Assembly (NCBI GenBank): GCA_963402885.1
Contig: OY727097.1
Location: 1 to 64,000 of the forward strand
Origin: Antedon bifida
Taxonomy: Eukaryota > Echinodermata > Crinoidea > Comatulida > Antedonidae
Length of the DNA stretch: 64,000 bases
Direction: 5' to 3'
The notes beneath the pieces were generated by a model. It searched no databases and was not told the DNA's origin. It saw only the letters and a program-made list of their open reading frames with translations. The translations under genes and the position numbers were made by a program. Below, in pieces: positions 1 to 64,000 of the stretch. The first letter of the stretch is position 1. Every line of letters begins with the position of its first letter.

Positions 1-1524
1 GAACCTCTAACCCTAACCCTAACCCTAACCCTAACCCTAACCCTAACCCTAACCCTAACCCTAACCCTAACCCTAACCCTAACCCTAACCCTAACCCTAA
101 CCCTAACCCTAACCCTAACCCTAACCCTAACCCTAACCCTAACCCTAACCCTAACCCTAACCCTAACCCTAACCCTAACCCTAACCCTAACCCTAACCCT
201 AACCCTAACCCTAACCCTAACCCTAACCCTAACCCTAACCCTAACCCTAACCCTAACCCTAACCCTAACCCTAACCCTAACCCTAACCCTAACCCTAACC
301 CTAACCCTAACCCTAACCCTAACCCTAACCCTAACCCTAACCCTAACCCTAACCCTAACCCTAACCCTAACCCTAACCCTAACCCTAACCCTAACCCTAA
401 CCCTAACCCTAACCCTAACCCTAACCCTAACCCTAACCCTAACCCTAACCCTAACCCTAACCCTAACCCTAACCCTAACCCTAACCCTAACCCTAACCCT
501 AACCCTAACCCTAACCCTAACCCTAACCCTAACCCTAACCCTAACCCTAACCCTAACCCTAACCCTAACCCTAACCCTAACCCTAACCCTAACCCTAACC
601 CTAACCCTAACCCTAACCCTAACCCTAACCCTAACCCTAACCCTAACCCTAACCCTAACCCTAACCCTAACCCTAACCCTAACCCTAACCCTAACCCTAA
701 CCCTAACCCTAACCCTAACCCTAACCCTAACCCTAACCCTAACCCTAACCCTAACCCTAACCCTAACCCTAACCCTAACCCTAACCCTAACCCTAACCCT
801 AACCCTAACCCTAACCCTAACCCTAACCCTAACCCTAACCCTAACCCTAACCCTAACCCTAACCCTAACCCTAACCCTAACCCTAACCCTAACCCTAACC
901 CTAACCCTAACCCTAACCCTAACCCTAACCCTAACCCTAACCCTAACCCTAACCCTAACCCTAACCCTAACCCTAACCCTAACCCTAACCCTAACCCTAA
1001 CCCTAACCCTAACCCTAACCCTAACCCTAACCCTAACCCTAACCCTAACCCTAACCCTAACCCTAACCCTAACCCTAACCCTAACCCTAACCCTAACCCT
1101 AACCCTAACCCTAACCCTAACCCTAACCCTAACCCTAACCCTAACCCTAACCCTAACCCTAACCCTAACCCTAACCCTAACCCTAACCCTAACCCTAACC
1201 CTAACCCTAACCCTAACCCTAACCCTAACCCTAACCCTAACCCTAACCCTAACCCTAACCCTAACCCTAACCCTAACCCTAACCCTAACCCTAACCCTAA
1301 CCCTAACCCTAACCCTAACCCTAACCCTAACCCTAACCCTAACCCTAACCCTAACCCTAACCCTAACCCTAACCCTAACCCTAACCCTAACCCTAACCCT
1401 AACCCTAACCCTAACCCTAACCCTAACCCTAACCCTAACCCTAACCCTAACCCTAACCCTAACCCTAACCCTAACCCTAACCCTAACCCTAACCCTAACC
1501 CTAACCCTAACCCTAACCCTAACC
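1..1524. repeat. Telomere, (CCCTAA)n
   Basis: After a few leading bases the sequence is an essentially perfect run of CCCTAA for about 1.5 kb. The C-rich strand reading 5' to 3' from base 1 means the chromosome terminus lies to the left. This is the TTAGGG-type telomere found in vertebrates and many invertebrates. Confidence 0.98.
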
Positions 1525-1680
1525 CTTAACCCTAACCCTTAACCCCTAACCCCTAACCCCTAACCCTAACCCCCTAACCCTAACCCCCTAACCCTAACCC
1601 CCTAACCCCCTAACCCCTAACCCCCTAACCCTAACCCCCTAACCCCTAACCCCTAACCCTAACCCCTAACCCTAACCCTA
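1525..1680. repeat. Degenerate proximal telomeric repeats
   Basis: The perfect array gives way to variants with extra C or T (CCCTTAA, CCCCTAA, CCCCCTAA) mixed with standard units. Variant repeats at the inner edge are usual for telomeres, because this part is copied by the replication fork and rarely renewed by telomerase. Confidence 0.93.
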
Positions 1681-3290
1681 ACCTGCTGGGAACATACCCA
1701 GAATATACCTGGAACATATCCGGAACATATTCGGAACAAACTGGGAACATAACCGGAACATACCCGGAATATACTTGGAACATACTTGGAACGTACCAGG
1801 AACATACCAGGAACATACCTTGAACATACCCGCAAGTGTAACATACTCGGAACATGCCAGGAACATACCTGGAACATACCCGGAACATACTCGTAACATA
1901 CCCGGAATATACTCGGAACATACTTGGAACGTACCAGGAACATACCCGGAACATACTCGTAACATACCCGGAATATACTCGGAACATACTTGGAACGTAC
2001 CAGGAACATACCAGGAACATACCTTGAACATACCCGCAAGTGTAACATACTCGGAACATGCCAGGAACATACCTGGAACATACCCGGAACAAATTGGGAA
2101 CATATCCGGAACATACTCGGAACATACCCGGAATATACTCGGAACATACTTGGAACGTACCAGGAACATACCAGGAACATACCTTGAACATACCCGCAAG
2201 TGTAACATACTCGGAACATGCCAGGAACATACCTGGAACATACCCGGAACATATGTGTAACCCTAACCCTAACCTGCTGGGAACATACCCAGAACATACC
2301 TGGAACATATCCGGAACATATTCGGAACAAACTGGGAACATACCCAAAACATACTCGGAACATACCCGGAATATACTCGAAACATACTTGGAACGTACCA
2401 GGAACATACCTTGAACATACCCGGAAGTGTAACATACTCGGAACATGCCAGGAACATACCTGGAACATACCCGGAACATACCTGGAACATATCCGGAACA
2501 TATTCAGAACAAACTGGGAACATACCCGGAACATACTCGGAACATACACGGAATATACTCGGAACATACTTGGAACGTACCAGGAACATACCAGGAACAT
2601 ACCTTGAACATACCCGGAACATATGTGTAACCCTAACCCTAACCCTAACCTGCTGGGAACATATCCAGAACATACCTGGAACATATCCGGAACATATTCG
2701 GAACAAACTGGGAACATACCCAAAACATACTCGGAACATACCCGGAATATACTCGGAACATACTTGGAACGTACCAGGAACATACCAGAAACATACCTGG
2801 AACATACCTGAAACATACCCGCAACATACCCGCAACATATGTGTAACATACTCGGAACATGCCAGGAACATACCTGGAACATACCCGGAACATATGTGAA
2901 ACATACTCGGAACATGCCTGGAACACACCAGGAACATATGTGGAACATACTCGGAACATGCTGGGAACATACCCGGAACATACTCGGAACATTCTCGGAA
3001 CATACACGGAACATACTCGGAACACACCCAGAACATACCCGAAACATACTTGGAACATACTTCGATCATACTCGGAACATATTCGGAACATATTCGGAAC
3101 ATACCCGGAACATACTCGGAACCTGCTGGGAACATACCCGGAACATATCTGGAACATATCCGGAACATATTCGGAACATACGGGGAACATACCCGGAACA
3201 TACTCGGAACGTACCCGGAACATACTTGGAACGTACCAGAAACATACCTAGAACATACCCAGAACATACCCGCAACATACTCTGAACAGG
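1681..3290 (+). repeat. Subtelomeric satellite, 11-bp unit, forward block
   Basis: A run of an 11-bp unit close to CGGAACATACC, with diverged positions and a longer higher-order pattern. Short telomeric islands (AACCCTAACCCTAACC followed by TGCTGGGAACATA) recur near 1668, 2259 and 2630, and the TGCTGGGAACATA part alone near 3122, which suggests larger duplicated blocks. An 11-bp unit without stops leaves long reading frames open in many phases on both strands; these are by-products with an 11-residue period and not genes. Confidence 0.95.
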
Positions 3291-3737
3291 TGTGTTCCGG
3301 GAATGTTCCGGGTACATTCCGTGTATGTTTTGTGTATGTTCCGGGTATGTTCTGGGTAACGTTCCAAGTATGTTCCAAGTATGTTTCTAGTATGTTCCGG
3401 CTATGGTCCAAGTATGTTCCTAGTATGTTCCAGCTATGTTCCGGCTATGTTCCGAGTACGGTCCGAGTATGTTCCGAGTATGTTCCGGGTATGTTCTTTG
3501 TATGTTCTGAGTAGTTTTGAGTATGTTTCGAGTATATTCCGAGTATGTGTATGTCCCGGGTAGGTTCTGAGTTTGTTTCGGGTATGTTCCGGGTATGTTT
3601 CGAGTAAGTTTCGAGTATGTTCCAGGTATGTTCCGAGTTTGTTCCGGGTATGTTCCAGGTATGTTCCGAGTATGTTCCGGGTATGTTCCTGGTATGTTTT
3701 ACGTATGTTCAAAGTTTGTTCGGAGTATGTTCCTAGT
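3291..3737 (-). repeat. Subtelomeric satellite, inverted block
   Basis: From about 3291 the same unit appears as its reverse complement (GTTCCGGGTATGTTCC type), running to about 3735. The array therefore changes polarity once, between 3285 and 3293, in a single step with no other sequence between the blocks. Confidence 0.93.
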
Positions 3738-3739
3738 TA

Positions 3740-4260
3740 TTAATTGTATCAAACACACGATGCCAAAATAGTGCTCGGCAATACGGGTATCCCTGGAGTC
3801 CGAGAAAGCTGAAACAAAAAAGTTGTTAAATAGTGTGGCTTTTGCTTGCGGGCTGTCAGCAACCCTAACCCCATCAGAGATACTTATTGCATTTGATGTA
3901 GTTTTTCGTTTACACTTGATCCAAGTCCAAAATCGCTTAGGATTTGCAACGAGGTCAGAGGAGATGCATTTCAGGTAAGCCTTATATTTACAATTTGATA
4001 ATTTTTTTTAATTAGTTCTGGCAACACAGAAGTTTTGACGTGAAATGATGGATGGATATTGTTTCCATATACGATGGTAATGTTCTTTAGATTTTAAGGC
4101 TTTCACAAGCTCGGCATCAAACCATTTAGGACTTTTTTTGCGAATTTTTATGGTGGGGACAAGGTCCCTGACAGCCGCATCAACAAGATCGTAAAACATT
4201 CCAACACGTTCATTGATGTCTGTTGCAAAATCTAGGATATGCCATGGAATCTTACATAAA
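3740..4260 (-). mobile_element. Non-LTR retrotransposon (LINE) fragment, broken
   Basis: Read on the minus strand, this stretch gives two blocks typical of the linker between endonuclease and reverse transcriptase in CR1/L2/Jockey-like LINEs. One contains KSPKWFDAELVKALKSKEHY, the other contains NPKRFWTWIKCKRK and, further on, ATLFNNFFVSAFSD. A stop (after CVARTN) and a frame change lie between them, and neither the endonuclease nor the RT catalytic region is present. It is a dead fragment next to the satellite. Family assignment is from remembered consensus patterns. Confidence 0.75.
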
Positions 4261-6042
4261 AGTACTTTATGAAGCCTAATTCTAAGGTGTGGTATTCATA
4301 ATAAAGTTAGTTGAATTAATTTGGAGTCAAAATACAATGAAGGTGTGAAGGGGAAACCAAAATAAATAAACATATATCAACCAACAAACTTTGTGAAACA
4401 AAGGTATATATTTACTTAACGGGCGAAAATATTGTTTATTTCTGTTTTTGTTTCTGTATTTAATTAAATTTATGGTAAAAAACATTAATAAATTAAACAT
4501 CCTATGTTTAAAATTGTGTATAGATAAACAATTATTGTTTTTAAGCTGTCGTATATCTTAGAATTTGTAATCTTAGGTTTCGTGATATTATGTCTTAGGG
4601 GGTCTTAGGGTTAGGGTTTCGTGATCTTAGGTTCAGCGGAAAAAGTAGACTCCGATCATTTTGTCGAACACGAGTGTCATTTCCGGCCAACTAGAGGTGC
4701 CATTTATCATGAATTTCACCACAGGCACCACATGTACGTGCATGATGATTGATTACTAAAAGGCTGGAAGAAACTATACTTGATATGGTCACAATTTATA
4801 CCGTTTTGCATATATTAATAAAGGGAATTCCCAGGCTTGATCATCAAAAAACAAATAAGCTGACGTAGTCGACGCAATCTTCTCGGGTCCCTTAGAGTTG
4901 AGAGGATTACTTTAGAGCATGGAGTAAAGAACCATGTTTAGAGCCTAACAGAAAACAATAACACTTGTGTACTGTTAAAAACACTAAATGTTGAAGAGGA
5001 TTTATTGAAATGCATACTTTTGTTGATGATGCAGTGAATTAAGATAGAAGTCATTTCAATGTTTTCAATAAATATATTGTATAAAAAATATACCAAACAT
5101 AGATAATGATTAAATACAATTATTATTATTATGATTGTTTCAAAGAAAAACTGTGTTATTGAGTGCACATCACACTAAATAGCAATAATATGGATAACTT
5201 AGAAATCCAGAAGTAGTGACGTAGTGCCACATCATGAAATTGACGGTTACAGAATATATTTCAATATAAAGATTTACAGTACAGAACAAAACAAAATATT
5301 AAGAAAGATTTAGTATTCTATTGCCAATACAGTAATCAGAAATAATTTATTTTACACTTTAACACCATCTTTAATAATTTAAACTTAGTAAATTAAAGGG
5401 AAAAAATGTGTATAAAATATTTGTTTAGAAATTTTTGAGAATGAAAGCAAGGTTAACTGATTGGTTCTTTCAAATGGATAATGCATATCTTCCCAAACTA
5501 ACTAAATCTATGTTAATACCAAATCAAAGCCCCTTTTCTGTAGAATTATTTTTTGTAAAAAATACTTCATACAATGTGAAGAATGTTTTCATTACAACAG
5601 AAACACTATGTAATAAACTTTAAATATATTAACAATTTTGAAACTTTTAAAATGTTAAAATGTGTGCAAGTAAAATCTGTAATACATTTCTCAGACAAAT
5701 TACAAACATACCAACATTGAAAATGATAGGGCCACATGTTCGGTTATTATCCTCATTCAATGGTTTAAATCATTTACTATATGAATAACAAATTGCTTTT
5801 ATAGTATTGAATCTTCTACATAATACAACTCAATCATACACACATTATTATGCTTCTGGCTAATACAATTAATTAAGACTCGCTAACATTCACTAACATA
5901 CAATAAAAATCAATCTAAAAATCACATTTTGGGTGTAATCTAGCTTCTAATATTAATTTAATTGCATATTAACACCAATAATAATAATGATGTGCTTTGA
6001 AACATTAAAGCTAAAATCATTGAAATATTTGTGTCTCCAACA
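4261..6042. other. Intergenic, mostly unrecognised AT-rich DNA
   Basis: No gene is supported here. The only notable part is a block at 4533-4640 rich in CTTAGG words that reappears at 52975-53085 (listed separately). The last part leads into the 3' end of the minus-strand RB1 gene and may include its 3' UTR. Confidence 0.6.
4533..4640 (+). repeat. Dispersed repeat with CTTAGG words, copy 1
   Basis: The stretch starts with TATTGTTTTTAAGCTGT and continues with repeated CTTAGG and TTTCGTGAT words, including one short TTAGGGTTAGGG. It closely matches 52975-53085, where it follows the end of a tRNA-derived repeat. The relation is visible by eye over about 100 bp. Confidence 0.8.
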
Positions 6043-9000
6043 TCACTTTTTTTCTTTCTTTATCTTTGGTACCTTTCGGTCTGCCTCTGCAAAATAAAGA
6101 TGACAAAATAGCTATAATAAGTTTTTACCATTATTACTGATGCCAATGGGATTTAATCTTGGGTGTGTGCATGTGGGGGTGTGTGCATATTGAGGTGTGT
6201 GCATATTGAGTGGGTGTGTACACAAGACTATCTTTAGTAACAAGATAAATACCAGAACTATATACATATATGAATTTGAATACAAGTCTTCCTTCTATGA
6301 TTTAGCCTTACCTAATTCTGATTTTCTTCTTTTTAAATTAGCTGTAAGCTCAGCCATGCTGTCTGGAAGACACAGTGGTGGTGGTTGCTTGGCATAAGCA
6401 TCCGTGTTCCTACAAATAAATCCATTCAGTAAAACTAATAATTTTAAAACTGGTGGGAAGTGAGGCCTTTCATAAAATTACTAAAAACCAGACCCTTCCC
6501 CATTCCCCTAATGCAAAGCCTCATCATAACTCTCAATTTCAAAAACTCTGTTTTGTTAAATAGAGCAGTCAATCCAAACCCCTCCAGAACTCTCAATTTC
6601 AAAAACTCTGTTTTGTTAAATAGAGCAGTCAATCCAAACCCCACCAGAACTCTCAAATTCAATAAACTCTGTTTTGTTAAATAGAGCAGTCAATCCAAAC
6701 CCCACCAGAACTATCAATTTCAATAAACTCTGTCTTGTTAAATAGAGCAGTCAATCCCAACCCCTCCACAACTATCAATTTTAATAAACTTTAAATAAAA
6801 ATTTTAAAAGAACAGTGAACCTTTCAACTCATGAAATATCATTCAACTCATAGACACCTTAAAACATTTTTATAGCCGTGTTGGAAGGCGAGAAATGACT
6901 GATGGGTGGGTGAGCATGAGGAGAGGTCCAGAACCGCAATACAAATTCATTTAATACTCACTGTTGCATATTGTCAGTACTCTCATCCATATCTTCAAAT
7001 TTAAGTTGTTTATGTGATTTTGAAACTTGCTTATCACGCCGATGACCTTGAATAACATCATTTATCTGTCTTAGTTTCTCTGTACCCTATACATAAATAC
7101 AATTAATATAACATCATTTATCTGTCTTAGTTTATCTGTACCCTATACATAAATACAATTAATATAACATCATTTATCTGTCTTAGTTTATCTGTACCCT
7201 ATACATAAATACAATTATTATAACATCATTTATCTGTCTTAGTTTCTCTGTACCCTATACATAAATACAATTAATATAACATCATTTATCTGTCTTAGTT
7301 TATCTGTACCCTATACATAAATACAATTAATATAACATCATTTATCTGTCTTAGTTTATCTGTACCCTATACATAAATACAATTAATATAACATCATTTA
7401 TCTGTCTTAGTTTATCTGTACCCTATACATAAATACAATTAATATAACATCATTTATCTGTCTTAGTTTCTCTGTACCCTATACATAAATACAATTATTA
7501 TAACATCATTTATCTGTCTTAGTTTCTCTGTACCCTATACATAAATACAATTAATATAACATCATTTATCTGTCTTAGTTTATCTGTACCCTATACATAA
7601 ATACAATTAATATAACATCATTTATCTGTCTTAGTTTCTCTGTACCCTATACATAAATACAATTAATATAACATCATTTATCTGTCTTAGTTTATCTGTA
7701 CCCTATACATAAATACAATTAATATAACATCATTTATCTGTCTTAGTTTCTCTGTACCCTATACATAAATACAATTAATTTAAATTGATTCCATGATAGA
7801 TATAAAATTAATGAACTATTATTATTCCCCGACAGAAAGGTTCTTAAGGTGATTGATTTACCTCCGGTCCACTTTCACCAAAGTTATAAAGAAGCATTGA
7901 TCTTGGTGTCATTTGTAAATGGTTCACTGGTAGAGGGCTCTTAAATGGAGAATCTTTCATCGGAGAGATGTATAGGTTTGTCTTACCAGGTACACTGTGG
8001 TTTAGAAAAAGGAAATTCAATGAGAATGAACATTCAACAGACTTAGCTCAACTCAACGTAAACATTTATTTTATTTTATTTTAATTTTTATATTTATTAA
8101 CTTAATAAGGTACTTAAATAAGGTAGTTAAGTATTATTCAGTACTGTATAACTAAAATATCCAATTGTTAAACTTACACATAGACATGATGAGGACTTAG
8201 AGTTGTAGGTTTGTTTCGAGATGGTACTGGAGACAGATTTGGAGTCTGTAAAAGAACACTGAATAATTAGGACTAATGCTTTACATGTTAATTACAGAAG
8301 AAGAATTAAGAAATAGGTTAAAATTACTTTACAGGAAACAAGAAACATAAGGTTTACAATACACCGTTGAAAATGACAATTTTACCAAAGCCATCTAAAC
8401 ATTATTCTATTGAGGAAGCCAAACTTTAATATTTACTTTTCTGGATGGTCGAGGGTTTTTATCACGTTTAAATTGAAAAATATAAAGCTGTTACTTTTTA
8501 ACAATATAATTTATACATATTCACGTTTTTTGATAGTTAAGAATGTCTATGGTGTTTAATTTAAAAAAACCTATAATGCTGTACCTTTTTAACTTTAATC
8601 TTTAATCAAATGAGAACGGAATGGTTTTTTTTTAGGTGTATTCTTTTTGTTTATATTTTATGAATAGTGAAAAAGGGTTAGTTAAAAACGCCTTTTTTTG
8701 TAAAATTATTAAAATTATTCATGTAAAAAATCTTTCATACAAAATAGTCATTCTACTATCTAAAGACATTTAGAAAAAGAGAGTTTCCAGAAAGACATTT
8801 TGGTTCAGAAGGTGTTTCATGGTGGTCAATTTTAATAAACTTACACTTTGTCTAGAAGGCTGGAATTGAAGAACAAATGTTTTGAGTGATGGCATGAATA
8901 CTCGGTTGTAGAAGGATATAATAGAATCATGTTCACCATTCTCAATCAGAACATGTTTGTAAACCTACAAAATAAAGATACACAGTTGACAAAGTGATGA

Positions 9001-12000
9001 TGGAAATGGGGTAAAAACAAGTAAATAAAGATAAATGATTACCATTTGAGAGGCATGTGGCTGTATCCTATACACAGCTACAATACTCTTAAACTTCTTT
9101 TCTTGTTCAACAACTTTACATATTGCATAGACACTACACATCATTATCTATTTCACAGAAATCAATAAAATGTTAACAAAATAAAGGACAAAGTTTTGAC
9201 AAGTAGCAAAATAGTGAAATTTAAGAACGTCAATTAATAAACCAACACTTTAATCAAATCTTGTTATGAGGCTCAAACAAAGGCTTTATTTTGGCCTCGT
9301 AATGTACCAAAGCGTAAGAAAAGTAACAATGGTTTGTGAATGTACCAAAGAGCAAGGAAAGCATGTAATAATGTCCATTAAAACATACCTGGTCTAAATG
9401 TCTATCCTTGAGTAACAATGGTTTGTGAATGTACCAAAGAGCAAGGAAAGCATGTAATAATGTCTATTAAAACATACCTGGTCTAAATGTCTATCCTTGA
9501 GTAACAATGGTTTGTGAATGTACCAAAGAGCAAGGAAAGCATGTAATAATGTCCATTAAAACATACCTGGTCTAAATGTCTATCCTTGAGTAACAATGGT
9601 TTGTGAATGTATCAAAGAGCAAGGAAAGCATGCAATAATGTCCATTAAAACATACCTGGTCTAAATGTCTATCCTTGAGTAACAATGGTTTGTGAATGTA
9701 CCAAAGAGCAAGGAAAGCATGTAATAATGTCCATTAAAACATACCTGGTCTAAATGTCTATCCTTGAGTAACAATGGTTTGTGAATGTATCAAAGAGCAA
9801 GGAAAGCATGCAATAATGTCTATTAAAACATACCTGGTCTAAATGTCTATCCTTGAGTAACAATGGTTTGTGAATGTATCAAAGAGCAAGGAAAGCATGT
9901 AATAATGTCCATTAAAACATACCTGGTCTAAATGTCTATCCTTGAGTAACAATGGTTTGTGAATGTACCAAAGAGCAAGGAAAGCATGCAATAATGTCCA
10001 TTAAAACATACCTGGTCTAAATGTCTATCCTTGAGTAACAATGGTTTGTGAATGATGCAGTGATCAAAGCAAGTCCAAATCCGCTGAAGCTAAAAACAAT
10101 AATAATAACATTATTGACAGTATCTTGGTAGCATTATCAAATCAGACTTACAGCAAATTAATCAAATTACATACTAGATCAGTAGGTATTTCTAGCTTTG
10201 AACACATATCCTGTAGACGTTCATAGGCAAGATGGGAGACTTTGGTAATATATACATTAAGTGATGCCGAACGTAATCCTCTTTGGGTTGCCACTGAAGT
10301 GCTGTCTTCACTACCACTACTACTTGTACCAACCGCATCCACAGTTTTACTGTTTTGCTTCATTGGAGACTCAAACCTACAAATAAATGCATTGCTATAA
10401 ATACAATCTGTAATTCCAACAATGGAAGGAAATACTGTAGGTACATAATACTAGAATTTGATTCACCATCATCAACAAATCATGTGTTTGAAATAATTTG
10501 AATTTGATGCTGTAGTACGGAATTTGTAGTATACTTGGCCTAGACAACCATATAAATTATTAAAAATGAATCAAAAATAGTAATTTTTTTGTTGTTTCAC
10601 ATGATGGGATTTGAAACAGTGTAACGAGTTGAACCTTAGACAGGCACAAACTGTAACTATCTTGTAATAAATAGTTACAACAGAGATTAGGGATAGTTAT
10701 GGCCAACAAGTTACACAGAAGATTTACAGTATAGGATATGTCCCACATATCCTATACACAAAGTACATACGCCATTTAACTTCATAGAAAAAGAAACATG
10801 CAAGCTGTTTTTCTAGAGTCAAGTTGTATAATAGTGAATTAATAGAGAGTGTTACTACTTAAACAAAATGTAAGATTGAAAAGAAACAAGTAGCGATATA
10901 CTGTACTATTTACATTTCAGATGCCCTATTCTTCATTGTAAAAGTCATACATGGTTCTCCAGAGCTTGGAGGCTAGAAAAAGTAAATAAGGCAGGAGTCA
11001 ATATGAAAATCTTATATTAACAGCAAAGAAAAATGCTGCATTATGATATGGAATGTTTAAATATAAAAAACACATTATTTAACATAAAGAATGATGATGT
11101 CACAATAACATGATAAATGTTATATATCCTACCACATATGGCGAGGTAGTTGATGAACTAATGTAACTGTCCATTGCATCAAATAATGGAGATCCACTTC
11201 TCCATGCTAAACAGTCCAGTATCATTGCTTCTGCATTCTGAAGATGCTGTGGTGAAACAAGCTTATTGATTAAATGTGAAACACAGACCAACGTGTAGTA
11301 TCTTCTCATACTATTGCACCATCTTATTACTGTATGTAACATGTTCGACTAGAACTATTTCTAATTTCAATAGCACAATTATTGTCAGTTATTATGTACT
11401 CAATGTTGGATAAACATAATAATAAATATACTAACTTTAACTGCATCTCTTGTTAGTTTTGTCTCCTCCTTCAAAAATGTCTCAATTACTTTACAAAAAT
11501 CATAAGGTTGAATTTCAAATATACCAAGAATCCATGGGAAACTAGCACTACTTTCATAGTTACTAAGATTACTCAACGATGGAGACACTAACAGAAAGAG
11601 AACAAATAACAACACAACTAATAAAATTAAACAATATTAGTTTTAAATAGTAGTAATCATGATTTACTTTAAAAATTGTTTTTTTATTTTATGCACAAAC
11701 TTTCAGAATAAAACAAAATGTAAATTATCCTTCATTTTACAAAAAAATGTAATAGTTCTTAAAACTTTCATTTACTTAAATTAAAAAGTCACATTAGAAA
11801 AAAAATACATACATAATGTTCCATATGTGAGAAGCACAACTTCCAACGAGCAAGCAAGCAAAGATTTATGAAATGTATCATTGCACAACAACTTTGAGAA
11901 ATTTGTCTGCTTTAAACGATCTTCTTCCTAATACACAAAAAAAGGGGAAATATACCAGAAGCAAACTTTAACAAGTGAAATGCATACAACAATCATTTGT

Positions 12001-15000
12001 CATATACAATAGTGGTAATTACATCTTAATAACTAAATAATTACGCAAATGGATACAGTAGTCTTCACAATACCAGGGTGGCAAAATCAGTCAAAAATAT
12101 TGGTCTTCTGTGTGGCCCTGGGTACAATTAGTATAAAACTACAACAAGACCACTTAAAACGCCTTAAAACAAACTGTATATGGCACCTTGTAGGCATCAT
12201 TAGGTTTACATAATATGAAACTTACACTGGTAAGCATTGCTTCCATAACCCTAAAGTAGAGTTTACAGCCAATTTGAAAGCGTTGTTTGGCAACTTCACA
12301 CATGTGGATACCCATAGTAGATGCAAAGCCCTGAATAAAATCCCTTTCAAGGTTTGATAGACGTTGCTTTACCACTGACGTTGGATCTTTATGACATTGC
12401 TGTAAATAACAAATGAGTACTAATCAAGTATTACTTTAAAAAATGTGTTTTTTTATTTGATGATCTGTGTCTATTCTTTTTTCCATGCTTTATGAATAGA
12501 CAAACAGAATAGAAAGACAACGCTGAATATCAGTAATTCACTCCACTATCCTATGCTATTAAGAACTCTCAGTCTTTTGCCGCAGGATTCTATAGAAAAC
12601 AGTGAATCTACTGGCAATAATAATATAGTAAATAAATATCAACAATCGAACTGACTCAGGAGTCTGATTGTTCTATTTACATGTATGTTTTGAAAAAGAA
12701 AATATTAATACCTGTGATGGATAATGCAGTAATACTTACTTTAAAATATTGAAGAAGTGTAGGTGATGGAGTGGAACTGCAAGAGTTTAGAAGATTCTTC
12801 AATCCTTGGATAGTATTGATAGCTCTCCTATGGAAAAAGGAAGGAAAACATCTAGGTTTAATTTGCTTCTGCTAAACGGCATTATTGTTTCATGAATTAC
12901 AGCATGGGACCAAGTCACTTTAAACATCTAATGTTATTTTAACATGTAATACACCAAATAAATACAAACTTTAGAAAAAATATATGATATTGTTGGACCT
13001 CAATTAAGAAACATGTAAGTAATAAGAATATACAACATTGTCAAAACAACAGAAAAGGCCAAAATAAATATATAGAAAGAGATAAATCATTTTATTTCGA
13101 TAATCTATTACAATCTAAATTTTCACCTGAGGTGTCTTGACTGCACAAAATGACATTACCCCTACATCAATTCAAAGACAATATAATTTATATAACTTAC
13201 TTTACTGGAGTTTCTACTTCCCTCGAGTACCTTGCCGAGTCTGGTTGACTTGACGCTGAAAGTCGTGGTTTTTCAGGAAATAAATAACTTTTCCGTGAAA
13301 GAAAATGTATCTCATCTATGTCTTTCTTTGATTTGTATATCTCTTGGTACTGTTGTTTCAGAAAAGCGATCTATTGGTGTTAAAAATAACAAAAACTGTT
13401 TCATTGATTCAAATAAGAATTAAAAACATAATTTGGTCATCATCTGCATAAAAAGTAATTACCTCTGTAAGTTCAGTATAACCTTCTTTCTTTTTCTCTA
13501 AGTCATCAATAAATGGTAAAAGATGTTGATTCATCATGTTAGCTACGTCATCATAATCTTGTAGTTTGACATGCTCACAAAGAACTCGTAATACACTTGT
13601 TGGACGCTCTGAAGATTGTTGTAAGTTAGATGGCCGAGTACCTTCAAAAGAAATGTACAGTAAAATTTACCAGCAAAGTGACCAGCAAACCAAACAATCT
13701 GGTTCTATAAAAACAGACATTTACTTACTGAAACGCTCTCTTAGCAAGAAAACAGGTACTTGTTTAATTATGTGGTCAATACAACCAATCATCAGCTGAA
13801 ACGATGTCAACAGGTCATTGCAGTTTTCAAACAATGATCCTAAAAACATGAAAAGTGAGTGAGTAAATGTTGTTGTTTTTCATTGAAAGAGTAGGTCCAT
13901 GACAATGAATATTTCACTTAACCTATAACATTATCTGCATAGACCACTTAAACACAGATTTATAAAACATTGGGATTTATGACACTGGTCACAATGAACT
14001 TAGATTTTAACAATAACAGAAATACCTTTTGCGATTACAAACATTGACCAACATAGTTCAGTATGTTTTAAAAGTTGCGAAGACAAAAGTTCACGGTTTG
14101 CATAATTGTTATCCATTGTATCTTGGCTTTGAAATACTTCTTGAAAAATACTATAATAGATAATTTAGAAGATTAGTAGTAGAGTATAATAATGGTGTTT
14201 GAATTAGGTGAATAAGATGACTTTACCTATTTGCTTATGGTAATATATATCAAATAAACCAGTAGTTAAACTATCAAACTGTAGTGTTATAATCATTACT
14301 TACCGTTCCATCTTCTGGAATAGTGCAATAGAAATGCAGTATTTCTGTTCAGCTTTCAAGAGATGCTCTACCACAATACGACTTATCATATGCTCAGCTT
14401 TTAACTTGTTCATCTTGATGAAAAACATTACTATGCTGAAAGTATACATAATTTCACCTTGTAAATTTACAGTGTTACATGTAGCAATAGTCTGTTGACA
14501 TACACTGAAGGACTCCCTAGGATTCGCGTTAGGGTTATTCGCTTTCAATTTACAGTGTTACATGTAGCAATAGTCTGTTGACATACACTGAAGGACTCCC
14601 TAGGATTCGCGTTAGGGTTATTCGCTTTCAATTTACAGTGTTACATGTAGCAATAGTCTGTTGACATACACTGAAGGACTCCCTAGGATTCGCGTTAGGG
14701 TTATTCGCTTTCAATTTACAGTGTTACATGTAGCAATAGTCTGTTGACATACACTGAAGGACTCCCTAGGATTCGCGTTAGGGTTATTCGCTTTCAATTT
14801 ACAGTGTTACATGTAGCAATAATCTGTTGACATACACTGAAGGACTCCCTAGGATTCGCGTTAGGGTTATTCGCTTTCAATTTACAGTGTTACATGTAGC
14901 AATAATCTGTTGACATACACTGAAGGACTCCCTAGGATTCGCGTTAGGGTTATTCGCTTTCAATTTACAGTGTTACATGTAGCAATAATCTGTTGACATA

Positions 15001-16279
15001 CACTGAAGGACATTCCAACAAAGTTAATGCAAATCTTATTACTCTCTTAATTAATAAAAATGTAGAATTTAAAATGCAACAATATCATAATGATTCAATT
15101 CTGAATTAGAATATTTACTTCATATTTGATGCTTGCAATATTTGTGTAATTGACAGTGAAGGTCCTTGGATTCCTTGCTCCTCTGTATTCATTGCTTTCC
15201 TGAAAATAATAATACAGTAATATTATACAGTTTATTCATCCAAACCAAAGTGTAGTCCAAGCTGATCATAATAGAAACAACAATGGTAATTAAAGCCATT
15301 TTACGATATTACATTTCCAAAACCAATATGCTGACCACCATAAAACATAGTTTGGAATAAATAAAACAATATTGCACTACTGCAATACCAAGAGTAAAGA
15401 AACTATTATGTCATGATACATATTGCACTACTGCAATACCAAGAGAAAAGAAACTATTATGTCATGATACATATTGCACTACTGCAATACCAAGAGAAAA
15501 GAAACTATTATGTCATGATTCATATTGCACTACTGCAATACCAAGAGAAAATAAACTATTATGTCATGATACATTTTAGGATTGTAAAGTAAGACATTCT
15601 GCATATCTTTTCGTAATTATTGACCCCATATACATTCAGCTGGCCCGTCCTAGATATTATCTATTGAATATAATATGTAAATGTTGTTGATAATAATAAA
15701 TTGTATTATGAAAAGAAAGCATAATCATTACATTATAAGAAAGAAATAAATCAAACTAACCAATCTTCAATGATAGTGACATAAACTGCACAAGAAATCC
15801 AAGAAGTTGGATCAACCTACAAACAAAAAAGGTAGATTATATAAATTAAAAGTAATCACAAAATCTCCATTACAGCTAACTAACAGATGGAATGATCGTA
15901 CTCTCTCATAGCTACAATTCACCAAAGCAATTCACCAAAGCATTTATAATTTCCTGTTGCTCCAAAAGGTGTAGGATAATATGGCACAACCTACAGGAAT
16001 GATAATCATAATTTAGAAACTGTTGTTATTTGTTTTATTTTCTCATTGATTTGTTGTATAATTAGGTGTATTTTTAAGTATTTTTAACTAGGCCTAAATG
16101 AACAAATAAATTAAATACACAATTAACTATTATTAATGCATGTCAACAAGTTGACTTACTTTAAATTCCACACAAGAACTATCCATCCAATCTCTCCAAA
16201 TAAGCTGAGCATTGCGAGTTAATGATACTGACAATTCTAGTTGATTACATATCCTAATAAACTCGTCTTCTGACTGCAT
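6043..16279 (-). CDS. RB1: Retinoblastoma-associated protein (RB1 orthologue)
   Basis: Nuclear pocket protein that represses E2F-driven genes and is inactivated by cyclin/CDK phosphorylation. Twenty-three coding exons join in frame to 875 aa (human 928): 16279-16160, 15816-15761, 15199-15119, 14435-14304, 14150-14026, 13839-13729, 13641-13463, 13349-13201, 12827-12740, 12399-12226, 11927-11813, 11587-11436, 11246-11133, 10972-10914, 10376-10175, 10089-10012, 9147-9043, 8964-8845, 8245-8178, 7994-7862, 7086-6962, 6409-6312, 6086-6043. Domains: RbN about 1-268; pocket A about 318-532 ([26 protein letters not shown]); pocket B about 580-720. The LxCxE-groove residues are kept: C649, Y652, Y699, N700, equivalent to human C706, Y709, Y756, N757. 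The short pocket B, without the p107/p130 insertion, points to RB1. The C-terminus has YISPMK and MTPRS CDK sites (human T826 kept) and ends in basic clusters. The start is the first ATG after the exon's upstream AG sites; a 5' UTR intron is likely. Two minisatellites overlap coding exons. Confidence 0.95.
6528..6770. repeat. 60-bp minisatellite, about 4 copies
   Basis: Four copies of a unit containing CTCAATTTCAAAAACTCTG and AATAGAGCAGTCAATCCAAA, spaced about 60 bp apart, in an intron of RB1 between the exons ending at 6962 and starting at 6409. Reading frames opened on both strands are repeat artefacts. Confidence 0.93.
7054..7781 (-). repeat. 56-bp minisatellite carrying RB1 exon 21 acceptor, 13 copies
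   Basis: Thirteen copies start every 56 bp from 7054 to 7726. On the minus strand each holds the pyrimidine-poor intron end, the acceptor TATAG and the first 33 coding bases of RB1 exon 21 (starting GGTACAGA). The lowest-coordinate copy is the true exon start (acceptor at 7087-7088); the other twelve lie upstream in the intron. Copies differ mainly by C or A at one exonic position (GAG or GAT). Confidence 0.96.
9331..10054 (-). repeat. 89-bp minisatellite carrying RB1 exon 16 donor, 8 extra copies
   Basis: Units start at 9331, 9420, 9509, 9598, 9687, 9776, 9865 and 9954, each 89 bp. On the minus strand each has the last 43 bases of RB1 exon 16 (ending AGACATTTAGACCAG), the donor GTATGT and 40 bp of intron. 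Only the copy joined to 10055-10089 has the rest of the exon and an acceptor. The extra copies sit downstream in the intron and carry intact-looking 5' splice sites. Confidence 0.96.
14472..15013. repeat. 83-bp minisatellite with internal TTAGGG, 6.5 copies
   Basis: Near-identical 83-bp units start at 14472, 14555, 14638, 14721, 14804, 14887 and 14970, the last one partial. Each full unit contains GCGTTAGGGTTATTCGC. The array fills the RB1 intron between exons 3 and 4 and stops about 36 bp before the exon 4 acceptor at 14436. Confidence 0.95.
15370..15573. repeat. 51-bp minisatellite, 4 copies
   Basis: Four copies of a unit starting TATTGCACTACTGCAATACC at 15370, 15421, 15472 and 15523, in an RB1 intron. 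Each unit contains the near-palindrome TATTGCACTACTGCAATA. Confidence 0.95.
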
Positions 16280-16379
16280 TTTTCTAAATGTCCCCTTTCT
16301 ACTAAAGTAAAACTAAAAGGTAAAGAAACAACAAATATTGATTATCATTTATACAATGTTTGTGCATGTTAATTGTTTG

Positions 16380-16960
16380 ACTACTAGGCATCCTAGCCTA
16401 GGCCTATAGCTAGGTAGGCTTTGCCTCCAAATTATTATTCATTTTATTAATTTCGGCAAACACATTTATACAAACATAAACAATACAAACAAAAAATAGC
16501 TAGATTGCGCCAAAGGATAGGCCTAGCCTAGGCCCTATCTAGCCTCTACTACTAGGGCCTACTAGGCCTCTGTAGTAGCGCTAGCCTAAGACTTAGTTAG
16601 GCTACTACTAAACTAAGGCCAAGGCAAGGGCCTATTTTATCTAGGCTATACTAGGCCTACTACTCCTCTAGTACTACTAGCCGGTGATTCCTAGTAGTAG
16701 GCTAGCCAGGCCTACTTACAAGTTACTGCCTTATTAGAGTGTAGGTAGTGTCTAGCCTAGGCCTAGTAGTGGTTGGCAGCCTACTCTACCCTAGGGCTAA
16801 GTCTCGCTATCGCCTAATACGCCTAAAAAGTAGGGCCAGGATCCGCCTAAGCGACCCCTCTAGGCTGCCAGCACTGAGCAGGCTAGCATTATAGGGTAGG
16901 CCTAGCCTTAGTAGGCCTAGGCCTAGGCCTAGCTAGCTAGACCTACTAACTAGCCTATAG
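16380..16960. other. AGGCCT/CTAG-rich block in probable RB1 5' UTR intron
   Basis: A 580-bp stretch unlike its surroundings, packed with palindromic words TAGGCCTA, CCTAGG and GCTAGC (at least ten AGGCCT). No coding potential is visible. It lies between the RB1 start codon exon and the probable promoter, so it is likely intronic. Confidence 0.6.
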
Positions 16961-17059
16961 ACTAGACTCTGGAGTAGATATGCCCTCTCTGTGCTATCGA
17001 CAGAGTTAATTTTATTCTTTACTCCATGGTTAATTATTACAAACATATATAGTACAATA

Positions 17060-17300
17060 TAAATACCTACTTGTACAACTAAACCACCTATAAATTAACT
17101 CGGTAGAATAATCGTGAATTCTCTGCTCCGCCGACAATAATCGGTCTCCCCCTTTTTATATATAATATAATGGACAGAAAATCCCCGCGAAATTAACACT
17201 AAATACAGCAATCTCATTGGCTAATAATAAAAGAAGGAAGACCAAATTAATGATGCGTGGCGGTGGCCGTCCGGCGCGGCCGCGGCGCGCGGATAACAAA
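17060..17300 (-). promoter_or_regulatory. Probable RB1 promoter with E2F-like site
   Basis: Read on the minus strand there is a CpG-rich block (about 17250-17290), then TTTCGCGG at 17192-17185, which is one base off the E2F consensus. A TATATAAAA element follows near 17155-17164. Further downstream, near 17071, is a donor (CAA|GTAGGT) that could end a 5' UTR exon spliced to the ATG exon. Vertebrate RB1 is known to be E2F-regulated; the rest is inference from position. Confidence 0.5.
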
Positions 17301-18978
17301 AAAAACAACAAAAAACAACACTCTTAGTTATTGTAATTCATCAAAAAACATTTTCTTGCAATTTTTTTGGGGTACTGAAACAGTTTGACTCGACTATCGA
17401 AATCACTTTTTCTCACCCTTTTTTTTGATGAATTTTTAATGGTTTTTAAATATTTTAAACATTGTTTTTATACGGTTTAAGATGCTTTACAATATTTTAT
17501 CATTGTTTTATATGTTTTTTAATACTGTTATATTCATGAACCTTTTAATTTGTTTTATGTTATTTTGATCAAATGAATGAATGAATGAATGTAGGCTGCT
17601 ATTGTTTAGAGCGCGGCGGCTCACTCGTGACAATTAAGTTATTCGATACATTTTCTCTCTTATCTTGGATTGATTTATTTTAGAGCATGGTCTTGAATTG
17701 ATTTTACAACTCATACAATATATCTAATTTAATAATATCTATCTAATATTAGAAATAAAATAAAAGGATTTAGACTTATCAAATCTTTAATAATAGTAAT
17801 TTATTCAAGTTCAAGTGTCACAAAAAGAACATAACAAAATATAAAAAAAACGGAAATTAATCGAACCAGGTTTATTTTCCAGATGATTACTATGGTGGTC
17901 TATTTAATCAACAACGGCAGACATGAACAATTGAAATCATAGTGATTAATAAATCTAAGAATGGACTAAGTTATAAGTTTATAAATAGTGTACCTACTGT
18001 AAAGTATACAATGCATTTCGCCTACCTTACTATTACATACACACAACATGAACTCATGTGCAAGTAGGCTGTCTATAATAACATTGTTGTACTCACAACA
18101 GAGCGATTTTTATGTATGTTTTTACTTACAATAAACTAATCAACAAAATATATTATTTTAAAGTTTTTATAATTACAATACAAATAGAAGGTTATATGTT
18201 TTAAAGAAAAAACTGATTGATTTAATTAAAAAGCTATATACATTTCTTCAGTATATACATGATTACTAATAAATAACCATTAATATTATATTTATGAAAA
18301 CTAATGTTATATAATCATTTTGTTTATGCATTAGTGTTGCTCTTGTATTAAAACAAAAGATAAGAGCACCAGCAGTCAGCTACCTTTGACCGAACATAAT
18401 GTCTCCAATTTCCCAAAAGAGTATTGTCTGTTATAAAATATAAACTTTATAAAGCTCTGTCTACACTATTAAACTATTTTGACAAAAGTATATCATATCA
18501 CTCCCATATTTTGGCACATCACACTTTTTTTTCAAACTACAGTTTGATAGTGTAGACAGAGTTTTAGATAATCTCACTTCTTAAGATTGTCAAGTGAGGT
18601 TGGGCACTGTTAGGCCTACTTTATTAAACCTCAAAAGAAAATAACTTTACCTAAAATATTTATAACCAACAAGAGTCATTAACAAATCTTATTTTACATT
18701 AATTAAATCTTAAGCTATTTATTATTATAGTAATTAAAATCAATATTCTACAATTCAATTAAATTTGTAAATAGGCCACATAATTTTATCAGAGATGTAA
18801 CTAATGCTTATTATGTTTATTGTTGAAAAGCCAGACGAATACAAATAAAGCTCTTTGGACATCTTTGAATGACTAATGTTGAATAAATAATTTGATAAAC
18901 TTTATCAATATTATTAGTCATTTGTAGTCGAGCAGAAAGAATAATTCAATGTAAATTGTGTTGTTTTAAAGCATGCTG
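17300..18978. other. Intergenic between RB1 and MCF2L
   Basis: AT-rich, no gene seen. It holds a short (TGAA)n run near 17574-17591 and the small inverted-repeat element at 18451-18565. The MCF2L 3' UTR should occupy part of the region just below 18979. Confidence 0.6.
18451..18565. mobile_element. Small MITE-like inverted-repeat element
   Basis: The first 25 bases (AAAGCTCTGTCTACACTATT and on) are nearly the reverse complement of 18541-18565. The 115-bp element has no coding content. It looks like a miniature inverted-repeat transposable element; I could not define a target-site duplication with confidence. Confidence 0.75.
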
Positions 18979-21900
18979 CTATGCACGTGATTCAACTCGT
19001 ATTGCATTGCGTTTTTGAAGTGATTTTCTGGAACCACTACGGCTACGATTACGTCTTAGGTGTACTGTTTGACGATGACTTCTTCTTGAAGACTCTGGAT
19101 GTAAACAAATATCAAAACATATTTATCAATCAAAAGGTTTACCAAGGAATATTTTCACAAAAGTGCAAAATCTAATACAGTACTATGTAATAAAATTAAA
19201 CATAGTGAGTAAATAATTCCTTCTGAAAAGTATTGGTGATTTGGAAGTTGCCATAATAAATAATACATATTAATCAGAATACTGTACATACTGTACATAA
19301 TAATTAATCAGAATACTGTACATAATAATTAATCAGAATACTGTACATACTGTATATAATAATTAGTCATATACTGTACATAATAATTAATCAGAATACT
19401 GTACATAATAATTAATCAGAATACTGTACATAATAATTAGTCAGAATACTGTACTGTATATAATAATTAGCCATAATACTGTACATACTGTATATAATTA
19501 AGAAAGTCAATAAAGTTAGTGAATTAAAATGATACAATTAGCAAAAAAGTGATGGTGGTATAAAACAAAATGCTCACCTTAAATATAATCATATATATAA
19601 AACTTTTTCTGCTGTTAACATGAAAACAAAAGAAAAATCAAATGAAATGAAATTGTTAAAAACTAAATCAATGCATTATGTATAAAAAATAAATTATTAA
19701 ATTGAACACAATAACATGCAATTAAATCAGAGTTATGAGAAAGCAATGCATGCATGTGGAGGTTCAAGGGGTTGTGTGTATTTAGCATTTTTTAAATTCA
19801 AATTCTTTATTGTAATAAAGTAAACATTGTTGAATTTACAATATTAAATAGCAATTAATAAATAACTAAAAATACAAGTTCATTACAACATATAAAAATG
19901 ACATTAAAATTTTAAAAGCATTTGATAAAATGATATTTAAAAATTATAAAACAAGTTCTGTGAAACATGAGTTAGGGTTAGGGTTAGGTGCTGTGAAACA
20001 TGAGTTTATAGGTCTACTGTATATAATAACATTTTTTGTTTTATCTTATTAATTATTAAAATCTCGGCTCAGTATACCCCAATCGGGAGCCAGGGTTCCT
20101 CAGACCACCCCAAAAGGGAAACGAAAAACTGTCATGACAGACAGGAGTGGTGGAGGGGGGGGGGGGGAGACACCCTGCATTCATGTGATAATCCGTAGTT
20201 GATAATAAAATTTCCAGATCTGTTAGTTCAGACACATTTTAATGATATTCTTGTTATGATACCAAATAATTAATGTGATTAAGATTAGTTGTGTAATTGA
20301 TCAATGGGTGTGGGTTGAAACCTGAACCAAACACACTAAATATATAATAAGTTGCTGATAGCTTTTAAAAAATGGATGCAAATAAAATAAGATTAGAATG
20401 TTAGCATGCCACCATGCATGCAGTTAATACATGCCTACACACCTTGAGGTACATATGAAACACTAGTACGAGTTGCACGCATTGCAAGGGATTCCAAGTA
20501 ACCAGCAGGAACCCAGCCTTTTTCACTAGTCAATGTTTTGCGTACAAGCCACCAGCCTGATTTTCCAACACGTTCTACTTCTACAATGTCGCCCTCTTTT
20601 ACAGGAAGTTCGGTCTCCTCAACAGTCTCATATTCAGCAAGAACAACGTATTGATTCATTGCAATAACCTGGATCATAGTTTAGCATGAATGTTAAGGGC
20701 TAATTATATATATGTTCATTGGTGGAAGCATGTAAGTCTCATTAGCAAAAGCAAGCATAGATGTTCTTTATAGTCATTTATAAATTGAAATAAAATATAT
20801 ACTAAATAGATTTAATTAAGCAACAATGAATATTACAGTATATTAGTGCTATATGCAATGAAAGATATATGAGGAATTGTCATCAAGCTAAGTACACTGT
20901 ATGGTATTGTTAGTTATTTATAAATCATTGAATTATATTAACCCTAGCTTGAAAAATAATCCCACTCAAATTAAAAGAAACGACAAATATATAAAATGGT
21001 AAATATTATATTTACTTGAGTGTTAACGGAACATGTGTCATCCATCCCGTCATCAGAATCGCTAAATTCTTCACTAGCCCAACCGTCCTCATCATTATCT
21101 GCTGAGGACATGTTGACAAAGTTCCCACTAGCAGATGATGTTTCACTTGGAGTTGGTGATGGGAGAACTGTTGTGTCATGTCCATTATTATTAATTCTAT
21201 GAAAAATAACAGGAACAGTTTTTTGTGTGACAACTTTCAACAAATATATATATTTAGGTATTACATTCCTTTGAAGTATTGTAATATTGTATAGCTTTAC
21301 CTATTGTTATCAAATATTTCATGAGTCTTTTGTTCGATGAGGTCCTTCATAGCTGAAATAAAAAATATATTTTGAAACAAATACAAGGATACAAGGATAC
21401 AAGGAAACTTTATTCATCCCAACTTGTCTTATAACAATGCCGTAAAGAATAGAGAAATGATAGGCCTAATACATAAGTGTGATAATAATAATAACAATAA
21501 TAGTGTATCGTAATAAATTCCCCTATCTTTGATATCGTTCATTATAGTCTTGTATGCCCCTTGGGAGGAAGAAGAGACGATGGCGTTCAGTGGATCCTCG
21601 TGGCGGCCTCAGTCTACCACTACGTTCCATAAGGCAGTCGGCAATGTCCGAGATAAGGACAAATTGTGAAACAAACATATATAAACAATAGGTTTATTAA
21701 TAAATCTCAAAATGTTTACTTACCTAGCTCTTCCTCTAGCTGGCTGTGAAGTAGCTCCCTGATTTCTTTTACCCATGTTACTTTAGTCTCATCATTCACA
21801 GCCTATAGACATATAATTTCAAAATATTAAAGTATTACATTTACTATACATTTTGTTTTGGAACACATAATAAGCTTAACTTACCTGAATAATGTGAATC

Positions 21901-24900
21901 TCTGATTTATCTTGCAGCCACAATTCAAATTTTCTCCTGTCTCCTTTTACATGTTCTGTAATTCCAAGGTCTTGTACCTGATTATTAAATTAATGAATTT
22001 ATTAATTTTTATAAAAGTTTCATTAACATTGTTAACTTATAGTTAACCATTGTTCAATGCTAGAATGCAATAACAAATTAATACGAACCCTTAACTTGTT
22101 CTTGTATGTGTAGCAGATTTTATCTTTCAAATCATCCCTTTTCTTGCAGAATAAAATACACTTCTCATAAAGAAACATATGCCTTTGCATTTTCTTAAAT
22201 CTAATGTCTTTAATATTTCCTTTTTTGTGTTCAACCCATACATAGAAAGAACCTTGCATGAGTAGTTTTCCAAGATCTGAGAGTCTGCCATCAAAGCCTG
22301 TGATGGCTATCTGATGCATTGAATCATTCACAAATTTCAAAACATGTAACATACAGTCTAGGGCTTTCTGAAGGTCAGACACACCCGTCTCAGCTGCTGA
22401 ATATTTTAACATCTCCTACAAAACATTTAATCAAACAATTTATTCACAAGAAAAGTTTTTGAGTGCGCTTATTCCCAGTACTGTATGACATACAGAAAAA
22501 TGCTGGATGACATTACAAAAATGTTTTTTGCCATTTAAATTAATCAATCAATAATCTCATTAAATAGAATACAATTTCGGACATGATACAAAGAGAATTC
22601 AGGAAATTTATATGATGAAGGAGGTGTTTAAGTTAAGTTTAGCATTGTCACGCAAACAAATACACAAGTGGATTTACCTTAAGCAATAGCTGATATTTTG
22701 TTATCCTTTGAACTGGTTTCAACAAGTATGCACTTAAAGGTAACCTATGACCCAACTGCTTTTGACACTCCTGCAAAACCAAATATCATCAAACACGGAA
22801 TAATTGCTTTGAAATTAAAATTTAAATAATTCAGAAGCTTTGTAATGCTAACACACATTTTCTATGTAGAAATATTAACAGGTGTCACTGTATGAGTAAA
22901 CATTGCTGTAATTAAATTTTAGACACGACATAAAGCAATTTTGAAAATGTCGTAGTAACAAGCATATTTAAAATCAAACACAGTCATCCCTGTGTTGTGA
23001 ATACTTACAACAAAGAATGGGTTGTCATTTCCACACTCCCTTCTTAGCACCTCAGCCTGTGGTTTATTTTGGCAATAAATACTATACAATTTATTAATTT
23101 CATGCTCCTGAAAAATGTTAATAACAATGTTTTAACAACAAATCAAGCACACCATCAAATTAAATGTTGTCCCAATAAAATTTTACTTTCTTTTAAATTT
23201 AACTCAAACATCTACTGTAGCCATCTACAACAAATATTTAAAATTGTCTGTGCTAAAAAAGTATATAGCATGTAGAGATAGAAGGCCCTATAATAAATTA
23301 TATTTTTATATTATTTTTAAATGATAATTGTTAATATTGCATTATAATAATGATAATGAATGATTAGTTATAATCTTTTTATAAATATTTGATAAATTTC
23401 TTGTAAACATAATGCTGTATATCTATGCCACTTCTCAGAATTGTGTGTGATCGTTTTGTTTGTAGTACAACTTATATGTATTATAGTGATTAGAGGGCCC
23501 CAGTGGAAAGCAGTGATAACACTGATCTGGGTTACCCTCTTTAAGGAAGACTAATAAAAAAAAAAAAATGAAAAATGTAATTATTAAAATAATTTGTTAA
23601 ATTTAATGCACGCTTTTGGTAAAAATAGAGTATTTGTTTGTAAAACTTTGTTATTACTATTATTGTAGAGTTTTTAATACCAAAATTTTAAATTATTGAT
23701 ATGATAATACCGTATTAATGTTTTATTATTTCAAACTGGCTATGTGATTCATACAAGTATAAAATTGATTGTGACTCAGGAACTTGGGTCCCTAAAGCTT
23801 CGTGTGAAGTTCCCATGGACTAATAGTCATAAGATAAACAGGGTTTTGAAGGTTATAATTGACTTCTAACTGAATTGGATTTATTAAATGAAAATGGCAA
23901 CATAAAACCTAATGGTTATGTTCAGTATGTTATATATTTAATTCATCTATTACATTCCATTCCTTTTGTCTATTTATACTATTTATAGCTCCTTTAAGTT
24001 CTATTAAAAGTTGTTTCTAATCATTTAAAATATTATTTTCAAATTAACTAACCCTGATAAAGGAAAGTAAAGCTTTACATGATTCTGTATCGGAAATATT
24101 AATCTAAAAATGGGAACAGCATTGCAACACAGTATGTAATGAAGTGTGGTTTAGGCCTGATAAAGGGAAGTAAAGCTTTACAAATAACGCATAGAAACAA
24201 TTAAAATCTAACAATCACAAATACATTTTTATTAGCTAATTTTATTTAGTTATTAATGTGAGAAGGTGCCTATTAAGTGACAATTCTTAACAATAATCAT
24301 CATTTTAGAATAATGAACAGTTAAAAAACCACATACTCTTTCAACAAAACACCGGCCAACCAATGCTGGAGTACTTTTGCAGTTTTCCAGGTCAACAAGG
24401 AATGTACTGAAAAGAATTGAATATTTATATTAAAAGCAAAGTGTTTATGTAAATGACGTCGATAATGGCTGATGATGATAATCACAATAAGATAGTGATG
24501 ATAATGGTATGATGATAATGATGATATGATAATCACAATAAGATAGTGATGATAATGGTATGATGATGATGATAATGATATGATAATCACAATAAGATAG
24601 TAATGATAATGGTATGATGATGATGGCTGATGATGATATGATAATCACAATAAGATAGTGATGATAATGGTATGATGATGATGATAATGATATGATAATC
24701 ACAATAAGATAGTAATGATAATGGTATGATGATGATGATAATGATATGATGATCACAATAAGATAGTGATGATAATGGTATGATGATAATGATGATAATG
24801 ATATGATGATCACAATAAGATAGTAATGATAATGGTATGATGATGATAATGGTATGATGGCCACAATAAGATAGTGATAATGGTATGATGATGGCCACAA

Positions 24901-27900
24901 TAAGATAGTAATGATAATGGTATGATGATGATGATGATGATAATGATATGATGATTACAATAAGATAGTAATGATAATGGCTGATGATGATGATAATGAT
25001 ATGATGATCACAATAAGATAGTAATGATAATGGTATGATGATGATGATAATGATATGATGATCACAAGAAGATAGTGATGATAATGGTATGATGATGATA
25101 ATGATATGATAATAATTTGATGATGATAATGGTATGATGTTGGTTATTAATGATTTTTAAACAAGAATTAAAGTTTACTTTTTATGGAATTGATATAATT
25201 GTTCCCAGTTTGCAAACAGCACTTGTGTTTTTTCAACAAGAGCTGGTGGAATAAGATGAGTAAGTGTAGGATTGTGCATCTGGTCTATATATCCAGTAAT
25301 GACTGCTTCCAGTTCAGTAACATACAGTCTCTCAGTTTCTATCAATTCATTCATAACATGCCTGAAAACAATAAAACATTTATTTATGGACTTTAAATTA
25401 AATCTGGAATTAAATGGAACTGAGAACAAAGAAAATTGAAAATAAATTAGAATAAATAAACTGTGATGTTCTTTTACTAATATAATTTTCACAAACTATT
25501 ACCAATGTTAAATAGAATGCATGTTTTAATTAATGATTCATTATTCTCTTATGATAATTCAAGATATGGATAACTGTACTCCACTCATATGTCCATTGTT
25601 ACCGCAATCATATCAATCAATTTAAAAAATGTAACCTTTGACACAACCACCATTAATCATAAACAAGACTCAACCTCCTGTTGATCATCTTTTTATTTTC
25701 TCCTTCTAGAAAATGCATTTAGCCTACTATTTAAATAATTCAAAGATTTATTTGCCATTTATATCATGTTATCAATGAAATATTTGACAGATAATAGAGT
25801 AACCTTAGAGTCCAGTTGCCAATTTACAGTAATATCATCTTAAAATCAACCATTCATAGTGGTATTGATAGTAATATAGAGGGGTACACCTACATGACAG
25901 ACAGGGAGCTGATGGGGTATAACACAATACACTGAGTGAATTCTAAAAAGTCAATAAACTATTGAAAATGATTAAAGTGAATGGATTATTAGTAAAATAA
26001 AAAAAAATCTAACTCGGCCAAGGCTCACAACCGGTAAGAGACAGATTAAATGCAACCGCATTCAAAAATATCAACCAACTTTACTGTATGTTTCTTTCAA
26101 AGAAATTATGACAAATGTTCACAAAGATATCTCATGATAAACAACTTCCTAAAAAAGATATCACTATAATCTTTCTGATTATAGGCTCAATTGTCCCGAG
26201 GAGGAATACCTATTTTCTATGGAGTACTACTGTTTTATTTAATAATCTGTCACTAGGTAAAAGTTTAAACGTCATTTTGCAGCAGTTACTTATTCAATCT
26301 CTCTGAACTGTGTTTTATTGTGCATCGTGACCATGTTATTATGACACAAACTTTACCTTAGAGCATAACAAGATAACATGGCAGAATTGTATTAAACTAA
26401 AAGAAGGATTGAATAGAATGTCTCACCCTCTTTTTGAATTTAGTGAATCTCCTTCTTGACCACACAAATCAGCTGTTGATTCTTCAGAGTCTCTTAGTAC
26501 CTCTATGTCCTGGCAAAATAATAATAATAATTATAAAAAACTTTATGAGAAGATGACCAGTGAACATCATTCAGTCCATGCAACTGTTGTTTAGTGTGTG
26601 CATTAATGTATTCTCGATATTACAAATATACTGTATATTTAAATCGGATATCAATATTTTACTCTCAAATATATACAAGTAGATGAGTTAATAGAGCCTT
26701 CTGGTAGCATTACACACCCAGTATTGATCCTCTTGTCTATCCATCTTCTTACAGAGAATATAAACAAAGGCTAATGATCAGTCTGGTACCATTATACAAT
26801 TACTATCACAAGAACCGTACAAGCAGTAGTATCAGCAACGATACCACCTTCAACTAACACTAGTATCAATAATAATGATGATGTGCATGAGTGAATTTTA
26901 GACTCGTTAATTATTCTGTAGGGTTTATTTTCAAACAGTGTGTCTTTGTCAATTATGGTACTTTGTACTAATAATAATATTTCTGCAATAAAGCAATACT
27001 GTAATTGTAAAATAATACATACATAATAGAACAGAATGATGCATTGTCATGGTGATGAGGAGGGAAAGGCTTTGAACAAAGCTTTGTATAAAGAAATATT
27101 CCTGATGGTTTAAAAACTAATTAAAATGAAAATACATTAACATGAATAATTCCTCTTGCTGATATTGATTACAAGTACATCTTGAATATTGCTGTTCATG
27201 CAAAATAGACTACTGGCAAAAAGATGTTGAATTATAGATTCTAAAAGTTCAACGTTAATTTAATGCTTCATTTGCAGAAATCTCTTGTTTAAAATCTAAT
27301 CCTGTGCTATTATCTTATCATTTAGATTTTTTTTTAACATTATATACTGACGACTGATAATTGAAAGATAATGTTATAATTTTTTTCGAAACAATTAATA
27401 CCTATATTAGATGGCCATATAATATGACAGAACCAGCATGTGCAATAAACAAATTAAATGTAGAATTATAAAATGTTAAAACCTTGTAAATAGTTAGAAG
27501 GGAATATTCTGAAATAAAATAATGTGTAAACCTTTTTAGCTGCTCTTGGAGTCCTTGGTAAGACTTTCTTTTTCTCTCTCAAAGGCGAGACAGGTTCAGA
27601 CCTCCTCTGGCTCAAAGGTGATAACTTATTTGTGATTTGGTTTGGTTTTCTCATTTGCAGAGTAGTCTGTGGTGCAACCATTACCACTGGTTGTTGCCGC
27701 TCCAGCTTGGCAGCAATCTTCTTTAAACTTTCACGCCGTTTCTCAAACATATTCTTTACATCTTCCATTTTTGTTACGACTTCTGTCACAAGTGCCTGGG
27801 TAAGTGAAAATAAGTATTAAGAAGTATTTGGAGTAACAAATTTGGGTTTTGTTGTTTTTGTTGTCATTATTGTATATTTTATACATTAAAAAATAATGAT

Positions 27901-30900
27901 TAAAAAATATTGTATATAAAATGTGTTAGTGAAGGGTGCATATTACTCTTGTTGACACTCTCTTGCACACCTACAGTTTCAGCATGACCACAACATTCAC
28001 AACTATTCACAGAGGAATTTGTATTTAATTTTAAAATAGGTGAATATCTCACTAAAAGTGTGATTGGTAAATACTGGGGCTTAGAAACAAATCCTGACAT
28101 AAAGCTACCATTTGGATACCTTAAATGGATTAGTTGGCCATTTTTAAAGATAGATTAGTAGTCAACAAAAGCGGTTTAATTATTACATTCAGAAGAATGT
28201 TATATTAGAGTGCTTTGAAAAAAATAATCATATATAATACACATTTACACAACTTTAGGCCTATACAATTGGACCATAGTAAACACAACAATATTATTTT
28301 TTAAATCTACATTTAATTTATATATAACATTATTTAATGAGAGCTAATGCTGTACTATGAATGTATTAAGACTAAGTAGGATTAGATTGGATTAGATCAT
28401 GCCTATTGATTAGACTACCTGATTGCCCGTTTTTTGGTATATGGCCGCCTGACAATGACGTGTTGAGCATCGTCTAGAGGGGGGCCGTCCGGCCCAGCTT
28501 GTACCATGCATGATAGAATCCAAAAGTTCTTTTGATGCTTTCTAACATTTAACTTACTCTTTTATTTATTGACTCATTTCCCCTTTAAATCTGCCCGTCT
28601 CTGTATTCCGATATAACCGCTGTTAAGACTCAGCCATTATGATAAATAGGGGTTTTTGATTGTTTTCACTACCCTAGATCAATCAATGAGTCATGCAATA
28701 TTTCAACACAACAGGTGATGGTCTTAAAAGCCAATTGTAATGGATTATCATCGTCATGGTTACAGGGGAACTATGAACGTATGATCATAGAACTTGTGTA
28801 TAATAATTTTCATAATTTATATAATCATAATTTAATTAATAAAATAATATTGAATACAAAGTAAAATGTGTTTTTTTTTGTATGCTGTACATTGTCAGTA
28901 CCGTATGTTATTACAATTATTATTTTAGAGTTTACAGTAGTTTAGACCCTATCAAAAAAACATCTATCCAAAAAAGAAACGTTGCTACTATAACAAAATA
29001 ATATATAATAACACCAAAATAATCATCAATAAAATAACATGATATCTGAAATTTTAAATCCCGAAATAATGTTTTTTAATTTATTATTTGTTTTTTACCT
29101 ACTGTTCACCAAAGTATGAATACCACTATATCTGAATCTTTTACTAACACTTTAATGTAGATGGTTCAAGATTTTGTGAGTATTAAGGTTTGCTAACAAT
29201 ACAGAGACTATGAATCTTTTACTAACACTTTAATGTAGTATTAAGGTTTGCTAACAATTCAATTACCTGTTTCTGCATTACCCAGAAGCAGCAGCTCTGC
29301 TTGTCAATTTTAAAATAATAAAAAATATTTCATATTTATTTGTTCATATCATAAAAGAACGAAAGAAATAAAAAAAAGCTAAATCAATTTCATGCAAGCG
29401 ATAATTTAGTCTAAAAAATATTGAAATCCTAGTATTTGAACTCTAACCACCATCGGGAACCAAACCAACACATTCAGCTTCACTCCCTAGCATCGTTTAA
29501 CTCTAACCCAAGCCAACACATTCAGCTTCACTCCCTAGCATCGTTTAACTCTAACCCAAGCCAACACATTCAGCTTCACTCCCTAGCATCGTTTAACTCT
29601 AACCCAAGCCAACACATTCAGCTTCACTTCCTAGCATCGTTTAACTCTAACCCAAGCCAACACATTCAGCTTCACTCCTTAGCATCGTTTAACTCTAACC
29701 CAAGCCAACACATTCAGCTTCACTCCTTAGCATATTGGGGGCGAGAGGGCAATAATATCATAAGACTCAGCAGACCTGATATTCTATTATCTAGAATAGT
29801 TTAAATATAAAATATTAATTTCTAAAAGACATGCAAAAAAATCGGTCAATGGAAAAATAGAACAATAAAACTAGATTGTACTTAAAAAAAACAAAATGGA
29901 TATTTTCTATTGCAATATCATGTACTATTTTCTAAAAAGTAATAAGTAAACGAAAGTAGAACAAACATAAACTGGGAGCAATTTTTTTAATTATTAAAAT
30001 AAACTGTTAAAATGTTAATGTTCATTGAATGTTGCGATGCATACTACTGTATACAAATTCACTTTTCACTCTTCTGCAATTCACAAAATCACAATAATAT
30101 TATTGAAAAAAAAACAAAAAAGGATTAATATTACATGCATTAATATTACATGCATTAATATTACATGCATTATAATTAATAAAATATTGTAATTCAGCAG
30201 TGAAAGTGCACAATTAATTCTATAATATCTATAAACAATCTACAGAGGGTGCTGTTTAGTTTTACAATGATGACAAATTGTTGTTTTAGTCTTTTATATT
30301 GAGTTTTCCAGGGTAATCATTGATGTACAATTTTGTCAACAAAATAAAACTCAAAAGCAGGTCCTGCTTTCTTCCATGATACCATTCAAATAATTTAAAT
30401 AAACCAAATTTAAAATAATGTGTTTTCGTGCAAAATAAATAAAACAAACCTCTGCATGTTCTCGCTGTGACTGCTTACTCTAAAATTAAAAACCAGAGTG
30501 AATATGAAGTGAAAGACGTTTTGTGTCTAGGACATATCCAGTACATGCAATTGATTATAACTATGTACACTGATTACAAGCTTACTAAGCAAAAACTAAA
30601 GAAATTATTATGATTGGTTTAATTAACATTTCCTTGGCCCAATGCATACTATGAGTATGAGGAGGTGGAACCATGAGCTACAACATGCACTAGAGAATAA
30701 TAATGAAAATGATTAAGCCAAACATATATATGATGATGATGTTTACTGATGATCATCATGATTGAAGATTACAATGGTGATAACAATAACATGATCATAA
30801 TAATTTCCAAATTGAAAGATATGGATTATATGATTCAATCATTTCCATAAAAAAGTTAATAGTATAAAGTTACCGATAATTCTGAGTTAAGGATGTCCGA

Positions 30901-33900
30901 GAACATTGTGTGGAATTCTTTAGGATTGCTGAGTTTGAGTTCCTTACAGTTTTCAAGGTATGCATCAATGTTTTTTAACCCCTGGTCAACCCCTTCCTTT
31001 GTCTGACATGTGTCAATGTCTTGTGATGCTAGTACTTCCATTCCTTTTGAACACCATTGTTGGGCCTATAATTGAGTACACATTAAATTACTGAATACAT
31101 GAAAGAGGAAAACATTGAATTCAACAAATGTGTGCACATTATGTGTTTGTTAAACAAAAGATAGAAAATTATATACTTTAGGGTAGGTTCAACTACTGAC
31201 TGATAGAGTACCTTATGTATCCTTTGATGTAATTCTAATGATTTGCTTAACACAATTGTTCTTGTAAGTGTTTTCCTTTCAATGTCTTCAATTAATTCTG
31301 AAATGTCTTCACACTTTGGTCGGATACAATCCCCAGCATAGTTTTCCTGAGTTATCAGCTCTATACCCTCACTACGAAGTTTTTCTGCAGATTCAAATGC
31401 AGGCTGAAAAACAAAAACAAAAATTATAAAAAATCACTCAAAAACTGAATGAAGTGCTGTACTTAGCAAAATATATCAATCATAAAACATTATTCAGAGA
31501 GAGAGGGCTCACTACTTCATATTTTGTAAGGATAAATGGAGGGGGGAATAACCTGCAACTTGCAGCTACTGGGCTGAATTGCGCACAGGTGTCAAAGACA
31601 CACACCACAACTTTCTTCTCCTTTAAGGGTCCCCTAGTGTCGACTGCTGCCTTCAAATGGCGTGTTATTTAATATTTCGTATGAAAGATACAGGTTAGTA
31701 AAAAAAATAAAAATTTTCCTTTTTTTTTATTTGTGAAGTTATTAATGAACCGATTTTAGTATATTTACACTGAAAAATTCAGAATGATAACTTCAAAATT
31801 GTAGGCGTTATCGTGCTAACATACAAACAAAGCACGTACTTATAACAATAATACTAAATGACAATTTGTTTCTGGTTTAAGGAGGACAAAATGCGTACTT
31901 CATTTTAATTACAAATTAATCAAATATAGAGGTGGCTAACTTGAAATGTTTTAATAAACTTTAAAATTAATTGAATCAGAAAGTCAACTTACATGTGTAT
32001 TTCCTTCAAATTCATTGTGTAATGTTGATAATCTCTCAACTGAAGCAACTGAGTCTCCAAGCTCATTAGCATCATTGATTTTGTATAGGTAATTATCAAG
32101 AACTAATTTCACCTATAAACATCAAACATTGTCATATGAAATATGGTAAGTTTATTATAAATTGTTTTTAGTTGTATATTCAACCTCGTATTATAATTCC
32201 ATTATACAGTTATTTCACAAACCTGTTTAAACTGATAATCAAACCTTCTGTAGTCAACACACTGCATCAGCTTAATCTTGTGTCCTTCCCAAAACACATC
32301 AAATGACTTCTCTGTTTCCTCTAATTGCACTAATAATCTTTAAGAAAAAATCAATAACTTCTTGAACAAATATTAATAATAATAAATAAATAAACCTGAA
32401 TGCATAAATAATAAGCATAAATTAACTAACTACTGAAACTAAAAATTAACTAAATAATTGAGTTGAAACAAGTATAATACCAAATGGAAATGGCATTTTC
32501 ATATAATGTTGCATGCACTACATAGTATTAACACAGTATACATATATAATATACACATTTTTAAAACACATTTGAAGCTTTCATATTTATTCATATCTTA
32601 TCATAAAACAATACCATAGAACAACCAAGAAGAATTTATTATTAATTTAAAATCACAAACAAAATACCACTGTAAACAAAAATTAAAAGCCCTATTTTTG
32701 CATAAAGTATGTTGTCCACCGTTTGTATCTCAAAACCATTATCTGCATTTACCAGAATATAAAATCAAGAAATACCGGACTTTGCAAGTTAACATCAGGT
32801 GGTTTGAGTTAACATCAGGTGATTTGAGTTAACATCAGGTGATGTGAGTTAACATCAGGTGATTTGAGTTAACATTCAGGTGATTTGATAATAATGCCAA
32901 TAAATCAGTTTATAGAAGCTGATGACAAAATTCAGTTGGTAATTGTAAATTTGTAAAATATTGTAATGATTAGGCTCCTAACATTAGCATTATGAGTACT
33001 TTTAAAACTGTACTGCCCTCACATTCTTAGTCTACAAAATAACTTTTAACTTGGATAAAATGTAAAACATAATAAAAATGAATTTCTGCAACTAAATGAA
33101 TGAAACTGTATAAAATAATAGCATGCAAAGATTAACACTAAACAAATTGTTACATTCACTAATACTTACTTATTCTGAATATCTCCAGCACTTTCATTTA
33201 AAAATTAAAATAAATAATGTAACATTAACATAGAAGTATCAATCAATAGAGTATTATTATAAAAAAAACCTAGTAGAATTAAAAACCAAAAAAATAGCCT
33301 CCTTAATAAAGCAGGCAACAAATCTTATAGTCATTATGGGTTTATAGAACTAACAACTTACATAAATAAAAATGTAATAATACCTTTCAACAGCACAGAC
33401 ATTGGAGAGTTTATCTGGGTTGAGTTTAAAGGAAGCTGTGTCTTTGGAAGGCTTGCGTATACAACCAAGTAACGTTTCACCATGGCGTCTTGTACTTAGG
33501 ATATCTTCTTTCATCTCATTATGTTTTACCGTGTGGTCGTGTAACATCAACTTAGCTGCATCAAGATCATTTGGAAGCTCATGTTGGTTCATTTCATCAG
33601 ATATTGCTTGCACAATTGTTGAAGTCTCGCTGCAATTTGCTGCAAATCTCTCAATAGCCTTTCATGAATAAAACAAACCAGGTGAATGGTATATACAATC
33701 TAAATAAATTGCTTAGCACCTCTATACATTAATTATTTATTTATTTTATTTTTATTTTTTTATATTTCTGGATAACGAATACACTACTCTATCTTGATAA
33801 AACTCTTAATTTAAAACATTAAATACCTGGTTATGCAACTTATTATATTTTACTACTAAATTAGTTCTATTTCAATTAATGCACTGTACTTAAATATACA

Positions 33901-36900
33901 GCATATAAACATAATGAATACATGGAGGAAATTGTTACCATTCGATCCTCAATCCAAAGTTGTAGATTGAATCTTATTGTGCCTTTGAAATCAGTTGTTA
34001 GCTGTGAAGGGTCTATGTGTGAATGTAACTCTTCAATCGTATCAAGTAAAACCGTCTGAAGAAATAAAACTTGTTACAGTAAATATAATAATATCATTTT
34101 CATAACATGGTAATATTATAATCATGGTGTGTCACTACTATCAGAGATTTACATCCTAAATTGATCTTGAGCAGACTCTTTTAATTCAATTTAAAAAACT
34201 TTACAATTCCTTTGGTCATGGCAGGCTCACAAAAGTAGACAAATATCAGTAAAATAGAACAAACATTGATATGATGAATTTGCAGTTAACAGTACCATTA
34301 CTAATGAAAACAAATTGCAGTTAACAGTACTATTACTAATGAAAACAAATTGCAGTTAACAGTACCATTACTACAGTAATTAAAAAAGATAAATTTTCAG
34401 GCTACAGTTTAATAAGTATTAAGAGATGTACCTTGAAGTTAAAATCATCTTTTACAAGACTATATCCGAAATCAGAGAATTTCCTTGCAAACCATCCACA
34501 AGGCTTGATGATATAGATGCACTGCATACTACCTGGAAACAAACCCTGAAATGGAAATAACGCAATAATGAGTGAATACATCCATTATTGAGTAATTCTT
34601 CTGATTTAAAGTTTGTTGGTTGGTGAAATTTCCTAATTGGTAATTAGTTTAAACCATCTAGCATTAGTTAATTTTGATCAAAATTGGAGAAATTAGAATT
34701 TTTAAAAAAAATGTTTTGACTCTTTCAATGGGAAAAATATATAGATCATCAAAATACTGAATTCACTGATTTATGGTTGCTGTACACACATCATGCTATG
34801 CGATAACATTCATTTCCTTGTTATAGTATTGAGTGTATAAGAGAGGAGGTGTAGTGAAGCTATTGCTATTAATTGATAGCTTTCAGGGAAGCTGTAAGAC
34901 ACATAATTAATCATGAGTGAAGCATTCTAAACAAGTAGTAACATACCGATATCCTGTACAGAAGTGTCTTAACACTACTCCATGACTCATTCCGACGATC
35001 AGCTATGATTGCAAATCCTCTGTCAGCTTCAATCATACTATTAGACATTATCAGCAATGAAAAAAAATGATAAGATTAGTGAAGTCATTACGATGATAAT
35101 CATGCCAGACATCATTTTGTGAATTTTGATTAAACATACTTCCCAAGACATTTTTTTCAAAAGAAAGTTAAATTGGCTTTTCTTTTATGCAAAAGTTTAC
35201 AGTATGCTATAAATCTGTTAGCATACAATGCAGTAATTATTAATGATGTATAATCCATTTAAAATAATTGTTTAATTTGGAAGAGAAAGGGTCTGGTTGG
35301 ACTAATGGGATGAACAAGTCCAGTAAGAGAACACTCCCTTGCTCAATTGATTACATTAGGAGATATAATTGGAATAGGCCTAATTCGTACAAACTAATTT
35401 TGAACTGCATATTTTGAAAGAGAAAGGGTCTGGTTGGATTTGGAAAGAAAGATCCACTAGTATTACAGAAACACTCCTTGCACTCTATGAGTAGAACAGT
35501 TATTGATGGTACACCACTACAGGTTTGTTCTGTATCAAAATTGTATAAAAGGATAAGAATTTTTACAAACATTTCTGTGTAACAGAACCATTAAATAGAA
35601 ATTGTAACATGCAATAGAACCTACCCTACTGTAATGATACCAAATTAATCAAATGACAAAGACTGTGTTATAATGATGATTAACTCTTTGTGATAGAAGA
35701 ATTTGAATAATTTTTTAATTGTGATTTCATTTTGATATCATCTGTTAGCACTGTGCTGCTTGCCTATGAAATTACGTGTTTAATTACTTCTTCTCATGGT
35801 ATGGCCACAACAAATATAGTGAGCCTTTATTATGGCTATTGCTAACCCCGCAAATGATGTTTTACCCAACAAAATAGTTTTTGTATTTTTAATTAGCAGT
35901 TGTACACTACATGATCCAATACGTTGGTATTCGTTCATTATGGTTTGCAGGTTTTAGCAAACTATCTACAGACTATAAAAATCTACAGTATGTCATGCAA
36001 TTTGCTGTTAAGGTGATAGAAGGAAAATATGCTCTCCTGAATATAACCCATATGGTGCATTAATCATGAATTCAGTATCGGCTTGAGATACTGTCAGTTT
36101 GTGTAAAAAAAAGAAATAAAAATAAATAAATTAATAAATCTGAACACAGTATAAAGGAGAAAAAATGAAATATAAATATAAATGTTTTAAGGAATAAGAG
36201 TAGGTACTGTAGATTCAATGACTGTGAACAAGAAAAAAAAATAAAACAAGCACCAGAAAGATATAATTTTTGTAAAGTAACTACAATCACCAAAGATGAA
36301 AGCCAGTCAAACAATAATCAATCAAAATAATAATAAATAAATTTCATGCAAGTACCTCTCCTCATAATTTCGAAGGAAGCTGCGATGTAATAGTTGACAA
36401 AATAACACAGAACTGCATGTTTATTTACTGAATGTATTTAAGTATTAGTACAAATGAAATATTTCCAGAGTGAACAACCTGGTAATAGTTTGGAATGAAA
36501 AGATTTATGCATGAATTGAAATGAAGATTTAATTATTATCAATTAAAGCATTTCAAGTTTTAGTATCCTACTTTTAGTATATTAGTTTAGTTTGTTTCCT
36601 TGTGTTCAAATACATCAATACTGATAGCAGGCCTACATACCTGGGCACCCTTGTTAGATACATCATTAGTTGAACAAATCCGTCATCAGAGAGAGCAGTA
36701 AACTTCTCTGTATCCGGTAATGTGATGATTGGAAGACCTGCTGATGTTCGTCCTCCTGAAGTTTGAGAAAAATGCATACATTAATAAGGGTTAGTATCAA
36801 TAGAAATGTATCCATGCTTTGTGATTTCCCATAGTGGAACCATTTTAATTCTATGTAAACCTGATAGTGATACTAAAGGAAGTGTACAAAAACTTTTACA

Positions 36901-38671
36901 ACTTATCTTCAATGGAGTTTTGAAAATACAATACAAATAATAACTCTTTTAATAACCTGAACAAGCAAATGATAAAACCAATTCAGTATTGAATTTATTA
37001 AAAGGAAGAATTATCAAAAGTCATTTCAAAATAAACATGATTTAATTTGGTCTATTCAATAACAATGAAATGAAGCAGAAAATGACTTTATGGGGAAAGG
37101 ATAGAACATTTCAAAAGCTTACTCAAACAGATTGATTGAGTGTTTACTGTACCTGCCAGGTACTGTACCAAACTATTCTTTGATTAATTGATTGATTGAT
37201 TGATCAATTGCCTACCTGACAGATACCCAACTCCATCTTGCATAATCTGTGCCACATGCTTTATGCTCACCTCCATCTCCATTAATTTCTTTAGGTGATC
37301 ATCGTCTACAAAAAGAAAAACAAATTACGCATTTTTAAAATTTCATTACCAAATCAGATACTTTAATAGTAGGCAAATAAACAATGTCAACTAATAATGT
37401 TTGATAATTGAATCAATGTACCACAAAGTGATGTAAACCAATTGGTCAGATGTTTGCCCTACTCGGATGTAATTTGTATACTTTATACTATTAAGTACAT
37501 TAAGAATACTGGAGGTTGTGCGTTCGAGTCCCACCCGAGTATTACTTATTATTAGTATTTCAATGTACTTATATTATTATGTACTTATTATAAGTATAAA
37601 GTACAAATTACATTAGAGTAGGGCAAACATCTGACCAACTAACCAAACATGTAAAAAAAAAATATGAACAATTCACATTATTAATCAATAAGTCGCATCA
37701 TTTGACATATAAATACTTTTTGGAACCAGCTGGGGTTCTGGCCTTTAAGGTTAACACAGTTGTTTACAAAATACAAATTGCAAAATGAGTCATGTCTAGT
37801 ATTCCTTGGCAATTAGATTGTAGTATACAGTAAATCCTATGTGAAGATCTAAAATGTGGGAACAATCCTTTATTTTATATGTAATTGTTAATTCAGGTAC
37901 TGTACAAGTATAAGGAAATGTAACAGGAAGTTTGGGATTGGCAAACACAAACAGTGAATTCTGCACAATTAAATTGTATTTCTACAAGTCCTATACAGTA
38001 CAACAGTACAGTAGTATAGTAATTTCAAAATTATTATATACAACTCTTAGTCTTAGTGTACAAAATTGTACGGGTTAAATCAGGATAATATTTGAAAGAG
38101 TTGAAAGATGGTGTAGGTCTACTGTTAACGAGACAAAGCCAAGTTGACAGCATTAAAATGATGAAAAAAAGGATTTTCCCCATTCAAATACAAAACATTC
38201 ATTTTTGTTTTATTGGTTTCTTATTGCACAATAGGCCTATTCAGGCCCCAATTTTTTGTTACAAAAAAGTGAATGATCTAATTCAATCATTGAAATGGGA
38301 AAATAACCAAAATTAACAAATCCAATTCATTTGTGACATCACTACAACTATTTAAGATTAACTTGACTATGTGACGTATACAAGGTATATCCAATCCAAC
38401 ATAATGACTTAAAACATATATATTCTATGATGCTAATTTTAAAGACAAAATCTATTTAACTTACAAAATAAATAAAGAATAGATGTTCCACCATTTTCAA
38501 TTCATCAAACTGTTTTAATAAAATTAAAAATCAAATTTGATATTTGATACCAAACTTACTAATCCTTTTAGAGTATGAGCTTATCTCCTGTAAGGTGTTC
38601 CACTGGAAGAGGAAGCTAGCTAATGCTAACGTCCGGCTTAAAATATCTTGAAATAGAAACACGGGCACCAT
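18979..38671 (-). CDS. MCF2L: Guanine nucleotide exchange factor DBS (MCF2L orthologue)
   Basis: Activates Rho-family GTPases (Cdc42/RhoA in mammals). Twenty-five exons give 1139 aa: 38671-38560, 37305-37216, 36755-36641, 35037-34947, 34545-34432, 34055-33939, 33658-33384, 33190-33170, 32337-32223, 32112-31993, 31403-31212, 31065-30874, 27795-27532, 26509-26427, 25361-25179, 24406-24337, 23107-23009, 22770-22678, 22415-22089, 21977-21885, 21802-21724, 21352-21301, 21196-21016, 20668-20443, 19094-18979. Sec14 domain about 68-213 (MMYLTRVP); spectrin-like region about 214-518 ([20 protein letters not shown]); DH from about 635 ([16 protein letters not shown]); PH about 800-948 ([13 protein letters not shown]); acidic linker ([14 protein letters not shown]); SH3 about 1027-1101 ([11 protein letters not shown]). 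Domain order and size match human MCF2L. Exon 8 is only 21 nt. The exon 19 donor (GTTCGT) and exon 13 donor (GTTTAC) are weak. The last exon adds an Arg-rich tail. Several other first exons are possible. Confidence 0.94.
19250..19500. repeat. Short tandem repeat, ACTGTACATAATAATTAATC-like
   Basis: About ten irregular copies of a unit of roughly 24 bp built on AATACTGTACATAATAATTA, in the last MCF2L intron. Confidence 0.85.
19971..19988. repeat. Interstitial telomeric repeat
   Basis: GTTAGGGTTAGGGTTAGG, three units in G-strand orientation, inserted between two copies of CTGTGAAACATGAGTT (19959 and 19991). This lies in the last MCF2L intron, about 18 kb from the true telomere array. Confidence 0.85.
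21380..21660 (-). mobile_element. LINE 3' end fragment in an MCF2L intron
   Basis: On the minus strand the sequence encodes a tail containing [20 protein letters not shown] before a stop, then about 200 bp of 3' UTR ending in (ATCCTTGT)n. An arginine-rich C-terminus and a short terminal microsatellite are typical of CR1/L2-type LINEs. It makes up most of the 371-bp intron between MCF2L exons 21 and 22. Confidence 0.6.
23400..23570 (+). mobile_element. LINE-like 3' tail
   Basis: The block with GGGCCCCAGTGGAAAGCAGT, GGGTTACCCTCTTTAAGG and AATAAA followed by a pure A run resembles the 3' UTR and tail of RTE/CR1-like retrotransposons. No coding part is attached. It lies in an MCF2L intron in antisense orientation. 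Confidence 0.5.
24460..25140. repeat. ATGATGATA-rich compound minisatellite
   Basis: About 680 bp made of a 55-70-bp unit: CACAATAAGATAGT, then GATGATAATGGTATG, then a variable number of ATG/ATA triplets. It fills the MCF2L intron between the first two DH-domain exons. Reading frames of I, S and Y through it are artefacts. Confidence 0.93.
29436..29735. repeat. 48-bp minisatellite with TCTAACCC, about 6 copies
   Basis: Unit contains CCAACACATTCAGCTTCACT and CGTTTAACTCTAACCCAAG. The copies are nearly identical and open one reading frame on the + strand, which has no other coding sign. It lies in a long MCF2L intron. Confidence 0.94.
30128..30175. repeat. 15-bp direct repeats, 3 copies
   Basis: Three adjacent copies of TTAATATTACATGCA in an MCF2L intron. 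Confidence 0.85.
30450..30479 (-). other. Candidate 30-nt cassette exon of MCF2L
   Basis: Between an acceptor (TTTTAG) and a donor (GTTTGT) lie ten in-frame codons, [10 protein letters not shown]. It would enter between the exon ending NSELS and the exon starting ALVTEVV. Skipping it gives the spacing seen in human MCF2L, so it is best read as an optional insert in the linker before the DH domain. Confidence 0.45.
32790..32890. repeat. 20-bp minisatellite, 5 copies
   Basis: Five copies of GTTAACATCAGGTGATTTGA with single-base changes, in an MCF2L intron. Confidence 0.92.
34283..34377. repeat. 36-bp minisatellite, about 2.6 copies
   Basis: Unit starts GCAGTTAACAGTACCATTAC and ends with GAAAACAAATT. 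It lies in an MCF2L intron. Confidence 0.88.
37443..37637. mobile_element. Foldback element with tRNA-like core
   Basis: Terminal inverted repeats of about 45 bp (TGGTCAGATGTTTGCCCTAC at the outer end) bracket 195 bp in an MCF2L intron. Inside, TACTCGG at 37460-37466 can pair with CCGAGTA at 37535-37541. GTTCGAGTCCC at 37522-37532 is a good B-box/T-loop. The D and anticodon arms are not clear, so this is a tRNA remnant or look-alike inside an inverted-repeat element. Confidence 0.65.
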
Positions 38672-41668
38672 AATTATCCAAAATAGTATATTCATGAAAT
38701 TGGACAATGCTATAAAAATGAATGCTTGTCAAATAATTCTGCATTTAATTAAGTCAGACATTTTTCTTTGAAGCAGATGGTGTACTTTCAATCCTCAACT
38801 GTTGCTTTAGTTTTTCACCTACAGTATCATCTTTATGATCTTCCAGACCTCAACTGTTGAGCAACCGTTTTTAACCTAAAGTATCATCTTCCAGGATCTA
38901 ATTCCAGGATCTCAATCTTCAGATTAGCAATTCCAACAATGTTTTAATTAGCTCAATTCCTTTGAAACAAAATTTCACAAAAAGTGAATATAATCTAAGT
39001 TAGAATGAACCGTGAATAGAGAGAGTGTGCCTTATGTGTGGTTCTACTGTCTAATAAGTCAACTATGATGGATCATTGACTAGCTACAGGAAGCGCACTA
39101 AATTCCTTCTCTTAGCAACAGACTTGGCAAGATCACGGGTATCCATAAGAAGTAATACAATTATTTCAATTACGGAATTACTTACAATACAGAATTATAT
39201 TTTAAAAATGTCCTTAAAAATGTAACCTAAATAAAATAAAATGTTCTGTAAATACAACTAATTAATATGACAATAAAAGATTAACTCTTTGATTTACATT
39301 ATGCATCAAAGAAAATACAGTATGCCGAATTTACATTGAACTGCTTTTAATTACTTGACAACAACATGGATACATAACACAGGAAACAGAGATGGTTAAC
39401 TTTGAACATTTAACCATGGACTAATTGTTACTCCATGCAAAACAAAGTATACTGAATTACTTGAAAAGTATATTAAACTAGTAAATTGACTTTAAAACAT
39501 AAATGAAATCACTTCTACTATATATGCCCTAACCCTACAAATCAACTCAATCACCTGTCATAATTTAATATATAAATATAAACGATAAAATCTAGCATAA
39601 ATATAGACATAATTAGAACAAAACGTAGATTAATGTTGCTTGAATAGAATCATTTTAATGTTCAACTACATGCATTGAGAATGCCCACGTTGTGAACATC
39701 TGTGTCAACAGAAGATTTGCAGCTAGTTTTGAAGGAACAAATAATATTTATAATTATGATTTATGTTTGAAATGCCTTACTGGTAGTAATTAGTTAATAT
39801 AAGAAGATCAACTGCACAAAATAATGAAAATAATAAGATTGTATTATTATCATATATTCGTAAACCAACATAGTGCAAAAGCATGGAGAAATTGGTTTAA
39901 CCTAAAGTACCAGTAAAATAATTCAGTGTAATTCCTAAAGTCATAAACAGAAATGCTGTAGTTGAAACAACAAGGTTAACTTATGACTGTGTTCTCCATT
40001 TTAACTAATTTATTCAAAAGATCTTATGCAAATGATCACATATACAGTATGGTATATGCCACATTGCTACTCTAGCCTATCCACCAAAGAGTGCACTATA
40101 CACATTTGAATGTGAAGAATAAAGGTTTTGTTAATTTCCTAAAACATTACAAATCAAAACTGTATTATATTAGGCATATTATAAACAAATTGACTCCATG
40201 ATGTTATAAAGTTCAAGTCTACCTTTGTTCTCTTTTTACAATTATCATCAGAAATCAAAGTATTGGTTGAAAGCTACTTCAATGGAACTGTAAACTAACA
40301 AAACAAGTAATACAACAATAATACTGTTGTTATTTTCAAGGTTTACTATAATCAAGTTCAGGACATCAATAGGCACCTATTTTAATATGGCTCCAAGAAT
40401 ATTTTGTGACACAATTTAACAAAAACAGTTTCAATACTATGAAATGATGATTATACTATCAATAATCTATTAAATTGATCAGTAAAAACGTACACATTTA
40501 CAAATTATCCAGAATGCAATATACAAACTCACTGTATCACAAATGTTTCCTTGAAGTTTTATGCTGGTGGTGTACAGCTCATTCAAATTATCACTCAAAT
40601 TAACCATGGAGTAAATTTTACTTCATGAATTAACTACTAGTGATGAATTTAAGAGATTTGTGTGGTAATAGTTTCTGAAGGTAAAACTAGTTGGCAAATA
40701 GGTAGATTAAAACAGAGAGGTATACAAATATTATATTATAAATCCAAATGCAAAATACTGAAAAAATGACAATGCTGTGGGTATCAGTGGCTGGATCTCA
40801 ATGGAGATACAAAAGTGAAAAGCTAAATCAAAACGATAAAGTAAAACAGCCAGAAAAGTTAGCAGAGCTTTCGGGCAACACTAGCCCTTCACTTTATCAG
40901 TGCAAATATTATATTATATATATATACAGTATTATTTTATACCTCCCTGATTAAAAACTGGATCTGGATTGATGCATAGCGTTTATACAGTTCAATAAAC
41001 AAATTGTATAATGCAAGAATATTGCTGGTAACTCACTGATTCCACAAAGTAAAACAAATATTACTAACATTTTAAAAGCTGTGTATTTAAAATTATTTCA
41101 ATATTCAAATAATTTTTGAAAATGGGTTTAGGATAAAAAATAAACAATTTATTTTATATTAGCAAATCAGAAACTATCTATAATCAATAGATTCCAAATC
41201 AATTGAAATAAGATTTAAAAAAATGAACATTAGGCACTGAGATAAACACTATACAGAAACAATATATTACCTCATTAGCACCAATAAAATTCCAGTACTA
41301 CTAATATCCTTGTTATAATATTCCAATTCTAAAATGTCACACCATCTACATGTATTGGTATTTGGCATATAAACCAAAAACATTAAACTGTCGTCGTATA
41401 ATAATAGGTAAAGTGATATTGACAATAGGCGTGTATACTGTGATCAGTGAAGCATGAAGACTGAATCATTCAATGAAGTCCTTTTATTATTAACGCCAAC
41501 ATGCTGAGTATTAACTATAATCAATACAATAGCACTATATTGCAACATGTGGTAGTTGAATAAAAAAACAATATTGTCAGATTTGTATAGATATTATTTT
41601 GATGCCAATATTCCACTAAATGAAATAAATCAACACATAATCTTGACAACTCCTAAACATTTAAAAAA

Positions 41669-41822
41669 ATGACAATTATTCATTAAGGAATAAACTATAA
41701 TATTATACAGATATTGACTGCTTATATTTAACCTCTATTAAGCAGTCAATATCTGTATAATATTTTCTGCCACTACAGTGGCAGAAAATATTATAGTTTA
41801 GTCCTTGATGAATAATTGTCAT
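41669..41822. repeat. Nested inverted repeats (three-way foldback)
   Basis: Outer arms 41669-41705 and 41787-41822 are reverse complements with a few mismatches. Between them are two separate hairpins: a perfect 22-bp or longer stem (41703-41724 with 41739-41760), and a perfect 14-bp stem with a 2-base loop (41761-41774 with 41777-41790). It lies upstream of the proximal MCF2L start. No coding content. Confidence 0.85.
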
Positions 41823-43051
41823 GCTGGAAAAATAAAGCATTTAACTAACTGTACTTTTATATTTGCATCCTATAGCCTACCAATGTTTATAGCTAGGATT
41901 GGTAATTACAAATGTATGATACGCATCAATAATTGAATCGTTTATTATTTTTTTAGAATTCGAAATTGTAATCACAAAATGAAAACAAATTTGCTGACAA
42001 AAACTGAACTCAATGTGAACTGTTACAACACCTAGCTTTGTCTAAAGGAAAACCATTAGATTGTATATCAGTGTATAGAAAACCAAGGTTTAAATCTTTA
42101 TCTGAATACTGTTCACAACAATATAGTCTGGATTATGGCATTGTATATAACTACATTCAAGGGAGGATTGTTGAAAATACAGTCTGGCTTGGGAAGAGCA
42201 AGAAAGGAAGTGGAGTGTTCAAAACCAGCTGAATTAATTACTTTTACTGCACTTCAGCACAATGAACCTAATTGGCCTTCATAAATATTAATAACATTTA
42301 ATGTACTGCACTGTATAATATTAAATGTACTCTACTAATATTAATAATTAATAGTGACTGTGATGAATATATTGCTCCTAGGGGAAAATGACAAATGGCA
42401 GCCTCTGTCTCTTAAACTACCAAAACACTGTGGTGTAAATATACATATAACATCTCTGTCACTAGCATAGCGTGCACATTGAATCTAAAATTGTATGTTT
42501 ATTGATTAAATATTATTGAAATGTTGTTTAGGCCCTGGTTAAGATATTTTCCAAAGAAGAACCTTAAAGGAGACATCTGCATCATTCCACCAAATCATCC
42601 AGCTTTATAATTTGTCAGGAGTAATATCATAAAATAATAAAATAACTGCCAATTTAGGCCCCTGGAAAATTACAAATTTCAAAGCACAAAATGTCCAAAG
42701 TGTAGCAGGTGTTGGTTCCCATGTGAGTCACTACTGGATTCATTACATCATGGGGTTTGTCCGGGTTGATAAAGGGTTTTAAAATTTGAATGCGTATAGA
42801 TATGGAGGTGCCATGGATGGTGTGACCAGTACTACCTAGAACTTAGGGTGTTAGGGTTGGTTGTAAGAAGGCACATAGTGAACAAGTTCCATATGTATAT
42901 CACTTCTGAATATTGACATCAGTTTCATAATCATGTTTTGTATTCTCTAAATTAATGACAGCTTACTTAAATACATTAAAAAAAAAATATTTTAAAATTA
43001 AATATTCATGATAAAAATCAATTTTCCAAACAAATCAAATAAAAAACTCAC

Positions 43052-43079
43052 CCATAAACAAATTATTTTGACTATCCAT
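43052..43079 (-). other. Candidate alternative first exon of MCF2L (short)
   Basis: ATG followed by eight codons (MDSQNNLFM) and a GTGAGT donor after one extra base. The phase matches MCF2L exon 2 at 37305, which needs a one-base carry. Only 28 nt, so chance occurrence is possible. Confidence 0.35.
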
Positions 43080-44684
43080 AGCAAATGTCAAACTGCAATA
43101 TTTAAAATCAAGCAGCTTTTATTTATAGTTTAAAGTTAAATTTGTAACTTATACACTATATCAACACGTATAAAGTGCATTATTAAGTTTAAGGATATTT
43201 GGTGAATCACTTCATGTACAGGAAGATAGACAATCACAAGTCTTAATTTCATATTTGGTGAAGAAGACTATATTAGTCAAAAAGTACAATAATTAGTTTG
43301 TGTGACAAACTGTTTTCATACTGAAGCAGGGTTATTCAATAATTATATCAATATTTCAGGACACTTCATGATGTTTACCATCATTTTATAATTAGCCTTT
43401 CACTATATTTCTGTACTTGGTATAAATAATATATATAATATAATATGATATAAAAAAAATATATATTATTCTAAATGGAACATTGTTGAAATTAATTAAT
43501 CTTATTATACAAATATGATTAAGAATTAGGGACTGGCAATCTACCTTTTGTTATCAGTGCTGTAGTTCCACTTGACCTAGATAAAGACAGGCCTACTCAA
43601 TTTGTAGATTATTAATAATTATAGGCCTATCATCTACAAATGCCATGAAAATACTATATTTGAGTAACAGAATTTATAGTTTTAAATATACAAATTGTGG
43701 AAATTAGCCTGTCAACAAAATGTAATACACACTCAAGCATTGAACTCTGACCGACATATTAATTTGTATAGGTCACATTGATTCAGGTGTGCTGCTACAG
43801 AACTCATCAACCCATTAATATCTATAGTGTTTATTAGTAGTTGTCTGTATTATATCTAATTGATTTCTAAAATTTAAATAGTTTGTTCTACTGCACAAGG
43901 AGGTAAAGTTTTCAAAAACACAGTCCAAAACGGACCCACAGTGTACTTGATTGAGAAGGAATGCATCTTGAATGCATCTGTCAGTTTATAGATCTGTATA
44001 ACATTTTACAAATTAATAGAATAAGAATAACATAATTGACATTGACTTTCCTCACCTTCTTGCAGACTGAATAATCTATAGATTATCCCTCTATATAATC
44101 CCATGGTTACTAAACCATCCTTTTTAATCTGTCCTTTTTTAATCAATGTTTTGCACTCCATTTCCATTCATGTCAAACGTCTGTATTTTGAATAAGCCAA
44201 TCTAGCCAAGCATAATCATTACTCACTAATTCACAGTGCAATTACAATACCATAGTAACAGCCTGTGGTAAGATTGGATTTGTTGAACTGCAGTCTATGA
44301 TTATATTCAATTAAGTGCTTACTGAATGATGGAATAGACTATTATACATTATGAGGTAAAAACAAACTTAATATGAATTATTGACCAATACACTGCAAAT
44401 TACAGGTCTAGTAATACATGATTTAGAAATATACATACAGGAAATCATGCAGAAATATAGCTTTTATAGAAAGTTTGTTTTGTGTTCATCATATATTTTT
44501 ATAGGCCTAATTGAAGAAAAAAACTGCTTGATGGAGGAAGGAATTGTTATCAAAAAAGGCATATTAACACGATGTCAGCAAAGAGCTTTTCAACAAGATG
44601 GAAGGGACTCACTACTGCATACCAATATGACAAAAAGTTGTTTGTGAAAAAACAAACAATTACAAAATTACATCAGAAACTTAC

Positions 44685-44772
44685 TCATTAAAGACCATTC
44701 TTCCCCATCAATAGTTATCTGCTCAAATGGACTCTTGGCCCTACTGACTGGACGACTAGGAGGCCATTCCAT
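44685..44772 (-). other. Candidate alternative first exon of MCF2L
   Basis: ATG opens 29 codons (MEWPPSRPVSRAKSPF, later ITIDGEEWSLM) and a GTAAGT donor follows after one extra base, the phase needed by exon 2 at 37305. The composition is protein-like and the donor is strong. Confidence 0.5.
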
Positions 44773-45329
44773 AATCCATGGGATAAAATGTACAGTACTG
44801 TACTATGCCTAAACCATCAAAGAAATACTGTAACAGATAGCTAACATGGTCACTATAATCTGATAATCAATAATTAACAATACAATGTTGGAATGATATT
44901 GATAACCTATAGAGATCAGACAATTCAGTATTACACTGATAGAGGAACAACTATCAAGGTAAAGTGAATGATTAAATGACACTACTGAACAAAAACAAAT
45001 GTATGACTGGTAAACGAACTTCTCCTAAATAAACCAATAAGTTTATCAACTACATAACATTATAAGTAGGACTAAAACTTTAAACATCAATAACCAGGTA
45101 ACAATAATAATATGTCAGATCATGGAATCATGGAATAGTAAAACTGAATATTAAAATTGACCTACTACAATACAAACAAAACAATTGAGCACAAACACGC
45201 AGTATTAACAAGTTCTCAATCCATCTTTACAGTAATAATTATTATTATATATACAGCACACTTCATACTGTCCTAAATATCCAAGTCACATCCGTGGATG
45301 TTAATGTGTTGTTAACCATGGTATATAAC

Positions 45330-45445
45330 TCTAATAGTAATGGTCAGAGGTACTTGAATATAGCTAACTCTAATAGTAATGGTCAGAGGTACTTGAATGT
45401 AGCTAACTCTATAGTAATGATCAGAGGTACTTGAATAGCTAACTC
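45330..45445. repeat. About 40-bp tandem repeat, 3 copies
   Basis: Three copies of a unit containing CTAATAGTAATGGTCAGAGG and TACTTGAAT, slightly diverged, between candidate MCF2L 5' exons. Confidence 0.9.
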
Positions 45446-46237
45446 AAATTGGTTTCAAATGTAAAATAGACAGCACTTCCCATCGCGAGTGTATCAGATA
45501 TTGTTTGCATTAAAGGAAAAACAAGCTACAACCGCATTTGTAACTCTGAAAAAGAGAAAACAGAAACAAACCAATCAAAATAAGTTCAACTTACGTAGTC
45601 TGTAGCTGATAACTTGATCTTCATTATTTGTAGAATGTCTTCTGGAAAAACAGAGAGAATCAAACTCACTGAACAATGAACCAAAAAATGAAAGACTCAT
45701 TTTAACAAATAAATTCCATGTGAATGCAGAGTAGGCCTTATTATATACAAAAATAAGAAATCATCTTCTGAAATTAAAAGCTTTAATCTCACAAGTTAGT
45801 TTGGTCCTTTAGTCTAACCTCACACGACATTAAAAGGCGAAATAGAGCTGTGGAAATACAGCTACAGTAGTTGAATTAATATAAAATATTCATCAATATT
45901 GCAATTGTTTATTATCAACAGGAACAACAAACAGTATTATGATAAGCGTAGTTCATGAATTTCAAATTCTTCTCATAGAATGATGATCAAGGGCTGGTAT
46001 TAATTCACTAATTATGTAGCTAGGAAGGTCAACAAAGTATTTGCATACAATTAATTGACACAGTTTTGAACAGAACACATACTTTTTTACCTTTGCATTT
46101 ACACACAATAGACTAGAAATAAATAAAAGATCAATATTCATTGAAGGACCATCGGGACGTGAGCCTTGAAAGAGTTGGGTACAAATCCGAAATTGTCCCC
46201 ATAATAGTGTTTTTGCAGGAAAAACCAAAAAACATAC

Positions 46238-46343
46238 CATGAATGTAATGATCATGACTGTCAAGAAATGAAGAGTTTGGTGTTTGGTGGGGGAGAGGGG
46301 GGGGGGGGGATGATTGTTGGTGGCGGTTAGGTTGGTTGGCCAT
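46238..46343 (-). other. Candidate distal first exon of MCF2L
   Basis: ATG opens 35 codons (MANQPNRHQQSSPPPPLPHQ, then TPNSSFLDSHDHYIH) and a GTATGT donor follows after one base, again the phase exon 2 accepts. A CpG- and CRE-rich segment lies just upstream. The coding frame crosses a long C/G run, so length variation there would break it. Confidence 0.4.
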
Positions 46344-46539
46344 GTTACAACAAAATAGTTATTACCACTTGTTTCGCGAGAAATTGTGCTCTTATATTAA
46401 TAGGGTATATATTAATAGTAGGTGTAGAAAAAGGGGGTGGGGGTTCTACCACTACTGTCTGTGTTTGTGTGTTTATAATAAATAAAACACAATAATAAAA
46501 TAAAGGTGAAACAAACAATAATAATTTTATTTAAACCAC

Positions 46540-46800
46540 CCTGGCTGGTGGCCTTACGTCACTGATGACGATGTCACTTGAATGAATGCTAATTTAGTAA
46601 TAATGAACTCCCAACTGGCTATCACACAATATTGAAATTCAAGGATTAATACAGGCCTACACAGGCGCAATAATCCGTCGCGGCCGCTAGGCTTCTCAAA
46701 ACGGTCTATTATCAGGGTTCAGGAGGGTGGTGGCCACCACCACCGATGAAACCAAAATTACGTCATTCTGACGATGGAGCATTCTCTACTTCTCTCTACG
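46540..46800 (-). promoter_or_regulatory. Possible distal MCF2L promoter
   Basis: Relatively GC-rich segment upstream of the distal candidate first exon. It has TTACGTCA half-CRE words near 46554 and 46757 and CGTCGCGGCCGC near 46677. Promoter function is inferred from position and composition only. Confidence 0.35.
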
Positions 46801-47087
46801 GAGCGCCATTTATGCCTTTATTTACTTCAGAAAGAGAAATAGAAATAGTACTATAACTGGTCCAGATCACTGAATTGTAATATATTTTGTATGTTAATAC
46901 CATGGAGGTATTATTTTATACCTCCATGTTAATACACTGTGCTCAATTGAACCCAATTTACCACCAGGGGAGCCCAGTGGTATATAGAAATAAAGTCACT
47001 AAATTTTAATAAATTTAAGAAAAAAAAATCCTTTGTTGATATAAAGTTTGCGGTACACCACGTTAGTTCTGAAAAGAACTGTTGATT

Positions 47088-47128
47088 TTCTCGACGTTTC
47101 GATCAATATGCTTTGATCGTCCTCAGGA
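47088..47128 (-). other. Possible Penelope-type terminal motif
   Basis: The minus strand reads CCTGAGGACGATC, a loop, TTGATCGAAACGTCG. This has the CUGANGA and GAAA core pieces of a hammerhead ribozyme around a 7-bp stem, as reported for Penelope-like retroelements. I could not fold a convincing stem III, and the same bases also translate as PEDDQSILIETSRK. Confidence 0.3.
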
Positions 47129-47531
47129 ATAATATCCTTTGTGTTCCCTTTAGCAGAGTAAAAAAGTTAAAATGTTGATGTTGTTAATTTTTACATTAGA
47201 AGATTGCTCAAATAATTAATCATGTAAATAAAACATTTTCCGGCCGGGAACCTATCAGCTTCCCTCTAGTTTGCAAAAGTAATCTCGAAAAGAACTCCAT
47301 GTGGAAAAGAAGCCCATCCAATGACCAAATGAAGGAGCACATGGGCTTCTTTTCGAGGTTTTATGGCAGTCTATAAATAATGCCATGCAACTTTGTTTCT
47401 GATTATAAAAAAGGTCCACTATTTAGGCCTGACATTTACAACCCTCAAAATATCTCTTTTTCAAAATAACAGGAAAAAAATAATTTATTTATTTATTTTT
47501 TTTTAATTTAAAAAAAAAAAAAAGAAAAAAT

Positions 47532-47612
47532 ATCCGTAGAGGTTCGAACCCAAACTACTATAGCTGAGAGCACCCAAAGCTGAGCATTACCCGTTAGGCC
47601 ACAAAGTAGTAC
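47532..47612 (-). repeat. tRNA-derived SINE head, minus strand, copy 1
   Basis: The minus strand has an A-box-like TGGCCTAACGGGTAATGC and a perfect B-box GGTTCGAACC, spaced as in a tRNA. The T stem and anticodon stem pair poorly, so it is a tRNA-derived element and not a functional tRNA. Confidence 0.7.
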
Positions 47613-47706
47613 ATGACTGAACAGCTGATAATAGTCTATTTATACGTGTATTACGTAATTCATCATTTCATCATAAATATCACATTAAGCTTGTTAAAAC
47701 CAAAAT

Positions 47707-47779
47707 GATCAGTTAGCTCAGTCGCCTGAGCGTCGTGTTGACAACACGTATGTCGTGGGTTCGATTCCCACGCTGGTCG
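47707..47779 (+). repeat. tRNA-like SINE head, plus strand, copy 1
   Basis: It folds as a tRNA: acceptor GATCAGT with GCTGGTC, D arm TAGCTCAGTCGCCTGAGC, anticodon loop TTGACAA (anticodon GAC, Val-like), T arm GTGGGTTCGATTCCCAC. A conserved 190-bp body follows through GAGGCAGGGAG, and a T-rich stretch comes after it. Repetition and the attached body indicate a SINE. A reading frame on the other strand (PAWESNPRHTCCQ type) is a tRNA artefact. Confidence 0.8.
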
Positions 47780-49367
47780 GTGGAATAGAGTTAAAGGCAT
47801 GCGGCCACTGTGTTTGGGGTTCACAGAATTATACGTCCCCCTTTCCACCACACATCATGAGGCGACAACATCAATGCATCTGGTGATGTGCTGGAAACGA
47901 CCCCAAAAGGCTGTGGCAGGGCCTTAGTGCTGAGGCAGGGAGAGCACATTTAACATCTTTTTTTTTATTTAATTTTTTTTTTCAACCTGTATTCGATCTC
48001 GTAAATTTTATGTTTGCCGCCCTCAATTTTAAAAGAAATTGAATTTCATATTTTTCATCGCAGGTGTACGAAACGGTTTTTTGGTATGCCGTGCGTTGTT
48101 ATGCAATGGTTGTGCAGGTGTAGTGGGAAATATGGTATTGTTATTCATTCGCGGTCAACACGCCACACTGTTAAATTTTGATTTTGTTAATCAATGTTGC
48201 TACATTGGTAGCGAAATGTCCGATTCATGAAAGATATTGTATTGTAAAATGTTATGAATAAACTTGTATGGTAGTTGGTGTGTATGGCCGCACCGTCTTC
48301 GGAATAAACATGTTTTAAACAGATAGTTTGTCTCCGATGGTTTTTGTATAGGGTTAATGGAGAGTGAAATAAGATCAAATATAGAACATTTGCAAAGATG
48401 CCGATTTCTAGACAAATTTCGAAGCTTAGACTAATTCCGCCGCCGAGCTAGGCCTTATACGAAGTCGAGTTTTAAAGTATAAAACCCCACCTAAAATGTT
48501 GAAGTCGCATCTGGATAATTGAAATGTTAACATTATCATTGGTGATTATGTATAGTTATAAGTATAAGTGCAATTCTTTGCTCCTCATTATTAGCTCTGC
48601 CCCAACCATGATGGACTAATACTGGAGACTTAATATTTAATTTCATATTTAAATGAATTATAGGTACACTTTACGGGGACAAGCTCTATTGTCCTGGTAA
48701 GTCTTATATAGTTTGTTTCATATAATTTAAAATCATGTAAAGTGCCATTTTTTCGGGCGGGAACCTATGCAGCTCTATTTTTCAAAATTGTTTTGCTCAG
48801 CCCCAAGCATGGTGGGGTACTGAAGATTCTTATACATGTTGTTTGAAAAAATAATAGATGTCATTTCCGGAGACCTTGCAGCTCTATTTTAAACAGTTTG
48901 GTATACCGTGCGTTGTTTATGCAAATGAGTTTGTGCAGGTGTATTATGGGGAAGATGGTATTTTAGTCATTCGCGGTCAACACGCCACACTGTTAAATGT
49001 TGTTGTTGTTAATTCTTTACATTAGAAGATTGCTCAAATCATGTAAATAAAACATTTGCCGGCCGGGAACCTATCAGCTCCCTTCTTTTAGTTTGCAAAA
49101 GTACTCTCGAAAAGAACTCCATGTGGAAAAGAAGGCCACCAAAGAGTACTAAAAATGAAGGAGCACATGGGCTTCTTTTAGAGGTTTTATGACAGTCTAT
49201 TTAATGAAAATTAACGCCATGCAACTTTGTTTCTGATTATAAAAAAGGTCCACTTGTTTAGGCCTGACATTTACAACCCTCAGAATATCTCTTTTTCAAA
49301 ATAACAGGAAAAAAATAATTAATTTATTATTTTTTTTATTTATTTTTTTTTTATTAAAAAAAAAAAT

Positions 49368-49450
49368 ATCCGTAGAGGTTCGAACCCAAACTACTAATAG
49401 CTGAGAGCACCCAAAGCTGAGCATTACCCGTTAGGCCACAAAGTAGTACA
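49368..49450 (-). repeat. tRNA-derived SINE head, minus strand, copy 2
   Basis: Same element as at 47532, in the second array unit, with B-box GGTTCGAACC and one inserted base in the anticodon region. Confidence 0.7.
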
Positions 49451-49543
49451 TGACTGAACAGCTGATAATAGTCTATTTATACGTGTATTACGTAATTCAT
49501 CATTTCATCATAAATATCACATTAAGCTTGTTAAAACCAAAAT

Positions 49544-49616
49544 GATCAGTTAGCTCAGTCGCCTGAGCGTCGTGTTGACAACACGTATGTCGTGGGTTCG
49601 ATTCCCACGCTGGTCG
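49544..49616 (+). repeat. tRNA-like SINE head, plus strand, copy 2
   Basis: Identical in all arms to the copy at 47707, with the same downstream body. Confidence 0.8.
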
Positions 49617-51177
49617 GTGGAATAGAGTTAAAGGCATGCGGCCACTGTGTTTGGGGTTCACAGAATTATACGTCCCCCTTTCCACCACACATCATGAGGC
49701 GACAACATCAATGCATCTGGTGATGTGCTGGAAACGACCCCAAAAGGCTGTGGCAGGGCCTTAGTGCTGAGGCAGGGAGAGCACATTTAACATCTTTTTT
49801 TTAATTTAATTTTTTTTTTCAACCTGTATTCGATCTCGTAAATTTTATGTTTGCCGCCCTCAATTTTAAAAGAAATTGAATTTCATATTTTTCATCGCAG
49901 GTGTACGAAACGGTTTTTTGGTATGCCGTGCGTTGTTATGCAATGGTTGTGCAGGTGTAGTGGGAAATATGGTATTGTTATTCATTCGCGGTCAACACGC
50001 CACACTGTTAAATTTTGATTTTGTTAATCAATGTTGCTACATTGGTAGCGAAATGTCCGATTCATGCAAGATATTGTATTGTAAAATGTTATGAATAAAC
50101 TTTTATGGTAGTTGGTGTGTATGGCCGCACCGTCTTCGGAATAAACATGTTTTAAACAGATAGTTTGTCTCCGATGGTTTTTGTATAGGGTTAAAACATT
50201 TGCAAAGATGCCGATTTCTAGACCGTATTTCGAAGCTTAGACTAATTCCGCCGCCGGGCTAGGCCTTATACGAAGTCGAGTTTTAAAGTATAAAACCCCA
50301 CCTAAAATGTTGAAGTCGCATCTGGATAATTGAAATGTTAACATTATCATTGGTGATTATGTATAGTTATAAGTATAAGTGCAATTCTTTGCTCTTCATT
50401 ATTAGCTCTGCCCCAACCATGATGGGCTAATACTGGAGACTTAATATTTAATTTCATATTTCAATGAATTATAGGTGCACTTTACGAGGACAAGCTCTTT
50501 TGTCCTGGTGAGTCTTATATAGTTTGTTTCATATAATTTAAAATCATGTAAAGTGCCATTTTTTCGGGCGGGAACCTATGCAGCTCTATTTTTCAAAATT
50601 GTCTTTGCTCAGCCCCAAGCATGGTGGGGTACTGAAGATTCTTATACATGTCGTTTGAAAAAATAATAGATGTCATTTCCGGAGACCTTGCAGCTCTATT
50701 TTAAACAGTTTGGTATACCGTGCGTTGTTATGCAAATGAGTTTGTGCAGGTGTATTATGGGGAAGATGGTATTTTAGTCATTCGCGGTCAACACGCCACA
50801 CTGTTAAATTTTGTTGTTGTTAATTCTTTACATTAGAAGATTGCTCAAATCATGTAAATAAAACATTTTCCGGCCGGGAACCTATCAGCTCCCTTCTTTT
50901 AGTTTGCAAAAGTACTTTCGAAAAGAACTCCATGTGGAAAAGAAGGCCACCCAAGAGTACTAAAAATGAAGGAGCACATGGGCTTCTTTTAGAGGTTTTA
51001 TGGCAGTCTATTTAATGAAAAATAAAGCCATGCAACTTTGTTTCTGATTATAAAAAAGGTCCACTTGTTTAGGCCTGACATTTACAACCCTCAGAATATC
51101 TCTTTTTCAAAATAACAGGAAAAAAATAATTTATTATTTTTTTTTTTTATTTATTTTTTTTTTATTTAAAAAAAAAT

Positions 51178-51252
51178 ATCCGTAGAGGTTCGAACCCAAA
51201 CTACTATAGCTGAGAGCACCCAAAGCTGAGCATTACCCGTTAGGCCACAAAG
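51178..51252 (-). repeat. tRNA-derived SINE head, minus strand, copy 3
   Basis: Same minus-strand element in the third array unit, next to shortened T/A runs. Confidence 0.7.
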
Positions 51253-51352
51253 TAGTACATGACTGAACAGCTGATAATAGTCTATTTATACGTGTATTAC
51301 GTAATTATTCATTTCATCATAAATATCACATTAAGCTTGTTAAAACCAAAAT

Positions 51353-51425
51353 GATCAGTTAGCTCAGTCGCCTGAGCGTCGTGTTGACAGCACGTATGTC
51401 GTGGGTTCGATTCCCACGCTGGTCG
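51353..51425 (+). repeat. tRNA-like SINE head, plus strand, copy 3
   Basis: As the copy at 47707 but with the anticodon loop TTGACAG. The T-rich stretch after its body is shortened. Confidence 0.8.
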
Positions 51426-52788
51426 GTGGAATAGAGTTAAAGGCATGCGGCCACTGTGTTTGGGGTTCACAGAATTATACGTCCCCCTTTCCACCACACA
51501 TCATGAGGCGACAACATCAATGCATCTGGTGATGTGCTGGAAACGACCCCAAAAGGCTGTGGCAGGGCCTTAGTGCTGAGGCAGGGAGAGCTTTTTTTTT
51601 ATTTAATTTTTTTTTTCAACCTGTATTCGATCTCGTAAATTGTATGTTTGCCGCCCTCAATTTTAAAAGAAATTGAATTTTATATTTTCATCGCAGGTGT
51701 ACGAAACGGTTGGTATGCCGTGCGTTGTTATGCAATGGTTGTGCAGGTGTAGTGGGAAATATGGTATTGTTAGTCATTCGCGGTCAACACGCCACACTGT
51801 TAAATTTAGATTTTGTTAATCAATGTTGCTACAACATTGGTAGCGAAAATGTCCGATTCATGCAAGATATTGTATTGTAAAATGTTATGAATAAACTTTT
51901 ATGGTAGTTGGTGTGTATGGCCGCACCGTCTTCGGAATAAACATGTTTTAAACAGATAGTTTGTCTCCGATGGTTTTTGTATAGGGTTTATTAGCTCTGC
52001 CCCAACCATGATGGGCTAATACTGGAGACTTAATATTTAATTTCATATTTCAATGAATTATAGGTGCACTTTACGAGGACAAGCTCTTTTGTCCTGGTGA
52101 GTCTTATATAGTTTGTTTCATATAATTTAAAATCATGTAAAGTGCCATTTTTTCGGGCGGGAACCTATGCAGCTCTATTTTTCAAAATTGTCTTTGCTCA
52201 GCCCCAAGCATGGTGGGGTACTGAAGATTCTTATACATGTCGTTTGAAAAAATAATAGATGTCATTTCCGGAGACCTTGCAGCTCTATTTTAAACAGTTT
52301 CGGAATAAACATGTTTTAAACAGATAGTTTGTCTCCGATGGTTTTTGTATAGGGTTAATGGAGAGTGAAATAAGATCAAATATAGAACATTTGCAAAGAT
52401 GCCGATTTCTAGACCAATTTCGAAGCTTAGACTAATTCCGCCGCCGGGCTAGGCCTTATACGAAGTCGAGTTTTAAAGTATAAAACCCCACCTAAAATCT
52501 TGAAGTCGCATCTGGATAATTGAAATTTTAACATTATCATAGGTGATTATGTATAGTTATAAGTATAAGTGCAATTCTTTGCTCTATTTTCATTATTAGC
52601 TCTGCCCCAACCATGGTGGGCTAATACTGGAGACTTAATATTTAATTTCATATTTCAATGAATTATAGGTGCACTTTCCGGGGACAAGCTCTATTGTCCT
52701 GGTGAGTCTTATATACTAGTTTGTTTCATATAATTTTAAATTATTTCATCATAAATATCACATTAAATAACCTTGTTAAAACCAAAAT

Positions 52789-52861
52789 GACCAGTTAGCT
52801 CAGTCGCCTGAGCGTCGTGTTGACAACACGTATGTCGTGGGTTTGATTCCCACGCTGGTCG
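52789..52861 (+). repeat. tRNA-like SINE head, plus strand, copy 4
   Basis: The acceptor here is GACCAGT, which pairs better with GCTGGTC than the GATCAGT of the other copies. The T loop has GGTTTGATTCC, a damaged B-box. The body is internally deleted and ends at GAGGCAGGGAG, directly joined to the 52975 repeat. Confidence 0.8.
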
Positions 52862-52974
52862 GTGGAATAGAGTTAAAGGCATGCGGCCACCACGAAAACA
52901 TCAATGCATCTGGTGATGTGCTGGAAACGACCCCAAAAGGCTGTGGCAGGGCCTTAGTGCTGAGGCAGGGAGTA

Positions 52975-53085
52975 TTGTTTTTAAGCTGTAGTATATCTTA
53001 GAATTTGTAATCTTGGGTCTTAGCTTTCGTGATCTTAGGTCTTAGAGGGTCTTAGCTTTTGTGGTCTTAGGTTTCGTGACACCCG
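52975..53085 (+). repeat. Dispersed repeat with CTTAGG words, copy 2
   Basis: Homologous to 4533-4640: TATTGTTTTTAAGCTGT, TATATCTTAGAATTTGTAAT, then repeated CTTAGG and TTTCGTGA words. It starts exactly where the tRNA-derived body of the last array unit ends. Confidence 0.8.
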
Positions 53086-53559
53086 TGTCTAGGTGGTAAT
53101 TGTCCGGTTAGTAGGCCTAGTTTTCCGGGTGGTAGTTGTCCTATAGACCCCATTTTATGAGCACATTATGCATAATTAGGCTACTCAACGTATTTACAAA
53201 ACTTTGTTTTAGAACTATAATAAACAATACAACTACTATTAGCTAGAATTATGTAATATAAGCACGTATAGTAATAAGTATAAACTACGCGCCGTGTGTG
53301 CTTCTGGCCATGTTAATTGCAATTCATTTGATCCAGCACGCTCGAAGTGTTAACTGAATCAAGATTCAAGAAATTGTATTGCTCCATAATTGAAGAAAAT
53401 AATAAAACTACAAAGAAAAATACATCAAATATAGCATCCTCCATCGGGTGTCGCATGCCTCGCTGGCTTGCAGTCTGTCAATACCCGATCTGCTTGTCCG
53501 GACGTGACACGACGGCTGCACAAACGCCGAACGAGATCGAATGAATGGGATTTCCTAAT

Positions 53560-53660
53560 GTGACGTCACTGTCAACAGACTTGTTTAGACCTCTCTCCCC
53601 TTTTGAGCTATTTGTGGCGCTGACTTTGTCTTTAGTTTCGCTATATATACAGCGGGAGCT
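53560..53660 (+). promoter_or_regulatory. Probable DNA ligase gene promoter
   Basis: A perfect palindromic CRE, TGACGTCA, lies at 53561-53568 and a TATA-like CTATATATAC at 53641-53650, about 265 bp before the ligase start codon. A moderately CpG-rich stretch precedes them. Spacing suits a CREB/ATF-responsive promoter, but no transcript start is known. Confidence 0.5.
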
Positions 53661-53914
53661 TCATATAGGTTCAATTTTCTTTTGTAGTTTGTTTTCATCA
53701 TATTAATATACAAGGTGTTTTACCATACCAGTGGATACTGAAGTCTGATATTTCACGTACTCCCATATTGGTATAGAATAGCTCTGGATACTGTTCTCTG
53801 TAGACTGTAGTGTAGGCCTACTAACTAACACACACAATAGTAGTACAGCAGTACTACGTTTTACTACTCGTACTAACTAAGTTATCGATTCATTGGCCTA
53901 AAATCGTCTAAAAT

Positions 53915-56445
53915 ATGCCGAGAAAACAAACAACAAAACGCACTAAAACTGCGGCTAATAAAGGAAAAGGTGATGACAGCCAGAATGATTCAGCCAAGAA
54001 GATGAAATCAGACGAAGGTTAGTAAAATTATATGTTGTTAATGTTAGTAATAATAATAATATATTTTTTGAATGATTCCTCAGTTCCTTTTATTTTAATA
54101 CAACAATACCAATGGCATGATACTGGATCCATGGAGAAGTTAGACTATATTTATAGCTCCATGATCTTAGGGGTGGCGCATAATAAAACATACCGATAAT
54201 ACGACAGTATAACTCTACGAGAGAGATACGTACTGTAAGAGATACTATTTTTCTGTTTATATAATAAATGTATGTATTGATATTGAAATATTGAGTTGCC
54301 TCTGCATTTTCGCCTTTCGCATGCCACCACATAAACCCATGTTTTATATTTTAGATTCTGTTTTGGAAGCTCAGGATGAATCCCAAGATACCAGCACTAC
54401 TAATGCCTTTACAAGTGCTGTCCAGATCACTGAAAACGATACAAAAATACCTGGTGGTGAAAACAAGGTTTCTTATGAAGACCAAACGTACTTAAAGAGA
54501 AATGATAAACCTGGAACACTTGTCATGCTGGCTCAAAAATACACCGATGAGTAAGTATAATTATAATAATAACCGAATAAATATTAATTATGCTTTTATT
54601 CTCTAGGAATGGCAACCAATTTTAGTCTGTTTTGATATAAATTAAATAAGGGTATATACTTCGTAAATGGCAACTTTTAAAATAATGAATGAGGTCATTA
54701 TATTGTGTTATCTAAAGTTTCAAATCACCTAAACAAATTCCTAGTGATTAAAATGTATACTAGCATTTTAATATAGGGGTATTGGTCATGTACTGCCACC
54801 AAGGTTTTTCAATTCCACAATTTCACCACCAAAAATTAACTAAATCAGATGCCTTACTTGACCGTATTTCCTTTTTTTAGTACTGAACCTAAGGGCTGGT
54901 GGATGAGTGAGAAGTTGGATGGATTACGTGCGTTCTGGAATGGAAATAATTTTTACTCCAGACTTGGAAATAAATTTGATGCTCCTAAGTATTTCACAAA
55001 AGTAAGATAAATGTATTTACAATAAACCCAAATACTAGTTAAAATTTAACATATTTTTTTCTTGACCTAAAAATACAGCTCACAATAACATATACTGTAA
55101 TTGATATGTCTTTCTTTCCTAGAATTTTCCAAAAGACATACAACTTGATGGAGAGCTGTTTTTGGATAGAGGACAATTTCCCAAGGCAGTCAGTATTGTA
55201 AAAACTCATGGTGTTGACAAAGGATGGAAAAATCTCAAATTTGAGGTACAAATTTAAAATCATTATATACAAGAACTGTCAATTTTAAAATAATATCCTC
55301 CTATCTCCATGATTCCATCCATTGTGAAAAAAAAATCTAATTGTAATATTACTAGTTTGATTGTTCGATCCTATTTAGTAAAAACTGTATTATCCGTAAC
55401 TTGTAGATCTTTGATGCACCTAATATTGAAGCCACGTTTGAAGACAGAATTGAAGCTATAGCAGATTACTTTGACAAAAACAGGTTTGTATGAGTTTCAA
55501 TGTGGTGGTCAAAACTTAGTTTCTTTTTGCATAATTATTTATACTGGTATTTTGATACTTTGTACGTTTATTTTCAGCAATCCATATGTTCATGTTTTGG
55601 AACATGTTTTGTGCAAAGGCAAAGAACATGTTGAAGAGCAACTAAAGCTGGTTGAGGCAGTGAACGGAGAAGGCCTTATGATACGAGAAGCCGGCTCAGA
55701 GTATGAATTTGGGGTCCGCTCAAGTACTTTGTTGAAAATAAAATCCTTCTATGATGCCGAGGTAAAGCAACTTTAGATTATTGAAATCAATCCTTAATAT
55801 CCCATAATAATGCCATTAAATAACAAAACAACAAATGTTATTCAAATTTTATTTTAACAATCTATTAATTACTTTATTTTATTTAGGCCATTGTTATTGG
55901 CTATGAACCTGGGAAAGGCCGTAACACAGGTGTAGTAGGCGCTCTTCGGTGTAAAATGGAAAGTGGAATTGAATTTTCTGTTGGGTCAGGGTAAGTTAGC
56001 ATATTTTAATTAATACGTCTAGTATAATTTATATAATTATGTATATTATCTTAATGCTTGATTTCCATCATGCCAAATAATCCATCTACTATTTCACCAA
56101 TGTTTTTTATCTGAATTTAGATTAAATGATGCTGATCGCCGCAAACCACCAAAGAAAGGAAGTATTATAACTTACAGATTCCAAGAATTGACAAAATCAA
56201 AAAAACCAAGATTTCCAACATTTGTAGGTCAGTATCTTTAATATCAAATTTTTTTGAGTGTCTTCTCAAGTACATGTGATATATGATTTAGTACAGTATA
56301 CTTTCAGAATTATTAGTGGTTATTGAATGTTGTAGAATAAAATTGATTGATAGGTATTGTTTAAAATGTTTTTTTAATTGCAGGTGTTCGTATTGATGCT
56401 GATAAACCTAAGGATGCTGTACTGCCAACTGGCAAGACTGTATAA
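53915..56445 (+). CDS. Minimal ATP-dependent DNA ligase (LigE/LigK type)
   Basis: Seals nicks in duplex DNA through a ligase-AMP intermediate. Nine exons join in frame to 358 aa: 53915-54017, 54355-54550, 54881-55001, 55123-55245, 55407-55483, 55578-55761, 55887-55990, 56121-56227, 56384-56445. Nucleotidyltransferase motifs are all visible: I EKLDG (Lys111 nucleophile), III QLDGELFL, IIIa KFEIFDAP, IV GEGLMIRE, V LLKIKSF. An OB-fold region follows (GYEPGKGRNTG, SGLND) and motif VI-like KPRFPTFVGVR ends it. There is no N-terminal DNA-binding domain, zinc finger or BRCT, unlike animal LIG1, LIG3 and LIG4. The closest remembered relatives are bacterial LigE (Haemophilus/Neisseria type) and kinetoplastid mitochondrial ligase. 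Residues 1-34 are Lys-rich (nuclear or mitochondrial targeting possible) and 35-90 look disordered. Introns argue against contamination. The exon 8 donor is GTCAGT. Confidence 0.94.
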
Positions 56446-56802
56446 AGATTAACAAAGATAGTTTTGATGATCAAGTATTAATTTATAAGCAACATTGTAA
56501 TGGAGTATGTAACAACTATTTAAACGTACAATTTTGAATTACTTACAGGTGTTATTATGATTCTAAATTAAGTTATACTCGGGCCAAATGATTGCAATGA
56601 AATAGACATTCATTATTGTTTTGGAAATGTATATGTTTTGAATTGATGGTTTTTACATTTTTTATTTGATGATAATTCATAATGCATGATAGATTGCTGT
56701 ATTATTTATCTTTATTAGATATTACTAAAAGATGTCTGATTTGGGACATAATTTACAAGACGCAAAGTAGACATTAGATAAACATTTTCTGTTTATTCAC
56801 TT

Positions 56803-56930
56803 AATAAATCTTTCAATATTTGTATTCAAATCAAATGTAAACATTGATATTTAACTGTATATTTTTGTAAGACAATTTTAACATTAGCTTGTGTATTTAA
56901 TATTTCAATATCAACTGAGACAGCAATAAA
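56803..56930 (+). terminator. Poly(A) signals after the ligase gene
   Basis: AATAAA occurs at 56803-56808 and again at 56925-56930, about 360 and 480 bp after the ligase stop codon. Either could set the 3' end. Confidence 0.5.
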
Positions 56931-57375
56931 GAATATATAAATTCAATTTTTAGTATAATGTTCAATAGAAAATTAGTGCAATTTCCTTGTATGGAATGTT
57001 TTAGAAATTAGTGTAATTGCAAGCAATTGAAGTATCAAATATTTGTATAATTTAAATTTGTTGTTTGTTGTCTGTAGGCAGCTGGAATGATGGTTAAATC
57101 ATGTTTTATTTTTTAGTGCGGGTGTAATAAATCTAGATAATCAGAAATATTGTTTTATTTTGAATTAAATACTATACAATGTATTGAGAAATACTGTATT
57201 TGTGATTGGTTGCCTAGTTAGTCAAAGCGTAATTACTCGTCGCGGGGTGAACAAGTAGGCCGCCGCCACCGGTGGGGAAACGATTCGTTTTTTAACGCGA
57301 CGTGTGTTTTTGTTGTGTGGTACAGCTGCTAGCTTCTAGGCCTCCTACTACAATTTGTATTTATTTTTTTGTAAA

Positions 57376-59098
57376 ATGGTGTATAATACAGTGGATAAGA
57401 CTGGATTTAAGGTAAATATAAGTATGATTGTATGTGGACATATGCGAGGCTATCTACTAGGCTAGTTTGGCCTTTCTGTTCTAGTCTAATACAACTACTA
57501 GCTAGGTGTATTACTATTATTAGAGACGTTTCGCCCCAGGGACGGTTATGCCCGGGACGTTTCGGCCCAGGTTTATATTACCTTATATGATCTAAAAATA
57601 TTATTATTAATAATAATTTCCATGATATAGGAATGACGTGAAAACAATTTGATATGCAAAAAACAGCAGTAACCAACAGCATTACCTCACTCAGTCACAG
57701 TTTTATAAATGAATTAAATATTATTAATTAATAAACAAGAAGAGAATGATGATGATGAATGATAATTCTAATTTAAACATTAAACTGTTGCATCATTAAT
57801 ACTTGTCCATTTATTTGCACTTTATTAAAGTACTGTATATGATTTAAACACAGTACAGTACACTAATCTATATATTTGGTGTTTTTGTAGTGGTCTATTG
57901 AAGATAAACCAGTAACCATAGCAAAATGGGATGGAGCAGCAGTAAAGAATTCTCTAGATGATGCTGTTAGAAAGGTATACAGTATTTTTTAAATGGATCT
58001 ATCCACATTTTAGGCATACTCTCTATTTATTTTGTATGTAAAAATTAATTTTGGTTTCTATCTATTGCAGATTATGAATGAGAAATATAAGTATGAGGAG
58101 AACTTTAAAATGATGGATACACGGTTGTGGATATGTACCATCTCATGTTTATTTGCAATGTTTGCACTCGGATGGGATTTTTTTTACCCATTTCCAGCAT
58201 CTAGGAATGTACTATTCTCATGTGTTGTATCATATCCTTTCTAATATAACAAGAATTAATGTATTTTGTATTTAATTAGTATACTCAAATATACAGTATG
58301 GAACAAATAATATAACTTAGTTGGAGATAACAAATAAATAAATCACTTCAATTTCCATTACACATTTTCATCACAAATTCTATCACACATTCCCATTACA
58401 ATAAATATTTTCATCACACATTCCCAACACATAACAATTTCCATTACACATTTTCATCACAAATTCTATCACACATTCCCATTACAATAAATATTTTCAT
58501 CACACATTCCCAACACATAACAATTTCTATCACACATTTTCATCACAAATTCTATCACACATTTTCTACTACTTGTTTCCTTAACTATTTGCTTACCTAT
58601 TTTATAATGATGGGCATATTAACCCTGTATACAACATACATAGAAAGGAGTCATTTCTTGGTGTCACATGAGAAGGATCAAGCTGGTATTGATCCTGATA
58701 ATGTCTGGATTATTGATTCAAGCTTAAAAAGGTAAACCTTTTTTTTTATTAAGATCCATAGAAGATTAATTTTTAAATAACTACAGGTTATTACAGTAAT
58801 ACACAATTATTATTATGATTTGATTGATTGATCACTTTATTTCAGAATAAATATTCCATATTTACAACAAATTTGACATTTATTATTTAATTTATAATCT
58901 ATTATTAGGTTTGATGATTTGTACACACTAGTGTTTCACTACACGAATGGAACAACTTGTGCACAACGTGAGTCATCTCTTACCAAATCTGTCAGCTCAT
59001 GGTTTGATGAAGACGGCACACTTCAGCTGCAACTTTTTGAAAAAGATGTACAAAGTCTTCATGATGAAATTTCATCGAGTGAAAAGAAAGATAAATGA
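57376..59098 (+). CDS. SPCS2: Signal peptidase complex subunit 2
   Basis: Non-catalytic membrane subunit of the ER signal peptidase, which helps the complex engage the translocon. Five exons give 201 aa (human 226): 57376-57411, 57891-57974, 58071-58231, 58597-58731, 58909-59098. Hallmarks: [17 protein letters not shown] near the N-terminus, [17 protein letters not shown], a first membrane segment about 59-77, FPASRNVLF as the lumenal turn, and a second segment about 88-108 ending [11 protein letters not shown]. The C-terminal domain has [13 protein letters not shown]. The N-terminus is shorter than the human Gly/Ser-rich one. Exons 3 and 4 are joined by an AT-AC (U12-type) intron, which is required for the frame to read VVSYFIMMG. 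A poly(A) signal AATAAA lies at 59214. Confidence 0.96.
57520..57575. repeat. GACGTTTCG-type direct repeat
   Basis: Two degenerate copies of GACGTTTCGCCCCAGGGACG / GACGTTTCGGCCCAGG within 50 bp in SPCS2 intron 1. The class and origin are unknown. Confidence 0.5.
58232..58596 (+). other. U12-type AT-AC intron of SPCS2
   Basis: The intron starts ATATCCTTT (58232-58240), the exact U12 AT-AC donor. It has the branch-site consensus TTCCTTAAC at 58577-58585 and ends GCTTAC at 58596, about 12 nt after the branch adenosine. Joining here gives TC+C then TAT TTT, i.e. S-Y-F as in other SPCS2 proteins. No AG exists between about 58327 and 58640, so no U2-type acceptor is available. Confidence 0.93.
58349..58570. 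repeat. 86-bp minisatellite in the U12 intron, 2.6 copies
   Basis: Copies start at 58349, 58435 and 58521 with CAATTTCCATTACACATTTT. The unit consists of A, C and T with no G, so the array contributes no AG. It lies immediately before the U12 branch site. Confidence 0.93.
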
Positions 59099-59219
59099 AT
59101 TGTTCAAATGTAAAAATAACTCAAACAATTTGATTAAAATTTATCAATATTAAAAATGGACTTTGATGTCTTCACATGGTTACAAACCATACTAATATTG
59201 GACCATCATTAATAATAAA

Positions 59220-60729
59220 ACTGATACGTCATGGTTTAATATACTGTAGTTTGTTGCACTGCTTTTCATTATGTTTGCCAAAGCTTTTTTTTTAAAGAAG
59301 TTCTTTGTTATTTGTAATTCTAAATAGTAAATACACTTTGTTAATACTGTATTTAATAAAAGAATTCGGCACCATGAATCAGAAAATAGTGTTCAAACTG
59401 TCATTCTGTGTTGCCTATACATAATAATAATTTACTGTATGTTTATCTTCCAACAAGAATCGCAGTTGCACTACGGATGAAGCAGAGATCAGTATGACAC
59501 AATTAGATAATCGTTTAAACTGCCAACCACACCCACATTGACACAGTACATCTTAATAGATTGACTCAATGTGCCAGATGATTTCAATGAAACTAAATAC
59601 TAATTTTTAGACAAAACCCGCATACAGTAATCGTAGTAGTACATAACACAAGGTTTCATGTCTGAGCATCTTGGAAAATTATTTAAAGCATTACGTAATA
59701 AAAAATAACACATATTGACACTATAATAACATAGCTTGTGAAACCACTCTATTTTTCCATGTACCTATTTTCGAATTTCGCCATCTAAAATGTTCGTTAT
59801 CTAAAATGTAAGAATAAATCCATTTTTTTTTCTGAGATAAAATAAAACATGTTTTCTAGAAATTGTATATTTTATTGCCGACTTCATAATTTCCTGATCC
59901 TCGTTTTAGATAATAATTATAATGTTTCCTTAAACGTCGGAAACTAATGTTAATAGTGCGCATGATCAGTCTGGAACAAAGGCTATTATCTACTACGACC
60001 TTACGTTTTTCTGGTGTATAAATCCTAATCAACATAATCAACGCAGTAACGGGAATTCAATGCGTAGATATTAATTACAGTATGCTACGGATGAAACCAC
60101 TATACGATCTAATAAACAACAAGTTACTGGCATCTTACTCCTAAAACATCGTAAAACTGAAGATTGTTGACATTTACAGACGAGGAGCATATGCATATTG
60201 TATCAATATATAATATATCAAAAAAAAAAGCGGTAAGAAGAAGAATTTGTATTACTTGAATATTATCTATAATTAATTACCAATAGACCTGCAGTGCCGC
60301 TTGACAGAATTGATAAGACGGTTTTAGCGTTATGTCTTACACCAAATAACGTTACTCAAAATAATATCAAGTTGAATAGGAATTAAACAGTACGTCAATT
60401 TTTCTGCTGGCAGCCTGGTCAGTTTTGGTCCCCGACTACATAATTACACATCTTAACATAATCGTTGATACAATTATGTTAATCAGTTTTTCCGATTTTA
60501 ATGTAGGCCTAATCTTTTGTTTTCTTTGTACTATTTTTAAGTTACCAATCAATACGATTTTAACATTGCACTTCCCTTACAATGATTTTCAAATAATGTT
60601 CATACGCATCGGAAAATGATCCTGGTAATAATTCATAATCACTGTTTGTAAATACAATTGATTTTAAAATTGTTGATCACGTCAGGTTAGTAGTATAGAG
60701 GCCTGCCGTGAGCCGATCGAAGGAAATCG
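59220..60729. other. Intergenic, nothing recognised
   Basis: AT-rich sequence between SPCS2 and the next gene. Short reading frames exist on both strands but none has splice sites, family resemblance or a protein-like composition that I can support. Confidence 0.55.
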
Positions 60730-60823
60730 ATGACAACAGCAGTGTATTCGAAAATAAACATGAGAAAACAATGGTTCGACAGATGTTTCAACATGAAACT
60801 AAGTTCACAAACAATAATGGAAG
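60730..60823 (+). other. Candidate alternative first exon of the 61352 gene
   Basis: ATG opens 31 codons (MTTAVYSKINMRKQWFDRCF, ending SSQTIME), followed by one base and a GTAATC donor. The phase equals that of the exon at 61352-61433, so either could splice to the exon at 61772. Alternative first exons are common in TNFAIP8 genes. Confidence 0.4.
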
Positions 60824-61351
60824 GTAATCCTATTATCTATATTATTATAATAAATAAATATGATGTTAAAACTATCGGTAACATCCTACAGATTTATACA
60901 AGTCAAGTCAATTTTCAAAATTAATTCCGAATATGTTTTGCACATCTTTTATGTTAGTCGCGAGTAATCATGGATAAAAAGTTAAAATAGTCACATTTAT
61001 TTACCGTTAATATACATTATATAAGCCTATCAATAACGTGAGACATCTTACAAACAACAATTTTAAAAAGCTATAGGCCTACATTTTACAAATGAGTAAG
61101 AGAGTCCATAACTCAACACACAGGTAAGATATTAATAATTATTAACATCACCTGAAACAACAGGTTTCACGTACGATATTAATTGATAAATAATGCAGGT
61201 AAAGATACAAGTTAATATTTAATTATTGAAAATAATATATCGTGACTCGTGAGCACATCGTTGAGTTTATTGAGGTATAAACATTTATAATCTTGTGTAT
61301 TGTCATGAAATAATAATCACATGGTGAGATTAACTGTAAAAGTCAATAGGA

Positions 61352-62529
61352 ATGAAGGGGGAACCTAGTGATGCTTTTGTTGTTAGTTATAATATTCAGT
61401 CGAAGTTCTCAATGGAAGTTATGAGATCAGAAGGTTAGTATCATTTTGGTTGATATATTTTACGATGTTGGATTTAATATCACTAAATGAATGTTCAGAT
61501 TTCAGATTTTTTAAAATTTTGTGCAAATATTGCCAGTTTCAACATAGCATGGCTAAAAGTATGAAAAACAATTATAGATCGTTTTCGTCATACTCATTTC
61601 TAAAGAAATGAAGGTATAATAATTATGATCTTACCTAGTCTGTTGTGTTGATAACACGAAGAAGAAACCCACATTTAGGGTACACGATGTACATGAGTTA
61701 AATAAATCAAAGAGTTATTTACTAGTTTGATAATCAATTTAATTGCACACATTTTCTTTCCGCTCAAACAGAACTGGAAAACATTAAACCACCATCCTTG
61801 GCAAGAAACTTATCCAAACTACAGGAATCGTTAAATATTCTTAAAATTTCAAACAAATCACTTTCTGGAGAAGTTGATGACAAGTTAGAAGAAGGGAAAG
61901 TTACTCTAGCAACCTTAGCTCGCATTCATAACTTAAGTCAAGTTATCAAAGTGATAACAATGATTGTGAAACTTAGTGACGATTTGGCCGCAGGTAAAAC
62001 TGATGTTTTGTCGACAAAGCAATCATGTTTTAAGATGGAGTTACGGAATATATATTACAGTATAAGTGATGTAAGTCAAGTTGATAAAACAAAATCTACC
62101 GTAGGCCTACTACATAAGAAATACTGTATGTATTGTTTGTAAGTTTGTATAATCAACCAATAAATCAATAATGTTAACCAATTTGAAATCACTATTAAAG
62201 ACTAGTAAAGACCACCTATAAACCAATTAATTCCATAACATTACGAATACACTTTTTTTCAGAATATAAAGAAAATAACAAATGTATGCGAACTGTTTCC
62301 GAATGACAACCCGAGAATAATGGAAGAAAACGTAAATCACATTCGAGCCTTACTTCTTTGCATTCTTACGTTGTGTGAGAAATTTGCAAAAGCAGACACA
62401 AAATCATGGTTCAATAATAAAATGTTCTTCTGGTCTCGATCTGTACTCAATCAAGTTTATGAGGCACGAGTTCAACTTCCTTACGAATTTGGTTACATAA
62501 ATGAGATGTATCTGATTGAAGACGAATGA
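61352..62529 (+). CDS. Small helical protein, possibly TNFAIP8 (TIPE)-like
   Basis: Three exons (61352-61433, 61772-62070, 62263-62529) with consensus splice sites give 215 aa. An in-frame stop precedes the ATG. There is no signal peptide or clear membrane segment; the sequence looks all-helical. Middle section: SLARNLSKLQ, then GEVDDKLEEGKV, then VIKVITMIVKL, a helix with RNIYYSI, and a C-terminal part with WSRSVLNQVYEARVQLPYEF. The TIPE family (phosphoinositide-binding regulators of cell death and inflammation, about 190 aa) shows SLALQ, EVLDEL and KNLIKMVVKL at nearly the same spacing, which is why I propose it. The conserved TIPE motifs AMTAVSFHQVDF and HGRINHVF are not recognisable, so the assignment is weak. 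The gene model is better supported than the name. Confidence 0.6.
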
Positions 62530-62880
62530 GGAAAATCATGCAAAACTATCAAATTGGTAAAGTAAGGCCTTCTGCGCATGTCTGTGAAGGAGTTTCACGT
62601 GAACAGTCATACCCACACCCATCATACAAGGAAGTATACGATATATAATTGTTTGCTGCATCTCCAGTTAATCGTTCAGTTAGTTTAACAAAGTTAACTA
62701 GTCTTTTTTCAAAGATTTATTATACAGTAATTTTAGTATTGTTAGTATGTAAGACTCATGTAACACTTTTCTTTCGAAGACGGACACATGTGTTTATTTA
62801 TTGCATAAATTAATAATCAGAATGAAATCTATTAAGTATTATGTGTTTCGTTCATTTGTTTGGAATCAACCAAGTGTCAA
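62530..62880. other. 3' flank of the 61352 gene
   Basis: Probably 3' UTR and spacer: AT-rich, no coding signal. No strong poly(A) signal stands out. Confidence 0.45.
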
Positions 62881-63929
62881 GTGTGCTTAGCAAAATCTAC
62901 GTCATGAGTTTTCACTGTTTGTTAATATGTCATGTCATTTCAATTGCTAATTTGATCTGCATTGGGCTTAAATTTGCCAAAATGTTTAGTCTGTTATTTT
63001 GAAGAAACACTTCAATATCCAGATAGGATTGTTTTGTTTACTATCAATTTTCGCGCTTTGCGAGACTTGTCTATTGTTGACCCACGAGGTAGCTAGAAGC
63101 AACTGCGCAAGATAGATAATGTTACTAGGTCCCATTCTACAACACTACGCTCCCTGTAATCATTCGAGTGGAAATTGGCAAAAACAAATGTGGTCTATTT
63201 TTATATTAAATAATGTTTTGAACACATTTACGGCCGCCATCTGGTTGGTTCCCCCTCTCCTGTTTGAATCACTTTTCAGTCTGGAGTACGCCCTCTAGCC
63301 TTCGACTTATTACATCTCTCTGTATGACGTTTATGACGCGTTGGAATCACTAAACCATATCGCACTTTTCTGCTGCTGTGGGGCCGGGGTGGTGTGTGAC
63401 GACACGCGCCCAACGACGCATCGCGTGTCGGTGTGTGTACTGTGTGGTGGCGATTCTGCAGCCTATTGTGCCTACTACTAGGCCTAAGTTGGGTACACTA
63501 ATAGCTAGGTATTGAGTCGGTCTGATTATTTTGGGCGCCGTTTATGAACGCCTAAATTCATGAACTTTTATAATTTACTCACCGGCATCTTCTTTAAGTA
63601 CAATGGTTAGGCCGGTGGATTACTGTCTATATACACCATCGTCTTCATTCACACCAACAATCACCGCGATCGTATTAAAAAAGTTTTAGTGCGATAAGGT
63701 TGAATGATTCCAGAGCATCTTACGTCATGTTTCTAGCTACTCTTTCGGGTCATCAATAGACAAGTCTTGCAAAGCGCGAACATTTCTAGTAAACACACGT
63801 TTTAGACTTAAACATTTTAGCAAATTTAAGCCTAATGCAGGTCAAATTAGCAATTGAAATGACGGGTACCTATCTCTTGTATGTTAACAACAGTGAAAAC
63901 TCATGAGGTGGATATTGCTAAGCACACCT
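62881..63929. mobile_element. Large foldback, arms about 200-220 bp
   Basis: The left arm (62881-63100, starting GTGTGCTTAGCAAAATC) is an imperfect reverse complement of the right arm (63729-63929, ending GCTAAGCACACC). Shared blocks include TTTCAATTGCTAATTTGA and AGACTTGTCTATTG. About 630 bp of more CpG-rich DNA lies between. It may be a foldback transposon or a local inverted duplication; I see no coding sequence inside. Confidence 0.75.
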
Positions 63930-64000
63930 GACGTCACAGTAATTTACGGCGACGGCTGTACGGCGAGCGCGCATGGCGATATCGTAAATATCCATTGCTC
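63929..64000. promoter_or_regulatory. CRE and CpG-rich segment at window edge
   Basis: A perfect TGACGTCA lies at 63929-63936, followed by CpG-rich sequence to the window end. This could be the start of a promoter for a gene outside the window; strand and target cannot be judged. Confidence 0.3.

Follow-up and report, generated by a model that had tools for sequence, protein, structure and literature searches.

How can a gene be read correctly when the end of one of its exons, splice donor included, is repeated in tandem through the intron that follows? And does such an array point to a mechanism aimed at exon–intron boundaries, or did a minisatellite simply happen to grow across one? The RB1 gene at the start of crinoid contig C10 raises both questions; one array crosses the donor of its exon 16 and another the acceptor of its exon 21. 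The reading we prefer, with a probability of roughly 0.7, is that these arrays are mirages of the type described in amphioxus: minisatellites that would have grown neutrally over a boundary, with the exon-proximal splice site in use and splicing errors that carry early stops.

RB1 Gene and Exon Structure

The window (the whole stretch of DNA that was analysed, 64,000 nucleotides) is the start of contig C10 in an assembly of 315.6 Mb and 27 contigs. RB1 lies at positions 6043–16279, start codon to stop codon, on the reverse strand, as do the exons, splice sites and boundary arrays of the gene described below. Placing the exons against RB1 gave a 23-exon model with consensus splice sites, whose joined frame is open throughout (883 codons with the stop). 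Pfam, run on a draft translation read by hand, matched RB_A (E 6.6e-61), RB_B (3e-37), Rb_C (1.1e-8) and DUF3452, and human RB1 chains scored above RBL1 chains among the PDB matches of the gene product. The Pfam and PDB matches and the exon model agree with the initial annotation, which had named the gene RB1 and the boundary the exon 16 donor.

Exon 16 (10012–10089, 78 nt) belongs to pocket B. Its protein segment ends in ...DRHLDQ and aligns with DRHLDQIMMCS of human RB1. The true donor of intron 16, GTATGT at 10006–10011, is the sole donor that leaves the RB1 frame open, and exon 17 (9043–9147) supplies the acceptor common to all eight donors. Exon 21 (6962–7086, 125 nt) begins at the last of 13 acceptors. 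The introns are short, with a median length of 298 nt. With the true donor, intron 16 has a length of 864 nt, against 241 nt if the last extra donor were used; for intron 20 the length is 775 nt with the true acceptor and would be 103 nt with the first extra one.

Anatomy of the Boundary Arrays

TRF and unit alignment both locate a minisatellite of 89-bp units at 9322–10054, where it straddles the donor of exon 16. TRF reported a period of 89, 8.2 copies, 97% matches and a score of 1410. Each unit is composed of 43 exon 16 nucleotides and 46 intronic ones, the donor included, with CAG|GTATGT at the boundary; in gene orientation the exonic 43 nt read CATTCACAAACC...GACCAG, followed by GTATGT. 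There are eight full units (10054–9343) and a partial ninth, a 21-nt exon fragment at 9342–9322 without a donor. The unit composition agrees with the one first proposed, 43 exonic bases, the donor and intron; the repeat was also said to add eight intact donors to the true one. The donors are indeed intact, but the exon model gives seven extra ones (9383–9922), identical to the true donor, and eight in total. The first intron base is 10011 for the true donor and 9922, 9833, 9744, 9655, 9566, 9477 and 9388 for the others.

Nine nucleotides past the partial unit, and outside the array, a shared 12-mer, CTTTGGTACATT (9301–9312), remains from the end of a unit and hints that the edge once held a unit that is older or has been deleted. 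The eight full copies agree at every one of the 43 exonic bases and throughout the donor, and the three variable columns are all intronic. Among these eight copies there was no significant signal of purifying selection on the exonic part (P 0.13).

A second boundary array of opposite polarity in the same gene, unrelated to the first, had also been proposed, and it is present. TRF, the exon model and unit alignment locate a 56-bp repeat at the exon 21 acceptor boundary (7052–7783). Its unit combines 20 nt of intron with 36 nt of exon, and the array presents 13 acceptors, the true one and 12 extra. When a junction was counted as duplicated if at least 16 of 20 bases were matched within 300 bp, 2 of the 44 RB1 junctions qualified, namely the two that the 89-bp and 56-bp arrays cross. 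The other three large arrays in the gene (61, 83 and 51 bp) touch no junction. The 51-bp array, four copies in intron 2 (15369–15574), has an acceptor-like TTTCTTTTCTCTTGGTATTGCAG in each copy that is part of no modelled RB1 exon.

A third boundary array was found in a myosin-like gene on contig C15. It lies in a locus chosen by a myosin family hit and not by its repeat content (L025, C15:21520501-21529000, about 157 kb from the contig end). According to the exon model and the family hit, a 98-bp repeat of 6.2 copies (L025:7439-8045, reverse strand) crosses the acceptor of a myosin-head exon (L025:7410-7504). Five of its six acceptors are extra, and all five lead to stops in the exon frame.

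Two further observations concern myosin genes. On contig C9, reverse strand, myosin head profile positions 107–152 are matched twice, 174 bp apart (L023:3429-3734), perhaps a duplicated, alternative exon. On contig C7, at least eight myosin head matches at profile positions 342–407 lie between about 11.6 and 17.8 Mb, which suggests a group of muscle myosin genes.

Consequences of the Extra Splice Sites

All seven extra donors lead to a stop at codon 680, 654–1188 nt ahead of the last junction, and all 12 extra acceptors to a stop at codon 818, 207–823 nt ahead of it. The initial annotation had expected donors three units away to preserve the frame of pocket B. Since 89 leaves a remainder of 2 when divided by 3, three added units do keep the nucleotide count in frame, but only the count: transcripts with three or six added units still stop at codon 680, because the first intron-derived piece meets a TAG in frame. 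A stop more than about 50–55 nt upstream of the last junction makes a transcript a target of nonsense-mediated decay. By this usual rule all of the RB1 decoy transcripts would be targets, because their early stops lie far upstream of the last junction.

For the frame to stay intact, exon 16 must end at the donor closest to its own acceptor, and exon 21 must start at the acceptor closest to its own donor. That the intact 23-exon RB1 results only with these exon-proximal sites counts in favor of the mirage reading. Given the intron lengths of 864 or 241 nt (intron 16) and 775 or 103 nt (intron 20), the sites expected under exon definition are the working ones, whereas those expected under intron definition are the decoys. 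With introns as short as those of RB1, intron definition could favor the decoy sites. Published human minigenes serve the RB1 case only as a model. Where a minigene had two identical donors and flanking introns of 365 nt, splicing chose the upstream, exon-proximal one exclusively, in all constructs tested (PMC9225289). For human acceptors the same source describes an upstream preference, reduced but not reversed in a strict exon-definition class (PMC9225289), which argues against simple carry-over to the exon-proximal acceptor of the 56-bp array.

Could the decoys serve to regulate RB1? They might divert part of the pre-mRNA to decay, with copy number setting the dose, and it fits this idea that the 7 extra donors and 12 extra acceptors all give early-stop transcripts. 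The extra donors are also identical to a good donor; none of the 445 other GT dinucleotides in RB1 introns scores as high, on a matrix trained on sites that include the exon 16 donor itself. However, reported mirages leave splicing undisturbed, and the decoys lie on the side away from the exon partner. We regard it as quite unlikely. It is also doubtful, if slightly less so, that boundary minisatellites are common in this crinoid genome and that copy number acts as an RB1 dial, with more decoys giving less RB1.

Recursive splicing can be set aside almost entirely. Each CAG|GTATGT would serve first as an acceptor and then as a donor, and the intron would be removed in 89-nt steps; an AG does stand directly ahead of the GT in 8/8 copies. 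None of these is a usable acceptor, however. Each scores 0.1 as an acceptor against 3.3 for the lowest real RB1 acceptor, and no pyrimidine tract adjoins it.

Comparison with Amphioxus Mirages

Tandem repeats over exon–intron boundaries are known from amphioxus under the name of mirages, and the original mirage paper, on Adh3, reportedly dates from 2002. This much of the arrays described here can be compared with them directly: the unit spans the boundary (43 + 46 nt in the 89-bp unit, 36 + 20 nt in the 56-bp unit), either kind of boundary is affected (a donor array at exon 16, acceptor arrays at exon 21 and in the myosin-like gene), and the AG or GT is kept in 8/8 full units, 13/13 and, for myosin, 6/6. 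The edge has diverged as well. The ninth 89-bp unit is partial while the inner units differ at 3 columns, and in the myosin array the sequence beyond the first unit resembles, as judged by eye, a degenerate unit end.

The amphioxus cases, as far as the portions of the two sources drawn on here describe them, include Adh3, globin, troponin C and PGBD5 genes, the globins being BflGb6 and BflGb9 of lancelets (PMC3087553, PMC3902484). In the same accounts mirages occur at the 5′ or the 3′ boundary, their copies retain AG/GT and regular splicing is undisturbed, and copy number varies among alleles and even among somatic cells (PMC3087553, PMC3902484). The edge units of the globin mirages are described as lying outside homogenisation (PMC3087553). 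In every feature that could be tested, the RB1 arrays would fit mirages, so far as sequence alone can tell.

There are also differences. The host is a crinoid echinoderm and not a lancelet, the units measure 56, 89 and 98 bp with up to 13 copies, and one gene, RB1, carries donor and acceptor arrays together. RT-PCR and allele data belong to the amphioxus mirages, whereas the arrays here are known from assembled DNA. Searches of the open-licence literature turned up no account that uses the name mirage for an animal other than a lancelet, which is not proof of absence. Read as mirages, the RB1 arrays belong to an animal group for which no earlier report was found, and they would extend mirages from amphioxus to a second deuterostome phylum, the echinoderms. 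Eight donors and 13 acceptors of near-identical strength in one transcript provide a natural test of exon versus intron pairing; the sites in each array differ in position only, which makes them a natural experiment on exon versus intron definition.

Near-identical copies are prone to miscounting, and one amphioxus mirage was misassembled in a genome draft, so an assembly artefact that collapsed or inflated the repeat number has to be weighed. Against it, the variant units are scattered through each of the two RB1 arrays, arrays of this type occur independently three times, and the assembly is chromosome-scale, with telomere repeats reached in the window. We consider an artefact very improbable.

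Two other known systems resemble the RB1 arrays in part. In human segmental-duplication genes, internal tandem repeats at boundaries are described as expanding and as able to alter splicing (PMC2812944). In that account the human repeats differ between paralogs and some create new introns (PMC2812944), whereas the RB1 arrays create none. Intron gain by tandem duplication of an AGGT exon segment is among the proposals derived from amphioxus mirages in the source cited (PMC3087553), and the same route appears as a proposal for a potato gene (PMC4974935). As in that route, the RB1 tandem copies put several splice signals close together; unlike in that route, the intron that holds them was already there, and a single acceptor serves them all. 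The RB1 arrays bear on proposals that boundary repeats seed new introns. Intron gain at RB1 itself was rejected as a candidate: the repeats are located within introns 16 and 20, and the frame is complete without an extra intron.

The mirage reading implies a simple history. A short tandem duplication would have taken up the last 43 nt of exon 16, the donor and 46 nt of intron. The sequence just beyond the 12-base remnant suggests that the first unit was flanked by a 4-base repeat, CATT, with one exonic and one intronic copy, which would fit a tandem duplication begun at a microhomology. Growth to eight units would have followed by slippage or unequal exchange, as in other minisatellites near the chromosome end, leaving the outer copies as intronic decoys. 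Splicing would then pick the donor nearest the exon 16 acceptor, giving the 78-nt exon, and the last acceptor ahead of the exon 21 donor, giving the 125-nt exon, both as exon definition predicts. Transcripts from extra sites would meet an early stop and probably pass to nonsense-mediated decay.

Chance Placement and a Proposed Boundary-Directed Mechanism

Two boundary-spanning arrays in one gene had been taken to indicate a recurrent mechanism. We collapsed each of the five RB1 arrays to one unit and placed them at random positions in the collapsed gene of 8,095 bp, which has 44 junctions. With 1 base required on each side of a junction, 1.80 crossings were expected; with 5, 10 and 20 bases, 1.59, 1.32 and 0.79. 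The probability of at least two crossings was 0.59, 0.51, 0.40 and 0.17, respectively, and when placements wholly inside exons were excluded the chance figure was higher (0.61 with 5 bases, 0.22 with 20). The observed 2/5 against 1.6–1.8 expected does not bear out a recurrent mechanism. Two crossing arrays are unsurprising because the gene is so dense in introns.

A wider test covered the window from position 4001, 200 kb of contig C1 and 56.5 kb of myosin loci, with 315 modelled junctions. The C1 sample is one internal stretch and includes 2,500 N. Arrays were retained with a period of 20–200, at least 2.4 copies, a score of at least 150 and a length of at most 1500 bp; within the window, only those beyond its first 4 kb were counted. 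RB1 served as training set for the exon predictor, later joined by eight RhoGEF exons. Of the 19 arrays that passed these filters, three span a junction of the exon models, where chance would give 1.17 (P = 0.11); the models are incomplete, and the myosin loci were picked by family hits, that is, for their exons. Arrays crossing junctions are thus not significantly above chance, the outcome that the initial annotation had named as refuting its claim, in a small sample that is not decisive genome-wide. The excess is mild and not significant, and minisatellites may have a modest boundary bias.

A mechanism aimed at exon–intron boundaries, for example at DNA structures linked to transcription or splicing, that makes such arrays repeatedly is in our judgment unlikely. 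Three cases in little DNA (two in RB1 and one in the myosin-like gene on C15), the several amphioxus genes with boundary arrays and an overall count above expectation speak for it. However, the crossing count in RB1 equals chance, the overall excess is not significant, incomplete exon models depress the expected count, and the four arrays that passed the filters in 200 kb of C1 all miss the modelled junctions. Random placement, both in RB1 and in all DNA examined, gives no significant excess, and we prefer mirages grown by ordinary minisatellite expansion.

Filtered arrays were denser in the window, with 12 in 60 kb against 4 in the 200 kb of C1 (P 1.6e-5). This sets a single chromosome end against a single internal stretch, and the length filter left out larger C1 satellite arrays. 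Among 100 predicted exons, 2/200 boundaries are duplicated, the exon 21 acceptor and the myosin acceptor; RB1 exon 16 is not among these exons, and its donor lies outside that count. For 16 exons anchored on myosin hits the figure is 1/32, in a set where 3 of the 19 hits lack an exon model and one of the models made (L025 7158-7308) is in the wrong frame. These 19 are the myosin matches that fall in analysed DNA, among 84 listed; 137 listed kinesin matches were left out.

Surroundings of the Gene and the Mitochondrial Contig

The telomere repeat AACCCT occupies positions 2–1683 of the window. It is followed, up to 3737, by degenerate 11-bp tandem repeats, GGAACATACCC and TGTTCCGAGTA, which retain long open frames in several frames. 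Adjoining RB1, at 20971–33661 on the reverse strand, is a DBS/MCF2-like Rho exchange factor gene with spectrin repeat, RhoGEF and PH domains according to Pfam; the best PDB match of its RhoGEF exon is DBS. Four tRNA-Val (GAC) genes follow on the forward strand (47706–52862) at a spacing of 1.4–1.8 kb, apparently within a larger repeated unit. An exon at 55462–55776, forward strand, encodes an ATP-dependent DNA ligase domain, and its best PDB matches are two DNA ligase entries.

The mitochondrial contig, C27, is 15,844 bp long. Taken together, its genetic code, the order of its genes and its base composition fit a comatulid crinoid, and the code and composition speak against amphioxus as the host. 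Its code is table 9: the nad1 motifs, conserved as ASNSKYSL and AETNR.PFD, need AAA to be read as Asn, and cox1 needs ATA as Ile and TGA as Trp. The order on the cox strand is cox1-cox2-atp6-cox3-nad3-nad4-nad4L-nad5-cob, with nad6, nad1 and nad2 on the other strand; no atp8 was recognised. The composition of the cox strand is A 26.38, C 11.44, G 15.44 and T 46.75%; the mitochondrial genome of the feather star Comaster schlegelii has 15,887 bp with A 26.73, C 11.38, G 15.89 and T 46.00% (PMC8820819).
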